A stretch of 64,000 nt of DNA from Flavobacterium gelatinilyticum (GTDB lineage Bacteria; Bacteroidota; Bacteroidia; Flavobacteriales; Flavobacteriaceae): assembly GCF_027111295.1 (NCBI RefSeq), contig NZ_CP114287.1, positions 2,666,001 through 2,730,000 of the forward strand, in the 5' to 3' direction. The notes beneath the pieces are model-generated. The model saw only the letters and a list, made by a program, of their open reading frames with translations. It searched no databases and was not told the origin of the DNA. Position numbers and translations under genes: made by a program. This document shows positions 1-64,000 of the stretch, one piece after another (the stretch's first letter is position 1; each line of letters opens with the position of its first letter).

Positions 1-135
1 CTTTATTGTGATATTATTTTCTAGTGCATATCTCACACATTCTTCTAATGTCCATTGTTTTGTTTGTGCATGTCCGGCTAATCCAAAACCGAACAGCATA
101 GCAAAAACAAGACCGTTATATTTATTTATTTTCAT
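1..135 (-). CDS. TolC-like outer membrane efflux protein, N-terminal fragment
   Basis: Only the first 45 codons lie in the window; the gene runs off the left edge. It starts with ATG at 135-133. The translation has a signal peptide (hydrophobic stretch then AGHAQ) followed by WTLEECVRYALENNITIK, the usual opening of mature TolC-family efflux channels in Bacteroidota. It follows the adaptor and ABC permease genes on the same strand, so it most likely supplies the outer-membrane channel of that exporter. A TAnnTTTG-type promoter element at 169-176 suggests it can also be transcribed separately. The fragment is short, but motif and context agree. Confidence 0.8.
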   Translation of the reverse strand, partial: MKINKYNGLVFAMLFGFGLAGHAQTKQWTLEECVRYALENNITIK

Positions 136-168
136 ATATTTTGAATGAAGCGCAGTAAACAAACTACG

Positions 169-176
169 CAAATTTA
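169..176 (-). promoter_or_regulatory. Bacteroidota -7 promoter element for the TolC-like gene
   Basis: The minus strand reads TAAATTTG, matching TAnnTTTG. It predicts a transcript start near 165 and a leader of about 30 nt before the ATG at 135. No convincing -33 TTTG is seen. Confidence 0.45.
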
Positions 177-213
177 ACATTTTTAAAACCGAAAACCCCT
201 TTAGAATTTCAAA

Positions 214-1329
214 TTACTTTTTCTCTTTTTCATCTATTAAACCCTGATTCCAGATTTTAATTTTGTCTGTGTTTTTAAGACCGCTTTTAACCTGTACATA
301 GATTCCGTCGCTGACACCTAAAACCAGATCTCTTCTTTGAAATTTCTGTGGAGCGTTTTCAACTTCTACATAAGGTTTTTGGGTCTTTTTATCAAACTGA
401 ACCAGCGATTCTTTTATTGCCATCACTTTTTCGGCTTTTTCAAGTATAATAGAAGCATTGGCACTTAAACCGGCTCTGATAAATGTTTCATCTCTATTTT
501 GAAGTGAAGCTTTAATTTCAAACTGAATCGCTCCGTTTTCTGTTACTCCTTTTGGTGCAATATCCGTTAAAACAGCCTCGAATTTTTTATTTTCGATAGC
601 TCCAACTGTAATTTCAATTGGCATTTTTTCTTTGATTTTACCTACTTCAGATTCATCAATTTTTCCAATAAAGATCATTCTTCCCACATCTGCAACACTT
701 GCAATTGTAGTTCCTTCGTTAAAATTATTACTTTCAATAACCTGATTTCCTACTTTTACAGGAACAGCCAGGACCATTCCGTTAACAGTCGAACGAATAA
801 GGGTGTTGGCATAATTTCCTAACGAAGATGTTGTTCCGGTTTTTACAATGTCCAGACTTTGTCTGGCTGCCTGATAAGTTTGTTTGGCTTGTTTGTAAGC
901 TACCTGCGCAGCATCAAAATCATTTGCAGAGATAACATCTTTTTCAAAAAGTGTTTTTTGTCTCTGATAAATTTTCTCCTGATTATCAAGAGCGATTTTA
1001 GCAGTCTGCACCTGATTTTCGGTACTGCTTACATTCGAAACGTTTGCTACAACTCGAATTTTGGCAATCATATCTCCGGCTTTGATTTTTTCTCCGGCTT
1101 TAATGTATACCTGCTCAATAATTCCTGAAATGTTTGGTTTGATTAAGACCTCTTCATCTGGCTGAATATTTCCTGTAGCAATTGTGTTTTTTACGATGGT
1201 TTTAATTTCTGTTTTTTCTGTTTTAAAAACAACCGGCGATTCCTGATTCTTTGCATACAAATAGTAAAGTGCGCCAAAAAAAACTACAGCAATTAAAATT
1301 AAAATGGTTACGGTAACTCCTTTTTTCAT
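214..1329 (-). CDS. HlyD/MacA-family efflux periplasmic adaptor
   Basis: This 371-aa membrane-fusion protein would link an inner-membrane ABC exporter to a TolC channel. Visible parts: an N-terminal membrane anchor (about residues 6-26), a lipoyl-like half motif around 62-92 (PNISGIIEQVYIKAGEKIKA), a coiled-coil hairpin at about 105-165 rich in Q, K and A, then the second lipoyl half and a beta-barrel domain. Length fits MacA-type adaptors. It lies 32 bp downstream of the second permease gene and upstream of the TolC-like gene, the standard order for these Bacteroidota exporters. The substrate cannot be told from sequence. Confidence 0.88.
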   Translation of the reverse strand: MKKGVTVTILILIAVVFFGALYYLYAKNQESPVVFKTEKTEIKTIVKNTIATGNIQPDEEVLIKPNISGIIEQVYIKAGEKIKAGDMIAKIRVVANVSNVSSTENQVQTAKIALDNQEKIYQRQKTLFEKDVISANDFDAAQVAYKQAKQTYQAARQSLDIVKTGTTSSLGNYANTLIRSTVNGMVLAVPVKVGNQVIESNNFNEGTTIASVADVGRMIFIGKIDESEVGKIKEKMPIEITVGAIENKKFEAVLTDIAPKGVTENGAIQFEIKASLQNRDETFIRAGLSANASIILEKAEKVMAIKESLVQFDKKTQKPYVEVENAPQKFQRRDLVLGVSDGIYVQVKSGLKNTDKIKIWNQGLIDEKEKK

Positions 1330-1361
1330 TTTGTTTTGGTTTATTTTTTTGATTGATAATT

Positions 1362-2627
1362 TTATTCTGTTCGCAAAGCATCTACAGGCTTCACGTTTAT
1401 TGCAGTTTGTGCCGGAATAAATCCTGCCAGCAAACCGGATCCTACTAATATTATTAAGGCCACAAATACAACTCCTAAATCGACGCTTGGATTGGCAAAC
1501 ATCGTGTCATTTCCCGGCGGCATCGAATCGAGAGCCATATTCAAAAGCGCAATAATTCCGGTTGCGACGGCAATACCCAGCATTCCTGAAACGATAGTTA
1601 AAAATATTGATTCAGTTAAAATTTGTCCGCGAATAGCTGCCGGCGTTGCTCCAAGAGCTCTCCTGATTCCTATTTCCTTGGTACGTTCTTTAACTACAAT
1701 GAGCATAATATTTGAAATACCTATTACTCCCGAAATCAAAACTAATGTTCCTACGAAGTAAGCAATAACTTTCAAAATATTAAACAAACTCTGCACTTTA
1801 TTGAACTGTTCATACAAATCAAAATTCCCTACCGCTCTTTCGTCATTAGGATGAACCGAATGAAGTGCTCTTATTATTTCCAGAATTTTCGGTTTTAATT
1901 CGGTGATCGATTTATCATCTTTTGCCGTGATAGCCATCCAGCCTACTTTATCACCATAATTGAATGCCTGCTGAAAAGTCGTAAAAGGAATAAATATATT
2001 TTTTTGTTCCTGTTCTGCATTTCCGCCCTGCTGCTTGGATTTATAAATCCCAACAACCATAAAATTTATACCGTTGATTTTTATATAGGTTCCAATAGCT
2101 TCTTCTTCTTTTCCATAAAGTTCACTGATGACTCCTTTACCAATTACAGCAATTTTTCTTTTTTCCTTAATATCCTGCTGATTCATAAATCTTCCTTTTA
2201 TGATATCCATTGGCTGTTGTTTTATCAGTTCCGGATAATCCCCATAAATAGTAAAAGAAGATGTTTTTGTACCACGTACTACATTGTTGGTGCCGTTAAA
2301 ATCCCCTAACTGATTTCGGGGCGATACATACAATAAATCAGGCAGTGCCGCTTTTAAAGCAGCAACATCACTGTTTCTAAAATCGTAACGACGTGTTTTA
2401 GGCAGTCCTTTATAAGCTTTAGAGGTAGTCTGGCTCCACATAAACATTGTGTTTGTGGCAATTCCGTCAAACCCTTTTTTCACTCCGTTCTCCAGACCAT
2501 TTCCGGCAGCAAGCAGTATTACTAAAATAAAAATACCCCAAAATACCCCAAATGCGGTTAGAATTGTCCTAAAGACGTTGGCTGTTAAAGCCTGTAAAAT
2601 TTCATCCCAATTATCTCTGCTAAACAT
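1362..2627 (-). CDS. MacB/FtsX-type ABC transporter permease (second)
   Basis: 421-aa permease with one N-terminal helix (about 17-40), a large periplasmic MacB_PCD-like domain (about 50-270) and three C-terminal helices forming the FtsX domain. The cytoplasmic loop VKERTKEIGIRRALGA is the FtsX-family signature. It starts 2 bp after the stop of a homologous permease, so the two are probably translationally coupled and form a heterodimer, unlike E. coli MacB, which is a homodimer with a fused ATPase. Role: mechanotransmission-type export driven by the ATPase encoded at 3867-4568; substrate unknown. Confidence 0.88.
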   Translation of the reverse strand: MFSRDNWDEILQALTANVFRTILTAFGVFWGIFILVILLAAGNGLENGVKKGFDGIATNTMFMWSQTTSKAYKGLPKTRRYDFRNSDVAALKAALPDLLYVSPRNQLGDFNGTNNVVRGTKTSSFTIYGDYPELIKQQPMDIIKGRFMNQQDIKEKRKIAVIGKGVISELYGKEEEAIGTYIKINGINFMVVGIYKSKQQGGNAEQEQKNIFIPFTTFQQAFNYGDKVGWMAITAKDDKSITELKPKILEIIRALHSVHPNDERAVGNFDLYEQFNKVQSLFNILKVIAYFVGTLVLISGVIGISNIMLIVVKERTKEIGIRRALGATPAAIRGQILTESIFLTIVSGMLGIAVATGIIALLNMALDSMPPGNDTMFANPSVDLGVVFVALIILVGSGLLAGFIPAQTAINVKPVDALRTE

Positions 2628-2629
2628 AA

Positions 2630-3874
2630 TTACTCGTCTCTAAGTGCTACAATAGGTTTAATTTTGGCTGCTCTGTAAGCAGGAAAAAATCCTGCTGCCG
2701 CTCCGGCAAATACCAGTAAAAACAGTGTTGTTAAGGCTACACTAAAATCTACTTCGGGATTTCTAAAAAACTCACTCTGAACCATCGGCCCAACGAACTC
2801 CAATAATAACAGACTTCCCAAAAGACCGACAAATCCGGCAATTGTGGTAATAAAAATAGATTCGTGCAATATCATCGAAATAATAGAAAACGGAGAAGCA
2901 CCTAATGCTTTACGAATTCCAATTTCTTTTGTTCTTTCTTTTACGATAATAAGCATGATGTTACTTACCCCTACTACACCGGCGATAATAGTACAAATAC
3001 CCACCCACCAAAAAAACAATCGGATGTATAAATTCAGATCGTAAAACTGTTTGGCATCTTTTACCGAATTATAAGCGTTTACACCGCTTTCATCTTCGGG
3101 AGCCACAATATTTTTGCTTTTTAATAAGTCTTTTAAATCTTGTGTAAACTTTTCAGATTGTGCCAGTGCTTCATCGTAATTATCTGTTTTTTTCAGGGTA
3201 AAAAACAAATTACTTATTTTATCGCCGCCTCCAAAAGTCTTCTGTACAGTAGACAATGGCAGGTAAGCACGGGTTTCTTCTCTTTCTCCTCCCGGATCTG
3301 TAAAAACCCCGATTACTTTAAAACTGATATTGTTAATTAAGATTTCTTCGCCTATTGCCTCTTTATCTTTAAGTAAATCGGTTTTTAATTTCATACCAAT
3401 AACCGCCACTTTTGCATTACTTTCGAGATCTTTTGCATTCACAAATCGCCCCTTAACAATGGTTAAGTTTTCTATTCCGCCATAATCCGGATCAACGCCA
3501 CGGTACTGATAACTGCCTGATTCTTTTCCGTAAGCGAATGGCTGTCCCCAATAATTTTGTGTTGATGCCCTAAGGTCTAATTTATCTTCAAACTTCTGAA
3601 CCGACTGACTGTAATCGCTGTTTCTAAACTGAATTTGTCTTCCTGGATTCAGTCCTTTGTATTCTTTAGTTGTCGTTCCGGACCAGACTTCGATAATTCC
3701 TGCCGCATCACGTTCGAATTGTTTTTCGATACCATTCTGAAGTCCTTTCCCGGCCCCCAGTAAAATCACCAAAATAAAAATTCCCGAAGCTACAGAAACC
3801 CCTGTCAAAAAGGTTCTGAGTTTGTTTTTTGAAATGGCTTCAAATATTTCCTGCCAGCGTTCGATATTAAACAT
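2630..3874 (-). CDS. MacB/FtsX-type ABC transporter permease (first)
   Basis: 414-aa paralogue of the next gene, with the same plan: N-terminal helix, MacB_PCD-type periplasmic domain, and three C-terminal helices with VKERTKEIGIRKALGA. Its start overlaps the end of the ATPase gene by 8 bp, a strong sign of translational coupling. Together with the second permease, ATPase, adaptor and TolC-like protein it makes a complete tripartite exporter. Substrate could be a lipid, peptide or drug; nothing in the sequence decides. Confidence 0.88.
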   Translation of the reverse strand: MFNIERWQEIFEAISKNKLRTFLTGVSVASGIFILVILLGAGKGLQNGIEKQFERDAAGIIEVWSGTTTKEYKGLNPGRQIQFRNSDYSQSVQKFEDKLDLRASTQNYWGQPFAYGKESGSYQYRGVDPDYGGIENLTIVKGRFVNAKDLESNAKVAVIGMKLKTDLLKDKEAIGEEILINNISFKVIGVFTDPGGEREETRAYLPLSTVQKTFGGGDKISNLFFTLKKTDNYDEALAQSEKFTQDLKDLLKSKNIVAPEDESGVNAYNSVKDAKQFYDLNLYIRLFFWWVGICTIIAGVVGVSNIMLIIVKERTKEIGIRKALGASPFSIISMILHESIFITTIAGFVGLLGSLLLLEFVGPMVQSEFFRNPEVDFSVALTTLFLLVFAGAAAGFFPAYRAAKIKPIVALRDE

Positions 3875-4568
3875 AAGATGAAGCTCTAACTTGTTCTACC
3901 ATTTTATCATCGATAATTAATCCGTCTTTCAGGACTACATTTCTTTTGCACATTGCAGCAATATCAGGTTCGTGCGTTACGATCAAAATCGTTTTGCCCT
4001 CGTCGTTAATTCCCTGAATCAGTTCCATCACTTCATAAGAAGTTTTGGTATCCAAAGCTCCGGTAGGTTCATCTGCCAGCAGAACCTTTGGGTTCGATGC
4101 CAGGGCTCTTGCTATGGCTACACGCTGTTTCTGTCCTCCTGAAAGCTCGCTTGGTAAATGATGAGAGTGTGAACCTAATCCCACTTTCTTCAGATATTTC
4201 ATCGCGATTTCGTAACGTTCTTTTCTTTTTATTCCCTGATAATACAAAGGCATGGCAACGTTATCCAGCGCTGTTTTATAGTTTATTAAATTAAAAGACT
4301 GAAAAACGAAACCTAAAAATTTGTTGCGGTATCTTGAAGCTAAAGTTTCGTTTAATTTTTTAATTGGCGTTTTGTCTAAAATATAACTGCCTGAGTCGGC
4401 TTCATCCAGAATTCCTAAAATATTAAGAAGGGTTGATTTACCTGACCCAGATGATCCCATGATCGCTACTAATTCTCCTTCGGCTATATTAAAATTTATT
4501 CCTTTTAACACATGCAGCTCTGAACTTCCCATTTTATAGGATTTGTGTAAATCTTTGATTTCGATCAT
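3867..4568 (-). CDS. ABC transporter ATP-binding protein (MacB/LolD type)
   Basis: 233-aa stand-alone nucleotide-binding domain. Walker A is GSSGSGKST (about residues 38-46), the ABC signature LSGGQKQR follows PSE, and Walker B is VLLADEPTGALD. Length and sequence match the LolD/MacB/FtsE group that powers FtsX-type permeases. It is the first gene of the exporter operon. A near-consensus promoter element (TATCATTG on the minus strand, 4589-4596) lies about 20 bp upstream, but it has one mismatch to TAnnTTTG. Confidence 0.92.
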   Translation of the reverse strand: MIEIKDLHKSYKMGSSELHVLKGINFNIAEGELVAIMGSSGSGKSTLLNILGILDEADSGSYILDKTPIKKLNETLASRYRNKFLGFVFQSFNLINYKTALDNVAMPLYYQGIKRKERYEIAMKYLKKVGLGSHSHHLPSELSGGQKQRVAIARALASNPKVLLADEPTGALDTKTSYEVMELIQGINDEGKTILIVTHEPDIAAMCKRNVVLKDGLIIDDKMVEQVRASSYV

Positions 4569-4713
4569 GGTATTGTTAAATTTTAAAACAATGATACTAT
4601 ATTTTATAAGTAATTTATGATAATAAAAAGTTAATAATTTTATTACACCTTTTAAATAAGACGGTGAACAATATCAAATGTTACACTTTTTCCGAATAAT
4701 TTAATTGTTTTCT

Positions 4714-4721
4714 TAATTTTG
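4714..4721 (+). promoter_or_regulatory. Bacteroidota -7 promoter element for the DUF4403 gene
   Basis: TAATTTTG matches TAnnTTTG. Predicted transcript start is near 4725, giving a leader of about 21 nt before the ATG at 4746. This argues against an in-frame TTG at 4719 as the start, because it would lie inside the promoter. Confidence 0.55.
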
Positions 4722-4745
4722 TGTCGTTTTAAAAAATTATTAACT

Positions 4746-6152
4746 ATGAAGTTTTCTTCAACTATTGCTTTATTTGGCCTAATCGCAGTTCTTGCGGGCT
4801 GTTCCTCTACTCAAAAATTAGAAACGCTGAAGCCGGAACCGGATGATGCCAGTCCGTTGGTTTATGACGCGAGCCCATCTTTTATTAACTTACCTATCAC
4901 GGTGAAGCTCAATGACATTCAATCGCAGACGAATGCTCTTTTAAACGGATTAATTTATGAGGACACGAATATTGAAGATGATGATATCGAAATAAAAATC
5001 TGGAAACAGGCTCCTATAAAAATTCAAAATGACCCGGCAAATCCGGATAAAAGAATAAAAACAATACTGCCTTTAAAAGCGAACATAAAATACCGGATTG
5101 GAACTAAAAAACTGGGCGTTGAACTTTATGACACCAGAGAATTTAATCTAAACGGCGTGATTACTTTATCAAGCGAAACCGCACTGTCAAACTGGAAGTT
5201 AAGCACCAAAACCGATTTTAAATCCTTAAACTGGAATGAAAGTCCAACGATGACGGTTTTTGGAAAAAATATGCCGATTACGTATTTGATTAATCCTGCG
5301 ATTTCTATTTTTAAATCGAAACTGGAAAGTACAATTGATGACGCCATCGAAAAATCAATGGATTTTAAACCGAATGTTTTGGCTGCTCTGGAAAAAATCT
5401 GTACGCCGTTTCAAATGAGCGATACCTACGAAAGCTGGCTGCGAATTGTTCCTGTTGAAATTTACTCTACCAATGCCAAGCTGAAAAATGATTCTTTTTT
5501 GATGGAAATGGGAATGAAATGCAACATGGAAACGATTGTTGGCAAAAAACCGGAATCGAAATTCAACGCTAATAAAATTGTTTTAAAACCGGTAACCAAA
5601 ATCCCAAATCAGATTTCTGCCAATATTGCGGCGATTTCAAGTTATGTTGATGCTTCAAAAATAATGACCCAGAATTTTGCCGGTCAGGAATTTGGATCAG
5701 GAAGTAAAAAAGTAACGGTAAAAAACGTTTCGATCTGGCACAGAGACGGCAAAATGGTAATTGCCCTTGATGTTTTGGGATCGATAAACGGAACGTTGTA
5801 TTTAAATGGTTTTCCGCAATACAATCCGCAGACAAAAGAAATTTATTTTGATAAACTGGATTATGTTTTAGATACCAAAAGCAAATTGATGCGAACAGCC
5901 AACTGGTTAGCGCAGGGATATATTTTAAGAAAAATGGAAGAAAACTGCCGTTATTCGATACAGCCAAATTTAGAAGAAGGCAAAAAAAGCATGGCAGCGT
6001 ATCTTAAAAATTATTCGCCAATGCCGGGTGTTTTTGTAAACGGAAAAATGGAAGATATTCAGTTTGATAAAATACAATTGACCAATCAGGCAATTATCGC
6101 TTTTATCAAAATAAACGGAACAGTAAATGTCTCGGTAAACGGATTGAAATAA
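4746..6152 (+). CDS. DUF4403-family lipoprotein
   Basis: 468 aa from ATG at 4746. The N-terminus is a lipoprotein signal with the lipobox LAGC (MKFSSTIALFGLIAVLAGC), so the product is probably anchored in a membrane facing the periplasm. The rest looks like a DUF4403 protein: two related beta-rich halves with alternating short strands and paired statements of basal N/D-G turns, and no catalytic motif. The function of the family is not established; the fold resembles lipid-binding tubular proteins, but that is inference. It is monocistronic, with its own promoter and a shared hairpin terminator at 6188-6217, and is divergent from the exporter operon. Confidence 0.8.
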   Translation: MKFSSTIALFGLIAVLAGCSSTQKLETLKPEPDDASPLVYDASPSFINLPITVKLNDIQSQTNALLNGLIYEDTNIEDDDIEIKIWKQAPIKIQNDPANPDKRIKTILPLKANIKYRIGTKKLGVELYDTREFNLNGVITLSSETALSNWKLSTKTDFKSLNWNESPTMTVFGKNMPITYLINPAISIFKSKLESTIDDAIEKSMDFKPNVLAALEKICTPFQMSDTYESWLRIVPVEIYSTNAKLKNDSFLMEMGMKCNMETIVGKKPESKFNANKIVLKPVTKIPNQISANIAAISSYVDASKIMTQNFAGQEFGSGSKKVTVKNVSIWHRDGKMVIALDVLGSINGTLYLNGFPQYNPQTKEIYFDKLDYVLDTKSKLMRTANWLAQGYILRKMEENCRYSIQPNLEEGKKSMAAYLKNYSPMPGVFVNGKMEDIQFDKIQLTNQAIIAFIKINGTVNVSVNGLK

Positions 6153-6187
6153 TCAAGCTTTTCAATTTTTTATTTAATAATGCAGCA

Positions 6188-6217
6188 GAAAAAAGACCAT
6201 CAAATGATGGTCTTTTT
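6188..6217. terminator. Bidirectional intrinsic terminator
   Basis: GACCATC (6195-6201) pairs with GATGGTC (6206-6212), flanked by A-run on the left and T-run on the right. It sits between two convergent genes and can serve the DUF4403 gene on plus and the seven-gene exported operon on minus. Confidence 0.8.
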
Positions 6218-6238
6218 AATTTCTGAAAAAACAGCTTT

Positions 6239-6667
6239 TTAGACTTCTTCATTGACAGCAGTAATATCAATATGGGTAATTATCATATCACCATATTCAT
6301 AACTGTCTTTGTGAGTCCAAATTATCTCTTTATTTTTAGGTCTCAACGCCCAATACCAGGGAATATGTTCACTAACCTGCACCAAAAGAGAGATACGTTC
6401 TGTACTATTTCCTTCGTTTTTCTTTTGCTGCTCTATAGTGGTGAACCTAAAACAAAACATAAAACTGTGTTTTTCATTAATAACACTGCCTGTTTTTATT
6501 TCGGGTTTAATTTCCTGAAGTAGATTTTTTAAAGGCCTATTGATAAATAACTGTTCGTTCTCTTTTAGTTTATAAAGATCATTTATGTTTTGTACCATTT
6601 GCTGTGCATAAGTATCACTATGAATTAGAAAACAGAATAGTATTGTAAATTTTAAAATATTTTTCAT
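6239..6667 (-). CDS. Small exported protein, third of three tandem paralogues
   Basis: 142 aa with a signal peptide ending at TYAQQ. I do not recognise the family. It shares with its two upstream neighbours a common plan: QQ(L/M)VQ after the signal, D(V/L)YKL, FIN(R/K/Q)PLK.LL.EIKP.I, RFTT(L/I)..QQ, a W.W..RP....I.WT segment and a final (Y/K)GD motif. It is the most diverged of the three and ends in an acidic tail. It is the last gene of the operon, 58 bp after its neighbour with a strong hairpin in that gap. No catalytic residues are evident; a binding or immunity-like role is conceivable but only inferred. Confidence 0.75.
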   Translation of the reverse strand: MKNILKFTILFCFLIHSDTYAQQMVQNINDLYKLKENEQLFINRPLKNLLQEIKPEIKTGSVINEKHSFMFCFRFTTIEQQKKNEGNSTERISLLVQVSEHIPWYWALRPKNKEIIWTHKDSYEYGDMIITHIDITAVNEEV

Positions 6668-6685
6668 TGATTTGTTTTGATTTTA

Positions 6686-6719
6686 AATCCTGAATTTCAT
6701 CGTAATGAAATTCAGGATT
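6686..6719 (-). repeat. Perfect 15-bp stem hairpin between two paralogous genes
   Basis: 6686-6700 is the exact reverse complement of 6705-6719, with loop CGTA. It lies directly after the stop of the gene ending at 6726 and before the ATG at 6667. The run of T after it on the minus strand is weak (TTTAAAATC), so it may be a leaky terminator or an RNA-stabilising hairpin that lowers expression of the last gene. Confidence 0.7.
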
Positions 6720-6725
6720 CTTGAT

Positions 6726-7136
6726 TTATTTTTTTGTAACAACTTCAATCTTCACAACGGTTAGATTTCCGTACTTTACAGCATCTTCGTTTGTCCAAAT
6801 AATTTCTTTCCCTTTTGGTCGTTCTTCCCAAGTCCAGTTAAACTGTTCTTTAATTGTAACATACAGTGATACCCGATCTTGAGCTGAACCTTGTCTGAAT
6901 CTTTGCTGCTCTAACGTAGTGAATCGAAAATTAAAATAACCAGGATAATCATTAATCCCAATAACGGTTTGGATTTGAGGCTTTATTTCTTTTAATAAAT
7001 CTTTTAAGGGTTTATTGACAAATACTGCTTGATTTTTTTCCAATTTATAAACATCAGCAGTAGTTTGTACTAATTGTTGAGAATACCCTATTTGTACTGC
7101 GAATAGTAATGCATAAATTTTCAAAATGATTTTCAT
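6726..7136 (-). CDS. Small exported protein, second of three tandem paralogues
   Basis: 136 aa with a signal peptide (cleavage near IGYSQQ). It has the same layout as the neighbours at 6239-6667 and 7146-7571: QQLVQTTADVYKL, a NKPLKDLLKEIKP block, the FRFTTLEQQRF segment, SAQDRVSLYV, W.WEERPKGKEIIWT and KYGNLTVVKIEV. No known domain is recognised. It lies 9 bp after the first paralogue. The conserved ERP.G.EI.WT block and the terminal beta-strand-like YGDLTV segment suggest one small beta-rich fold, which is inference. Triplication beside a putative metalloprotease points to a shared ligand or partner. Confidence 0.77.
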   Translation of the reverse strand: MKIILKIYALLFAVQIGYSQQLVQTTADVYKLEKNQAVFVNKPLKDLLKEIKPQIQTVIGINDYPGYFNFRFTTLEQQRFRQGSAQDRVSLYVTIKEQFNWTWEERPKGKEIIWTNEDAVKYGNLTVVKIEVVTKK

Positions 7137-7145
7137 ATCATTCTT

Positions 7146-7571
7146 TTAATCTTTTGGCAATATGACTTCAATGTCGATTACAGTGAGATCGCCATATTTA
7201 TAAGAATCTTGCTGGGTCCAGGCTATTTCGTTTCCAATAGGTCTTTCATTCCAGTTCCATTGAATAAACTGCTTGACATATACTAATAAGGTTACACGAT
7301 CTGTAATTGAGCCTTCTCTTTTTCTTTGTTGAGTTAAAGTTGTCCATCTAAAACCAAAAACAAAACTTAATTCACTATTGAGTGGATTAGCTGTTTTAAT
7401 TTCTGGTTTAATTTCGTTTAATAATTTTTTCAATGGTTGATTGATAAATTGTTCTTTGTTTTCTGCCAATTTGTGAACATCGCTTGTTTTGAGTACTAAT
7501 TGCTGTGAATAACAATTATATTGTAAAAAGTATAAAAACACTAGTGTCAAAAGTTTATATATATTTTTCAT
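7146..7571 (-). CDS. Small exported protein, first of three tandem paralogues
   Basis: 141 aa from ATG at 7571, chosen because it follows the previous stop (7574) by 2 bp; an upstream in-frame ATG at 7583 would overlap that gene. Signal peptide ends near CYSQQ. It shares KTSDVHKLAENKEQFINQ, PLKKLLNEIKPEIKT, FRWTTLTQQRKREGSITD, WNWNERPIGNEIAWT and YKYGDLTVIDIEV with the two genes that follow. Family not recognised. It is tightly coupled to the JAMM-domain gene upstream, so the two are probably made in step. Confidence 0.77.
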   Translation of the reverse strand: MKNIYKLLTLVFLYFLQYNCYSQQLVLKTSDVHKLAENKEQFINQPLKKLLNEIKPEIKTANPLNSELSFVFGFRWTTLTQQRKREGSITDRVTLLVYVKQFIQWNWNERPIGNEIAWTQQDSYKYGDLTVIDIEVILPKD

Positions 7572-7573
7572 TT

Positions 7574-8974
7574 TTAGATACAAGGAATTGGGTTATACAT
7601 TTTAGATCCGTTCGGAAGAGTTGTTTGTTTTGTAAGTAGAGGGTAAAAAAGTCCATCACTTTTCTGTTTAAAAAAAGTAACTCCACCATTATATTTATTT
7701 ACTACGAAAGCCTTTGCTTTTGCTTGTGATTCCATAGTGTATGAATGCATATCATTCCATACACTTAACATTTCACTAATCATAAATCCAGGATACTCTT
7801 TATTATCGTCTGGGCCTCTATTTGCCATATATTTTGCAGAAAACTCCTGTGCAGCTGCTAAATCTGTTATGGCTAATGCATACGTTCCGTCTCCTGTAAT
7901 TGCAAAACAGCTGTCAAAATTACTATTGTTTTTTTTGAGTCGGGCAATTGCATATATGTCTCCACCTGATGGCGGTGTATCATTAGGATGGTTGTGCAGG
8001 ACTGTAAAAGCTCCGGGCCAATTGGTAGTTACATAAACACTTCTGCCACCGTGTACAATAGGAGCTGCAGTTATCTGCGCATTTGTTATTCCTAAAGTAA
8101 TGCTGTGTTCGAAGTTATCAATAGCCGCTTTTTTAATATCGTTTATGGCTTTTTTATAAGTTGGGCTTGCTGCTATAGTTGTCAATTCTTTTGCAACTAC
8201 ACAAGGATCTTTTTTATTTGTTGAAGAGTCAGTTGCTGCAACAGTACTTCCAATAATAACAACATCTTCTTCTTTGTTTATGTGAGTATTAAATTCCACA
8301 ATCCCTAAATCTTTATACAAACTCAAATCTCCTGCAACTTTTTCAAGATTGCCATCTTTACTTTGTTTGGTATCATCGTATTTTGAGGTTTCGGGGTTGT
8401 CAAAGGTAATGCTCGTAATGGCTACGGGACAGGTCGGCAGAAGCTCGACAGTCATTCTGGAATAAATATCTACCCCGTTTGAATCCCTTATAGGTTTATC
8501 AAAAGTAACAGTACCTACCTTTTCCCCATTAATAATGAGATCTACTACTTTTTTCTCGGTACTGGTATTAGGGTCCCTTAACACCTTAACTTCTTGAGTG
8601 TGGGTTTCACCGGGTTTTACTTTTTTGGTTAATTCAACCTTCGATACAGTTTGTTTCTCTTTGTCTGTGCTTGGATCTTGGTTTGCGTTATTGTTTGTCT
8701 GCCCACTGGTAGATCCTCCCGAACCAAAGTCGGAATAATTGTCATCAACACCAATATAATTGGGAGGGTCATGATCCCAGTACAGCGAAGGATAATCCCA
8801 GGAATCATTATCTCCTGCTCCTGCATAAATATCTACATTGTCGAGGTCATTCATTCCGTCCCAGTTAAAACCACCACCGTCATTTTCATTACCTTGTGCC
8901 GTTACTTTACTTCCCAAAAACAGCAACATAAGTAACAGGAAGAAAGTATTTCTTTGTTTAAAAATTTCGCTCAT
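7574..8974 (-). CDS. Exported protein with C-terminal JAMM/RadC-like metalloprotease domain
   Basis: 466 aa. An N-terminal signal peptide ends near KVTAQG, then a D/G/N-rich low-complexity segment (about 30-105). A middle region (about 110-250) looks beta-rich. The C-terminal part carries VLHNHPNDTPPSGGDI (residues 325-340): H327-x-H329-P, S336 and D339 correspond to the HxHP...SxxD zinc motif of JAMM/RadC proteins, one residue shorter in the loop, and E289 in FEHSITLG is a candidate catalytic glutamate. JAMM proteins are Zn-dependent isopeptidases or peptidases; similar domains occur at the C-termini of Bacteroidota secreted polymorphic proteins. No T9SS sorting domain is present. It starts 3 bp after the Sel1 gene. 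Substrate unknown; zinc binding is not proven. Confidence 0.72.
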   Translation of the reverse strand: MSEIFKQRNTFFLLLMLLFLGSKVTAQGNENDGGGFNWDGMNDLDNVDIYAGAGDNDSWDYPSLYWDHDPPNYIGVDDNYSDFGSGGSTSGQTNNNANQDPSTDKEKQTVSKVELTKKVKPGETHTQEVKVLRDPNTSTEKKVVDLIINGEKVGTVTFDKPIRDSNGVDIYSRMTVELLPTCPVAITSITFDNPETSKYDDTKQSKDGNLEKVAGDLSLYKDLGIVEFNTHINKEEDVVIIGSTVAATDSSTNKKDPCVVAKELTTIAASPTYKKAINDIKKAAIDNFEHSITLGITNAQITAAPIVHGGRSVYVTTNWPGAFTVLHNHPNDTPPSGGDIYAIARLKKNNSNFDSCFAITGDGTYALAITDLAAAQEFSAKYMANRGPDDNKEYPGFMISEMLSVWNDMHSYTMESQAKAKAFVVNKYNGGVTFFKQKSDGLFYPLLTKQTTLPNGSKMYNPIPCI

Positions 8975-8977
8975 ATC

Positions 8978-10438
8978 TTATTGTTTTATTATCGTTCTCG
9001 AATGTAATTTGTCGTTTTCGTGTACCTGTACCACATAAAAGCCTTTTGGCAGATTAGCTGTGTCTACAGTAAACGACTGATTTCCTGCTTCCAGACTTGC
9101 AGCAGCTACTTTTTGTGTCTGCCCTGTTGTTACACTTATAAGTTGCAACTGTACTTTTGCCGGCTCTTTTAAATCGAATGCGACATAAAGCTGTTCATTA
9201 AATGGTACAGGGAATACTTTTATAAACTCTGTTTTTTGTGCGGCGAGTGCCAAAAACAAGGCTTCATCCTCTGCAGAAACAGCATCGTTTTTGGGTCTTA
9301 AAACCAGCGTTATTGGTGTTCCGGGTTCACGCCAATAATCAATATAACTATCAACATCTATAAGTAAATAAGGCGTATTATTGTAGATTTTGGAACTTAT
9401 ATTCATTCCTAAAACTTCGTACGTGAGCCGGTCATTTTTAAAGTCATGCGGATATAACTGATCGAGTTTAAATGTAAAGCCGGATACAATAAGAGTGTTG
9501 TTTTTTAGCAGTGCGGTGTTTTCAAAAGTTTTGTTTTCGAAATGTATTCGTGTGCTCAAATCTCCTCGTTTATTTTTACTAAAAACTATTTCTAAAGGCA
9601 GAATACGCAATGGCGTTTTTCCGGACCAGTCGTATTCTATAAAGCGGCCTGTCCATTCTCCTAAAATATTTCCAGCATTCAGTTTTTGATCTTCGGCTTC
9701 ATCTCTTATCAGGCTTTCTCTGCTTTCAGCAATTAATTCAGCCTCAATTTTTTTATCTCCATTGCCTGCTTCGCTAATAGCTTTTTCTGCCAGATTTAAA
9801 ACCTGATCCCGTTTTTCTGTTTTTACGTTCTGCAAAAAAGCTACGCTGTTTGGTGTATTGTTTCCGTATAGATATTCTAAAGCTTTTTCTGTATCCTGTG
9901 GTACACCGTAACCTAAATAATAGCAGACTCCCAGCCAGTGTTTTGCCATGCCGTAATTACTCTTTTTAAACCACTCAACAGCCTTATCATAATCCTGCGT
10001 TACACCAAGACCTTTAAGATACATATACCCGAGACCGTAACTGGCACGATCGTGATTTTTATCAGCTGCTTTTGTATACCATTCTACTGCTTTTTTCATG
10101 TCTATCGTACAGCCTGTCCCCTTACGATAAAAATTGCCTAAATTACTTTGTCCTGCCGGCTCACCGTTTAGTGCCGACTTTTCGACATAATTAAATCCTA
10201 TAGATTCGTTCTTCTCTATTCCAAGACCATAACTATACATAAGTCCTATATAGTTTTGAGCACCGCTGTTCCCTGCTTCTGCACAGGGCAATATATCATG
10301 GAACAAGGTGCTGTAATCTTTGTAAAACTGTTTGCTGTCTAAAAGCTTTTTTACTTGCTGCATACTCTGTTCACAATTAGACTGAGCTCCTGCTCCCAGT
10401 ACTGCGAGCAGGAAAACAAGGGTAAATATCCTCTTCAT
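8978..10438 (-). CDS. Sel1-repeat protein with type A T9SS sorting domain
   Basis: 486 aa. Signal peptide ends near GAGAQS. Residues about 59-192 hold four Sel1-like repeats (for example GLMYSYGLGI, GNFYRKGTGC, GYMYLKGLGV, GVCYYLGYGV), alpha-solenoid units used for protein binding. Residues about 230-400 have no recognised domain. The last 75 residues are a Por_Secre_tail type A sorting domain, with FPVPFNEQLYVAF and the closing GFYVVQV..... and a basic end. That tail predicts T9SS secretion and attachment at the cell surface, consistent with sprA elsewhere in the window. Third gene of the seven-gene operon. Confidence 0.82.
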   Translation of the reverse strand: MKRIFTLVFLLAVLGAGAQSNCEQSMQQVKKLLDSKQFYKDYSTLFHDILPCAEAGNSGAQNYIGLMYSYGLGIEKNESIGFNYVEKSALNGEPAGQSNLGNFYRKGTGCTIDMKKAVEWYTKAADKNHDRASYGLGYMYLKGLGVTQDYDKAVEWFKKSNYGMAKHWLGVCYYLGYGVPQDTEKALEYLYGNNTPNSVAFLQNVKTEKRDQVLNLAEKAISEAGNGDKKIEAELIAESRESLIRDEAEDQKLNAGNILGEWTGRFIEYDWSGKTPLRILPLEIVFSKNKRGDLSTRIHFENKTFENTALLKNNTLIVSGFTFKLDQLYPHDFKNDRLTYEVLGMNISSKIYNNTPYLLIDVDSYIDYWREPGTPITLVLRPKNDAVSAEDEALFLALAAQKTEFIKVFPVPFNEQLYVAFDLKEPAKVQLQLISVTTGQTQKVAAASLEAGNQSFTVDTANLPKGFYVVQVHENDKLHSRTIIKQ

Positions 10439-10465
10439 TATTTCATTTTTTGGTTATTAATTAGT

Positions 10466-11128
10466 TTATTTTTTGTTTTCATTCCACTCAAAACCGTTTG
10501 CATTTTTGCTTGCCGCTTCAGTGGTTTTCAGATTATATTCTGTACTTAGTTTTTTAAACTCTTTTTCGAACCTAAATCGCAAGATTCCTAATTTTGGTTT
10601 TTGAACTGTTTTATCAAAACTGTAGTATGCTGTTGTCAGTAAATGATTTAAGTGGTATTGGTAGAGCAAGGCATATAGTTTTTCTTTCTGACTTTCGGGC
10701 AGACTGCTGTTGTTATTAATAATCGGCTCATATTCTGTTTTTACATTTTGTATGGCTTCATTTTTATAATCGTCTACAGCAAATTCACTGTACTCTTTAT
10801 AGGTCAGCGAACTATTAATTTTTTGGGCATAATAATTTCGGGCATTATTAATCTTAAAATTGTAAAGCGATCCGGGATCCTGAATGCTGTATGGTGCATC
10901 TGCCTGCTTCTTTCTTGTATCTAAATCTTTTAATACTTTGTTTCTCTCTTCTATTATTTTTAATAACTCATTCGTTTTTGCTTCTGTTAAACCGGCTTTC
11001 TCTGCGCTTTTATAAAATCGGTCTTTAGCCCCTGTTTCACTTCCATTATTTAGTTCTTTATTGTTTTGAGACTGTAGATTCAATGCAAAAAGCGAGATCA
11101 TGATGACCGGAAATAGTTGTTTTTTCAT
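10466..11128 (-). CDS. Exported protein of unknown function, mostly helical
   Basis: 220 aa with a signal peptide (MKKQLFPVIMISLFALNLQSQ). The mature part is K/E/N-rich and looks alpha-helical, with a charged stretch TNELLKIIEERNKVLKDLD that may form a coiled coil. No family is recognised and no cysteines or metal-ligand clusters stand out. It lies 34 bp after the transglutaminase-like gene and 27 bp before the Sel1 gene, so it is probably an accessory protein of the same operon. Confidence 0.68.
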   Translation of the reverse strand: MKKQLFPVIMISLFALNLQSQNNKELNNGSETGAKDRFYKSAEKAGLTEAKTNELLKIIEERNKVLKDLDTRKKQADAPYSIQDPGSLYNFKINNARNYYAQKINSSLTYKEYSEFAVDDYKNEAIQNVKTEYEPIINNNSSLPESQKEKLYALLYQYHLNHLLTTAYYSFDKTVQKPKLGILRFRFEKEFKKLSTEYNLKTTEAASKNANGFEWNENKK

Positions 11129-11162
11129 GTTTTTATTTTTTGGATAATTATATTATGAACCG

Positions 11163-12692
11163 CTAATACCATTCGATTTGTCTGGTTTGTGAATTAATTC
11201 TAAATATGCGCTCATAACCATTACTTTTTGAACAAAGAGCCACAAACAGTCCGTTATCAGGAATTCTGGAAAATTTTATATGATCTCTTTCTGCTTTTGA
11301 TTCTTCCAGTTTTTTCCAGCCTTTATCCCACACATAGAGAGTGAACATTTCATTCTCAAATACTTCGAAAGAATTAAAATCGAGTCCCGGTTCTTTTTTA
11401 GTTATGTCTCTGGATATGTTATAAGAAAAAGTTCTGCTGTAATCCGGCTTGAGTATCTGTTGTTTTTTACTGCTGTCCAGAAGTACTGGATAGGGAGCGT
11501 AATTCATTTTTTTTGAAACATTATTGTACAAACTGGGCAGATACACAATGTTGGTTCCTAAATTCTCATACTCCATGTTATTTTCAGACCTCTTTCCCCA
11601 ATCGGTAGTATTCCATTTTCCGAGATTAAAAACATTGATAAAGCCAATAGTTTCTTTGTTTTCCGCGGCAAATGGATACATTATTTTTCCCGTGGGAACA
11701 TACTCTGATGTCACATCTATAAGATTTTTTTCTCTTAAAAATCCAGCAGGTATAAATAAACTGTCTTTTAAAACTGCTAAAGTATTTTGCTGAATAGAAT
11801 AGGTTTTCCTAAAAACTTTGGCCAGCCGTTTTTCGGTGGCATTGTATGCGTATGGGAGTCCTTGCGGATTACCAAAACAGTTTCCGTTAAACGGAATGTG
11901 TTTACCGTTTTCATCAATAATTGTATCCCAAAAATGTCTTTTTGAAGATGCTCCATAAAACGGCGTAAAGTCAAAAGTCACAGCCAGTCCAATTGATCTG
12001 CATGCCAGTAAAGTTAAATTTGCCAGGTCGCTGCAATCTCCTTCCCTTCTAAAAAGTAATTGTTGCGGGCTTAGGTAAGGAATGGGATCCGGACGACTCC
12101 CTAAAAAACGGAAATTTTTTAATTCTAAAATGGTCTTTGTCGCTGCATCAACCGGTTCGTTCTTATTGGCCGTAAACACTGCCTGAGATACTAATTGCAC
12201 GTATTCATCACGCCAGTCTTCAAGAGGTTCAGTTAAACTTCTGTAAGGAAGTATATATTCGCAAAATGTTTTAAAATCATACGAACTTGACCACGTATTA
12301 CTTTTCCAAGCCTTAAAAGCCAGATCAATATTTTTAATTAATAATTCCGGAGTTACAACATCCAGATCTTTTACATCATATAGTTTTGGAGTTAGCTTAA
12401 TGCTGTCCTGCAATTTTAAAAAAGCATTTATCGCTTCTTCAGGATTTGGGTAATCCAATTCGTTAAAATAAATCTTGTTATTGTCCCTGTCTATCCAGTT
12501 ATAATTTCTGCCATAATGAATATCCATATTAGAAATTAGAAATTTCGCGGCTTCTTTTTTTTCGGTGTCAAATTGATAATGCTTGTACACAACCCTCTCT
12601 AAACGCTCCTTTGACAAATTTGAATGCGAAATCGATTGCGAAAAAACAGCAGAAAAAGACAAGCAAATAGAAAAAACAAAGTACTTAATCAT
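11163..12692 (-). CDS. Exported transglutaminase-like protein
   Basis: 509 aa with a signal peptide ending near AVFSQS. The core at about 205-270 has the transglutaminase-like signature: REGDCSDLANLTLLACRSIG with C220, then RHFWDTIID with H253 and D260, fitting a Cys-His-Asp triad. The preceding FCEYILPYRSLTEPLEDWR block is typical of Bacteroidota members that carry helical N-terminal and beta-rich C-terminal extensions. Such proteins act as cysteine peptidases or transfer acyl groups; the activity here is unknown. It is the first gene of the operon; a near-consensus promoter box (TAAGATTG, minus strand, 12714-12721) is 22 bp upstream. Confidence 0.83.
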   Translation of the reverse strand: MIKYFVFSICLSFSAVFSQSISHSNLSKERLERVVYKHYQFDTEKKEAAKFLISNMDIHYGRNYNWIDRDNNKIYFNELDYPNPEEAINAFLKLQDSIKLTPKLYDVKDLDVVTPELLIKNIDLAFKAWKSNTWSSSYDFKTFCEYILPYRSLTEPLEDWRDEYVQLVSQAVFTANKNEPVDAATKTILELKNFRFLGSRPDPIPYLSPQQLLFRREGDCSDLANLTLLACRSIGLAVTFDFTPFYGASSKRHFWDTIIDENGKHIPFNGNCFGNPQGLPYAYNATEKRLAKVFRKTYSIQQNTLAVLKDSLFIPAGFLREKNLIDVTSEYVPTGKIMYPFAAENKETIGFINVFNLGKWNTTDWGKRSENNMEYENLGTNIVYLPSLYNNVSKKMNYAPYPVLLDSSKKQQILKPDYSRTFSYNISRDITKKEPGLDFNSFEVFENEMFTLYVWDKGWKKLEESKAERDHIKFSRIPDNGLFVALCSKSNGYERIFRINSQTRQIEWY

Positions 12693-12755
12693 TATTTTAT
12701 AAGTTTTACTTTACAATCTTATAACAAAAACGTAAGAAAAAAAATAAATAATTGT

Positions 12756-12763
12756 TAATTTTG
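12756..12763 (+). promoter_or_regulatory. Bacteroidota -7 promoter element for the O-antigen-ligase-like gene
   Basis: TAATTTTG matches TAnnTTTG; the predicted start near 12767 gives a leader of about 31 nt to the ATG at 12798. Confidence 0.55.
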
Positions 12764-12797
12764 CAAAATATTAAAAAATAGATTTTAGACTCTACTA

Positions 12798-14540
12798 ATG
12801 AAAATTCACAGAATCATCATTTTTTTAACATTTACATTGGCATTTTTATTTGCTAAATGCGAATGCACTTCACTTCCCTTTTTAAATCAAAAATATATTT
12901 ATTGGTTAATTGCTGTTATTGGAGGTACTGTACTGTTTCTTTATAAAGAATCAAACACTAAGTTATCTTTAAACATTTTTGATATTCTTATGCTGATTCT
13001 GACTTGCATAACATTTTGGAATCTGATTTTTCTATCAAAAGCTGCAGTTTTCAATTTAAAACTATGGTACTTCTTTGGTTATCTGCTTGTTTATGTAATC
13101 TTAAGAAGAAGTTTAAACACAGATGAAATAATTCGAAAAAGCCAAAGTTTTCTGCATCATTTTATAGCCGTCACAGCAATTGTAAATGGCAGTATTGCTG
13201 TTTTGCAGGAAAATCATCTGCTCTTATCTAAAAATGAACATTTTCTAAGTACCGCGCTTTTTTATTCACCTAATCAGCTGGGGCTTTTTATGGCACTTGG
13301 ATGCTTAAGTTCAATAGAGCTAATTAAAAAGTACAAAGGCTATATTAAAACCCTATGTATTCTTTGTTTTCTGATTTCTCTCTATGGTTTATATTTATCA
13401 AAATGCAGGGGAGCTTGTTTAGGTTTAGGGGCTGCATTATTTTATGATTTTTACAAATCCAAAAATAGTGTTCGCTTTATTAGATGGAAAATTATGGTTC
13501 CTCTTTTATTGTTTTTATGTGGATTCTTTTTTCTATTTTTCAATACAGCTGCCCTAAAATCAGAATCAACTTCAGGGAGAGTTTTTATTACAGAGAGAGT
13601 TTTAGAAGAAGTTAAAGATAAATTACTAACCGGACATGGTTTTGATTCATTTGCCCTGAAGTACAATACAGCAAAGGCACAATATTTTGAAAGCGAAAGA
13701 TCGTGGCAGGAGATAAAGAATGCCAGCTATATCTACAATGCTAATAATGATTTTCTAGAATTGACTTTTGAATTTGGATTAATTTGGATCTTCGTTTTTA
13801 CTTTAATTATTTTCATGTTGTTTTATTTTTCAATTCAAACCTCAGAAATAAAGTCATGCACTACTATGCTTCTTTGTCTCATTATTTTTGCTTTTACAAA
13901 TAGTGTTTTGTCTGTACCGCTATTTATTGTTTTAGGCTGCTGTTTCTCTGTAATAATCATCAATACAATCAAGAACAAACCTATCTATATATTTAATAAT
14001 TACAAGTTTACACAAATTCTAAACATAACTTTTGCGATTTCTTTTTTTGCGGTACTGCTTTTTAGGATAAATGCAGAATATAAATTATTGAAACTGTATG
14101 AGCAAAAAGTGTCTTTTACCAGTTTTAAAACAATTGAAAACTATATTTCAAAAATAGATGCAAATGGAGAGCAGTTTTTTATGGCTGGAGTAATTCTATT
14201 AAAAAACAAACATACTAAGGAAGGAACTTTCTATTTAGAAAAAGGGTTTGAATGTTCAGGCAAGCCAAGTTTAGGCAAAATTCTGGCCGGCATTTACGAA
14301 AAACAAAATCAATTTTCGAACGCTGAAAAAATATACATCTATAATATAAATGCAGAACCTTTTAGATTTGAGCCCCGCGTCGATCTATTTCAATTATATG
14401 TCAGAACAAATCAAAAAAAGAAAGCAATAGAAACCGCTAAAAAAATAATTGATCTTCCCATTAAGATTCCGTCTGACAAAATTGGCACATTTAAAAAAGA
14501 GGCGAGATCCTACATTACTAAACAACAAAAGGCAGAATAA
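12798..14540 (+). CDS. O-antigen ligase/polymerase-like membrane protein with TPR-like tail
   Basis: 580 aa, inner-membrane. About ten or more hydrophobic helices cover residues 1-430, and the C-terminal 140 residues are soluble and TPR-like (KNKHTKEGTFYLEKGFE, LAGIYEKQNQFSNAEKIY, LYVRTNQKKKAIETAKKI). The periplasmic loop LTGHGFDSFALKYNTAKAQY followed by NNDFLELTFEFGLIWIF matches the Wzy_C pattern of O-antigen ligases and polymerases, which join lipid-linked glycans. Alternatives are a glycan polymerase or the ligase used in protein O-glycosylation. It lies alone on the plus strand with no other glycan genes nearby. Its last 20 bp form half of a palindrome shared with the convergent gene. Confidence 0.75.
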   Translation: MKIHRIIIFLTFTLAFLFAKCECTSLPFLNQKYIYWLIAVIGGTVLFLYKESNTKLSLNIFDILMLILTCITFWNLIFLSKAAVFNLKLWYFFGYLLVYVILRRSLNTDEIIRKSQSFLHHFIAVTAIVNGSIAVLQENHLLLSKNEHFLSTALFYSPNQLGLFMALGCLSSIELIKKYKGYIKTLCILCFLISLYGLYLSKCRGACLGLGAALFYDFYKSKNSVRFIRWKIMVPLLLFLCGFFFLFFNTAALKSESTSGRVFITERVLEEVKDKLLTGHGFDSFALKYNTAKAQYFESERSWQEIKNASYIYNANNDFLELTFEFGLIWIFVFTLIIFMLFYFSIQTSEIKSCTTMLLCLIIFAFTNSVLSVPLFIVLGCCFSVIIINTIKNKPIYIFNNYKFTQILNITFAISFFAVLLFRINAEYKLLKLYEQKVSFTSFKTIENYISKIDANGEQFFMAGVILLKNKHTKEGTFYLEKGFECSGKPSLGKILAGIYEKQNQFSNAEKIYIYNINAEPFRFEPRVDLFQLYVRTNQKKKAIETAKKIIDLPIKIPSDKIGTFKKEARSYITKQQKAE

Positions 14541-14561
14541 TTATTCTGCCTTTTGTTGTTT
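14520..14561. terminator. 42-bp perfect palindrome acting as shared terminator
   Basis: 14520-14540 is the exact reverse complement of 14541-14561. The centre separates the two convergent stop codons (14538-14540 and 14541-14543), so the palindrome codes for the last residues of both proteins. The arms end in AAAA and TTTT runs, as in a bidirectional intrinsic terminator. Confidence 0.85.
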
Positions 14562-14804
14562 GGATTTATACATCTTATAGATAAGAAATCCTATAATTGC
14601 TACGAGTAAATACGGGATTATCATCAGGAAAACAATTCCGTCGTTTACCGCTTCTGCTTTTTTAACATTAGAATCTCCGGAAAGTGCTGCACGGCACATG
14701 GCGCACTGGGCATTTGCCGAAATTCCAATTAGGAAAATACAAATTCCAAGAATTAATCTTTTAATCTTAGAATTTGACTTTTGTATTTTATTTTTAGTAT
14801 ACAT
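14541..14804 (-). CDS. Small membrane protein with CAMC motif in oxidase assembly cluster
   Basis: 87 aa. An N-terminal signal-like helix ends at SANAQ, followed by CAMCRAALSGDSNVKKA and one C-terminal membrane helix. The CxxC directly after the predicted cleavage site could bind copper or heme or be redox-active, but no family is assigned. It overlaps the DUF420 gene by 11 bp and is the last gene of a cluster making cytochrome oxidase cofactors, so a role in oxidase assembly is likely by context. The C-terminal KQQKAE is encoded within the terminator palindrome. Confidence 0.72.
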   Translation of the reverse strand: MYTKNKIQKSNSKIKRLILGICIFLIGISANAQCAMCRAALSGDSNVKKAEAVNDGIVFLMIIPYLLVAIIGFLIYKMYKSKQQKAE

Positions 14805-15336
14805 AATACGGAGAAATCATTAAGTAAACTACAACTCCCGTTACCGCAACGTATAACCAAAGCGGAAAGGTAATTTTAGCTATTTTTTTATGTCTGTCAA
14901 ATCTTTGGGCCAATGCTCTTACATAGGTAATTAACACTAGTGGAATAATGGCAATAGACAGCAAAATATGTGTTAATAATATAAAAAAGTAAACATAACG
15001 AATGGCTCCTTCACCTCCAAATTTAGTCGAATCTGATGTCATATGATACGCCACATACATAACTAAAAAGGCAACTGACAATGCAATTGCAAAAGTCATT
15101 AATCGTTCGTGCAACTTAAGTTTTCCATTTTTTACGGCAATAACTGCCCAGACTAAAACAATTGCCGTAATACCATTTGTAGTAGCGTAAATAGGCGGCA
15201 GAAATGAAAGAGGCTCAACGTTGATTCCGAAATCTTTTAATTTGATTCCGAATAAAATTGCCACAACTACCGGTATAACAATCGAAACGGCAATAATAAA
15301 TTTATTGTATTTTTTTTCTAATGAATGATCTTCCAT
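14794..15336 (-). CDS. DUF420 (CtaM-like) membrane protein
   Basis: 180 aa with about five membrane helices. Conserved histidines lie in LHERLM, YVAYHMTSD and LLTHILLSI, the pattern of DUF420 proteins. In Firmicutes the related CtaM is needed for maturation of heme A-type oxidases; that link is family knowledge, not shown here. It follows the SCO gene by 1 bp and overlaps the small CAMC protein gene, fitting an assembly role in the inner membrane. Confidence 0.85.
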   Translation of the reverse strand: MEDHSLEKKYNKFIIAVSIVIPVVVAILFGIKLKDFGINVEPLSFLPPIYATTNGITAIVLVWAVIAVKNGKLKLHERLMTFAIALSVAFLVMYVAYHMTSDSTKFGGEGAIRYVYFFILLTHILLSIAIIPLVLITYVRALAQRFDRHKKIAKITFPLWLYVAVTGVVVYLMISPYYVY

Positions 15337-15337
15337 T

Positions 15338-16027
15338 TTATTCTTCTAATAGTATTTTTATGTCTTGCTGAATATCTCTAACTCCTTTTTTATCTAATCC
15401 GTCATAGTAAATGGCCGGATTGCCAAATTCATCTTTTCTGCAGCGGATATTTCCTTCTTTATCAATTAAAGCAAATAGTCCCGAATGCTCAAAACCGCCG
15501 CTTACTTTTTCATTTTCTCCGGCATAAAGATTAAATCCTTTGTTAGATAAATCCATGATAGTGGCTTTATCACCGGTTAAGAAATTCCATGTTGCTGATT
15601 TTACTCCCAGCAGTTTTGCATGATCTTTTAAAACCTGCGGTGTATCGTGTGCCGGATCGATCGTAATGGAAACGATTCCGAAATTAGGATTGCCAAAAAA
15701 TGTTTTTTCAATTTCCAGCATGCTCATATTCATCTTCGGACAAATTGAAGGGCAGGTTGTAAAAAAGAACTCTAAAACATATACTTTTCCCTTGTACGTT
15801 TCGTTCGAAATCTTAGCATTATCCTGATTGGTCAGTTCAAATTTTGGAGCCGGACCTATCGTTAATAATTTAGCACCTGATTTTGCGCTTTTAGAATCTA
15901 CGTTATCGAGACGATTGCCTTTTACTACATCACCATTTTTAACCCTTTCGACAATTTTAGGCACCGCGTAAATTCCGAAAATCAAAATAATAAACGAAAT
16001 CCCTATATAAGATTTATTTTTAAACAT
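15338..16027 (-). CDS. SCO1/SenC-family copper chaperone
   Basis: 229 aa with an N-terminal membrane anchor (about 7-24) and a thioredoxin-like domain facing the periplasm. The copper-binding pair is TCPSICPKM with C92 and C96, and the third ligand is H181 in GGFEHSGLF. SCO proteins deliver copper to the CuA site of cytochrome oxidase subunit II, which is encoded in this window at 59555-60748. It lies 11 bp downstream of a SCO-like gene without the cysteine pair. Confidence 0.93.
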   Translation of the reverse strand: MFKNKSYIGISFIILIFGIYAVPKIVERVKNGDVVKGNRLDNVDSKSAKSGAKLLTIGPAPKFELTNQDNAKISNETYKGKVYVLEFFFTTCPSICPKMNMSMLEIEKTFFGNPNFGIVSITIDPAHDTPQVLKDHAKLLGVKSATWNFLTGDKATIMDLSNKGFNLYAGENEKVSGGFEHSGLFALIDKEGNIRCRKDEFGNPAIYYDGLDKKGVRDIQQDIKILLEE

Positions 16028-16038
16028 GAAAAGTAATT

Positions 16039-16680
16039 TTAAAGTTGTTTAGTGGCGTTGTGATTTTTCTTTAAGGCTGCACGATATTCGTATAAAATGA
16101 TCTTAAAATCGTCCAGCATTTCATTGCTTAGTTCAGACGGATGAAAAGTATCATAGCCTTCTTTATATTCTTTAGCGTCTTTTCTTCCTCTTAGACTGCG
16201 GTCTTTATCGATGATATAAACGTGAGAAGTTCCAAGGTTTTGATTCAGTTTTTCTTTTAAATGCAGTCCGTCATAAAATTTTTGGATTTCTTCTTTTGAA
16301 GCAAATACAAAATTCCAGTTTTTAACATCGGTGAAAGGAGAAAGGGCATCCACAATTTTTTGTGCTTCTTTTTCTGTTCCAAGCGGACATAAAACTACAA
16401 ACTGAAGATCTTCAAAACCATTATAACGTTTATAGATTTTTTCATTCAGATTAAAATAATTACCCCTGTTTTCTAAAATATTAGAACCGGAAAAACCCAG
16501 GACTGAAATTTTTTTATCAAGAGAAATCTTTTTTCCGTTTAATGAATTCCAATTGCCAAAATCAGCAACTTTAGGTGTTATTACAGGAAGTGTTGTAAAA
16601 CTATTTACACCAGAAGCAAAAAATAAATAAGCTACAATAGGCAAAACAAAAAGTACAAAGAGAACTATATTTTTTTTCAT
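16039..16680 (-). CDS. SCO/thioredoxin-fold-like membrane-anchored protein lacking CxxxC
   Basis: 213 aa with one N-terminal membrane helix (about 4-24) and a soluble periplasmic domain. SVLGFSGSNILENR, LQFVVLCPLGTEKEA and SHVYIIDKDRSLRGR sit where a thioredoxin/SCO fold would have its central strands, but there is no CxxxC copper pair; the only Cys is in VVLCPLG. It has its own promoter element at 16706-16713 and is followed by the true SCO gene, so it may act with it in oxidase assembly. The fold call is inference. Confidence 0.65.
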   Translation of the reverse strand: MKKNIVLFVLFVLPIVAYLFFASGVNSFTTLPVITPKVADFGNWNSLNGKKISLDKKISVLGFSGSNILENRGNYFNLNEKIYKRYNGFEDLQFVVLCPLGTEKEAQKIVDALSPFTDVKNWNFVFASKEEIQKFYDGLHLKEKLNQNLGTSHVYIIDKDRSLRGRKDAKEYKEGYDTFHPSELSNEMLDDFKIILYEYRAALKKNHNATKQL

Positions 16681-16705
16681 TGTATTAACGGAAATTATTG
16701 AGGTA

Positions 16706-16713
16706 CAAAAATA
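16706..16713 (-). promoter_or_regulatory. Bacteroidota -7 promoter element
   Basis: The minus strand reads TATTTTTG (TAnnTTTG). Predicted start near 16702, leader about 22 nt to the ATG at 16680. It directly abuts the terminator at 16713-16743, so the assembly genes downstream form their own transcription unit. Confidence 0.6.
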
Positions 16714-16743
16714 AAAAAAGCTCCGTTAACCGGAGCTTTTTTT
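16713..16743 (-). terminator. Intrinsic terminator after the oxidase subunit IV gene
   Basis: AGCTCCG (16719-16725) pairs with CGGAGCT (16731-16737), loop TTAAC, with A and T runs extending the stem on both sides. On the minus strand a T-run follows. Confidence 0.85.
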
Positions 16744-16758
16744 CGAATTAATATCATG

Positions 16759-17109
16759 TTAAAAATTCCATTTAATGATAGAATCTTTAAAAACCCCATA
16801 AATATAATGTCCTTCTGTTAACAAGATGAACAATAAATATAAAACTAGGAAAATAACCGGTGAAACAACAGACCATCTAAAGCTGCTTTTCTCACCTTCC
16901 ATGTGCATAAATGCCCATACAATATAGTAAGCTTTGAATATTGTTAAGATATAAAATATCCAGTTTAATAAATTTAAACCGATAAAGTGTGTAAACTCTA
17001 ATGATTTTGGTTTATAGATACCTAAGATAACTTCTACTGTAGTTACTAGTGATAGTAATCCAAAAACAAACCAGATTCTTTTTGTATTTGATACGTGCTC
17101 GTGTGACAT
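16759..17109 (-). CDS. Cytochrome c oxidase subunit IV family protein
   Basis: 116 aa with three membrane helices (about 12-30, 42-63, 82-103). The polar segment KAYYIVWAFMHMEGEK between helices two and three is characteristic of bacterial subunit IV (COX4_pro). It follows the subunit III gene by 18 bp. Structural, non-catalytic subunit of the inner-membrane oxidase. Confidence 0.87.
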   Translation of the reverse strand: MSHEHVSNTKRIWFVFGLLSLVTTVEVILGIYKPKSLEFTHFIGLNLLNWIFYILTIFKAYYIVWAFMHMEGEKSSFRWSVVSPVIFLVLYLLFILLTEGHYIYGVFKDSIIKWNF

Positions 17110-17127
17110 AATAAATAAATCTAAAAA

Positions 17128-18114
17128 TTAAACTAGGTAGAAAACTGTAAATACAAATACCCAAACTAAATCTACGAAGTGCCAGTATAAACCAACTTTC
17201 TCAACCATTTCGTAGCTTCTTCTTTTCTCGTAAGTTCCTAACAATACATTAAAGAAAATAATGATGTTGATGATAACTCCGGAAAATACGTGGAATCCGT
17301 GGAATCCTGTGATAAAGAAAAAGAAATCAGCAAATAATTTATTACCGTATTCATTTCTAATAAGGTTTGCACCTTCTACAACGTATTTTGCATCAGCTAA
17401 ATGAGCTTCAGATTCTGCTCTTGTTAAAACTGTTTTTTTCTTTTCTGCAGTAAGCTTTTCTGTTCTGATTAATAAATCAGGATGTGCTTTAAAACCGGCC
17501 TGAATTTCAGCTACTGAATAAGTTGGCAGTGCCGCAGCATCTTCCATGAACCAAGATGTTTTGCTTCTTGTTAAAGCTTCTCTTTGTTCCGGTAATTTTT
17601 GTGCAAAATCAGCAAGTGCTACTCTTTTACCGTCTTTATCAACAAACTGCAGTAAGCTTCCTCCTACTGTCTCTACTGCACCGTACTCACCTTTAATGAA
17701 GTTTTTCCACTCCCATGCCTGAGAGCCAACGAAAATTAAACCTCCAATAATAGTTAAGAACATGTAAACAGCAACTTTTGACTTTTTTAATTGGTGTCCT
17801 GCATCAACAGCCAAAACCATTGTTACAGAAGAAAAGATCAAAATAAAAGTCATTAAGGCTACATAATACATAGGAGCCGAAACACCATGCATAAAAGGAA
17901 AGTGAGTAAACACTTCATCAGCCAATGGCCAGGTTTCGATAAATTTAAATCTAGAAAAACCATAAGCACCTAAGAATCCAGAGAATGTTAAGGCATCTGA
18001 TACGATAAAAAACCACATCATCATTTTACCATAACTTGCTCCTAATGGCTGGATTTCATGACCGCCTCCCCAAGTTTTTTCGTCGTTATTTGCAGTAGTT
18101 ACTGTCGCTTCCAT
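17128..18114 (-). CDS. Heme-copper oxidase subunit III with large loop insertion
   Basis: 328 aa. Membrane helices in the N-terminal half and two near the C-terminus match subunit III, including GFHGFHVFSGVIINIIIF and GLYWHFVDLVWVFVF. Between them (about residues 143-240) lies an extra soluble, charged region rich in K, E and A that has no counterpart in the 195-aa paralogue next door. Subunit III supports proton uptake and stability of subunit I in the inner membrane. It has a promoter element at 18139-18146, between the two paralogues. Confidence 0.9.
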   Translation of the reverse strand: MEATVTTANNDEKTWGGGHEIQPLGASYGKMMMWFFIVSDALTFSGFLGAYGFSRFKFIETWPLADEVFTHFPFMHGVSAPMYYVALMTFILIFSSVTMVLAVDAGHQLKKSKVAVYMFLTIIGGLIFVGSQAWEWKNFIKGEYGAVETVGGSLLQFVDKDGKRVALADFAQKLPEQREALTRSKTSWFMEDAAALPTYSVAEIQAGFKAHPDLLIRTEKLTAEKKKTVLTRAESEAHLADAKYVVEGANLIRNEYGNKLFADFFFFITGFHGFHVFSGVIINIIIFFNVLLGTYEKRRSYEMVEKVGLYWHFVDLVWVFVFTVFYLV

Positions 18115-18138
18115 AAAAGATATTCGTTAAAAAGTTCC

Positions 18139-18146
18139 CAAATTTA
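18139..18146 (-). promoter_or_regulatory. Bacteroidota -7 promoter element within the oxidase cluster
   Basis: The minus strand reads TAAATTTG (TAnnTTTG). Leader about 21 nt to the ATG at 18114; would act as an internal promoter. Confidence 0.5.
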
Positions 18147-18156
18147 CGTTTTTTTC

Positions 18157-18744
18157 TTATTTAAAGAAATATAAAAATAAAAATAATAATACCCACAATA
18201 GGTCTAAAAAGTGCCAATACATCGCACCTAGTTCTATTCCAAGAGTTTGAGTCGGATTGTATTTTTGTTTAAAATGATTATAAATTATAATTAAAAGTGA
18301 AATTATCCCGCCCGCAAGGTGCAGCAAGTGCATAACCGCAATTACATACAAAAATGTTGTAGTAATAGAGCTGCCTTGTCCTGTCATATAATAACCGCCT
18401 TCGATAATCTGACCAAATCCTGCAAATTGCAGTACTATAAATAAGATTCCTAAAGCTAATGTTGCCAGAAGAAAAGCGGTTGTTGCATTTCTGTTTCCGT
18501 TTGAAATTGCTTTTTTGGCTAAGTAAAAAGTAACGCTGCAGGCAATAATTACTGCTGTGCTGAAATAAAACGCACTTGGTATTTGAAAATTCTGCAGCCA
18601 GTCTGCTCTTGATTTACTTACCACAAATGCACTGGCAAGTCCTGCAAACATCATGGTCATACTAACCATTGCAAATAACAAAATCAATTTTGCTGATTTT
18701 GACTTTCTTACCTGCTCTTCGCTTGTTGTTAATGTCATTTCCAT
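18157..18744 (-). CDS. Heme-copper oxidase subunit III (short form)
   Basis: 195 aa with five predicted membrane helices. VMHLLHLAGGIISLL and LGAMYWHFLDLLWVLLFL carry the conserved His and the WHFxDxxW motif of subunit III. This is the usual length for the short bacterial form. It lies 2 bp downstream of ctaB and 42 bp upstream of the longer paralogue, so the oxidase probably has two subunit III-type chains, as seen in other flavobacteria. Confidence 0.9.
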   Translation of the reverse strand: MEMTLTTSEEQVRKSKSAKLILLFAMVSMTMMFAGLASAFVVSKSRADWLQNFQIPSAFYFSTAVIIACSVTFYLAKKAISNGNRNATTAFLLATLALGILFIVLQFAGFGQIIEGGYYMTGQGSSITTTFLYVIAVMHLLHLAGGIISLLIIIYNHFKQKYNPTQTLGIELGAMYWHFLDLLWVLLFLFLYFFK

Positions 18745-18746
18745 AA

Positions 18747-19649
18747 CTATCTTAAAAATTTGTCTACTATAAATACTATCTGCAATAAAGAAATATACGA
18801 CACACTAACCAACATTAATGTTCGTGCCGCTTTTGCAGTTCGCAGCTTATACAGCCGAACAGCATAAAACAACATCCATATTCCTAATAAAAATACCAAA
18901 ACTGCCGCAATTGGCGAAATAAACAACTGTCCTGTATACCCTAAAACAGGCAGTAATGATGCTATGATTAGCCAAATGGTATACAAAATAATCTGCAAAG
19001 CCGTTTTTCTGTCTTTATCTCCGGTTGGCAGCATAAAAATACCTGCTTTCGCATAATCATCAAACAAAAACCAACCAATGGACCAAAAATGAGGAAACTG
19101 CCAGAAAAACTGAATTAGAAATAAGGTTCCGGCTTCAATGCCAAATTCACCAGTGGCTGCTACCCAGCCTAACATAAACGGAATAGCTCCGGGAAAGGCA
19201 CCCACAAAAACTGATAATGGAGTTACCGTTTTTAATGGTGTATAAATACTGGTATATAAGAAAATTGAAATCGCTGCAAACATCGCCGACTTGGCGTTGA
19301 TCGTGTACAACAATGCAATACCTGTAATAGTAAGAAGACTGGCAACCAGTAATGCCGTAATTTTTGACATTCTGCCAGAAGCGACCGGACGATTTTTAGT
19401 TCGGTCCATTAACGAATCGATATCTTTTTCGATTACCTGATTAAAAGCATTGGAAGCTCCAACCATACAATAACCGCCAATTGCCAAAACAATCAGAACA
19501 CTCCATTTAAAAGGATGTTCATCATTCACTCCTAATAAATATCCGGCTATTGAGGAGAACAAAACACTAATAGCCAAACCAGCTTTTGTAATCTCCTTGA
19601 AATCCAGAAATATTGATTTTATTGAAAATGTATTTTTTGCTGCGTTCAA
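18747..19649 (-). CDS. ctaB: Protoheme IX farnesyltransferase (heme O synthase)
   Basis: 300 aa from TTG at 19649. The enzyme adds a farnesyl group to heme B to make heme O, the precursor of heme A. Motif NQVIEKDIDSLMDRTKNRP is the polyprenyltransferase NxxxDxxxD site, and a second aspartate-rich loop is FLFDDYAKAG; about eight membrane helices follow the UbiA plan. An in-frame TTG at 19694 would extend the protein, but it lies upstream of the predicted transcript start of the promoter at 19684-19691, so the downstream TTG (protein beginning MNAAKNTFSIKS) is preferred. First gene of the cluster. Confidence 0.93.
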   Translation of the reverse strand: MNAAKNTFSIKSIFLDFKEITKAGLAISVLFSSIAGYLLGVNDEHPFKWSVLIVLAIGGYCMVGASNAFNQVIEKDIDSLMDRTKNRPVASGRMSKITALLVASLLTITGIALLYTINAKSAMFAAISIFLYTSIYTPLKTVTPLSVFVGAFPGAIPFMLGWVAATGEFGIEAGTLFLIQFFWQFPHFWSIGWFLFDDYAKAGIFMLPTGDKDRKTALQIILYTIWLIIASLLPVLGYTGQLFISPIAAVLVFLLGIWMLFYAVRLYKLRTAKAARTLMLVSVSYISLLQIVFIVDKFLR

Positions 19650-19683
19650 TACCGTAGTCTTTGTGATTTTTTTTTGAGTGCTG

Positions 19684-19691
19684 CAAATGTA
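19684..19691 (-). promoter_or_regulatory. Bacteroidota -7 promoter element for ctaB
   Basis: The minus strand reads TACATTTG (TAnnTTTG). Predicted start near 19680 leaves a leader of about 31 nt to the TTG at 19649. Confidence 0.6.
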
Positions 19692-19807
19692 CAAATTAGA
19701 TTGTAGAATCTAAACCTCTAAAATTAGATTTTTTCCAATAAACCCTTTACAGAATAAGAACTTGCTAATCTTTAACACTATTATTTCGAAAAATCTTATT
19801 AAAAATC

Positions 19808-21916
19808 CTAGTAATCAAAATACCAGTTAAAGATATCAGAACGTAATCCGATGGTAAACCAGGTAGAGCTTTGTTTGAATGTTGCCGCAGTTTCCTGAGC
19901 CGGATCAAAGTTTCTGTAAATAAAATTTCCAAAGAGTTTTAAATTCGTCATCGGATTAATCAAATATCCTCCCTGAATGTCTGCAATAAAAACACTGGTT
20001 TTATTTCCCTGACCCACTTTTACTCCTTTATCATAAGGGCGGTTTTCATCGTAGCTTTTATAGATGTTGCCTCCGTAATTATAACTATCTTCTGCAGTGT
20101 CAAAGTCAAGTCCTCTTGTTCCCATTGTAAATTTAGCATCTGCAAAAAGACGTCCTTTATGGTAACGGCCAATTGCGACCAATTCGTTAAAATTCCCGCC
20201 CCACTGATGGCCGATGCTTTGATTATTATGTCCGTAATTCGTAATTACAGCACTGTGTGAATACACATACGGACGAACGTGATTGTATTCTAATTGCAGC
20301 AATAAGTCTTTAACCTTAAAAGCATTATAGTATTTTGCTCCTAACTGATACCCAAATTTATTTTTCCAGCTCTTCTCCCCTGCTCCCATATCGCTTACTG
20401 AAAACTCATCCAGCAAAAACTGACCGTAGAAATTCAGACTGTTGTTCCATTTGTATTTAGCTGTAGCTCCCAAAAGAGCATTTCCGCTTCTTGACGAAGA
20501 TGAAAATTCAACTGAACGGTAAAAAATAATTGGATTTACAAAATTAATATCAAAACCTCTGTTGTTTGTATCTGTCCAGACTACAGATTCAAAAAATCCT
20601 AAATTTAATTTATTCGAAACGTTCCAGCTCAAATAATGATTAGCCATGAATTTAGTCGCATAGGTTCTTTCAATCGTAACGTCAGGACGAACATCTTTCA
20701 GCCACATATAAGTGTTGGTGTATTTTATCTTCCAGAAGTTAGTATTGATTTTGAAATACGGATATGGGCTTGCTCCGTCACTTTCTAACAACGAACGGTA
20801 TCCGTCTCCAATAAAATTTCTACCGTAGCCCAATTGAAAATCAAATATTTTTCCCGGCGCAAACGTGATATTTGCTTCTGCCAAAGGAAAATCATAGGCA
20901 TCTGTCTTGAATCGTTTTGCAATTCCCATTCCCGGAATAATCGCAGGATTTCCTCCCGAAGGTTTTAGGGTTTCGGCATAACTGTTATAATATCCTGCAA
21001 ATCTCCCCTGACTTTCAAAAACGGTAGTCGTAAAGTTAATTTGCTTTCCTAAACCTCCTCTAAAATTCAGTGCACGCGTATTTACATACGAATATGACGC
21101 ATCAAGGTCTGAGGCTTTTCCCATTTGAAGATCTACGATTGGATTTAAAGCCAGCCAGTAATCTTCTCCCTGGATCTGCACCATATTTTCATTCCACCAT
21201 TTTCTTCCCAGCCAGCTTGAAACATTTTTTTGCAGCGACTGATTTACAGCTTTTAAATTGTAATACTTCGAAACCTCTGCATACGTATATGGCTTAGAAG
21301 CGGTGTGATTATTACTTCCAACCTGATTCATTGCTCCGTCAAACTGCGCGTAGTAGCTGTGAGAAAACGGGATATTTAAATGACTTTCAAATTCCGGCAT
21401 GTTGTATTTTTTATATACAATGCTGTCCAGTTCTGTCATTGGTTTTTCGACTGGCTGTAAAATTTCAGCAGCCGCCAAAGCTTCTGCTTCAATCTGACCG
21501 GCATTTTTTAAAGGAATATCTATTACAATTGTATACTTAGAATAAGTTGGTCTTCCGTTATAGGTTGACGGTTTTATTTTAGGAAATTTAGAAAAAGTAC
21601 GTTTTGCTTCTTCTGCCAGTTCATCATTTATTGCATTTACATAAATAACCTTAAACTCGCCATTTGCATCAACTTCAAAAAGCACCCTTACTTCACCTTT
21701 ATAATTATTCTGTTTCAGATCTGCCGGAACTTCAAAAGTATTATAAACAAAATCCTGAACTTCTCTGTAAAAACATTTTTCAAGTTCTTTTGCCTGAAGG
21801 TTTTCACATTTAGGAAAAACCGGAAACTGTTCCGATGCAAAACCGGGCTTTATATTTGCCTGACTAAAAACAAATAGAGGTAAAATAATAGCAATTGATA
21901 AAAAAAACTTATTCAC
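19808..21916 (-). CDS. remB: RemB-like gliding motility protein (TonB-C-like plus Wzi-type barrel)
   Basis: 702 aa. Signal peptide ends near FVFSQ. Residues about 60-135 (GEVRVLFEVDANGEFKVIYV ... KPSTYNGRP) resemble a TonB C-terminal-like domain. The remainder is rich in alternating aromatic strands and N/G turns typical of an outer-membrane beta-barrel of the capsule-assembly Wzi type, ending in aromatic WYFDY as outer-membrane barrels do. In F. johnsoniae, as I recall, remB lies a few genes from sprA with deoC, a vanZ-like gene and gcvH between, and this window has that order. Function in gliding is not biochemically defined. It lies 18 bp after deoC. Confidence 0.78.
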   Translation of the reverse strand: MNKFFLSIAIILPLFVFSQANIKPGFASEQFPVFPKCENLQAKELEKCFYREVQDFVYNTFEVPADLKQNNYKGEVRVLFEVDANGEFKVIYVNAINDELAEEAKRTFSKFPKIKPSTYNGRPTYSKYTIVIDIPLKNAGQIEAEALAAAEILQPVEKPMTELDSIVYKKYNMPEFESHLNIPFSHSYYAQFDGAMNQVGSNNHTASKPYTYAEVSKYYNLKAVNQSLQKNVSSWLGRKWWNENMVQIQGEDYWLALNPIVDLQMGKASDLDASYSYVNTRALNFRGGLGKQINFTTTVFESQGRFAGYYNSYAETLKPSGGNPAIIPGMGIAKRFKTDAYDFPLAEANITFAPGKIFDFQLGYGRNFIGDGYRSLLESDGASPYPYFKINTNFWKIKYTNTYMWLKDVRPDVTIERTYATKFMANHYLSWNVSNKLNLGFFESVVWTDTNNRGFDINFVNPIIFYRSVEFSSSSRSGNALLGATAKYKWNNSLNFYGQFLLDEFSVSDMGAGEKSWKNKFGYQLGAKYYNAFKVKDLLLQLEYNHVRPYVYSHSAVITNYGHNNQSIGHQWGGNFNELVAIGRYHKGRLFADAKFTMGTRGLDFDTAEDSYNYGGNIYKSYDENRPYDKGVKVGQGNKTSVFIADIQGGYLINPMTNLKLFGNFIYRNFDPAQETAATFKQSSTWFTIGLRSDIFNWYFDY

Positions 21917-21934
21917 GTAAATTGAGACTTTTAT

Positions 21935-22678
21935 TTAATATTGATTTGAGGTATTTTTCCCGTCAGCAATTGTTTTCGCTGCAGAAGTTCCGATACGTTT
22001 TACTCCTAAACTGATCATTTCAACAGCATCTTCATAAGACCTTACGCCGCCGGCCGCTTTTACAGACAGAGGTGATGCATTTTCTAACATTATAATTATA
22101 GAGTGAACCGTTGCACCGTTTGGCAGATTATTTTCTGTTTGATAAAATCCTGTAGATGATTTCACAAAAACCGAGGTATAGTCATCTTCTTTAAAATTTG
22201 AAATGACTACATTTTTTATTAAAGCAGAAAGCTGAATAATTTCTTTGTCGCTTAAAGCCGCTGCTTCGATAATCCATTTTACTGTTTTATTATTGGCAAG
22301 TCCTATCTGGGTGCCAATTAAAATTTCTTCTTTTACTAATGAAATATCGCCATTCTTAAAAGCTTCGTAGTTACAGACAAAATCCAAATCGTCTGCACCG
22401 TTTTCAACCGCTTCGTTTGCTTCTTTAATTTTGGTTTCTATAGATGACGTTCCTTCCGGAAAATCGATCACCGTACCCACAAGCAGAGCCGAATTGGCAT
22501 TTACAATCATTTCTTTAGCTAATGATACATATTCAGGTCTTATCATGATGAGTTTAAACTCTTCGTCAATAGCTTCCTGAATGGCATTTTTAACTACAAG
22601 ACTGTTTTCCTCTTCCGAAATTCCGGCCTGAGAAGCAGTTTTTAAATACGTAGAATCTAAATATTGCTTAATATTCAT
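21935..22678 (-). CDS. deoC: Deoxyribose-phosphate aldolase
   Basis: 247 aa. Cleaves 2-deoxyribose-5-phosphate to glyceraldehyde-3-phosphate and acetaldehyde. The Schiff-base lysine is in FVKSSTGF, the second active-site lysine in VKAAGGVRS, and the aspartate in DDLDFVCNY. Length fits the class I family. It has its own promoter element at 22702-22709 and is followed by the remB-like gene, probably on the same transcript though functionally unrelated. Confidence 0.95.
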   Translation of the reverse strand: MNIKQYLDSTYLKTASQAGISEEENSLVVKNAIQEAIDEEFKLIMIRPEYVSLAKEMIVNANSALLVGTVIDFPEGTSSIETKIKEANEAVENGADDLDFVCNYEAFKNGDISLVKEEILIGTQIGLANNKTVKWIIEAAALSDKEIIQLSALIKNVVISNFKEDDYTSVFVKSSTGFYQTENNLPNGATVHSIIIMLENASPLSVKAAGGVRSYEDAVEMISLGVKRIGTSAAKTIADGKNTSNQY

Positions 22679-22701
22679 TGTTTTGCAGTTAAAAATAAGG
22701 G

Positions 22702-22709
22702 CAAAAATA
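22702..22709 (-). promoter_or_regulatory. Bacteroidota -7 promoter element for deoC
   Basis: The minus strand reads TATTTTTG (TAnnTTTG); leader about 20 nt to the ATG at 22678. Confidence 0.55.
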
Positions 22710-22760
22710 CATTTAAATTCACAAAAAATACTGTTTTAAAAGCTTGATTTTTCGGCAATA

Positions 22761-22780
22761 AAAAACCCACCGAAGTGGGT
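22761..22780 (-). terminator. Intrinsic terminator after vanZ-like gene
   Basis: ACCCAC (22765-22770) pairs with GTGGGT (22775-22780), loop CGAA, followed on the minus strand by a T-run. Ends the gcvH-vanZ unit 10 bp after its stop. Confidence 0.85.
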
Positions 22781-22790
22781 AATTATATTC

Positions 22791-23174
22791 CTATATTTTA
22801 TCGATCTGCTTTTTAAAGGCTATGGCTGAGAAAACGGCCGCGACTGCCCCTAATGCATTTGCCAAAACATCTGATACATCTGAAGCTCTGGTTACCGTAA
22901 AAACACCCTGCAGGATTTCGATTGTTATTCCAAAAAAAACAGAAAATATAAACGAAACCAAATAGGCTTTATACTCATTTGCATCTCTGCCTTTCAGTTC
23001 TTTTTTGAAGAACAAAATCCAGGAAATCGTAAAACCGAAATGAAAACAGAAGTGTACAATTTTATCAATGCTCGGGAAATTAACTACCGGAATATTGCCT
23101 GAATCCATTAAACAAAAATAAGCAATGATTCCTGAGCAGACTATTGCCCAGATTAACAGTAATTGTTTAGGCAC
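22791..23174 (-). CDS. VanZ-like family membrane protein
   Basis: 127 aa from GTG at 23174. Four membrane helices with the VanZ-like pattern [14 protein letters not shown] and [10 protein letters not shown]..........D..ANALGA. The GTG overlaps the last 8 bp of gcvH, the usual coupling; a longer reading starting at 23228 would overlap gcvH by 62 bp and lacks a signal or helix there. VanZ proteins are named after a teicoplanin-resistance gene, but the role of the chromosomal family members is not known. Confidence 0.85.
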
Positions 23175-23547
23175 CGATAAGTTGTTTATAAGCTTCGTCA
23201 GACAATAATGAATCGATTTCTGATGCATCAGAAATTTTAACTTTGATCATCCATCCATCTCCATAAGGATCAGAGTTTACTGTCTCAGGAGCGCTTTCTA
23301 AATCTTCATTAAAAGCAATGATTTCGCCGCTTAAAGGCAAGAATAAATCCGAAACTGTTTTTACAGCTTCAACTGTTCCAAAAACCTCATCTTTAGCAAG
23401 TGTCTGATCTAAAGTTTCTACCTCAACATACACGATATCCCCTAACTCTTTTTGTGCAAAATGAGTAATTCCTACAGTTGCAACATCGCCTTCGATGCTA
23501 ACCCATTCGTGATCTTTTGTGTACTTTAAATTTGCTGGTATGCTCAT
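23167..23547 (-). CDS. gcvH: Glycine cleavage system H protein
   Basis: 126 aa, standard length. Carries the lipoyl-bound methylamine intermediate between the P, T and L proteins of glycine cleavage. The lipoylation site is K63 in [14 protein letters not shown]. It has its own promoter element at 23589-23596. The P and T genes are not in the window. Its neighbourhood between sprA and the remB-like gene is the arrangement I recall from F. johnsoniae. Confidence 0.97.
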
Positions 23548-23588
23548 AATTGTATGTTTGAAAAATTGATAATTTAGTAATTATGTCA

Positions 23589-23596
23589 CAAATGTA
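23589..23596 (-). promoter_or_regulatory. Bacteroidota -7 promoter element for gcvH
   Basis: The minus strand reads TACATTTG (TAnnTTTG); leader about 38 nt to the ATG at 23547. Confidence 0.6.
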
Positions 23597-23633
23597 ATGA
23601 TCTTCTAATAAATTCCTGTTTAGAAAACTAAAT

Positions 23634-26600
23634 TTAATTTCCGAAATTATAACGAAGTGTGAATCCCGATCTAATGTTTGTTAAAGGATATGAAGTCGAA
23701 ATAACTGCCTTTGAAAACGAATGATCGTAATAGAATATCGCTGTCAGGTTTTTACTGAATGAATAATCTGCCGTTAATTTTACTGACCAGATATTCTGCC
23801 CCGCCGCCAGCTGATTATTATCGTAATCTAAATAACGCACCAGGGTTTCATTGTTTCTTAAAGAAAAATCTGCCTTGATATTGATATCACTTTTAATAAT
23901 TCCAGTTGGATTATCTGCTAATCTGGAAGAGAAAATAACATCTTTAAAACGATAACCAAGACCAATTATATATTCCATTCCCTTTACTTCTGTCAATAAA
24001 TTGTTGTCAAAACTCATTGATAAGGCTCTGTCTTTTTTGATTTCAGAAAGAACACGAAGTGAACTTTTCAACTCAAAATCCATTCTGATCAGCGGACTGA
24101 ACTGCTCAACCAGATTGACATTAGACATGATGATTTTGTTATAGAAATTCGTATTCACATCCTGTACCTGCGGCGAATCATTGTAATCAAAATTAGATCT
24201 GAACTGGTTAACCGTGTACGAAGCTCTGTAATTGTGCTGTAATGAAAAACGCTTAAATTTATCTTTAAAGTATTTATAGCGCATTAATCCGTTGTACTTA
24301 ATACTCCAGTTTGGTATTGGGAAATTTCTAAAAATACTTGTTGACGAACTTGAAGCATCAGCTCCTGTATACGCAGCTAAAAATGCAGGCAGTAAAACAG
24401 CCTGATTACTTTTGGTATACCCAATAGGATATCCCTGATTTGCCACATATATTGCATAATTAGGATCTGATGGTGCCGGAATCTTATTGTTATCATCACC
24501 ATATCTTGGAATTGCCGCTTCGCTTCCGTAACGGCTTAACGCCAAACGATTGGCTATTACCAGACGGTTACTTCTAAAATCATCAAATGCCGATGACTGG
24601 AATTCATCACTCGTTGAAAATGCCGTTTTAATCAGTACGGTTGAAATCGAGAACATTCCGTATGTATATGGCGACAATGGCATATATTCATTTTGTTCAT
24701 TTACACTATACTGCTCTGATGTATTTTCTGAGTACGAACGGTCCATAGTCAAATCAACTTTTAAATCCGGAAACAAATCGATATTAGCCGTTACTTTTAA
24801 AAGTTTGTTGGTAACCTGTGTAAAGTTCTGGTTGAAATCCTGATAGGTAGTTAACCAGCCGTTTTTTGCCGCTTCGTAACGAATATCATCCTGGCTTCCA
24901 AAAACGAAACCTAAACTAGGTTTGGTTGTACCAAAGAAACCCACACTTGGTATATATCCCGGTAATACTGTCCCGCTGTTTTTAGTATAGTTAATCTGAA
25001 TGTTTTTAACACTTGTTAAAACACCTATCAAACCATCATAAAACGGACTGCTCGCAGCGACTGGTTTTGCTGTGTTTACAATTTTTTCTCCCGGTTTTGG
25101 TGCCGCAACAGGCTGTTTTGCCTTTGGTGTTTTTGCCCCCGGAGTCAAACCTAAATATTTATACAGCGTATTCATATTTAATGTTGTCGTAAGCGTATTT
25201 GAATTTGAGTTCTGAATTGTATTTCCTAAATTAAATATGTTACCAGTGTCATCCACATATTCCGAAAACGCTGTTGATGAACGCTGCCACATATAATCTG
25301 CTGTATAGGAATAACTTGCTTTTACAAAACCGAAAACCGGAATTTTATTAATTGGAATATCATAATTCAATACCAATTGCTGCGCATGCTGGTTAGGTGT
25401 TCCTATATCAAAATAATCGTCCCAGATATTAAAATCTTCTTTTGGCACATTATCATCGTTCATGAAATTACGCACAATATTATTTGATGTTGCAGAATAA
25501 TTCAGTTTTAATGATTTGGTTAAGTTGAAACCAAAACCATACTGGTAATTAAAGGCAAAATTTCGTCTGTAAAGCGGATCAATCTCTATTCCTTCTACCT
25601 GAACATCGCGGTACATTTGACGATTACTCTGCCTTAAGATATTACTGTTGAAAGAAATATTCGTAGGGAGATAATTAAAATTAAAATCACTTAATATCTT
25701 CCAGTACTCACTTTTCTTCATGAACTTATTGTTCTTTAAAGGCGTAATTTCTTTTGGCTGAAAAGTATAGGCATAATTTACAGCTGTATTAGTCTGTTCG
25801 TCTTTATAATCTTCTACCTCATAATCGTGTCTGTCAACCTGATTGTAAGATTGTGAGAAAGTAAAGTTCTCTACATCATAAACGTGTGGTTTTTGTTCCT
25901 GGGCACGGTCTTTTCTAACGCCGATAAAGTTAATGCTTCTTCGTTTTGTATAATCGACCGCACGGGTTCTGATGTTATCTCTTTCAGCTTTATCTGTTGT
26001 TACCTCCAACAGCTGTTTTAATTTAATATCCTGATTAAAAGGATCGTATTCAGGCGTAATTACTTCTTCGCCTATTGCATAGTTAAACGGCAGGTTAATA
26101 CCCCATTTTGGAGGCAGTAATTTTCCTAAATTCAAATTGGTTACAATATTGTATTGCTGCACATCTTCACGGTCACGCTCATTAGCACCTTGTTCTAAAG
26201 ATCCAAAACCTATTGTGCTTTTTCTTCCTGTTGCAGAAAGCGTTGCAAAATCGGCCATATTGGTATCCACATTTAAGATCGCCGCCATACCGCCTTTATT
26301 TTCCAAATCGGCTAAACGAAGTTCGTTAAACCAAAATTCCCCTTTAAGAACTTTATGATCTGAGCGGTTTTTTACCCCCACCATTAAGTTTCGAACAAGA
26401 CCAAAATTTGGATTTCCTTTAATACCTAAAATTAATCTGTCACTGTTATCTCCGCCTTCTACCTCGGGGTCATTATCCGGATAATAAATACCATTTTCAT
26501 CTCTCTTGGTACTATTAATATCGATTTTCATTCCAAGAATTTTCATTCTGGTCAAGAGCTCCAATGCCAAATCTATGCTGTTTGAATCCATCCAGACCTG

Positions 26601-29600
26601 ATCTGCAGCTACCTGAGCAGAACCAACAGGTCTGGTGACATTTAACGGTACCTCAACCTGATAGAAGTTTTGTGTAAAGTCATTACCAAAACGAATAAAA
26701 CCAATCATTTCTCCATCTTCTAACGGCACTTCTCCTGTTAGTGATTCAGCGTGCAAAAACATTTTCAGTTTTTTGTACTGACGCATATCCACGCTTACGT
26801 TTTTGAAAACTGCTCTTGCATCCTGATATTCTAAGCCGGTACCGTCAACACGAAGTGATAATGCCTGTTCATTTTGGTTAATAATTGTATTGTTATTGTA
26901 TAACTGCTCTCTTTGCACACCAGGAGGCATTACGTAATTTACCGGTTCTTTCGTTCCGTTTTCCTGAACGTTCACCGCTGCTACTTCAAATTCAACTGAA
27001 GAGTTTGGATTCGCCGGATGATTAATATCAAGAGTTCCTGTATATTTTCTCCACTCTCCTCGTACTAAATCTAAAGCACCAAAACGAAGTGTCATTTGAT
27101 CGTTGAATCCGGTCATGAACATACGCATGAATCGGATAGATCTGAAATCTGTAATATTACCAATTGTATTTTGTGGCTGCGAAACCGGAACTTTAAACTG
27201 AATCCATCTTGCAGGTGTTGTCGCCCCGTTTGGAAGTTCGGCATTTGGAACATCTCTTACATCGGTAACATACTTGTCTCCTACTTCCATTCCCGGTTTA
27301 ATATCAATACTATACTCATAATATGCATTGATCGTACTCATGGTATTATCACGGTTAATATCCTCAACATCCGGAAGTGTGGTCGATCCACGGTTAGGAT
27401 CATTGATACTTACTGCCGAGTTTCCTTCGGTACCGTTGTAGTTTTTGTAACGTTCTAAAACGCCTCCGTCTGTATTAAGGTAATACAAATAATCATCAGC
27501 AGCAGGATCCGCTTCGCCTGCATAATTGGTATAAATTGCACCTTCCTGCGGACTTGACAAACCATCTAAACCAACGTCCTGATTTTTTCTATTATCAGCA
27601 TTGTTATCAAACGCATAAATCAAAGACTGCGATGCCGGAACATCTCCCCAAAGCGGTCTTGGATTAACCAATACCTGATCAGGTCCTAGTCCGTTTTCAT
27701 ATTGTTTTCTTCCGTCTTTTAAGATATCTTCTGATATTTCCCCTAAATTGAAATATATTTTTCCAATATTACCATTTGATGCCTGTGAATTTCCTACATA
27801 GGGGTCAAGTACCCAAAACTGAATGTACTCAACATTTCCCTGTTCGAAGTTTGTTGAATTCAAGGCACGCATTATACCTCCAAAATTAGTTGAAGGGTCA
27901 GTTACTCCAAAATCAGGATTGTTGTTATAAGGTCCTCTTTCAGAAGGATAATACGTTAAATCGAGTGTATTGATCACCTGTATCTGTCCTTGTGCAATAT
28001 CAGTATTTGGATATAATTCTTTACTGTAAATCCTTCTGGTAGTATTTAATGATAAGTCATCGTTTGAAATACCTGATGGTTTTGAAGAATAGAAAACCGG
28101 ATCAATGGTATACCATGATAATTTTGCTCTTTTATAACCATATCTTAAATCCTCATAATGTGCATTAAAGGTAACATCTCCCGCAGAGTTTATAAATGGT
28201 GTAGAAGACAAACTCCATGAATAAGCAGAACGCATATCTATGGTTGACTGCGACCCCTCGAAATCATCTACATATATAGTAGCTTCTCCTTGAAAATCAC
28301 TTGCTTTTGGCGCATCTGGTCTTAAAAAGGCAACTTCACCTCGAATCGATAAATTCGAAGGAACATCTGTATCGATATTTGGAAGTTTATTGGCTAATCT
28401 TGTCAGGAAAGGAACTTCTGTTGAATAGTTTCCGTTGAATCCAAAAATAGTATTGTTTACTGATTCCTGTCCGTAACTTGATTTTTGTGTAAACGGTCTT
28501 TCTGTCATTTTTAAGAAAGTTCCGCCAACAACAAATTTATCCGAGATTTTGTGTTCAACATTGAATCCCATAAATCTTCGGGTCTGCTGTCCAAAGATCG
28601 AATTGTTTTCTAATGAAACCTCAATTGGTGTATTTGAAGCCTGCAATGAAGGATCCAGAATCTGAACTCTTCCCAGCTGGTAATCGACACTATAATCGAT
28701 ACCTTCTACCAAAACCCTTCCGGCAGCGGTTACAACTACTGATCCCTGAGGAACGTTAAACGCTCCAATTGGAATACCGTTACTTCCTGAAGATTTGTAT
28801 TTTCCTCGTAATAAGAATTTATTTTTATCACTGTCCTGCAAAGCCGCAGCCTGTGTATTGCGATACATATTTCTAAATACATACTTCTTCTGGTTATCGT
28901 TATATGTACTTGGATCGTCGTAAGATCTTGAACCATTTGTTTCTAATAATTTGTTGAAAAGAAGTTCTCCAAAAGGCTCTTTGGTTGTAAAGATAATACG
29001 TCCGTTCTGAACATCAACTGTTACTCCCGGAACATAATCGAAGAAACCATCTCCTCCGGCCTGCGGATCATTATTGTAATTGAGTCGATCCAGATTGAAT
29101 ACGTTTAATAAAGCGGTATTCTTTACATTTAAATTCGGATCATCATGCTCTGGAAAAGGTTGAGATTCAGATACCGGTGTAATATAATTTATTGGCGAAG
29201 GATCTGTATAAAGGATATTTAACCTGAAATCGTCCTGCTTAAGCTGATAAGCCTGCGGAATTTGATAGACGTTTTTCATCATCAGGTTCCAAACCGGATT
29301 TTGAACATTTGTCAAATTACTTTTCAGCATTTTTAAAATCAAACTTTGTGTAATAACGGCCTGATTTCCGTTACTGTTTCCTGTTACTACAGTTGCATCA
29401 ACACCATCACTACCAAACTCCCCAACCTGATACACTTTTCCTCCAACGGTATACTCAAAGGCAACGGCAAGAATTTCATCATTTGCTAAACGCTGCTGCA
29501 AAGAAATATATCCTAATTGTGCATTATAAGTAAATTCGTTTGTGGTTAATTTTCGTGCATTTTCTAAAATCGAGTAATCGGTTGCTTCACTTACATTCGC

Positions 29601-30842
29601 TTCCGTGAATCCGGATTTTGCTGTTACAACTTCTCTAATTTCCGGTTTTAAGAACGAATTTCCCTTACCAATTGTAGCTGGATCGTATTTATTGTTGTTA
29701 TTGTTTGTTGGCGAGTCAGGCGCACTATTAAAGAATCCTGTTGTTGACGAAATCACTACTACCTGATTATCCGGAATTCCGGTAATTTGAGATTCTCCTA
29801 AATCCTGAAGTGCAATAATGTTTCTTAAGTTATTGTTGTTTACGGCAACCCTGTTTTGTTTGTTGGTTACCCAGACCTCTATCCTTGTAATTTGAACACG
29901 GCTGTCGATAAAAGGATATTTCTTTAATGATTCGTCGTATCTGTTTCTAAAGTACTGCGAAAGGAAAAAGTGTCGGTCGCTGTCGTAATCCAAAGCAAAC
30001 AAATCAAAATTCTGAACCGTTCCTCCATTTTCGGCCACTACACTTTTGGTCTGTGATTTTTGTTCTGAGAAAACTCCTGTAACGGTTGTTTTACCAAATT
30101 GCAGCTGTGCTTTTACCCCAAATAAACTCTGAGCACCACGAATTAAGGTGCTGTTAAGCGGCATACTTACGTTACCGACCTCAACTTTCTGAATAATATC
30201 ATCTTCTGAAGGGGTATACGCCAGTTTAAATAAATTTTGGAAAGCAAATGTTGACTGGGTATCGTAGTTTGCGTTTACCTCTAAACGGGTTCCGATTTTT
30301 CCCATCAAACTCATACTGATACGCTGATCAAAGTCGAAAGTAAGGCTTGACCTGTTTCGGGGTGAAAATGCCGGATTGTCCTGTTTGGTATAACGAAGCC
30401 CCAAATCCATTTCGACAGATCCGGTAGGTTTTACATCAATGGTATTACTCCCGAAAATGCTTTCGAAAAGACTTGAATTGATGTAATATCTTGGCAGTAA
30501 ATCTTTTTTGGCTGCTTCGCTGTTGTTTTTCTTACCATCAATGGCATCCATTTTTTTTCTGAAATAATCTCTTCTGGCTTCTTTTAAAACCAAATCTTCA
30601 TATTCTCTTCGGGTAAGAACAAGCGGATAGTCTATTGAAAAACCATCAACAGAACTTGTGTAGATATATCGATCTGTAACGGGATCGTATTTATAACCCG
30701 AAAGTATGCTTGGGGGATTCTCCAGCTCCATTTTCCCAACAGAAAACTGAGTCTTGGTTGTATCTTGAACTGCCGGATTTACCTGTGACCGTATAACATT
30801 ACCACATAATAAAACCAGTAAAAAAATACAAATTTTACGCAT
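23634..30842 (-). CDS. sprA: Type IX secretion outer-membrane translocon SprA/Sov
   Basis: 2402 aa, the length of F. johnsoniae SprA as I recall it. A signal peptide (MRKICIFLLVLLCGNVIRSQ) is followed by the SprA N-terminal regions and a very large beta-barrel; the protein ends TLRYNFGN, an aromatic-containing barrel C-terminus. SprA is the giant 36-strand channel through which folded T9SS cargo crosses the outer membrane, and it is also needed for gliding. Cargo candidates in this window are the giant adhesin (37901-53755) and the Sel1-repeat protein (8978-10438). It lies 24 bp after ruvA and probably shares the promoter at 31468-31475. Confidence 0.97.
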   Translation of the reverse strand: MRKICIFLLVLLCGNVIRSQVNPAVQDTTKTQFSVGKMELENPPSILSGYKYDPVTDRYIYTSSVDGFSIDYPLVLTRREYEDLVLKEARRDYFRKKMDAIDGKKNNSEAAKKDLLPRYYINSSLFESIFGSNTIDVKPTGSVEMDLGLRYTKQDNPAFSPRNRSSLTFDFDQRISMSLMGKIGTRLEVNANYDTQSTFAFQNLFKLAYTPSEDDIIQKVEVGNVSMPLNSTLIRGAQSLFGVKAQLQFGKTTVTGVFSEQKSQTKSVVAENGGTVQNFDLFALDYDSDRHFFLSQYFRNRYDESLKKYPFIDSRVQITRIEVWVTNKQNRVAVNNNNLRNIIALQDLGESQITGIPDNQVVVISSTTGFFNSAPDSPTNNNNNKYDPATIGKGNSFLKPEIREVVTAKSGFTEANVSEATDYSILENARKLTTNEFTYNAQLGYISLQQRLANDEILAVAFEYTVGGKVYQVGEFGSDGVDATVVTGNSNGNQAVITQSLILKMLKSNLTNVQNPVWNLMMKNVYQIPQAYQLKQDDFRLNILYTDPSPINYITPVSESQPFPEHDDPNLNVKNTALLNVFNLDRLNYNNDPQAGGDGFFDYVPGVTVDVQNGRIIFTTKEPFGELLFNKLLETNGSRSYDDPSTYNDNQKKYVFRNMYRNTQAAALQDSDKNKFLLRGKYKSSGSNGIPIGAFNVPQGSVVVTAAGRVLVEGIDYSVDYQLGRVQILDPSLQASNTPIEVSLENNSIFGQQTRRFMGFNVEHKISDKFVVGGTFLKMTERPFTQKSSYGQESVNNTIFGFNGNYSTEVPFLTRLANKLPNIDTDVPSNLSIRGEVAFLRPDAPKASDFQGEATIYVDDFEGSQSTIDMRSAYSWSLSSTPFINSAGDVTFNAHYEDLRYGYKRAKLSWYTIDPVFYSSKPSGISNDDLSLNTTRRIYSKELYPNTDIAQGQIQVINTLDLTYYPSERGPYNNNPDFGVTDPSTNFGGIMRALNSTNFEQGNVEYIQFWVLDPYVGNSQASNGNIGKIYFNLGEISEDILKDGRKQYENGLGPDQVLVNPRPLWGDVPASQSLIYAFDNNADNRKNQDVGLDGLSSPQEGAIYTNYAGEADPAADDYLYYLNTDGGVLERYKNYNGTEGNSAVSINDPNRGSTTLPDVEDINRDNTMSTINAYYEYSIDIKPGMEVGDKYVTDVRDVPNAELPNGATTPARWIQFKVPVSQPQNTIGNITDFRSIRFMRMFMTGFNDQMTLRFGALDLVRGEWRKYTGTLDINHPANPNSSVEFEVAAVNVQENGTKEPVNYVMPPGVQREQLYNNNTIINQNEQALSLRVDGTGLEYQDARAVFKNVSVDMRQYKKLKMFLHAESLTGEVPLEDGEMIGFIRFGNDFTQNFYQVEVPLNVTRPVGSAQVAADQVWMDSNSIDLALELLTRMKILGMKIDINSTKRDENGIYYPDNDPEVEGGDNSDRLILGIKGNPNFGLVRNLMVGVKNRSDHKVLKGEFWFNELRLADLENKGGMAAILNVDTNMADFATLSATGRKSTIGFGSLEQGANERDREDVQQYNIVTNLNLGKLLPPKWGINLPFNYAIGEEVITPEYDPFNQDIKLKQLLEVTTDKAERDNIRTRAVDYTKRRSINFIGVRKDRAQEQKPHVYDVENFTFSQSYNQVDRHDYEVEDYKDEQTNTAVNYAYTFQPKEITPLKNNKFMKKSEYWKILSDFNFNYLPTNISFNSNILRQSNRQMYRDVQVEGIEIDPLYRRNFAFNYQYGFGFNLTKSLKLNYSATSNNIVRNFMNDDNVPKEDFNIWDDYFDIGTPNQHAQQLVLNYDIPINKIPVFGFVKASYSYTADYMWQRSSTAFSEYVDDTGNIFNLGNTIQNSNSNTLTTTLNMNTLYKYLGLTPGAKTPKAKQPVAAPKPGEKIVNTAKPVAASSPFYDGLIGVLTSVKNIQINYTKNSGTVLPGYIPSVGFFGTTKPSLGFVFGSQDDIRYEAAKNGWLTTYQDFNQNFTQVTNKLLKVTANIDLFPDLKVDLTMDRSYSENTSEQYSVNEQNEYMPLSPYTYGMFSISTVLIKTAFSTSDEFQSSAFDDFRSNRLVIANRLALSRYGSEAAIPRYGDDNNKIPAPSDPNYAIYVANQGYPIGYTKSNQAVLLPAFLAAYTGADASSSSTSIFRNFPIPNWSIKYNGLMRYKYFKDKFKRFSLQHNYRASYTVNQFRSNFDYNDSPQVQDVNTNFYNKIIMSNVNLVEQFSPLIRMDFELKSSLRVLSEIKKDRALSMSFDNNLLTEVKGMEYIIGLGYRFKDVIFSSRLADNPTGIIKSDINIKADFSLRNNETLVRYLDYDNNQLAAGQNIWSVKLTADYSFSKNLTAIFYYDHSFSKAVISTSYPLTNIRSGFTLRYNFGN

Positions 30843-30866
30843 ACAATTCGTTTATCAAAATTGAGG

Positions 30867-31448
30867 TTATAAGCTTTTTAAAGCCTTTTTTATGATCGTT
30901 TCCGCAGTTGCTTCAGGATCTTCTTTTACAATCCTTTCTACTACTTTTTCAGAAGCTTTTCTAACAAATCCTAAAACTTCCAAAGCAGATAACGCTTCAT
31001 CTCTGTTTGTATTGTTTTGAACTAGCGAAACTTCGTCCAAATCGTACAACTTTAACACTTTTTCTTTTAGATCAAGTATTACTCTCTGTGCCGTTTTGTT
31101 TCCAATTCCTTTTATAGACTGGATTACAGCGACATCTCCTGCTGCAATTGCATTTATAATTTGTTTGGGTTCTATCGAAGAGAGCATTGTTCTGGCAATA
31201 CCGGCTCCAATTCCCGAAACAGACAAAAGCATTCTAAATATCTCTCTTTCAGACTTTTCTACAAAACCATATAAAGTATGCGCATCTTCTTTTATTTGAA
31301 GATGCGTATACAATTTTATATTTTCAGCATTAGGAATTAATGAAAACGTGTGTAATGAAATATTTACGTGGTATCCTACTCCACCACAGTCTATTACAAC
31401 TTCCGTGGGATTTTTTTCGACTAATTTCCCCTGCAAATGTGCTATCAT
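30867..31448 (-). CDS. ruvA: Holliday junction branch migration protein RuvA
   Basis: 193 aa, standard length. Binds Holliday junctions and loads the RuvB motor. N-terminal OB-fold (MIAHLQGKLVEKNPTEVVID), two helix-hairpin-helix motifs (LLSVSGIGAGIARTML and IQSIKGIGNKTAQRVI) and the C-terminal RuvB-binding three-helix domain (DEALSALEVLGF). The partner ruvB is at 56588-57613, not adjacent. Downstream is sprA, 24 bp away. Confidence 0.97.
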   Translation of the reverse strand: MIAHLQGKLVEKNPTEVVIDCGGVGYHVNISLHTFSLIPNAENIKLYTHLQIKEDAHTLYGFVEKSEREIFRMLLSVSGIGAGIARTMLSSIEPKQIINAIAAGDVAVIQSIKGIGNKTAQRVILDLKEKVLKLYDLDEVSLVQNNTNRDEALSALEVLGFVRKASEKVVERIVKEDPEATAETIIKKALKSL

Positions 31449-31467
31449 ACTATTCTTAATAAGAAAT

Positions 31468-31475
31468 CAAATATA
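31468..31475 (-). promoter_or_regulatory. Bacteroidota -7 promoter element for ruvA-sprA
   Basis: The minus strand reads TATATTTG (TAnnTTTG); leader about 16 nt to the ATG at 31448. Likely drives both ruvA and sprA. Confidence 0.6.
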
Positions 31476-31527
31476 ATAAAAATGCAATAAAATTAAGACA
31501 TTTTTATTTGATCCTTAATTTATTACA

Positions 31528-33819
31528 CTATTGTGCTAATTTGTTCTTTTTTATTTCTTTTTCCTGAGCATCAATAACAGCAATAGCTGCCATGTTTACC
31601 ATTTCTTCTACACTTGCTCCCAACTGTACGATATGAACAGGTTTGCCCATCCCCATCATAATTGGTCCTATAGAAGCTGATTTATTTAACTCTTTCATCA
31701 GCTTATAAGTAATGTTAGCTGACTCTAAGTTAGGGAATACCAGCGTGTTTACTTTTTTACCGGCTAATTTAGAGAAAGGGAATTTTTCCTGAAGTAATTC
31801 AGAGTTTAAGGCAAAGTCCGCCTGAATTTCACCATCTACGACCATATCCGGGTGATTTTTGTGCAGATAAGCAACCGCATCTCTCACTTTTGCCGCGTTT
31901 TGATGTGTTGATGATCCAAAGTTTGAATACGAAACCATGGCAATAACCGGCTCAATTCCGAACATTTTAGCTGTTTTTGCCGTCATAAGGGCAATATTCA
32001 CTAAATCTTCAGAAGATGGATCGATGTTTATTGCTGTATCTGATAAAAACATCGGCCCGCGGGTAGTCATCATCATATTGGCAGTCGCAATAAGTGAAGC
32101 TCCAGATGCTTTTTCTATTAACTGAAGCATTGGTTTTACCACACTTGGATAACTTCTTGAATGACCAGTAACCACAGCATCTGCCTCGCCTTCGTTTACC
32201 ATCATGGCTGCGAAATAGTTTCTTTCGCGCATGAATTTTTCAGCATCAAGTTTAGAAACTCCTCTGCGTCCTCTTGTTTCCCACAATGAAGCTGCAAATC
32301 GGCTGCGTCTTTCGTTTTCCTGCTCATCTTTAGGGTCGATGATTTCAAGTTCGGCATCAAAACCTAATTCTGCTTTTAATTCTAAGATGATTTCTCTGTT
32401 TCCTAATAAGATAGGAAAACCAATTCCGTCTTCGTAAACAATTTGAGCTGCTTTTAATACGTTTAAATGGTCTGCCTCGGCAAAAACAATTCGTTTAGGA
32501 TTTAATTTGGCACGGTTGGTAATTAAACGCACCATTTTATTATCGTTCCCCATACGTTCACGAAGTACGTCTTCGTAAGCGGCCCAGTCTGTAATAGGAT
32601 TTTTTGCTACTCCGGATTCCATTGCTGCTTTTGCCACTGCAGGGGCTACAACAGTAATTAATCTTGGGTCGAATGGTTTTGGAATGATATATTCTTGTCC
32701 GAAACCTAATTTTGTTGCACCGTAAGCTACGTTTACCTGCTCCGGCACGGGTTCTTTTGCTAAAATAGCCAATGCTTTTACAGCGGCCATTTTCATTTCT
32801 TCGTTGATTTTTTTAGCTCGTACGTCTAATGCACCTCTAAAAATATATGGAAAACCAAGAACGTTATTTACCTGATTAGGAAAGTCTGAACGCCCTGTAG
32901 CCATAATAACATCTTTTCTGGTTTCTACAGCCAGATTGTAATCGATCTCCGGATTTGGATTTGCCATTGCAAAAACAATCGGGCTTTTGGCCATCGATAA
33001 AAGCATTTCAGGCGATAAGATATTTCCAGATGATAATCCGATGAAAACATCGGCATCTTTTACAGCATCGGCCAAAGCAATCTGACCGCCGTTAACAGCA
33101 TATTTTAACTGTAATTCTGAAAGTGCAGGATTGTCTTTTGTTAAAAGTCCTTTACTGTTGTACATCAAAATGTTTTCGACTTTTACGCCCAATGAAACAT
33201 ATAAATCTGTACAGGCAATTGCTGCAGATCCTGCTCCCGAAACGACCATTTTAACCTCTTCTGCTTTTTTTCCTGCCAATTCAAGTGCATTAATTAAAGC
33301 TGCCGAAGAAATAATTGCTGTTCCGTGCTGGTCGTCGTGCATTACCGGAATATCCAGCTCTTCTACCAGTCTTCTTTCGATTTCAAAAGATTCCGGTGCT
33401 TTGATATCTTCAAGGTTAATACCTCCAAAAGTCGGAGCAATGTTCTTAACCGTTTGTATAAATTCTTCTACGTTTTTTGTATCTACTTCGATATCAAAAA
33501 CATCAATATCAGAGAATATTTTGAATAATAAACCTTTTCCCTCCATTACAGGTTTTCCGGCCTCTGGACCAATGTCTCCAAGTCCTAAAACAGCTGTACC
33601 GTTTGAAATTACGGCAACCAAATTTCCTTTTGCGGTATATTTATAAACGTCTTCAACGTTTGCTGCGATTTCTAAGCATGGCTCTGCAACTCCCGGCGAA
33701 TAGGCCAATGATAAATCTCTCTGGGTTGCATATTTTTTTGTTGGAACTACCTGAATTTTTCCTGGAGTCGGCTCTGCGTGGTACAGTAACGCCTCTCTTC
33801 TTTTACTCTCTTTGTTCAT
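31528..33819 (-). CDS. maeB: NADP-dependent malic enzyme with phosphotransacetylase-like domain
   Basis: 763 aa, the length of the MaeB fusion. Decarboxylates malate to pyruvate with NADP reduction. The malic N-terminal domain includes YSPGVAEPCLEI and SNGTAVLGLGDIG; metal site residues lie around EDIKAPESFEIE and HDDQHGTAI; the nucleotide-binding region has VVSGAGSAAIA. From about residue 430 to 750 is a phosphotransacetylase-like domain (PTA_PTB), which in characterised MaeB proteins is regulatory and binds acetyl-CoA rather than catalysing. Own promoter at 33845-33852. Confidence 0.95.
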   Translation of the reverse strand: MNKESKRREALLYHAEPTPGKIQVVPTKKYATQRDLSLAYSPGVAEPCLEIAANVEDVYKYTAKGNLVAVISNGTAVLGLGDIGPEAGKPVMEGKGLLFKIFSDIDVFDIEVDTKNVEEFIQTVKNIAPTFGGINLEDIKAPESFEIERRLVEELDIPVMHDDQHGTAIISSAALINALELAGKKAEEVKMVVSGAGSAAIACTDLYVSLGVKVENILMYNSKGLLTKDNPALSELQLKYAVNGGQIALADAVKDADVFIGLSSGNILSPEMLLSMAKSPIVFAMANPNPEIDYNLAVETRKDVIMATGRSDFPNQVNNVLGFPYIFRGALDVRAKKINEEMKMAAVKALAILAKEPVPEQVNVAYGATKLGFGQEYIIPKPFDPRLITVVAPAVAKAAMESGVAKNPITDWAAYEDVLRERMGNDNKMVRLITNRAKLNPKRIVFAEADHLNVLKAAQIVYEDGIGFPILLGNREIILELKAELGFDAELEIIDPKDEQENERRSRFAASLWETRGRRGVSKLDAEKFMRERNYFAAMMVNEGEADAVVTGHSRSYPSVVKPMLQLIEKASGASLIATANMMMTTRGPMFLSDTAINIDPSSEDLVNIALMTAKTAKMFGIEPVIAMVSYSNFGSSTHQNAAKVRDAVAYLHKNHPDMVVDGEIQADFALNSELLQEKFPFSKLAGKKVNTLVFPNLESANITYKLMKELNKSASIGPIMMGMGKPVHIVQLGASVEEMVNMAAIAVIDAQEKEIKKNKLAQ

Positions 33820-33844
33820 TATTTTTAGCTTTTATTCTAGCTTA

Positions 33845-33852
33845 CAAAGATA
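33845..33852 (-). promoter_or_regulatory. Bacteroidota -7 promoter element for maeB
   Basis: The minus strand reads TATCTTTG (TAnnTTTG); leader about 22 nt to the ATG at 33819. Confidence 0.6.
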
Positions 33853-33922
33853 TAAGTCTTAGTTTAAAATGGGACGCTTTTGCTGGTTTCTTTTGTTAAA
33901 ATATCAATTCGGGCATGGTACG

Positions 33923-33947
33923 AAAAAAGCCCGTACTAATCCGGGCT
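33923..33947 (-). terminator. Intrinsic terminator after the CBS-domain gene
   Basis: AGCCCG (33928-33933) pairs with CGGGCT (33942-33947), loop of 8, followed on the minus strand by a T-run (33923-33928). Confidence 0.82.
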
Positions 33948-33974
33948 GTTGTATAGGTGTTTTTATTAAATTCT

Positions 33975-34400
33975 CTATTGAGAAATATAAGAGTTTAGAT
34001 GCTGGATAGTGTCTTTTTGAATTTCTATAATGGCTTTAACCACATCGCTTATAGAAATAATTCCTACCACAATTCCATCTTCTAAAACCGGAAGGTGTCT
34101 GATTCTTTTTGAACTCATAAGTTCCATACAGTCATCAATGTTATTGGTTAATTGTACCGAATATACATTGCTTTCCATAATTTCATTTACAAAAGTTTCT
34201 TTTGAAGATTTGTCTTTTAAAACAATTTTTCGAGCATAATCTCTTTCAGACAAAATTCCTTTTAAATCGGTTCCGTCTATTATAAGAATGGCTCCAATGT
34301 TTTTTTCGCCCATTACTTTTAATGCTTCATAAACAGTTGTAGTGGTTCGAACCGAATAAACATTTTTCCCTTTTGCTTTTAGTATTTGATCTACAGTCAT
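33975..34400 (-). CDS. CBS-domain protein
   Basis: 141 aa composed of two CBS domains and little else (about residues 8-65 and 75-133). ILIIDGTDLKGILSERDYAR and RIRHLPVLEDGIVVGIISI are the paired nucleotide-binding signatures. Such stand-alone proteins sense adenine nucleotides and modulate partners; the partner here is unknown. Monocistronic, with promoter at 34439-34446 and terminator at 33923-33947. Confidence 0.93.
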   Translation of the reverse strand: MTVDQILKAKGKNVYSVRTTTTVYEALKVMGEKNIGAILIIDGTDLKGILSERDYARKIVLKDKSSKETFVNEIMESNVYSVQLTNNIDDCMELMSSKRIRHLPVLEDGIVVGIISISDVVKAIIEIQKDTIQHLNSYISQ

Positions 34401-34438
34401 ATCTGAAAAATTTTATTTTTATAAAGTTATAATAAAAA

Positions 34439-34446
34439 CAAATATA
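34439..34446 (-). promoter_or_regulatory. Bacteroidota -7 promoter element for the CBS-domain gene
   Basis: The minus strand reads TATATTTG (TAnnTTTG); leader about 35 nt to the ATG at 34400. Confidence 0.55.
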
Positions 34447-34867
34447 ATTTGCAGGGAACAGATTTTTTTAAACTCACAACGTATTGATTTTAAACAAAAT
34501 AAAGCGTATTTCAATTTTTTAAAATTATATCGTAATGAAGAAAAAAAATTATAAAGGTTTTTTATGAAAAATTAGATTTTTTAACTTTTTTGAGGTACTG
34601 CTTATTACTATCCTTTTGCTCCCTAGATTCTTTATAATTTCTACAAATATTTACAATACCATTAAACATTTTGAAATAAAAAAACAACCCGACATATATG
34701 TCGCGCAATATTATTTTACATTTTTATAGATTTGATTTTAAAAGAATATTCTAATATTTTTTTTTCGAATAACATATTATAGAAATCAGCGAAATGATTA
34801 TTAAAGATTCGAATGTTATTGGTGAATAATGAAATATGCCGCCCTGTCATGGTTTTCTTTTATAAAA

Positions 34868-34905
34868 ACAAAAAGGACTGTCTAAAAATATTTAGACAGT
34901 CCTTT
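34868..34905 (-). terminator. Strong intrinsic terminator of the adhesin cassette
   Basis: 34872-34886 is the exact reverse complement of 34891-34905 (15 bp, loop AATA), flanked by A and T runs. It lies 18 bp after the stop of the OmpA-family gene. Confidence 0.9.
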
Positions 34906-34923
34906 TATATAAATATAAATAAA

Positions 34924-36927
34924 TTACAAACTAATGATTATAAACTCGCTTCGTCTGTTTTGCTGATGTTCTTTTTCGGTACATTTTACGCCATCGGCAC
35001 ATCGGTTTAATAATTGTGTTTCTCCGTATCCTTTTGCTGTTAATCTATTTGCGTTGATTCCTCTGCTTATCAGCCAGTCTTTTGTCGACTGGGCTCTTTT
35101 GTCTGATAAAATCTGATTGCTTTCTGCTGATGAACGGCTGTCGGTATGCGAACGAATATCCACTTTTATAGTTGAATATTGATTTAATAAATCGACTACT
35201 TTTTGCAGTTTTGGCTCTGATTCTTTTTTGATTGTGGCTTTTCCTAAATCAAAAAAGTTCATCGGGATGTTTAATAGTTTCGCTAAATCGGTTCCTACAG
35301 TAATATTTACTTTTACGGGTTTAATTGAATTTGCTTTTATTACAACGGCCGGAATTGTTGTTATGGGTTTTGGTTTCTTTTCTAAAGCGATTGGCATTGC
35401 AGCTGATCCGTTTGCTTTTTTAAGTGTCAGCGAAACTTCTTTTAAGAAATAATCTTCTTTTGATGTTTTTATGAAATATTTTTTTCCGCATTTTACATTC
35501 GAAAAAACATAATTCCCATTGGCGTCTGATACTGCTTCTACCGCTGACTGACGGGCTTCATCAAACAAAACCAAAGCAACATTTGCAAGTGTTTCTCCGG
35601 TTTCCTGATCTGTAATTGTTCCGGATATCTGCTGCTCACAGATTAATCTTCTGTTTTCTGTAAATCGGTATACATCGTCAAGTCCGTGGCCGTTTACCCG
35701 GTTTGAAGAGAAAAAACCGTTTCTGTTTTTGCTGTTTATCATAAACGCAAAATCGTCTTGTTTGCTGTTTATTGGTTCGCCTACGTTTTGCACTTCATCA
35801 AAAGAATCGTCTTTGTTTATTTTCGAAACATAAATGTCGAGTCCGCCTAATCCTGGTCGTCCGTCGCTGGCAAAATAAAGTTCGTTTTCATCTGATATAA
35901 ACGGAAAGGTTTCTCTTCCTTCGGTATTAATTTCCGGACCTAAATTTTCCGGTTTCCCGAAAGTTCCGTCTGCGAGTATGCTTACTTTAAATAAATCTGA
36001 AAGTCCGAATGTTCCGGGCATATCTGATGCAAAATACAATGTTTTTTCGTCCAGGCTTAAAGCTGGGTGTGCCACGCTGTACTGGTCACTATTAAATGGA
36101 AGTTCCTGTACTTCTTTCCATTCGTTATCGATTAAAGCTGCTTTATACAATTTTAGGAAGGTAACTTTGTTTTCGTTTTGTCTGCGTTTACCGTTTACCG
36201 AATTGTTTCTGGTAAAGTACATCGTTTTTCCGTCTTTTGTAAAAACAGGAGTTGACTGATTTAGGTTTACTTTTAAATTCTTTTTATGAAACAACATTGG
36301 TTTTCCGATACTTCCGTCCGGTTTTAAATCAACGGCGTAAAGTGTTGAAATGGCTTTATTGGTCCATTTAAAGTTCTTTTTTATGATGTCGCCCGTATCT
36401 CTGGCAGATGTAAATACTAATTTATTGTTTAGGATGGTGCTTCCGTAATCTGAATCGGCGGTATTGATTCCGGCATCTGCAATATCAAAACGACCTGAGT
36501 TTGATTTGATATCTTCTAAATAGGTTCTGTTTTTTAAGAACAAAACGGCTCTTTTATCTGAAGGTACTGTCTGGCTGAATTTTTCCAAAATTTCATCGGC
36601 CTTAGTATAATTTCCTTCTGATTTTAAGCATTGGGCATATTTATAAAAGTACTCCGGTTCCTGATTTTCGTTCAGGATAAACAGTTCCTGATAGTATTTC
36701 AGGGCTTCTTTTAATTCGCCTATGAAGTAATAGGAGTTTCCGAGTCTTTGAAATATGTGTTCTTCTTTAACTCCTTTTTTAACTAAATTTTCATACGCTT
36801 TTATAGCATCCGCGTAAGCGTAACTATCATATTTTTTATCAGCATTTTTGATGGCGGCCGTTTGGGCATTTACTGCTGCAAAAAAGCAAAAGAATAAAAA
36901 TGAATAAAGTAAAGTTTTAATCTTCAT
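34924..36927 (-). CDS. OmpA-family protein with TPR, PD40 propeller and CarboxypepD_reg domains
   Basis: 667 aa. Signal peptide ends near AVNAQT; TPR-like helices follow (about 25-130: QRLGNSYYFIGELKEALKYY). Residues about 190-430 contain PD40/WD40-like blades (YFTRNNS, TLYFASDMPGTFGLSDLFK, ELYFASDGRPGLGGLDIY). A carboxypeptidase-regulatory-like beta-sandwich lies at about 440-510, and a C-terminal OmpA domain (about 545-667) has FDLGKATIKKESEPKL, DIRSHTDSR and NRRSEFII for peptidoglycan binding. This architecture is common next to PorP/SprF proteins in Bacteroidota and probably anchors surface machinery to the wall. 11 bp after the PorP/SprF gene. Confidence 0.92.
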   Translation of the reverse strand: MKIKTLLYSFLFFCFFAAVNAQTAAIKNADKKYDSYAYADAIKAYENLVKKGVKEEHIFQRLGNSYYFIGELKEALKYYQELFILNENQEPEYFYKYAQCLKSEGNYTKADEILEKFSQTVPSDKRAVLFLKNRTYLEDIKSNSGRFDIADAGINTADSDYGSTILNNKLVFTSARDTGDIIKKNFKWTNKAISTLYAVDLKPDGSIGKPMLFHKKNLKVNLNQSTPVFTKDGKTMYFTRNNSVNGKRRQNENKVTFLKLYKAALIDNEWKEVQELPFNSDQYSVAHPALSLDEKTLYFASDMPGTFGLSDLFKVSILADGTFGKPENLGPEINTEGRETFPFISDENELYFASDGRPGLGGLDIYVSKINKDDSFDEVQNVGEPINSKQDDFAFMINSKNRNGFFSSNRVNGHGLDDVYRFTENRRLICEQQISGTITDQETGETLANVALVLFDEARQSAVEAVSDANGNYVFSNVKCGKKYFIKTSKEDYFLKEVSLTLKKANGSAAMPIALEKKPKPITTIPAVVIKANSIKPVKVNITVGTDLAKLLNIPMNFFDLGKATIKKESEPKLQKVVDLLNQYSTIKVDIRSHTDSRSSAESNQILSDKRAQSTKDWLISRGINANRLTAKGYGETQLLNRCADGVKCTEKEHQQNRRSEFIIISL

Positions 36928-36938
36928 ATGTAAATCAA

Positions 36939-37850
36939 TTAAAAGAATCTTGGTGAAGTAAGTTTGCTGTAGTTATTGAAGAAGTCAAAACGAAGGAAAA
37001 TTTCGTGTGATCCTGAATTGTATCTTCTTAAACGTGTCGTTTCGTGATCGTAACCGTACCCAATGTACATTCCTTTTGAAACCTGAAAACCGGCCATTGC
37101 ACTTACCGAAGCACTCCAGCGATAAGCAAGACCCAGCACAAACTTATCATTGAACATAAAATTACCCGAAACATCGACTTGAAGCGGTGCTCCTTCGACC
37201 ATTTTGGTTAATAATGCCGGTTTGAATTTTACGTACTCTAAACGATCGAGATTAAATACGTATCCTGCCATGAAATAGTAATTTATTTTTTCTTTGAAAA
37301 TGGCCGTATCGTTATCATCGTAACGGTTTGTTTCGATAAAATTAGGAACTGATAATCCTAAATAAGCGCGGTCTGAATGCCAGTATACTCCGGCTCCAAT
37401 ATTAGGCGTAAATTTATTTTTTATGCTCTGAAACATAGGATCATCAGGATTTTCATAACTCAGTTTATTGACATCGAGGTTGAACAGGTTTGCTGTTGCT
37501 TTAATACCAAAGGAAAGTTTAAATGATTCTGATGTTGGAATACTGTATGATAGATCTGCAGAAAGGGTGTTTTCGTTCGTTGGCCCGATTTTATCGTTTA
37601 CCAGCGAAACTCCTAATCCAAGATTACTGTTGTTTAAAGGTGTGTTTAAAGAAAAAGTACTGGTTTTTGGAGCACCATCAAGACCAACCCATTGTGTACG
37701 GTATAAACCAAAAACGCTCATCACACCGCGCGAACCTGCGTAGGCGGGGTTGATTTCGATCGTATTGTACATGTATTGTGTAAATTGAGCGTCTTGCTGC
37801 GCTGAACACACGATTGTAAAAAACATGAAAAGTAAACCTAATTTTTTCAT
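36939..37850 (-). CDS. PorP/SprF-family outer membrane protein
   Basis: 303 aa from ATG at 37850, which gives a clean signal peptide (MKKLGLLFMFFTIVCSAQQD). An in-frame GTG at 37883 lies inside the terminator hairpin and adds a non-signal N-terminus, so it is rejected. QDAQFTQYMYNTIEINPAYAG is the family hallmark; the rest is a beta-barrel ending FLRFDFFNNYS.LTSPRFF. In F. johnsoniae SprF is required for secretion of the adhesin SprB, and type B sorting-domain cargo generally comes with a PorP/SprF partner. Here the partner is the giant gene just upstream. Confidence 0.93.
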   Translation of the reverse strand: MKKLGLLFMFFTIVCSAQQDAQFTQYMYNTIEINPAYAGSRGVMSVFGLYRTQWVGLDGAPKTSTFSLNTPLNNSNLGLGVSLVNDKIGPTNENTLSADLSYSIPTSESFKLSFGIKATANLFNLDVNKLSYENPDDPMFQSIKNKFTPNIGAGVYWHSDRAYLGLSVPNFIETNRYDDNDTAIFKEKINYYFMAGYVFNLDRLEYVKFKPALLTKMVEGAPLQVDVSGNFMFNDKFVLGLAYRWSASVSAMAGFQVSKGMYIGYGYDHETTRLRRYNSGSHEIFLRFDFFNNYSKLTSPRFF

Positions 37851-37862
37851 TTCTGAGAGTTT

Positions 37863-37894
37863 TAAAAACGGCTCAGCCTGCACTAAGCCGTTTG
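37863..37894 (-). terminator. Hairpin terminator/attenuator between giant adhesin and PorP/SprF genes
   Basis: AAACGGCT (37866-37873) pairs with AGCCGTTT (37886-37893), loop of 12, with a T-run on the minus strand. It lies inside the cassette, so read-through would set how much PorP/SprF and OmpA mRNA is made per adhesin mRNA. Confidence 0.65.
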
Positions 37895-37900
37895 TAATTT

Positions 37901-40900
37901 TTATTTACTAATGTATAAGTAACCTGATTTTTGGTGTGGGTTAGAACCGCTGTCTTTGTATTTCAGGATGTAGAAGTAGGTTCCTACCGGTAATCCTTCG
38001 GACTGTTTCATTGTTGTGCGTCCTTCAGAATATCCTTTAAAGACTCTGTCTTCGTTGTTATAACCTTCTTTTTCAAATACTAAAACACCCCAGCGATTGT
38101 AGATTTCTACTGTATTGTCAGGGTAGCATTCTAATCCCTGAATGTAGAATCTCTCGTTTTTATTATCGCCGTTTGGAGAGAAAGCATTTAGAACGTTAAT
38201 TTCACATCCGTTTAATGTAATTACCGTAGGTTTGTCTCCGTCGATATCCAGACCGTCAGACATATCTTCTACCACTACTCCTCTTGCGCTGCTTCCTTTT
38301 ACACTTGCCTGATTGGTTACTTTTCCTGCATTGATATCGGCTTGTGTTATTTTGTAAAGCGCACTGAAATTAGTATCGTTTGATTCACCGACTGCCAAAT
38401 CTACAGCTTGTCCTGAAACTACCACTCCCGGAAGCGGATCGCTTATCATTACTCCTTTTAATGGTACGTTTCCTGTATTGGTTACCACGAATTTGTATGT
38501 AATGGTTTCGCCTGCATTTGCAATTTTGTTATTGTTTTCGTCGTTGAATACCGCTGTTTTAACAATTGCAATTCCCGGAACTTCTACAAATACATTCAAT
38601 ATAGCCGAACTGCAATTTGTTGGTTTTGCTTTTTCGCAGATTGAATAACTTATTTGATACGTTCCTCCCGGTGTATTTGGTTTAACGTTAACGGTTCCGT
38701 CTTCGTTAAATTCAAAATTCGTATTGTTTGATGTATTTGTAATTACAACATCTGCAGCGTTAACAGGTAAACTGTTTAGCAAATCGTTGTCCAGAACATT
38801 TACAAATTCAAGATCTCCGTTTAGACCATCAACAGATACCAGGGCATCTTCGACAGCTTCAATTACTGCCGGCGGGTTAACCGGTTCTACTGTATTTAGA
38901 ACTATCACTTTTACAATTGCCTGACTGCAGCTTGATGAATTTAGAGCATCGCAGATTTGGTAAGTTAACTGATAAGTTCCTGATTGTGTTCCTGCTTTTA
39001 TCGTAACAGTACCATCTGTATTTAAGGTTAAGGCCGCATTTGCATCTATAGTAGTCAAAGTTACATCTGCCGGATTTACTTTTGATCCGTTTAGTGTATC
39101 ATTATCAAATATGTTGATTCCTGCGTCTGAACCTTTTGTTCTATCTATTGGTCCTGCATTGTCATCGTTTGCCTTAATTACAAATGTTGGTCTTGAATTA
39201 CATTGTGCTGATGGCAGCGGATAATTTACTGAAATTGAAACTGTCGGGTTTACTGAAAACTCCATTGTAACCGCTGGTTTAGTATTTTCAAATCCGTCAG
39301 CACCTTCAGTCCACTGGTTGTTTGCAAATATCCATCCCGGCCAGTCTGTTCCGTTATTGTTTGCATCAACAACTGCTCCCGGCCATAAAACGGTACCGCT
39401 TAATTGTAAACCAGACTGCGTTGCAACTACTTTACCTGTGCTGTCAATCCATTTAATGGTTAATAAATCAGTTGGTGTAAAGTTATCCGGCACTACATTG
39501 TAATTTACATAAGGAACATTGTTCGAACAATAACTGTCTGCTGTTACTGTCATTGTAGGTTCCTCAACTGCTATTTCTACTGTAGCAGAGCTGCATACTC
39601 CCGGATTTGCTTTTTCGCAAATCTGATATACTATTTCGTATGTTCCTCTTGGTGCATTTGCTCCCAATGTAACCGTTCCATCAGGGTTTAAGGTTAAGAA
39701 ACCTGTTGGATCTGGTGTTACTATGGTAAGGTTTACATCAGATGGAACAAGCGGTAATCCATTGTTCGTATCATTGTCAAAAACATTGATAATTGTTTTT
39801 GGCTGATTTGTTCCCACAACTGATGGTATCACATCAGCATTTGCCTGTAATGTTGATCCGGAAGGAATGGTAACAATCACTTTTGAAATGGCTGTATCAC
39901 AGTTTGCCGGGTTTGTAATTTCACAGATACTGTATTCAATATCATAGATTCCTGATGGAGTATTTGGTGCTACTGTTACTGTTCCGTCTGCGTTTAAGGT
40001 TAAGCCTGCCGGAATGTTGATTCCGGTTAGTTTAACCTGTCCTGCACTAGTTCCGATAACCGCCTGAACTCCGTTTAAGGTATCGCCTGCAATTACTGAA
40101 TTTGTTGTCGTTCCGCCTGTGCTTCCGTTGATTGATGGTGTAAGTGTTTCTGCAACTGCATCAATTACAGGCATATCAACTGTTACTTTTACTGTGTTTG
40201 AACTGCAGTTGCCCGGGTTCAGTTTTTCACAGATTGTGTAGGTCAGTTCATAAGTGCCTGCCGGCGGGTTTGCTCCAAGGGTGATGGTCCCGTCCGGGTT
40301 TAAGATTAATACTCCTTTTGGATCTGGTGTTGCTGTCGTCAGTGTTACATCTGACGGGTTCAACGGCTGTCCGTTTTTAGTATCGTTATCAAATACATTT
40401 CCGCCTAATGTCTGAGGTACGTTTGATGGTTTTACTGATGGGATAACATCAGCATTGGCCACTAACGTTCCGTTGTTTACAGCTACTTTCGAAATGGCTG
40501 TATCACAGTTTGCCGGGTTTGTAATTTCGCAGATGCTGTATTCAATATCGTAGATTCCTGATGGAGTATTTGGTGCTACTGTTACTGTTCCGTCTGCGTT
40601 TAAGGTTAAGCCTGCCGGAATGTTGATTCCGGTTAGTTTAACCTGTCCTGCACTAGTTCCGATAACCGCCTGAACTCCGTTTAAGGTATCGCCTGCAATT
40701 ACTGAATTTGTTGTCGTTCCGCCTGTGCTTCCGTTGATTGATGGTGTAAGTGTTTCTGCAACTGCATCAATTACAGGCATATCAACTGTTACTCTTACGG
40801 TGTTTGAACTGCAGTTGCCCGGGTTCAGTTTTTCACAGATTGTGTAGGTCAGTTCATAAGTGCCTGCCGGCGGATTTGCTCCAAGGGTGATGGTTCCGTC

Positions 40901-43900
40901 CGGGTTTAAGATTAATACTCCTTTTGGATCTGGCGTTGTTTTCGTCAGTGTTACATCTGACGGGTTCAACGGCTGTCCGTTTTTAGTATCGTTATCAAAT
41001 ACGTTTCCGCCTAATGTCTGAGGTACGTTTGATGGTTTTACTGATGGAATAACATCAGCATTGGCCACTAACGTTCCGTTGTTTACAGCTACTTTCGAAA
41101 TGGCTGTATCACAGTTTGCCGGATTCGTTACTTCACAGATACTGTATTCAATATCATAGATTCCTGATGGTGTGTTTGGTGCTACTGTTACTGTTCCGTC
41201 TGCATTTAAGGTTAAGCCTGCCGGAATGTTGATTCCTGTTAGTTTAACCTGTCCTGCACTAGTTCCGATAACAGCCTGAACTCCGTTTAAGGTATCGCCT
41301 GCAATTACTGAATTTGTTGTCGTTCCGCCTGTGCTTCCGTTGATTGATGGTGTAAGCGTTTCTGCAACAGCATCAATTACAGGCATATCAACTGTTACTT
41401 TTACTGTGTTTGAACTGCAGTTGCCCGGGTTCAGTTTTTCACAGATTGTGTAGGTCAGTTCATAAGTTCCTGCCGGCGGGTTTGCTCCAAGGGTGATGGT
41501 TCCGTCCGGGTTTAAGGTTAATACTCCTTTTGGATCTGGCGTTGTTGTCGTAAGTGTTACATCTGACGGGTTCAACGGCTGTCCGTTTTTAGTATCGTTA
41601 TCAAATACATTTCCGCCTAATGTCTGAGGCACGTTTGATGGTTTTACTGATGGAATAACATCAGCATTGGCCACTAACGTTCCGTTGTTTACAGCTACTT
41701 TCGAAATGGCTGTATCACAGTTTGCCGGGTTTGTAATTTCACAGATGCTGTATTCAATATCATAGATTCCTGATGGTGTGTTTGGTGCAACTGTTACTGT
41801 TCCGTCTGCGTTTAAGGTTAAGCCTGCCGGAATATTGATTCCGGTTAATTTAACCTGTCCTGCACTAGTTCCGATAACCGCCTGAACTCCGTTTAGGGTA
41901 TCGCCTGCAATTACTGAATTTGTTGTCGTTCCGCCTGTGCTTCCGTTGATTGATGGTGTAAGCGTTTCTGCAACAGCATCAATTACAGGCATGTCAACTG
42001 TTACTCTTACGGTGTTTGAACTGCAGTTGCCCGGGTTCAGTTTTTCACAGATTGTGTAGGTCAGTTCATAAGTGCCTGCCGGAGGATTTGCTCCAAGGGT
42101 GATGGTTCCGTCCGGGTTTAAGGTTAATACTCCTTTTGGATCTGGTGTTGTTGTCGTCAGTGTTACATCTGACGGGTTCAACGGCTGTCCGTTTTTAGTA
42201 TCGTTATCAAATACGTTTCCGCCTAATGTCTGAGGTACGTTTGATGGTTTTACTGATGGGATAACATCAGCATTGGCCACTAACGTTCCGTTGTTTACAG
42301 CTACTTTCGAAATGGCTGTATCACAGTTTGCCGGGTTTGTAATTTCGCAGATACTGTATTCAATATCATAGATTCCTGATGGAGTATTTGGTGCTACTGT
42401 TACTGTTCCGTCTGCGTTTAAGGTTAAGCCTGCCGGAATGTTGATTCCTGTTAATTTAACCTGTCCTGCACTAGTTCCGATAACCGCCTGAACTCCGTTT
42501 AAGGTATCGCCTGCAATTACTGAATTTGTTGTCGTTCCGCCTGTGCTTCCGTTGATTGATGGTGTAAGCGTTTCTGCAACAGCATCAATTACAGGCATAT
42601 CAACTGTTACTCTTACGGTGTTTGAACTGCAGTTGCCCGGGTTCAGTTTTTCACAGATTGTGTAGGTCAGTTCATAAGTGCCTGCCGGCGGGTTTGCTCC
42701 AAGGGTGATGGTTCCGTCCGGGTTTAAGATTAATACTCCTTTTGGATCTGGCGTTGTTGTTGTCAGTGTTACATCTGACGGGTTCAACGGCTGTCCGTTT
42801 TTAGTATCGTTATCAAATACGTTTCCGCCTAATGTCTGAGGCACGTTTGATGGTTTTACTGATGGAATAACATCGGCATTGGCCACTAACGTTCCGTTGT
42901 TTACAGCTACTTTCGAAATGGCTGTATCACAGTTTGCCGGGTTTGTAATTTCGCAGATACTGTATTCAATATCATAGATTCCTGATGGAGTATTTGGTGC
43001 TACTGTTACTGTTCCGTCTGCGTTTAAGGTTAAGCCTGCCGGAATGTTGATTCCTGTTAGTTTAACCTGTCCTGCACTAGTTCCGATAACCGCCTGAACT
43101 CCGTTTAAGGTATCGCCTGCAATTACTGAGTTTGTTGTCGTTCCGCCTGTGCTTCCGTTGATTGATGGTGTAAGCGTTTCTGCAACAGCATCAATTACAG
43201 GCATGTCAACTGTTACTTTTACGGTGTTTGAACTGCAGTTGCCCGGGTTCAGTTTTTCACAGATTGTGTAGGTCAGTTCATAAGTTCCTGCCGGCGGGTT
43301 TGCTCCAAGGGTGATGGTTCCGTCTGGGTTTAAGATTAATACTCCTTTTGGATCTGGCGTTGTTGTTGTCAGTGTTACATCTGACGGGTTCAACGGCTGT
43401 CCGTTTTTAGTATCGTTATCAAATACGTTTCCGCCTAATGTCTGAGGTACGTTTGATGGTTTTACTGATGGAATAACATCAGCATTGGCAACTAATGTTC
43501 CGTTGTTTACAGCTACTTTCGAAATGGCTGTATCACAGTTTGCCGGGTTTGTAATTTCGCAGATGCTGTATTCAATATCGTAGATTCCTGATGGAGTATT
43601 TGGTGCTACTGTTACTGTTCCGTCTGCGTTTAAGGTTAAGCCTGCCGGAATATTGATTCCGGTTAATTTAACCTGTCCTGCACTAGTTCCGATAACCGCC
43701 TGAACTCCGTTTAAGGTATCGCCTGCAATTACTGAATTTGTTGTCGTTCCGCCTGTGCTTCCGTTGATTGATGGTGTAAGCGTTTCTGCAACTGCATCAA
43801 TTACAGGCATATCAACTGTTACTCTTACGGTGTTTGAACTGCAGTTGCCAGGGTTCAGTTTTTCACAGATTGTGTAGGTCAGTTCATAAGTTCCTGCCGG

Positions 43901-46900
43901 CGGGTTTGCTCCAAGGGTGATGGTTCCGTCTGGGTTTAAGATTAATACTCCTTTTGGATCTGGCGTTGTTGTTGTCAGTGTTACATCTGACGGGTTCAAC
44001 GGCTGTCCGTTTTTAGTATCGTTATCAAATACGTTTCCGCCTAATGTCTGAGGTACGTTTGATGGTTTTACTGATGGAATAACATCGGCATTGGCAACTA
44101 ACGTTCCGGTTGTAACCACTACTTTTGAGATAACAGTATCACAATTTAACGGGTTACTGATCTCACAGATACTGTACTCCACATCATAAGTGCCTGCCGG
44201 GGTGTTCGGAGAAACGGTTACCGTTCCGTCTGAATTTAAAGTCAGACCTGTCGGCACATTTACTGCTGTCAGTTTAACTTCACCTGGGTTGGTGCCGATT
44301 ACTACAGGATTTCCGTTTAGGGTATCGTTTGCTGTTAATGCCGGAGTTGTACCTCCTGCATTTCCATTGATTGAGGCTGTCGTTTCTGTTACAGCATCGA
44401 TTATTGCTAATCCAACCACTACTTTTGAGATAACAGCATCACAGTTTAAAGGGTTGCTGATCTCACAGATGCTGTACTCCACATCGTAAGTGCCTGCCGG
44501 GGTGTTCGGTGCCACTGTTATCGTTCCGTCTTCATTTAAAGTCAGACCTGTCGGCACGTTTACTGCTGTCAGTTTTACTTCACCAGGGTTGGTGCCGATC
44601 ACTACCGGATTTCCGTTTAATTTATCGTTTGCTGTTAATGCCGGAGTTGTACCTCCTGCATTTCCGTTGATTGAGGCTGTCGTTTCTGTTACAGCGTCGA
44701 TTACCGGCATATCAACAATCACTCTTACAATATTTGAACTGCAATTTGATAATGCTGGTTTTTCACAAATTTCATAAGTTAACTCATATGTTCCTGCCGG
44801 AGCATTCGCTGCTAAAATCACACTTCCATCTGTATCTAATGTTAAGTAGCCGTTCGGATCTACAACAGAAATGGTCATATTTACATCTGCAGAATTTAGA
44901 GATTGTCCATTTTTTGTATCATTCGTGAAAACATTAACTCCTAATGTTTGACTTGTATTTGATGCTAAAACTGATCCAATGATATCAATATTAGCCACTA
45001 AATTGTTTACAACATCAACTGTTGCTGCTGCTGTTTTACAGTTTGCAGGAGATGCTCCTTCTTCGCAGATTTCATATGTAAGGGTATAAGTTCCTGATGC
45101 TGTATTCGCTGCAAGGGTAAGTTCTCCGTCTGCGTCAACGCTTAATGGTCCTGTTGTTTTTGGTGTTACATTCGTATTGGCCGATGTTACCGCTGCTCCG
45201 TTTAAGGTGTCATTGGATGTGACATTGCCAACCGTTACGGCTGTTGATCCTGAAGTCTGTGCTCCGAATGAATTATCGGCATTCGCCATTAATCCGTTTA
45301 CAACATCAACTGTTGCCGCTGCTGTTTTACAGTTTGCAGGAGATGCTCCTTCTTCGCAGATTTCATATGTAATGGTATAAGTGCCTGATGCTGTATTCGC
45401 TGCAAGGGTAAGTTCTCCGTCTGCGTCAACGCTTAATGGGCCTGTTGTTTTTGGCGTTACATTCGTATTGGCCGATGTTACCGCTGCTCCGTTTAAGGTG
45501 TCATTGGATGTGACATTGCCAACCGTTACGGCTGTTGATCCTGAAGTCTGTGCTCCGAATGAATTATCGGCATTCGCCATTAATCCGTTTACAACATCAA
45601 CTGTTCCGCTTGCTGTTTTACAGTTTGCAGGAGATGCTCCTTCTTCACAGATTTCATATGTAATGGTATAAGTGCCTGATGCTGTATTGGCGGCAAGGGT
45701 AAGTTCTCCGTCTGCGTCAACGCTTAATGGGCCTGTTGTTTTTGGCGTTACATTCGTATTGGCTGTTGTTACCGCTGCTCCGTTTAAGGTGTCATTGGAT
45801 GTGACATTGCCAACCGTTACGGCTGTCGATCCTGAAGTCTGTGCTCCGAATGAATTATCGGCATTCGCCATTAATCCGTTTACAACATCAACCGCAGCTG
45901 CTGCTGTTTTACAGTTTGCAGGAGATGCTCCTTCTTCGCAGATTTCATATGTAAGGGTATAAGTTCCTGATGCTGTATTCGCTGCAAGGGTAAGTTCTCC
46001 GTCTGCGTCAACGCTTAATGGTCCTGTTGTTTTTGGTGTTACATTCGTATTGGCCGATGTTACCGCTGCTCCGTTTAAGGTGTCATTGGATGTGACACTG
46101 CCAACCGTTACGGCTGTTGATCCTGAAGTCTGTGCTCCGAATGAATTATCGGCATTCGCCATTAATCCGTTTACAACATCAACTGTTGCTGCTGCTGTTT
46201 TACAGTTTGCAGGAGATGCTCCTTCTTCGCAGATTTCATATGTAATGGTATAAGTGCCTGATGCTGTATTCGCTGCAAGGGTAAGTTCTCCGTCTGCGTC
46301 AACGCTTAATGGGCCTGTTGTTTTTGGCGTTACATTCGTATTGGCCGATGTTACCGCTGCTCCGTTTAAGGTGTCATTGGATGTGACATTGCCAACCGTT
46401 ACGGCTGTTGATCCTGAAGTCTGTGCTCCGAATGAATTATCGGCATTCGCCATTAATCCGTTTACAACATCAACTGTTGCTGCTGCTGTTTTACAGTTTG
46501 CAGGAGATGCTCCTTCTTCACAGATTTCATATGTAATGGTATAAGTGCCTGATGCTGTATTGGCGGCAAGGGTAAGTTCTCCGTCTGCGTCAACGCTTAA
46601 TGGGCCTGTTGTTTTTGGGGTTACATTCGTATTGGCTGTTGTTACCGCTGCTCCGTTTAAGGTGTCATTGGATGTGACATTGCCAACTGTTACGGCTGTC
46701 GATCCTGAAGTCTGTGCTCCGAATGAATTATCGGCATTCGCCATTAATCCGTTTACAACATCAACTGTTGCCGCTGCTGTTTTACAGTTTGCAGGAGATG
46801 CTCCTTCTTCACAGATTTCATATGTAATGGTATAAGTGCCTGATGCTGTATTGGCGGCAAGGGTAAGTTCTCCGTCTGCGTCAACGCTTAATGGGCCTGT

Positions 46901-49900
46901 TGTTTTTGGCGTTACATTCGTATTGGCCGATGTTACCGCTGATCCGTTTAAGGTGTCATTGGATGTGACACTGCCAACCGTTACGGCTGTTGATCCTGAA
47001 GTCTGTGCTCCGAATGAATTATCGGCATTCGCCATTAATCCGTTTACAACATCAACTGTTGCCGCTGCTGTTTTACAGTTTGCAGGAGATGCTCCTTCTT
47101 CGCAGATTTCATATGTAATGGTATAAGTGCCTGATGCTGTATTCGCTGCAAGGGTAAGTTCTCCGTCTGCGTCAACGCTTAATGGGCCTGTTGTTTTTGG
47201 GGTTACATTCGTATTGGCTGTTGTTACCGCTGCTCCGTTTAAGGTGTCATTGGATGTGACATTGCCAACTGTTACGGCTGTCGATCCTGAAGTCTGTGCT
47301 CCGAATGAATTATCGGCATTCGCCATTAATCCGTTTACAACATCAACTGTTGTCATCGCTGTTTTACAGTTTGCAGGAGATGCTCCTTCTTCACAGATTT
47401 CATATGTAATGGTATAAGTGCCTGATGCTGTATTGGCGGCAAGGGTAAGTTCTCCGTCTGCGTCAACGCTTAATGGGCCTGTTGTTTTTGGCGTTACATT
47501 CGTATTGGCCGATGTTACCGCTGCTCCGTTTAAGGTGTCATTGGATGTGACACTGCCAACCGTTACGGCTGTTGATCCTGAAGTCTGTGATCCGAATGAA
47601 TTATCGGCATTCGCCATTAATCCGTTTACAACATCAACTGTTGCCGCTGCTGTTTTACAGTTTGCAGGAGATGCTCCTTCTTCACAGATTTCATATGTAA
47701 TGGTATAAGTGCCTGATGCTGTATTGGCGGCAAGGGTAAGTTCTCCGTCTGCGTCAACGCTTAATGGACCTGTTGTTTTTGGTGTTACATTCGTATTGGC
47801 CGATGTTACCGCTGCTCCGTTTAAGGTGTCATTGGATGTGACATTGCCAACCGTTACGGCTGTTGATCCTGAAGTCTGTGCTCCGAATGAATTATCGGCA
47901 TTCGCCATTAATCCGTTTACAACATCAACTGTTGCCGCTGCTGTTTTACAGTTTGCAGGAGATGCTCCTTCTTCACAGATTTCATATGTAATGGTATAAG
48001 TGCCTGATGCTGTATTGGCGGCAAGGGTAAGTTCTCCGTCTGCATCAACGCTTAATGGTCCTGTTGTTTTTGGTGTTACATTCGTATTGGCCGATGTTAC
48101 CGCTGCTCCGTTTAAGGTGTCATTGGATGTGACATTGCCAACCGTTACGGCTGTTGATCCTGAAGTTTGAACAGCAAAAGCTGTATCATTATTTGCGCAA
48201 AGTATTGAATTAATCTTAACCGAATCAGAAACATCAGAAGTACAAGTATTTAATGTTGCTGTTATAGTATAAGTTCCGTTAGTCCCTGTAACTACACCTG
48301 TTGAAGTATTTAAAGTTGCTCCGCTAGGAGTTATAACATAACTATAAGAAGGATTATAATTTGTGATTGTAAAACTTCCTGTTGATGTACTACAAGTAGG
48401 CTGCGTAACTGTACTAAATGTAGGTTTCGCTGGTACTGGAAGTGCTGAATTATTTCTAAAAGTTGATGAAGCAGCTGATGAACAGTTATTTGAACCTCTT
48501 GCCGAAACTGTATAATCTGTATCAGCAGTCATTCCTGAAATCAATCCGCTTGGTGCTACGTTAGGACCTGTCGGTGAGAAAACATAGGTAACACCTGATG
48601 TATAATTTGATATAGTTGATGTTCCCGCTGCAGAGCATGTCGCTGCTGTTACCGTAACAGTCGGAACTGCAGGAGTCGGAAGCATTGAAGCGTTTCTAAA
48701 AGTTGATGAAGCAGCCGATGAACAGTTATTTGAGCCTCTTGCCGAAACTGTATAATCTGTATCAGCAGTCATTCCTGAAATCAATCCGCTTGGTGCTACG
48801 TTAGGACCTGTCGGTGAGAAAACATAGGTAACACCTGATGTATAATTGGATATAGTTGATGTTCCCGCTGCAGAGCATGTCGCTGCTGTTACCGTAACAG
48901 TCGGAACTGCAGGAGTCGGAAGCATTGAAGCGTTTCTAAAGGTTGATGAAGCAGCCGATGAACAGTTATTTGAGCCTCTTGCCGAAACTGTATAATCTGT
49001 ATCAGCCGTCATTCCTGAAATCAATCCGCTTGTTGCTACGTTAGGACCTGTTGGTGAGAAAACATAGCTAACACCTGATGTATAATTTGATATAGTGGAT
49101 GTTCCCGCTGCAGAACAGGTTGCTGCTGTTACCGTAACAGTCGGAACTGCAGGAGTCGGAAGCATTGAAGCGTTTCTAAAGGTTGATGAAGCAGCCGATG
49201 AACAGTTATTTGAACCTCTTGCCGAAACTGTATAATCTGTATCAGCAGTCATTCCTGAAATCAATCCGCTTGGTGCTACGTTAGGACCTGTTGGTGAGAA
49301 AACATAACTAACACCTGCTGTATAATTTGATATAGTCGAAGTTCCCGCTGCAGAGCAGGTTGCTGCTGTTACCGTAACAGTCGGAACTGCAGGAGTCGGA
49401 AGCATTGAACCGTTTCTAAAGGTTGATGAAGCAGCCGATGAACAGTTATTTGAGCCTCTTGCCGAAACTGTATAATCTGTATCAGCAGTCATTCCTGAAA
49501 TCAATCCGCTTGGTGCTACGTTAGGACCTGTTGGTGAGAAAACATAAGTAACACCTGATGTATAATTGGATATAGTTGATGTTCCCGCTGCAGAGCATGT
49601 TGCTGCTGTTACCGTAACAGTCGGAACTGCAGGAGTCGGAAGCATTGAAGCGTTTCTAAAGGTTGATGAAGCAGCCGATGAACAGTTATTTGAGCCTCTT
49701 GCCGAAACTGTATAATCTGTATCAGCCGTCATTCCTGAAATCAATCCGCTTGTTGCTACGTTAGGACCTGTTGGTGAGAAAACATAAGTAACACCTGATG
49801 TATAATTGGATATAGTTGATGTTCCCGCTGCAGAGCATGTTGCTGCTGTTACCGTAACAGTCGGAACTGCAGGAGTCGGAAGCATTGAACCGTTTCTAAA

Positions 49901-52900
49901 GGTTGATGAAGCAGCCGATGAACAGTTATTTGAGCCTCTTGCCGAAACTGTATAATCTGTATCAGCCGTCATTCCTGAAATCAATCCGCTTGGTGCTACG
50001 TTAGGACCTGTTGGTGAGAAAACATAGCTAACACCTGATGTATAATTTGATATAGTGGATGTTCCCGCTGCAGAACAGGTTGCCGCTGTTACCGTAACAG
50101 TCGGAACTGCAGGAGTCGGAAGCATTGAAGCGTTTCTAAAGGTTGATGAAGCAGCCGATGAACAGTTATTTGAACCTCTTGCCGAAACTGTATAATCTGT
50201 ATCAGCAGTCATTCCTGAAATCAATCCGCTTGGTGCTACGTTAGGACCTGTCGGTGAGAAAACATAGGTAACACCTGATGTATAATTTGATATAGTGGAT
50301 GTTCCCGCTGCAGAGCAGGTTGCCGCTGTTACCGTAACAGTCGGAACTGCAGGAGTCGGAAGCATTGAAGCGTTTCTAAAGGTTGATGAAGCAGCCGATG
50401 AACAGTTATTTGAGCCTCTTGCCGAAACTGTATAATCTGTATCAGCAGTCATTCCTGAAATCAATCCGCTTGGTGCTACATTAGGACCTGTTGGTGAGAA
50501 AACATAGCTAACACCTGATGTATAATTCGATATAGTGGATGTTCCCGCTGCAGAGCATGTCGCTGCTGTTACCGTAACAGTCGGAACTGTCGGTGTAGGA
50601 AGTATAGAATTATTTCTAAATATTGATGAACCGTTTGATGAGCAAGTAGAATTTGCTGCTGTAAGCGTATAATCAGTATTTAAACTCATACCTGTAATTG
50701 CACCACCTGTTCCTATAGCCGGACCAGAAGGTGAAAATGTATAGGTTAAAGCTGCATCATAATTGGATACTGCTGAAGATCCTGCCGCAGAACATGTTGC
50801 TGCTGTCGAAGTAATAGTCGGTGTTGCCGGCATCACACATAAATTTGCAGCTCTTGAATATACTACAGCACAAACTTTATTACTTTGATAAACCAAGTCT
50901 CTATATTTATAACCATTCATAGAAGCTGTTACCCCAGTAAGATTCAAAGTTGCCGTTGTGGCATTTGAGTACACACCTCCATTAGCAATATTTGTCCATG
51001 TAGTACCGCCATCAGTACTCAGCTGCCATTGGTGTAATGTTGTTCCTGATCCTCCGGTTGCTGTTACTGAAAATGTTGTACTCAAACCTGATCCAACGCT
51101 GCGGTCTACCGGATTAGCTGTACCTAATGTACTGGCTGTACCACCTGCATTTATTACATTGGTATAAGTACCTGAATAACTGGCACCCGTAACTTTTCCA
51201 TCAGAACCAACTGCTGGAGAACCCGTACCATACATAGCATTATCATTTCCTGAAATATTACCATCTGCATTATAATTTCCATAATATTCATTAGCATCAG
51301 AACAACCATCATTGTCTGAATCTAAGTCTAAGAAATTAGGAATATTATCATTGTCAAAATCGGCACAAGAACCAACTGATGCCGAAACTAAAAAGATATC
51401 GTCATCATTAATACTTGAGCTGCTATTATCATTTCCTGGCAGCATTGTATTAAAGAAAAATGCCAAAGTTCCTGATGAAGGAGCTGTGCCCGGTATCGCT
51501 AACTGAAGGTTTTGTACAACAGGAGAACCCGATCTGCTAAAGTGCGGAATCGAACTAGGTAAGTTCCCTGTCGCACCATTCAAATACGTAATCGTAGCAG
51601 TAGGAGATGGTGTATTGTTAGTTTCTTTTACTGTCTGAATTTGAGCATAGTCCACTCCATTATATCGAATCGTAAATTGAATACTTTCTGAGTTTAAAAC
51701 AGGGTTTCCTGTAGCAGAAAAGAATCCAACGTTGATAATCTTTTTACCGTTTACATCGGGATAAAATTTCGTTATATTTTGAGATAATGTCTGGGTGGTA
51801 TTATTGTTTTCAAACTGAATTCCTAAAGCATCAGCATATAAATTGCCATTAGACAAAGTCCAGCCAGGAACAGTCGTTATGTTTACATCTCTACCCTCGT
51901 CTTTAAAATTAGTATTTGTTAATAATTCAGATGAGAAACATTCATCAGTATCTAAAATACCATCATTATCATCATCTAAATCTACTGAATCTATAATACC
52001 ATCACGGTCATTATCCGAATTTACAATAAAAGTAACATCTGCTGAATTAGCAGTACAGCTTCCATTTGGATTTACTGTATATCTAAGCGTCACAGCTGTA
52101 TCTGCTGTAACATCTGCCGGTGTATAAATATTCCCTGCAATTGTTCCTCCTCCTGAAACAACACTCCATGTACCTCCAGCCGGAGCTGCTGACAATGTTT
52201 TTGTTGCACATTCGCAGATTGAAGCTGTTGATGTTGTATTCGAAACGTTTTTACCAACCAAAATGGCAATTACATTACTTGTGTTCTGACACGTTTCAGA
52301 TATTGCAATACGTCTGAAATACGTTGTTGCTGAAAGTGAAGGCGGATCATAACTTTGCGTAGTTACACCAATATTTGAAAAACTAGAATTGTTGGAACTA
52401 CTCTGCCATTGATAGGTTATAGCTGATGTTCCTCCGCCTGCAGCTGATCCTACTATATTTGCAGGATCACCGCTTTCACAAAACGATGTTACAGCCGGTG
52501 CAGTCAGCGTATTATTTGTTATTGGTGTTATTACTGTGTATGTTATCGTAGAGGCATTCGATGTTTTACCATACGTATCATTAAAAGTATAATTTATTGA
52601 AGTTGAACCTGTAACTGTATTATCTACCGGTGTAAATGTTACTGCACCAGTTGTCGCATCATAAGTAAATGTTCCTTTTCCTGCAACTGTATTTGTAGTC
52701 TGAATTCCAGGAGCTGCAGTATCTAAGTCTACTGTTGTTTTGTTTACTTTTCCTAAAGTATTAACAGAACCGTTATCGTTTGCTGTTATATCACCAGAGG
52801 TAGCCGGTAAACCAATACAACCTGTAAGCGTATCCGGATTCGCTGCAGGTGTTAAAAGTGTGGACTGATCTACTGTTATATCCAGATTTCTAATTTCATG

Positions 52901-53755
52901 GAAATTATTTGATCCTCCGGTAGATGAAGTTATCGCAAATTTAAGATTAGGCGGACTTACCGTTGGATATTCAAAATTATTAATAATAGTTCTTGTAGTA
53001 TTACCATTAGTTGTACTAACGGTTATAATGAAACCTCCTCCGGTACGAGGTGTAAGTTTAATAGAGACTTTTCTAAATCCTGTAGAAGCAGTAGTTGTTG
53101 CCGCACGATTTCCTCCCGCAATATTAAAAGGAGATGTCGCTAATGTAGAGGTTTGAACCGATGTTAAATGCGCATAACCAGTAGTTCCTGAACCCTGCCC
53201 TCTTAATGTAATATTATTTTGCAAAACGCCTACTCCACCACTTTTACCTTCATTATTGGCAGAAAAATTTCCAAATTCATCAATACCAATACCTAAGTAT
53301 CCTCCCGGAAATCCCGTTTCAGAATTACGCTGTGCATACCCCAGAGAACCTCCAAATGCTCCCGGTACAATTGTAGTAACAGTTGCATCAAAAAGCACGA
53401 ATGCAATACCATCTGCACCATTTCCGCCATGAGTATAGTATTCAAATGAAATTGTCATACCATAAGCAGATGGAAAAGAATACATATCCGAGTAGATTAC
53501 CCCTTTTTGATTTCCCTGATTGTTGGTAAGTCGCAAATAACCAGATCCGTTTGGATCATCGTACCCATCTCTCAATCCTGCTCCGGCTGTCAAAAATGCA
53601 GTGGGGCTGCCGCCAAACAGAATACCTGGCGCAGTAGAATTTTTAAATGATTCAGAATATGGAAACTGGGCTCTGGTTTGAGTTGTGATAAAAAATAATG
53701 AAACAACAATAAACAGCTTAAATAAATTAAACTTTCTAAAAGTAGAGTTACGCAT
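37901..53755 (-). CDS. Giant SprB-like repeat adhesin with lectin domain and type B T9SS sorting domain
   Basis: 5284 aa from ATG at 53755; a GTG two codons upstream is possible but less likely. Order: signal peptide ending TRAQF; an L-type-lectin-like domain (about 30-300; GADGIAFVLFD, GYLGIGIDEFGNF); Ig-like region; calcium-type aspartate runs (DNDRDGIIDSVDLDDDNDG, near 580-605, and DFDNDNIPNFLDLDSDNDG, near 800); nine 80-aa repeats (about 1052-1772); eleven 97-aa repeats (about 1852-2919); two 100-aa then seven 202-aa repeats (about 3016-4630); further modules; DUF11-like domain (IAIVKTAVFNDENNNK); and a gliding-associated C-terminal domain (NAFSPNGDNKNERFYIQG ... GTYFYILKY). The last is the type B T9SS sorting domain. 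Probably a mobile or fixed cell-surface adhesin; ligand unknown. Confidence 0.92.
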   Translation of the reverse strand: MRNSTFRKFNLFKLFIVVSLFFITTQTRAQFPYSESFKNSTAPGILFGGSPTAFLTAGAGLRDGYDDPNGSGYLRLTNNQGNQKGVIYSDMYSFPSAYGMTISFEYYTHGGNGADGIAFVLFDATVTTIVPGAFGGSLGYAQRNSETGFPGGYLGIGIDEFGNFSANNEGKSGGVGVLQNNITLRGQGSGTTGYAHLTSVQTSTLATSPFNIAGGNRAATTTASTGFRKVSIKLTPRTGGGFIITVSTTNGNTTRTIINNFEYPTVSPPNLKFAITSSTGGSNNFHEIRNLDITVDQSTLLTPAANPDTLTGCIGLPATSGDITANDNGSVNTLGKVNKTTVDLDTAAPGIQTTNTVAGKGTFTYDATTGAVTFTPVDNTVTGSTSINYTFNDTYGKTSNASTITYTVITPITNNTLTAPAVTSFCESGDPANIVGSAAGGGTSAITYQWQSSSNNSSFSNIGVTTQSYDPPSLSATTYFRRIAISETCQNTSNVIAILVGKNVSNTTSTASICECATKTLSAAPAGGTWSVVSGGGTIAGNIYTPADVTADTAVTLRYTVNPNGSCTANSADVTFIVNSDNDRDGIIDSVDLDDDNDGILDTDECFSSELLTNTNFKDEGRDVNITTVPGWTLSNGNLYADALGIQFENNNTTQTLSQNITKFYPDVNGKKIINVGFFSATGNPVLNSESIQFTIRYNGVDYAQIQTVKETNNTPSPTATITYLNGATGNLPSSIPHFSRSGSPVVQNLQLAIPGTAPSSGTLAFFFNTMLPGNDNSSSSINDDDIFLVSASVGSCADFDNDNIPNFLDLDSDNDGCSDANEYYGNYNADGNISGNDNAMYGTGSPAVGSDGKVTGASYSGTYTNVINAGGTASTLGTANPVDRSVGSGLSTTFSVTATGGSGTTLHQWQLSTDGGTTWTNIANGGVYSNATTATLNLTGVTASMNGYKYRDLVYQSNKVCAVVYSRAANLCVMPATPTITSTAATCSAAGSSAVSNYDAALTYTFSPSGPAIGTGGAITGMSLNTDYTLTAANSTCSSNGSSIFRNNSILPTPTVPTVTVTAATCSAAGTSTISNYTSGVSYVFSPTGPNVAPSGLISGMTADTDYTVSARGSNNCSSAASSTFRNASMLPTPAVPTVTVTAATCSAAGTSTISNYTSGVTYVFSPTGPNVAPSGLISGMTADTDYTVSARGSNNCSSAASSTFRNASMLPTPAVPTVTVTAATCSAAGTSTISNYTSGVSYVFSPTGPNVAPSGLISGMTADTDYTVSARGSNNCSSAASSTFRNGSMLPTPAVPTVTVTAATCSAAGTSTISNYTSGVTYVFSPTGPNVATSGLISGMTADTDYTVSARGSNNCSSAASSTFRNASMLPTPAVPTVTVTAATCSAAGTSTISNYTSGVTYVFSPTGPNVAPSGLISGMTADTDYTVSARGSNNCSSAASSTFRNGSMLPTPAVPTVTVTAATCSAAGTSTISNYTAGVSYVFSPTGPNVAPSGLISGMTADTDYTVSARGSNNCSSAASSTFRNASMLPTPAVPTVTVTAATCSAAGTSTISNYTSGVSYVFSPTGPNVATSGLISGMTADTDYTVSARGSNNCSSAASSTFRNASMLPTPAVPTVTVTAATCSAAGTSTISNYTSGVTYVFSPTGPNVAPSGLISGMTADTDYTVSARGSNNCSSAASSTFRNASMLPTPAVPTVTVTAATCSAAGTSTISNYTSGVTYVFSPTGPNVAPSGLISGMTADTDYTVSARGSNNCSSAASSTFRNNSALPVPAKPTFSTVTQPTCSTSTGSFTITNYNPSYSYVITPSGATLNTSTGVVTGTNGTYTITATLNTCTSDVSDSVKINSILCANNDTAFAVQTSGSTAVTVGNVTSNDTLNGAAVTSANTNVTPKTTGPLSVDADGELTLAANTASGTYTITYEICEEGASPANCKTAAATVDVVNGLMANADNSFGAQTSGSTAVTVGNVTSNDTLNGAAVTSANTNVTPKTTGPLSVDADGELTLAANTASGTYTITYEICEEGASPANCKTAAATVDVVNGLMANADNSFGSQTSGSTAVTVGSVTSNDTLNGAAVTSANTNVTPKTTGPLSVDADGELTLAANTASGTYTITYEICEEGASPANCKTAMTTVDVVNGLMANADNSFGAQTSGSTAVTVGNVTSNDTLNGAAVTTANTNVTPKTTGPLSVDADGELTLAANTASGTYTITYEICEEGASPANCKTAAATVDVVNGLMANADNSFGAQTSGSTAVTVGSVTSNDTLNGSAVTSANTNVTPKTTGPLSVDADGELTLAANTASGTYTITYEICEEGASPANCKTAAATVDVVNGLMANADNSFGAQTSGSTAVTVGNVTSNDTLNGAAVTTANTNVTPKTTGPLSVDADGELTLAANTASGTYTITYEICEEGASPANCKTAAATVDVVNGLMANADNSFGAQTSGSTAVTVGNVTSNDTLNGAAVTSANTNVTPKTTGPLSVDADGELTLAANTASGTYTITYEICEEGASPANCKTAAATVDVVNGLMANADNSFGAQTSGSTAVTVGSVTSNDTLNGAAVTSANTNVTPKTTGPLSVDADGELTLAANTASGTYTLTYEICEEGASPANCKTAAAAVDVVNGLMANADNSFGAQTSGSTAVTVGNVTSNDTLNGAAVTTANTNVTPKTTGPLSVDADGELTLAANTASGTYTITYEICEEGASPANCKTASGTVDVVNGLMANADNSFGAQTSGSTAVTVGNVTSNDTLNGAAVTSANTNVTPKTTGPLSVDADGELTLAANTASGTYTITYEICEEGASPANCKTAAATVDVVNGLMANADNSFGAQTSGSTAVTVGNVTSNDTLNGAAVTSANTNVTPKTTGPLSVDADGELTLAANTASGTYTLTYEICEEGASPANCKTAAATVDVVNNLVANIDIIGSVLASNTSQTLGVNVFTNDTKNGQSLNSADVNMTISVVDPNGYLTLDTDGSVILAANAPAGTYELTYEICEKPALSNCSSNIVRVIVDMPVIDAVTETTASINGNAGGTTPALTANDKLNGNPVVIGTNPGEVKLTAVNVPTGLTLNEDGTITVAPNTPAGTYDVEYSICEISNPLNCDAVISKVVVGLAIIDAVTETTASINGNAGGTTPALTANDTLNGNPVVIGTNPGEVKLTAVNVPTGLTLNSDGTVTVSPNTPAGTYDVEYSICEISNPLNCDTVISKVVVTTGTLVANADVIPSVKPSNVPQTLGGNVFDNDTKNGQPLNPSDVTLTTTTPDPKGVLILNPDGTITLGANPPAGTYELTYTICEKLNPGNCSSNTVRVTVDMPVIDAVAETLTPSINGSTGGTTTNSVIAGDTLNGVQAVIGTSAGQVKLTGINIPAGLTLNADGTVTVAPNTPSGIYDIEYSICEITNPANCDTAISKVAVNNGTLVANADVIPSVKPSNVPQTLGGNVFDNDTKNGQPLNPSDVTLTTTTPDPKGVLILNPDGTITLGANPPAGTYELTYTICEKLNPGNCSSNTVKVTVDMPVIDAVAETLTPSINGSTGGTTTNSVIAGDTLNGVQAVIGTSAGQVKLTGINIPAGLTLNADGTVTVAPNTPSGIYDIEYSICEITNPANCDTAISKVAVNNGTLVANADVIPSVKPSNVPQTLGGNVFDNDTKNGQPLNPSDVTLTTTTPDPKGVLILNPDGTITLGANPPAGTYELTYTICEKLNPGNCSSNTVRVTVDMPVIDAVAETLTPSINGSTGGTTTNSVIAGDTLNGVQAVIGTSAGQVKLTGINIPAGLTLNADGTVTVAPNTPSGIYDIEYSICEITNPANCDTAISKVAVNNGTLVANADVIPSVKPSNVPQTLGGNVFDNDTKNGQPLNPSDVTLTTTTPDPKGVLTLNPDGTITLGANPPAGTYELTYTICEKLNPGNCSSNTVRVTVDMPVIDAVAETLTPSINGSTGGTTTNSVIAGDTLNGVQAVIGTSAGQVKLTGINIPAGLTLNADGTVTVAPNTPSGIYDIEYSICEITNPANCDTAISKVAVNNGTLVANADVIPSVKPSNVPQTLGGNVFDNDTKNGQPLNPSDVTLTTTTPDPKGVLTLNPDGTITLGANPPAGTYELTYTICEKLNPGNCSSNTVKVTVDMPVIDAVAETLTPSINGSTGGTTTNSVIAGDTLNGVQAVIGTSAGQVKLTGINIPAGLTLNADGTVTVAPNTPSGIYDIEYSICEVTNPANCDTAISKVAVNNGTLVANADVIPSVKPSNVPQTLGGNVFDNDTKNGQPLNPSDVTLTKTTPDPKGVLILNPDGTITLGANPPAGTYELTYTICEKLNPGNCSSNTVRVTVDMPVIDAVAETLTPSINGSTGGTTTNSVIAGDTLNGVQAVIGTSAGQVKLTGINIPAGLTLNADGTVTVAPNTPSGIYDIEYSICEITNPANCDTAISKVAVNNGTLVANADVIPSVKPSNVPQTLGGNVFDNDTKNGQPLNPSDVTLTTATPDPKGVLILNPDGTITLGANPPAGTYELTYTICEKLNPGNCSSNTVKVTVDMPVIDAVAETLTPSINGSTGGTTTNSVIAGDTLNGVQAVIGTSAGQVKLTGINIPAGLTLNADGTVTVAPNTPSGIYDIEYSICEITNPANCDTAISKVIVTIPSGSTLQANADVIPSVVGTNQPKTIINVFDNDTNNGLPLVPSDVNLTIVTPDPTGFLTLNPDGTVTLGANAPRGTYEIVYQICEKANPGVCSSATVEIAVEEPTMTVTADSYCSNNVPYVNYNVVPDNFTPTDLLTIKWIDSTGKVVATQSGLQLSGTVLWPGAVVDANNNGTDWPGWIFANNQWTEGADGFENTKPAVTMEFSVNPTVSISVNYPLPSAQCNSRPTFVIKANDDNAGPIDRTKGSDAGINIFDNDTLNGSKVNPADVTLTTIDANAALTLNTDGTVTIKAGTQSGTYQLTYQICDALNSSSCSQAIVKVIVLNTVEPVNPPAVIEAVEDALVSVDGLNGDLEFVNVLDNDLLNSLPVNAADVVITNTSNNTNFEFNEDGTVNVKPNTPGGTYQISYSICEKAKPTNCSSAILNVFVEVPGIAIVKTAVFNDENNNKIANAGETITYKFVVTNTGNVPLKGVMISDPLPGVVVSGQAVDLAVGESNDTNFSALYKITQADINAGKVTNQASVKGSSARGVVVEDMSDGLDIDGDKPTVITLNGCEINVLNAFSPNGDNKNERFYIQGLECYPDNTVEIYNRWGVLVFEKEGYNNEDRVFKGYSEGRTTMKQSEGLPVGTYFYILKYKDSGSNPHQKSGYLYISK
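39869..44110 (-). repeat. Array of seven 606-bp tandem repeats
   Basis: Seven near-identical 202-aa units inside the giant gene; the landmark GTTCCGTTGTTTACAGC recurs every 606 bp (about 40461, 41067, 41673, 42279, 42885, 43491). Each unit is a pair of about 101-aa modules, one with ICEKLNPGNCSS and one with ICEITNPANCDT. Boundaries are approximate to about 20 bp. Confidence 0.9.
44110..44709 (-). repeat. Two 300-bp tandem repeats
   Basis: Two copies of a 100-aa module (VIDAVTETTASINGNAGG ... ICEISNPLNCD) that is homologous to the second half of the 202-aa units. Boundaries approximate. Confidence 0.85.
45000..48200 (-). repeat. Array of eleven 291-bp tandem repeats
   Basis: Eleven 97-aa units (NADNSFGAQTSGSTAVTVG ... 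ICEEGASPANCKTA) that differ at only a few positions, such as N/S in VTVGN, A/T in AVTSA and I/L in TYTITYE. The same few alternatives recur across copies, suggesting exchange between copies. Boundaries approximate. Confidence 0.92.
48441..50600 (-). repeat. Array of nine 240-bp tandem repeats
   Basis: Nine 80-aa units (VPTVTVTAATCSAAGTSTI ... RGSNNCSSAASSTFRN). AACAGTTATTTG recurs at 48481, 48721, 48961, 49201, 49441, 49681, 49921, 50161 and 50401. A more diverged copy flanks each end of the array. Confidence 0.93.
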
Positions 53756-53794
53756 AGACACACTCGGTATTAATGTGAGTAAAATAAATGATGG

Positions 53795-53825
53795 AACCTG
53801 AATACGAGAACTCTGTTTTCAGGTT
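53795..53825 (-). repeat. Stem-loop in the 5' leader of the giant adhesin gene
   Basis: AACCTGAA (53795-53802) pairs with TTCAGGTT (53818-53825); the 15-nt loop contains a small GAG-AA-CTC element. It is 40-70 nt upstream of the ATG at 53755 and could affect translation or mRNA stability. No known riboswitch class recognised. Confidence 0.45.
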
Positions 53826-54273
53826 ATTTAGCAGATACGATAAAATAAAAAGATTGGATTTTAGATATCTGAAAAAACTTTCAGAATCATAAAATGAACA
53901 ATGAAGTGTTTGAACCATATTACGTAGGCGCATATTCAAAAGTTGATTTTGGATTAAATTAGTAGCTTTGGAAGTGCGAAAGTATATAATGGCATAATTT
54001 ATAACCACATTATTCGATAAACAACTTAGAAAAACGTTAAACGACATGTTTTTGGAGCTGCAAATAGAAGTGATCTGTTATAAACCTTAGATAGTTAGCA
54101 ATAAAACAGGAGAAATTTCTTAAAATATTGACATATAATCAATTTTATAAGAAAAAAGCAATTAAATCGTGATATTATCTTACAAAACAAAAAGACAGAT
54201 TATCACGAAATATATCGCAAGTAATTAAAAAACAAACAGTTAAATCAAAATAAAAAATAATACATAAAAACTT

Positions 54274-54300
54274 ACAAAGACCTAAGAACTATTTCTTTGT
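54274..54300 (-). terminator. Weak terminator-like hairpin after queG
   Basis: ACAAAGA (54274-54280) pairs with TCTTTGT (54294-54300), loop of 13; on the minus strand a run of five T follows after AAG. Position just after the queG stop fits, but the hairpin is AT-rich. Confidence 0.4.
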
Positions 54301-54305
54301 ATAAT

Positions 54306-55232
54306 CTATTTTAAGAATTTAATATTTCGTTTTAACCCTTCAAATTTTGTTCTTTTTATAGGAGAATTCTTGAATACAGTTTTAAAAGTTTCTTCAGTAA
54401 TTTCTGTCCAGTCTTTTTTTGAAAAAGAAATTAAATCGGGATTTGGATTAAATAATGGTTCCGAATGTGGTTTCGAAAAACGGTTCCAGGGACAAACATC
54501 CTGACAGGTATCACAGCCAAACATCCACTCATCAAATTTTCCTTTCATCTCATTCGGAATATTTTCTTTGAGTTCAATCGTGTAGTAAGAAATGCATTTG
54601 CTGCCATCAACGATATATGGAGCAAGAATTGCCTGTGTAGGACAAGCATCAATACAAGCAGTGCAAGAACCGCAATGATCTGTTACAGCATGATCGTATT
54701 CCAGATCCAAATCTAAAATAAGTTCTGCTATAAAGTAAAATGAACCTACTTTTTGGGTAATAAGATTACTGTTTTTCCCAATCCATCCCAAACCGCTTTT
54801 GGCGGCCCAGGCTTTATCTAAAACAGGCGCAGAATCTACGAAAGCGCGTCCGGAAACTTCGCCTATATTTTCCTCAATAGAATAAAGTAATTCTTTTAGC
54901 TTTTCCTTAATAACAAAATGATAATCTTGTCCGTAAGCATATTTCGATATCTTAAAACTATCTGTATTCTGCGATTCCGAAGGAAAATAATTAAGCAGTA
55001 AAGAAACCACACTTTTTGCATCATCCACTAGTAAAGTTGGATCTAAACGTTTATCAAAATGATTTTCCATATAAGCCATCTGGCCATTATGATTGTTATT
55101 CAGCCATTTTTCTAAACGAGGTGCTTCTTGCTCCAAAAATCCGGCTTTCGAAATACCGCACGAAATAAAACCAAGCCTCTTAGCTTCTTCTTTTATAAAT
55201 TTTGAATAGATCTCTTTCGAATTAATACTCAT
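54306..55232 (-). CDS. queG: Epoxyqueuosine reductase
   Basis: 308 aa. Catalyses the last step of queuosine tRNA modification, reducing epoxyqueuosine with cobalamin and two [4Fe-4S] clusters. Cluster cysteines are visible in [12 protein letters not shown] (C187, C190, C193, C197) and [13 protein letters not shown] (C240, C243, C247), with C213 nearby; the proposed catalytic aspartate is D134 in [13 protein letters not shown]. It overlaps the P450 gene by 4 bp and is last in the ruvB-P450-queG unit. Confidence 0.95.
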
Positions 55233-56575
55233 CTTTTAGAAAATGAAACTTCAACATTCACCGGTTTTAAAGTTACCAGCGGATTAAATGCTATGGAAGT
55301 ACTTTTAGATTTAATTACATATCGTTTTACAATCTGTGAAATGGCCAGACACATTTCATAGACAGCAAATCCGCTGCCAATACACATTCGCGGTCCTGCT
55401 CCAAAAGGATAAAAATAAGGCATTGATTTTTTCTTCTGTTCTCCAAGAAATCTTTCAGGAATAAATTCATCCGGTCTCTCCCAGTATTTGGGATTTCGGT
55501 GCAGTTCATAAAACGAAATTCCAATCAGGGTATCTTTTTTTATATTAAAATGAACTAAAGAATCATCTTCAACATTTTGTCTGTCTGTAATCCAGGCAGG
55601 CGGATACAAACGCATAGATTCATTTATTACGGCATTGGTATAAACCATCTTTTGAAGCTGTTCGATAACATTATCTGTTTCTGCTTCGACTTCTGCAATT
55701 TCATCAAAAATCTTCTGCTGTACTTCAGTATTATTGCCTAAAAATTGCAATGTAAAAGTTAAAGCATTAGCTGTTGTTTCATGTCCGGCAATAAAAAGTA
55801 CTTTAATTTCATCTATCAACTGTTTCATCGACATGCCTTCTCCCGTATCTTCATATCGGGTTTCCATAAGCATGTTCAGTAAATCGTTGAATTCTTCATT
55901 TGAATCGTTTCTTGCTTCAATAATTTCCTGAATAATAGTATTGTTTTCTTCAGCAAGCTTTAGATGTTTTCGAACTTGTCCGCTTAACGAAAACCAAAAT
56001 GCTTTATGTGGAAGCCGGATTTCTTTAATCAAAAATTTCTGAACTTCTTCTATTATAAATTTTATTCTTTGAAGTTTATCTTCCGAGATAGAAAACTCAA
56101 ATAATGACTTGGCCACAACATTAAAAGCTAATTCACTCATTGCAGGGAAAACATCAAAAAACTGCTCTTCTTTCAAATTATCAATTTCAGAAGTAATAGT
56201 TTTATTCATATTATCGACCAGCATATTCATTTTCTGTTTATGGAATGCAGGCTGAATAAGTCTTCTCTGCTTTAACCAAAAATCACCATCACTGGTTAAA
56301 AGTCCTTTTCCTAAATATTTGGAAAGGTATACAGATTGAAATTTTGATTTGTCGTAGTTCCTTTGGTTTTTAACCAAAATATATTGTGCTATATCATTAT
56401 CCCTTGATAAAATGATATATTTTGATAAACCAATCCTGATTGAAAAAGAATCTCCTAATTTGTCAAAGTATCTTTTGTGAAAAGGAATAGGATTTTTACG
56501 CACCCCTTCTGCATCCAAAAAAAATCTTATTATGGATAATGTAGAAGGGTAATTGTATTTTTCACCTGCCGGCAT
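55229..56575 (-). CDS. Cytochrome P450
   Basis: 448 aa, soluble bacterial P450 without a membrane anchor. The oxygen-activation helix is AGHETT (263-268), the ExxR pair is E319-R322, PERF is at 373-376, and the heme thiolate is C398 in [17 protein letters not shown]. Redox partners are not encoded nearby. Sequence style resembles the CYP102/CYP4-like fatty-acid group, but the substrate cannot be assigned. It lies 12 bp after ruvB and overlaps queG by 4 bp, so it is co-transcribed with two housekeeping genes. Confidence 0.94.
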
Positions 56576-56587
56576 AAATAAAAGTTT

Positions 56588-57613
56588 TTAAAATAAACCG
56601 CCCTGAATAGTATTCGTGTTTATCTTGCCAAGATGTTTGTAGGCCTTATCCGTTACTTCACGACCTCTTGGAGTCCGCATTATAAATCCTTCCTGAATAA
56701 GGAATGGTTCATAAACTTCTTCAATAGTCTCACTGCTTTCAGAAACTGCTGTTGCCAGAGTTGAAAGTCCAACAGGACCGCCTTTAAATTTATTGATAAT
56801 CGTAAGCAGTATTTTGTTATCCATTTCATCAAGCCCGTGTGCATCGACATTTAATGCTTTAAGAGCATATCTTGAAATTTCCAAATCAATTCTGCCATTT
56901 CCTTTTATTTGCGCAAAATCACGAACCCTTCTCAATAACGCATTTGCAATACGAGGTGTGCCGCGGCTTCTACCTGCAATTTCTATTGCTGCCTCCAGGT
57001 CAATTGGCATTTTTAATATAGAGGCACTTCTTTCGACAATAGTGGTTAATAACTCAGTAGTATAATATTGCAAGCGTGAAGAAATCCCAAAACGGGCTCT
57101 CATAGGAGCAGTTAATAATCCGGACCGTGTTGTTGCCCCGATTAGAGTAAACGGATTCAAATTAATCTGAACCGTTCTGGCATTTGGTCCGGATTCAATC
57201 ATGATATCAATCTTGAAATCTTCCATAGCCGAATATAAATATTCTTCTACAACAGGACTTAATCGATGAATTTCATCAATGAACAAAACATCTCTCTCAT
57301 CTAAATTAGTCAGCAGACCGGCAAGATCACCCGGCTTGTCTAATACGGGACCTGATGTTATCTTAATGCCTACCTGGAGTTCATTTGCCAGAATATTAGC
57401 CAAAGTAGTTTTTCCCAAACCGGGAGGTCCGTGAAAAAGAGCATGATCAAGTGCTTCACCACGTTGATTGGCCGCCGCAACAAACACTTTTAAGTTTTCC
57501 AAAACCTGATCTTGCCCGGCAAAATCATCAAATGACAGCGGACGCAATCTTTTTTCAAGATCTAATTCTTCTGAGTTATATCCTTTAGTTGTAGGATCTA
57601 GATTTTCGTTCAT
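56588..57613 (-). CDS. ruvB: Holliday junction branch migration helicase RuvB
   Basis: 341 aa, standard length. AAA+ motor that drives branch migration with RuvA. Walker A is [10 protein letters not shown] (61-70), Walker B is [10 protein letters not shown] (about 108-117), sensor motif GATTRSGLL, arginine finger region TAPMRARFG, and a C-terminal winged helix ([13 protein letters not shown]). The ATG at 57613 directly abuts the predicted transcript start of the promoter at 57618-57625, implying a leaderless mRNA. It is separated from coxA by a strong terminator. Confidence 0.97.
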
Positions 57614-57617
57614 CCTG

Positions 57618-57625
57618 CAAAGATA
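57618..57625 (-). promoter_or_regulatory. Bacteroidota -7 promoter element for ruvB-P450-queG
   Basis: The minus strand reads TATCTTTG (TAnnTTTG), ending 5 bp before the ruvB ATG, far closer than in the other genes of this window (leaders of 16-38 nt). Confidence 0.5.
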
Positions 57626-57681
57626 TAGAAAGTAATCAGTTTCTAAAACAGTAAAACTGAACGATTAAAACTTTAACTAAA

Positions 57682-57711
57682 CAAAAAAGACTGCCATTTC
57701 TGACAGTCTTT
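57682..57711 (-). terminator. Intrinsic terminator after coxA
   Basis: AAAGACTG (57686-57693) pairs with CAGTCTTT (57704-57711), loop of 10, followed on the minus strand by a T-run. Ends the respiratory operon 11 bp after the coxA stop. Confidence 0.85.
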
Positions 57712-57721
57712 GTATTATTTT

Positions 57722-59524
57722 TTAGTGGTGTAGAACTTCTTCACCTTCTTTCATTGGTACATTTTGAGGAACAAAATCTACATCATGATTTGGGTTGCTG
57801 TAGTCATACGGCCAACGATATACGTGAGGAATTTCTCCCGGCCAGTTACCGTGGATATGTTCAACCGGAGTAGTCCACTCTAAAGTTGTAGATTTCCATG
57901 GATTCTGAGTTGCTTTCTTACCGTAGAAAATACTGCTGAAGAAGTTGTATAAGAATACTAACTGGAACGCACCTCCTACAAGAGCAAATGTTGTAATTAA
58001 AACATTCACATTTTGTAAATCATCAAATAATGGGAAGTTTGTATTAGTATAATAACGTCTTGGTAAACCAGCTAATCCTATAAAGTGCATTGGGAAGAAT
58101 ACTCCATAAGCACAAACAGCCGTAATCCAGAAGTGAATATAACCTAAGTTTTTGTTTAACATTCTTCCGTACATTTTAGGGAACCAGTGGTAAATACCAG
58201 CGAACATTCCGTAAAGTGCAGAGATACCCATTACTAAGTGAAAGTGAGCAATTACGAAGTAAGTATCGTGAACATTAATATCTAAAGTACTATCTCCTAA
58301 AATGATTCCAGTTAAACCTCCAGTAATGAAAGTAGAAACCATTCCGATAGAGAACAACATCGCAGGGTTAAACTGTAAGTTACCTTTCCATAAAGTTGTA
58401 ATCCAGTTAAATGCCTTTACAGCAGATGGAATTGCAATCAGCAAAGTTGTAAAAGTAAATACAGATCCTAAGAAAGGATTCATACCTGAAATAAACATGT
58501 GGTGACCCCAAACAATAGTAGATAAGAATGCAATTGCAAGAACAGACATAATCATCGCTCTGTAACCAAAGATTGGTTTACGAGAGTTTGTAGCCATAAT
58601 TTCAGATACAAGACCCATTGCAGGTAAAATTACAATGTAAACCTCAGGGTGTCCTAAGAACCAGAATAAGTGCTCGAACAATACAGGAGATCCACCTTGG
58701 TAATGTAGAACTTCACCAGCAATATAAATATCAGATAAGAAGAATGAAGTACCAAAACTTCTATCGAAAATTAATAATAATGCTGCAGATAACAATACCG
58801 GGAATGAAATAACACCAATAATAGCTGTTACGAAAAATGTCCAGATAGTAAGAGGAAGCCTAGTCATAGACATACCTTTTGTTCTTAAGTTGATTACAGT
58901 AACAATGTAATTTAAAGATCCCATTAATGAAGATGCAATAAAGATAGCCATCGATACTAACCATAAAGTCATACCTGTACCAGATCCAGGGATCGCTTGA
59001 GGTAAAGCACTTAATGGAGGATAAATTGTCCAACCTGCAGAAGCTGGTCCAGCTTCAACAAATAAAGAACATAACATTATTACAGCTGACAAGAAAAACA
59101 ACCAGTACGAAATCATATTCATGAATCCGGAAGCCATATCTCGCGCACCAATTTGAAGAGGAATAAGTAAATTACTAAAAGTTCCACTCAAACCAGCTGT
59201 AAGTACAAAGAATACCATGATAGTACCATGAATTGTAACCAAAGCCAGATAAATATCATTAGCCATTACACCATCAGGTGCAAATTTATCTCCTAATAAA
59301 ACATTAAATATCTTAAAAGACTCTTCTGGCCAAGCCAATTGCATTCTGAAAAGCAAGGACATTGCAATACCAATGATCCCCATAATAATACCAGTAATCA
59401 AGTATTGTTTAGCAATCATTTTATGATCAATACTAAAGATGTATTTAGTAATGAACGTTTCTTTATGATGATGTTCGTGCTCGTGATCGTGTCCGTGATC
59501 GTGACCGTGCGCTTCTGCTGACAT
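57722..59524 (-). CDS. coxA: Cytochrome c oxidase subunit I
   Basis: 600 aa, catalytic heme-copper subunit with twelve or more membrane helices. WFLGHPEVYIVILPAMG contains the CuB His-Tyr ligand pair, GHHMFISGM the further CuB histidines, and HDTYFVIAHFHLVMG the two heme axial and CuB-adjacent histidines of helix X. The N-terminus carries a histidine-rich stretch (HGHDHGHDHEHEHHHK, about 6-21). Reduces oxygen to water while pumping protons. Last gene of the act-cox operon, 30 bp after coxB. Confidence 0.96.
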   Translation of the reverse strand: MSAEAHGHDHGHDHEHEHHHKETFITKYIFSIDHKMIAKQYLITGIIMGIIGIAMSLLFRMQLAWPEESFKIFNVLLGDKFAPDGVMANDIYLALVTIHGTIMVFFVLTAGLSGTFSNLLIPLQIGARDMASGFMNMISYWLFFLSAVIMLCSLFVEAGPASAGWTIYPPLSALPQAIPGSGTGMTLWLVSMAIFIASSLMGSLNYIVTVINLRTKGMSMTRLPLTIWTFFVTAIIGVISFPVLLSAALLLIFDRSFGTSFFLSDIYIAGEVLHYQGGSPVLFEHLFWFLGHPEVYIVILPAMGLVSEIMATNSRKPIFGYRAMIMSVLAIAFLSTIVWGHHMFISGMNPFLGSVFTFTTLLIAIPSAVKAFNWITTLWKGNLQFNPAMLFSIGMVSTFITGGLTGIILGDSTLDINVHDTYFVIAHFHLVMGISALYGMFAGIYHWFPKMYGRMLNKNLGYIHFWITAVCAYGVFFPMHFIGLAGLPRRYYTNTNFPLFDDLQNVNVLITTFALVGGAFQLVFLYNFFSSIFYGKKATQNPWKSTTLEWTTPVEHIHGNWPGEIPHVYRWPYDYSNPNHDVDFVPQNVPMKEGEEVLHH

Positions 59525-59554
59525 ATATGTGTACTTTAAATTTTCTAAATAATA

Positions 59555-60748
59555 TTATTTCATCGCAACTTTAGCTACAGCTGCTTTTACAGTATCAACT
59601 ACCGCTTTAACGGTATCTTTTACTTTTGCAGCAGTGTCCGCAGCTGGTGCAGCTCCTTCAGCTGGTTTTTCAGAAGCAGCGGCTGCTTTGATATCCTGAG
59701 CTAAAGTAGTTTTCTCACTTAACCATTTTTTATAATCTTCCGGAGTATCAACAACAACTTTCATTTGCATGTTGTAGTGTGAAGCACCACAGATTTTATT
59801 ACATAATAGTAAATAATCAAATGTATAAGGATCTAATGCAACACCGCCTTTTGCAACTAACTCTACGCTTTTTTCAGCTCTAAGTTTGTTGATGTGAGCC
59901 ACTTTTTCAACCATGAAAGGAAGTTCTCTGTACTCAGCAGTTGTATAAGTTGGAACGAATGCAAATTCTGTAACCATACCTGGAACACAGTTCATCTGAG
60001 CTCTGAAATGAGGCATATAAGCTGAATGTAAAACATCCTGAGAACGCATTTTGAAATGTACTTTTTTTCCTTTTGGGATATGCAGTTCAGAAACAACAAT
60101 ATCATCCTGAGAATTTTTATCAGACATATCAACACCTAATGTATTGATACCCTGAATCAAACGAACGTTAGCTTTTCCTAATACATTATCATTTCCTGCG
60201 TATCTTGCAGTCCATTTAAATTGCTGTGCATATAATTCAATTTCAATTACATCCTCATCTTTGTCAACAAACATAATGTTATTCCAAGCGTACAACCCGT
60301 AAAGAATTAAACAAGCTAAAACTACAGATGGAATAATACTCCAAATTGCCTCTAATTTATTACTATCAGCAAAGAATAATGCTTTTTTATCTTTATTCCC
60401 TTTGTATTTAAAAGAAAACCAATATAATAAACCTTGAGTAATAACCTGAACTGTAAAGATTAAAACCCAGGTAATATTCATTAAATTATCTACTAAACCA
60501 CCGTGCTCAGAAGCAGGGGTATGAAGTGCCAAATTACCCCATTTTAGTAAACCATAAATAGTAAATATATAAATGAAAGCTAAAAAGCCAAACAAAATAT
60601 ATCCCTGAATGTTATTATCATTATCTGATGCAACCTGAGAATCATCAGAAGAAGATGCTCCTACCTGAGTAAGATCAAATATCTTCGTCAACTGCCATAA
60701 TGCAACTGCTAATAAAACTAAAACTATAATTACCAACAAACTTGTCAT
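59555..60748 (-). CDS. coxB: Cytochrome c oxidase subunit II
   Basis: 397 aa. Hydrophobic helices at about 3-22, 50-70, 90-112 and 135-157 precede the periplasmic cupredoxin domain. The CuA centre is visible as H241 in VLHSAYMPHFR and CNKICGASHYNM with C316, C320, H324 and M327. After the CuA domain comes an unusual A/K/V-rich tail of about 50 residues with no recognised domain. Accepts electrons from alternative complex III directly or through cytochrome c. 19 bp after actF. Confidence 0.95.
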   Translation of the reverse strand: MTSLLVIIVLVLLAVALWQLTKIFDLTQVGASSSDDSQVASDNDNNIQGYILFGFLAFIYIFTIYGLLKWGNLALHTPASEHGGLVDNLMNITWVLIFTVQVITQGLLYWFSFKYKGNKDKKALFFADSNKLEAIWSIIPSVVLACLILYGLYAWNNIMFVDKDEDVIEIELYAQQFKWTARYAGNDNVLGKANVRLIQGINTLGVDMSDKNSQDDIVVSELHIPKGKKVHFKMRSQDVLHSAYMPHFRAQMNCVPGMVTEFAFVPTYTTAEYRELPFMVEKVAHINKLRAEKSVELVAKGGVALDPYTFDYLLLCNKICGASHYNMQMKVVVDTPEDYKKWLSEKTTLAQDIKAAAASEKPAEGAAPAADTAAKVKDTVKAVVDTVKAAVAKVAMK

Positions 60749-60767
60749 CTGTTTACTTCTTTAAATA

Positions 60768-62162
60768 TTAATAATGAAAATGTTTACTTTCTTCAATGAA
60801 AGGATTTCTTTTTGCAAGCAAAGGAGATTTAGTCAATGCAGTAAATACAATAAAAATAAATAAACCTAAGAAGAAAAGAATAGATGCAATTTCAGGAACT
60901 CCAATAAACCATTTGTCTCCTACTGTACCAGGCATAATCATATTAAAGAAATCAACATAATGACCTAATAATATTACAATACCAGCCATAACAACAACCC
61001 AGTTAAGACGTTTGAAATCTGTATTGATTAATATTAACAATGGGAAAACAAAGTTCATAACAACTGCTCCAAAGAAAGGCAGGTTATATAATTGAATTCT
61101 TGTTACAAAATAAGTAACCTCTTCAGGAATATTAGCGTACCAGATCAACATGAACTGAGAGAACCATAAGTAAGTCCAGAAAACACTAATACCAAACATG
61201 AATTTAGCTAAATCATGGATGTGGCTTGTATTTACATATTCTAAATATCCTTTAGATTTTAAATAAATTGTTACTAATGCAATTGCAGTAATACCACTTA
61301 CAAAGAAAGAAGCAAATACATACCATGCAAATAATGTACTGAACCAATGCGGATCAAAAGACATAATCCAGTCCCAAGCCATGATAGACTCAGAAACAAT
61401 AAAGAATACTAAAAATCCCGCAGAGATTTTAAAGTTCTTTTTGTAGTATAGATCATCATTTGCTTCATCCTGCGCTAAACAGTTTTTTCTAGAGAAATGA
61501 CGATAGATGTTCCAGCCTAGTAAGAATATAAAAGCTCTTACAATCCAGAATGGGAAATTTAAATAACCAGATTTTCCAGCAATAATAGCGTCATAATGCG
61601 GGCTTTTAGGATCAGTAACCCCTTCGCCTAACCATACAAAGATATGATTAAAGTGAAGTCCGCATAAAACTAGAATTACGAAGAAAATAATAGAACCTGC
61701 AGGTAAATAAGCAGTTATACCTTGCATAACTCTAAATAATACAGGAGACCATCCTGCCTGAGCAACTTGCTGAATAGCATAAAAAGCTAAAACTCCCATT
61801 GAAAGCAATAAAAAGAAGATACAAGCAACATATACCGCAGACCATGGTTTATTTTGCAACTGGTGCAATACATGATTCAAATGTTCTGTATGCTCATCGG
61901 CAGCACCTACTTTTGCGTGCTCCCCTCCTTTGTGCTCTTCATGAGAAGCCTCTGCAGCTTCATGATGTCCAGCTTCTTTATGAGAAGCTTCTGCAGCCTC
62001 TCCGTGTGCAGCACCATGTGAACCATGAGCATCTGCAGCTAGTAATTTTTCAACTTCTTGAATATCTTTAGGTGCACTTAAAAAACCATACCCAATTCCT
62101 AACAGACCAAGAACCATTAGGATGATAGAAAAAGTTTTTAATTTACTTGAAAATGTATACAT
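60768..62162 (-). CDS. actF: Alternative complex III subunit ActF
   Basis: 464 aa from ATG at 62162; a TTG extension to 62189 abuts the actE stop and adds no signal, so it is not preferred. About ten membrane helices. Between helix one and two lies a soluble histidine-rich segment (roughly 30-95; GHHEAAEASHEEHKGGEHAK). ActF is a membrane subunit of the menaquinol:cytochrome c oxidoreductase, homologous to ActC in fold. It follows actE and precedes coxB, the usual order in Bacteroidota. Confidence 0.9.
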   Translation of the reverse strand: MYTFSSKLKTFSIILMVLGLLGIGYGFLSAPKDIQEVEKLLAADAHGSHGAAHGEAAEASHKEAGHHEAAEASHEEHKGGEHAKVGAADEHTEHLNHVLHQLQNKPWSAVYVACIFFLLLSMGVLAFYAIQQVAQAGWSPVLFRVMQGITAYLPAGSIIFFVILVLCGLHFNHIFVWLGEGVTDPKSPHYDAIIAGKSGYLNFPFWIVRAFIFLLGWNIYRHFSRKNCLAQDEANDDLYYKKNFKISAGFLVFFIVSESIMAWDWIMSFDPHWFSTLFAWYVFASFFVSGITAIALVTIYLKSKGYLEYVNTSHIHDLAKFMFGISVFWTYLWFSQFMLIWYANIPEEVTYFVTRIQLYNLPFFGAVVMNFVFPLLILINTDFKRLNWVVVMAGIVILLGHYVDFFNMIMPGTVGDKWFIGVPEIASILFFLGLFIFIVFTALTKSPLLAKRNPFIEESKHFHY

Positions 62163-62189
62163 ATCTATTACGATCAGTTTGTTCAACAA

Positions 62190-62735
62190 TTATAATTGGC
62201 TTTTTAGTTTTAGAACATAGTCAGCAACTAACCAACGTTCGTGGGCACTCAATTGATTTGCGTGTGATCCCATCGCGTTTAAACCATAAGTTTCAACATG
62301 AAATATACTTCCTTCAGTAATATCTCTGTCTTTATAGCTAGGTACTCCAAGAAATTTTTCTCTTTCAACCAATTTACCTTTACCATTTCCAGTTGAACCA
62401 TGACAGCTCATACAGTAAATTTCGAAAAGCTCTTTACCTTTTCCTGAATTTTTTTCAATTGAATCCAACGGAGATTTTAAATTAGCTTTTGCTAATTCGT
62501 AACCAGCAGTTGAATTTTCATATTCATAAGGTTCGAAACCTCTGTTAATAGTTCCTTCTACAGGAAGTTGTCCTTCTTTTCCTCCTTTAAATATTTTTGA
62601 TTCTGCGTAAGGCTCATAGGCTACAGATTCATACATATTTGGAAAATACTGATAGTTTGGTGCCGAATTATTGTGGCAAGATGAAACTAAAATAGTTATA
62701 CCAACTAAAAGTGTTATTTTATATATCCTTTTCAT
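62190..62735 (-). CDS. actE: Alternative complex III monoheme cytochrome c ActE
   Basis: 181 aa lipoprotein. The signal ends at ILVSSC (lipobox C20). The heme-c site is CMSCH (C108, C111, H112) in YCMSCHGSTGNGKG, and the sixth ligand is probably the Met in NAMGSHANQLS. Transfers electrons out of the complex on the periplasmic side. 8 bp after actD. Confidence 0.93.
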   Translation of the reverse strand: MKRIYKITLLVGITILVSSCHNNSAPNYQYFPNMYESVAYEPYAESKIFKGGKEGQLPVEGTINRGFEPYEYENSTAGYELAKANLKSPLDSIEKNSGKGKELFEIYCMSCHGSTGNGKGKLVEREKFLGVPSYKDRDITEGSIFHVETYGLNAMGSHANQLSAHERWLVADYVLKLKSQL

Positions 62736-62743
62736 AGCTACAA

Positions 62744-63268
62744 TTAATTCTTTTCAATTACTTTAACTTCAACAGCTCCTGTACCTTCGAAAAAAGAAAC
62801 AAGTTCTGCTTCGTTATTATTTACAGCCACTTCCATTAGGAAATGGTCGTCTGTTGTTCTTACATCAGGATTTTCTGCTTGTTTAAATGGCCATAATCTA
62901 CTTCTCATATAGAAAGTAATAACCATTAAGTGCGCTGCAAAAAATACAGTCATCTCAAACATAATAGGCACGAAAGACGGCATATTCTGAATGAAACTGA
63001 AACTTGGTTTTCCACCAATATCTTGAGGCCAGTCATGAATCATGATATAACTCATCATGAATGTTGCAACAGAAATACCTACACAGCCATATAAGAAAGC
63101 ACATATTGCTAATCTTGTTGGTGCTAATCCCATAGCTTTATCCAATCCGTGAACTGGGAATGGAGTAAAAACCTCTTCAATATGATGATGAGCAGCTCTG
63201 GTTTTCTTTACTGCGTCCATCAAAACGTCATCGTCATTATAAATGGCGTATATTACTTTATTACTCAT
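62744..63268 (-). CDS. actD: Alternative complex III subunit ActD (DUF3341)
   Basis: 174 aa with an N-terminal soluble part ([40 protein letters not shown]) and two membrane helices (about 52-74 and 103-125). The FPVHGLDKA motif is typical of DUF3341. It overlaps actC by 8 bp. Confidence 0.92.
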
Positions 63269-64000
63269 GATGTGAATCTTTATTTGCTCTTTCTCTAATG
63301 TAATTATCTCCTGTTCCTTTCAAAATTGTTTTAACCTCTGCCTGAGCAATTACAGGGAATGTTCTAGAGTATAATAAAAACAATACAAAGAAGAAACCAA
63401 TTGTTCCAATGAAAATTCCAATATCAACAAATGTTGGTGAGAACATTGTCCAAGAAGATGGAAGGTAATCTCTATGTAAAGAAGTAACAATAATTACGAA
63501 TCTTTCAAACCACATTCCGATGTTTACTACGATTGAAATAATAAATGAGAACATGATACTGGTTCTAAGTTTTTTGAACCACATAAACTGTGGAGAGAAA
63601 ACGTTACAAGTCATCATCGACCAATATGCCCACCAGTAAGGTCCGGTAGCTCTGTTTAAGAATGCATACTGCTCATATTCTACACCTGAATACCAAGCTA
63701 CGAATAACTCAGTGATATAAGCTACACCTACAATAGATCCAGTGATCATGATAATGATATTCATTAACTCGATATGTTGTAATGTAATATATGCTTCAAG
63801 GTTAGAAACTTTTCTCATAACGATCAACAATGTATTTACCATCGCGAATCCAGAGAAAACCGCTCCAGCAACGAAGTATGGAGGGAAAATTGTGGTATGC
63901 CATCCAGGAATTACAGAAGTAGCAAAGTCCATAGATACAATTGTGTGTACAGAAAGTACAAGAGGAGTTGCTAAACCGGCTAATACTAAAGATACCTCTT
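63261..64000 (-). CDS. actC: Alternative complex III quinol-binding subunit ActC, C-terminal part
   Basis: The gene continues past the right edge; about 246 residues are visible and the reading frame stays open to position 64000. NrfD/PsrC-like membrane subunit. The visible part has [34 protein letters not shown] and several helices with [18 protein letters not shown], the typical ActC signatures. It forms the quinol oxidation site and proton path of the complex. actA and actB are presumably beyond the edge. Confidence 0.92.

What the first reader, a model, noticed from the sequence alone, without database searches (positions are those of the whole stretch)
6239..12692. Seven-gene operon of exported proteins pairing a transglutaminase-like and a JAMM-like enzyme
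Seen: seven minus-strand genes with gaps of 34, 27, 3, 2, 9 and 58 bp, every product with a signal peptide, ending at a terminator. Order: transglutaminase-like (C220/H253/D260), helical unknown, Sel1 repeats with T9SS tail, JAMM-like (H327/H329/D339), three paralogous small proteins. Known: transglutaminase-like and JAMM folds both work on isopeptide or peptide bonds, Sel1 repeats bind proteins. Inferred: an envelope or surface system that cuts or joins protein or peptidoglycan cross-links, with the small proteins as binding, inhibitor or immunity partners. I know no described system with this set.
Basis: partly seen in the sequence, partly recalled or inferred. Interest (0 to 1): 0.78.

Follow-up and report, generated by a model that had tools for sequence, protein, structure and literature searches.

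The report
Toxin-swapping weapon locus in Flavobacterium
The seven genes look like one loaded copy of an apparently undescribed bacterial weapon locus: a conserved set of export-related genes followed by an exchangeable secreted toxin, here a metalloprotease, and three copies of the protein that probably protects the producer from it.

Summary
The seven-gene minus-strand operon is real (gaps 34, 27, 3, 2, 9, 58 bp; terminator). It is not mainly a transglutaminase/JAMM pair that edits cross-links. Genes 1-3 (transglutaminase-like TG, helical HEL, Sel1-repeat SEL with a T9SS tail) plus the divergent Wzy_C gene outside the given coordinates form a cassette conserved across several Bacteroidota lineages. 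Gene 4, directly after SEL, is a variable slot. Among 41 slot proteins Pfam matches include Tox-MPTase2/3, DUF4329 (JAB), C39, lipase, muramidase, GH108, M23, NlpC/P60 and a colicin-type DNase (22 of 41 at E 0.01, 14 above gathering cut-offs). Here the slot holds a JAMM metalloprotease domain (E289, H327, H329, S336, D339; AMSH-like fold). Genes 5-7 belong to a family that directly follows the JAMM gene in 20 of 22 cases, in arrays of 1-8, and also forms orphan arrays: probable exported immunity proteins. Five of 41 loci carry repeats of the SEL 3' region downstream, in three of them running into displaced effector copies. So this is a polymorphic toxin locus with a cassette that my literature searches did not find described. 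Toxin/immunity identity is well supported by comparison; T9SS delivery with SEL as carrier, and any role of TG, HEL or Wzy_C, is inference. Nothing was tested at the bench.

The parts
12798..14540 (+). WZY: Wzy_C (O-antigen ligase / PglL-like) membrane protein, divergent from the operon; fourth conserved member of the cassette
   Evidence: PF04932 E 1.8e-13; a WZY match lies within 9 kb in 43 of 43 distinct SEL loci, a set fetched through TG or gene-4 searches; co-directional just upstream of TG in the second Flavobacterium clade
11163..12692 (-). gene 1, TG: exported transglutaminase-like (papain-fold) protein
   Evidence: PF01841 E 3.1e-7; C220 and H253 invariant in 20, D260 in 14 of 20
10466..11128 (-). 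gene 2, HEL: exported protein without a known family, probably helical
   Evidence: no family above cut-off; a HEL1 or HEL2 profile match in 42 of 43 SEL loci
8978..10438 (-). gene 3, SEL: Sel1 repeats, middle domain with a WTGxxIEYDWSG motif, T9SS type A tail
   Evidence: PF08238 8.8e-33, PF18962 1.1e-7; middle domain alignment
7574..8974 (-). gene 4: effector in the variable slot. Signal-like N-terminus, disordered stretch to about 106, beta domain about 120-243, C-terminal JAMM domain 257-465
   Evidence: E289, H327, H329, S336, D339, C258, C465 nearly invariant; model; JAMM fold; N-half and C-half recur apart
7146..7571 (-). gene 5: probable exported immunity protein, copy 1
6726..7136 (-). 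gene 6: probable exported immunity protein, copy 2
6239..6667 (-). gene 7: probable exported immunity protein, copy 3
6686..6719 (.). palindrome (stem of 15-16 pairs) in the gap between genes 6 and 7
6189..6217 (-). intrinsic terminator behind gene 7
   Evidence: hairpin and T run in the sequence
23634..30842 (-). SprA, T9SS outer-membrane translocon: the genome has the export route that the SEL tail needs; not part of the cassette
   Evidence: TIGR04189, 2792.7 bits over a cut-off of 200, at G000:C1:2689640-2696731

Best explanation
The locus is one loaded copy of a Bacteroidota polymorphic toxin system. A conserved cassette (Wzy_C membrane protein, TG, HEL, SEL) serves an exchangeable effector slot directly behind SEL, followed by cognate immunity genes. 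Here the slot holds a Sec-exported zinc metalloprotease of JAMM fold, and genes 5-7 are three variants of its exported inhibitor. Likely working: toxin and immunity proteins enter the periplasm by Sec (inferred from signal-like N-termini). SEL leaves through T9SS (inferred from its tail and from SprA in the genome) and carries or displays the toxin, which has no T9SS tail of its own. TG and the Wzy_C protein process, glycosylate or couple the toxin or carrier (speculative). In a rival cell the JAMM domain cuts a peptide or isopeptide bond in the envelope (inferred from the exported immunity and the AMSH-like fold and motif). Shown by comparison: gene set, domain swapping, toxin enzyme repertoire, toxin-linked immunity families, displaced cassettes. 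Not shown: toxicity, neutralisation, secretion, target, or any role of TG, HEL or WZY.
For: (a) Slot variability: over 41 slot proteins Pfam at E 0.01 gives Tox-MPTase2 7, C39 4, DUF4329 2, Lipase_3 2, and one each of Muramidase (8.1e-53), Col-Pyo_DNase (7.5e-40), GH108 (8.4e-24), M23 (5.4e-16), NlpC/P60, Tle1-like and Tox-MPTase3 (per locus): 22 of 41, of which 14 above the gathering cut-off; 5 more are JAMM by homology or motif. (b) Within the window's clade (6 loci) TG stays 64-75%, SEL 60-67% and HEL 55-68% identical, while the effector C-half is 45% and 56% in two loci with the same toxin and 17-23% in four with another. (c) The N-half recurs on Tox-MPTase2 proteins (P0018, P0019) and the JAMM half on other N-termini. 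(d) Toxin type changes at least 13 times over 25 labelled tips of a quick TG tree (7 states, so 6 is the least possible; no shuffle control). (e) Linked immunity: 20 of 22 JAMM genes are directly followed by the small family, 1-8 copies; in the other two (L142, L189) the next gene matches the family profile only weakly, E 0.02 and 0.051. A further motif-only JAMM slot (L105) is followed by a member at E 2.6e-6. (f) Orphan immunity: four JAMM-immunity genes behind a Tox-MPTase2 toxin (L046); the immunity of L047 recurs at 83% and 74% identity in JAMM loci L043 and L114; a PoNi gene behind a Tox-MPTase2 locus, L103. (g) Repeats of the SEL 3' region behind the slot in L142 (three), L100, L123 and, short, L116 and L121: 5 of 41 loci. 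(h) Compartment: in 24 of 24 loci whose slot enzyme suggests an envelope target the next gene has an SP/TM-like N-terminus, in 0 of 2 with a DNase. (i) JAMM motif and fold.
Confidence: 0.83

Rival explanations
1. TG, HEL, SEL and Wzy_C are a surface-glycoprotein or cell-wall module with its own function, and toxin-immunity cassettes merely settle behind SEL because its 3' end is a recombination site.
For: SEL 3'-region repeats; Wzy_C and transglutaminase folds suit envelope polymer chemistry; a wider TG family exists without SEL or WZY.
Against: All 41 SEL genes with sequence behind them are followed on the same strand by a gene with a hydrophobic N-terminus, within 10 bp in 33 and 24 bp in 39, though 14 of the 41 have no recognised toxin domain. 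The two others end at the end of the stretch held (L127, L139).
Confidence: 0.25
2. One reading: an envelope system in which TG and JAMM together cut or join cross-links, with the small proteins as binding partners.
For: All are exported; folds suit peptide or isopeptide bonds; operon conserved.
Against: JAMM is exchanged for unrelated enzymes while TG stays; JAMM plus small protein occurs without TG in 15 loci.
Confidence: 0.05
3. The toxin JAMM acts as a nuclease in the target cytoplasm, as Zhang et al. 2012 suggested for toxin JAB domains.
For: PMC3482391, section 26 (passage); RadC-like HNHP sequence (RadC likeness recalled).
Against: The immunity family has signal-like N-termini, as next genes of envelope-type effectors do, whereas the two DNase slots have next genes without one; two nearly invariant cysteines (C258, C465) suit an extracytoplasmic domain; best folds are peptidases.
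Confidence: 0.12
4. The effectors are aimed at eukaryotic grazers or hosts instead of bacteria.
For: Lipases and metallopeptidases could act on eukaryotes; TANFOR toxins include predicted anti-eukaryotic domains (PMC7073777, section 6).
Against: Linked immunity arrays; muramidase, GH108, M23 and NlpC/P60 slots.
Confidence: 0.07

Closest known systems
Polymorphic toxin systems (Zhang et al. 2012, PMC3482391; passages seen)
   Same: Exchangeable toxin domain, linked immunity, poly-immunity arrays, displaced cassettes; toxin families Tox-MPTase2/3 and Tox-JAB are named there
   Different: No RHS or other listed trafficking element was recognised in gene 4; a short slot protein stands beside a separate Wzy_C-TG-HEL-SEL cassette
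TANFOR toxins of Bacteroidetes (PMC7073777; abstract and sections 6 and 9 read)
   Same: Bacteroidetes, Sec signal, variable C-terminal toxin, T9SS-tailed proteins enriched in the neighbourhood, T9SS export only proposed
   Different: TANFOR proteins are described as large with an N-terminal TANFOR domain; gene 4 gave no Pfam or NCBIfam match, and the enriched domains listed there (SprB, Fn3, PKD) are not this cassette
Tox-JAB-1/Imm65 and Tox-JAB-2/DUF4329 (PMC3482391, passages)
   Same: JAB/JAMM toxin domain; Imm65 is described as having a signal peptide and lipobox
   Different: The window toxin and genes 5-7 gave no Pfam hit to these at E up to 1; relatives in L129 and L189 touch DUF4329 below its cut-off
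CDI toxins with orphan toxin-immunity modules (recalled, no call)
   Same: Displaced toxin-immunity cassettes with homology arms to the active gene
   Different: Here the homology arm lies in the 3' region of a neighbouring gene, the T9SS-tailed SEL, partly running into the effector

Membership tests
polymorphic toxin system | shared N-terminal part joined to different C-terminal toxin domains | tested here: met
polymorphic toxin system | cognate immunity gene directly downstream | tested here: met
   20 of 22 JAMM genes, two weak
polymorphic toxin system | orphan immunity genes or displaced toxin cassettes | tested here: met
polymorphic toxin system | toxicity and neutralisation | not testable with these tools
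   needs expression experiments
JAMM/MPN+ metalloprotease fold | E, HxH, S, D zinc motif in an MPN fold | tested here: met
   E289, H327, H329, S336, D339 nearly invariant in 43 rows; fold
[quoted passage not shown]
   0 families at E up to 1
TANFOR toxins | N-terminal TANFOR domain | tested here: inconclusive
   gene 4 has no Pfam or NCBIfam match; I did not check that either library holds a TANFOR model
T9SS substrate (SEL) | signal-like N-terminus and type A C-terminal domain above cut-off | tested here: met
   PF18962 and TIGR04183
T9SS substrate (gene 4) | C-terminal T9SS domain | tested here: not met
   no match; none in the tally of 41 slot proteins
active transglutaminase-like enzyme (gene 1) | Cys-His-Asp triad | tested here: inconclusive
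   C220 and H253 invariant in 20; D260 in 14 of 20

The most novel reading that the evidence does not exclude
A dedicated toxin-delivery cassette of Bacteroidota that rides on T9SS: SEL is a T9SS-exported carrier that binds or is coupled to tail-less, Sec-exported toxins of many enzyme classes; TG and the Wzy_C protein make that coupling (protein or glycan conjugation), HEL is a chaperone, and the SEL 3' region is the recombination anchor for reloading the slot. This would be a distinct delivery mode for polymorphic toxins.
Probability: 0.4. Interest if true: 0.9.

Novelty: new variant of a known kind. Interest (0 to 1): 0.77.

Why it matters
Whether T9SS serves killing between bacteria was left open by the TANFOR paper (PMC7073777, section 9). 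This cassette gives a compact gene set with a T9SS-tailed member directly in front of diverse toxins, so the question becomes testable by single gene deletions. It also predicts functions for proteins that had no family match here: HEL, the JAMM branch and its immunity family.
Full report
Observation. The seven ORFs and spacings are as reported, the N-termini look like signal peptides (no predictor run), and a terminator follows gene 7 at about 6189-6217. Domain scans confirm the transglutaminase core, Sel1 repeats and T9SS tail and find nothing above cut-off for genes 2, 4, 5, 6 and 7.

Genes 5-7 belong to a family with 172 database hits at E 0.001. In 100 relatives it was found in 7 genomes, G000, G004, G015, G042, G045, G047 and G052; these seven also appear in the gene-4 list, and no other genome numbered up to G060 does. 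Over the loci read, 22 distinct genes carry the JAMM half; 20 are directly followed by this family, with 1-8 copies. Four of the 22 also match the N-half (window, L043, L044, L114). Sixteen lie in L048-L062, 15 stretches of 5-19 kb in which no TG was found. The last two, L142 and L189, lie in cassettes of Pedobacter and Mucilaginibacter; the gene behind them matches the family profile only at E 0.02 and 0.051, a level at which unrelated genes also appear.

The conserved cassette. TG has a match in 28 of 398 genomes of the genus, near and far relatives together. Neighbourhoods of 20 of these places and of the best 80 of 364 relatives in named genomes show WZY, TG, HEL and SEL together, in several orders, in Flavobacterium, Wenyingzhuangia, Algibacter, Flavivirga, Lutibacter, Cellulophaga, Flavicella, Aquimarina, Flammeovirga, Pedobacter, Mucilaginibacter, Pinibacter, Dysgonomonas and a Bacteroidales MAG. 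These genera span several classes of Bacteroidota (ranks recalled, not looked up). Many of the weaker TG relatives among the 80, for example in Zixibacteria, Calditrichia and Bacteroidales MAGs, stand without this set. Among 43 distinct full-length SEL loci, 43 have TG and WZY matches within 9 kb and 42 a HEL match; in L167 WZY is two half-length frames. That set was fetched through TG or gene-4 searches. The independent test starts from SEL: residues 230-486, searched in 398 genomes, matched in 69, mostly to the T9SS tail alone. Of 21 matches that reach into the middle domain, 19 lie within 10 kb of a TG match; the other two are at the start of a contig (G407) and in a 239-aa frame on another contig (G359). 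Conversely, 19 of 21 TG matches above 200 bits have SEL nearby, both exceptions being in G359 (one at a contig end with a truncated SEL, L098), against 0 of 13 between 60 and 150 bits. The SEL middle domain was found in 4 of 395 genomes of the phylum, 2 of 170 genera.

The slot. In 41 of the 43 loci a gene follows SEL on the same strand, within 10 bp in 33 and 24 bp in 39 (gaps of -83 to 51 bp; -83 in L188 is probably a start-codon artefact), and 41 of 41 have a hydrophobic N-terminus by a simple score. Pfam at E 0.01 assigns 22 of 41: Tox-MPTase2 7, C39 4, DUF4329 2, Lipase_3 2, and one each of Tox-MPTase3, Tle1-like, Muramidase, Col-Pyo_DNase, GH108, M23 and NlpC/P60; 14 of these are above the gathering cut-off. 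The tally also lists chance-like matches (Trypan_PARP 3, RCR 1). Five more are JAMM by homology or motif (window, L043, L044, L114, L105), and 14 have no recognised toxin domain. NCBIfam adds matches to an antibacterial DNase, a holin-associated muramidase and peptidoglycan endopeptidases, and some chance-like ones. On a quick TG tree the toxin type changes at least 13 times over 25 labelled tips. The next gene is SP/TM-like in 37 of 41 by a simple score; the four without are L106, L122, L128 (PoNi, 1.8e-23) and L131 (DNase slot) (an earlier setting gave 36 of 41). Grouped after the fact, 24 of 24 envelope-type slots have an SP/TM-like next gene against 0 of 2 DNase slots (Fisher p about 0.003, worked out by hand). 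This places the JAMM target outside the cytoplasm, but rests on two cases.

Reloading. Behind the slot, repeats of the SEL 3' region, partly running into the effector 5' end, were found in 5 of 41 loci: L142 (three, 80-92% identity), L100 (88.6% over 1488 columns), L123 (81% over 172, of which only the last 22 bases of SEL), and short pieces of 58 and 63 columns in L116 and L121. L102 and L143 repeat effector parts only. Orphan immunity genes for other toxins stand in L046, L043, L114 and L103.

Mechanism. Shown by comparison: set, swapping, linkage, motif and fold. Inferred: Sec export; SEL export by T9SS (tail; SprA in the same window); SEL as carrier of the tail-less toxin; a peptide-bond target in the envelope; TG, HEL and WZY as processing, chaperone or conjugation factors (least certain). 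TG keeps C220 and H253; whether it cuts or joins cannot be told.

Known or new. The kind, a polymorphic toxin system, is known, and several of the toxin domains are named in PMC3482391 (passages). TANFOR toxins (PMC7073777, abstract and sections 6 and 9) share the Bacteroidetes and T9SS setting, but gene 4 matched no Pfam or NCBIfam model and the neighbour domains enriched there are others. Ten searches of an open-licence library listed no paper on this cassette. I file it as a new variant of a known kind.

Noticed in passing
window 23634-30842 (-): SprA, the T9SS translocon, lies about 11 kb from the operon in the same window.
   Followed up: partly
L048-L062: The same JAMM domain and immunity family occur on other, partly lipoprotein-like N-termini without a TG match nearby: perhaps a second delivery route for one toxin-immunity pair.
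   Followed up: partly
window 6686-6719: Palindrome between immunity genes 6 and 7; may partly terminate or regulate.
   Followed up: no
window 37901-53761 (-): ORF of 5286 aa with a GTG start, not analysed.
   Followed up: no
window 4719-6152 (+): DUF4403 protein (E 2.3e-132) facing the end of the operon; a similar gene and an ABC-type gene flank the locus in L043, so the position seems shared with that genome.
   Followed up: partly
L135-L187: A wider exported TG family of about 520 aa in Zixibacteria, Calditrichia, Bacteroidales and other MAGs, mostly without WZY or SEL neighbours; role unknown.
   Followed up: no
L100, L102, L103, L105, L106, L143, L148, L190: In the second Flavobacterium clade the effectors begin with very similar signal-like segments while the rest differs; perhaps part of the recombination arm.
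   Followed up: no
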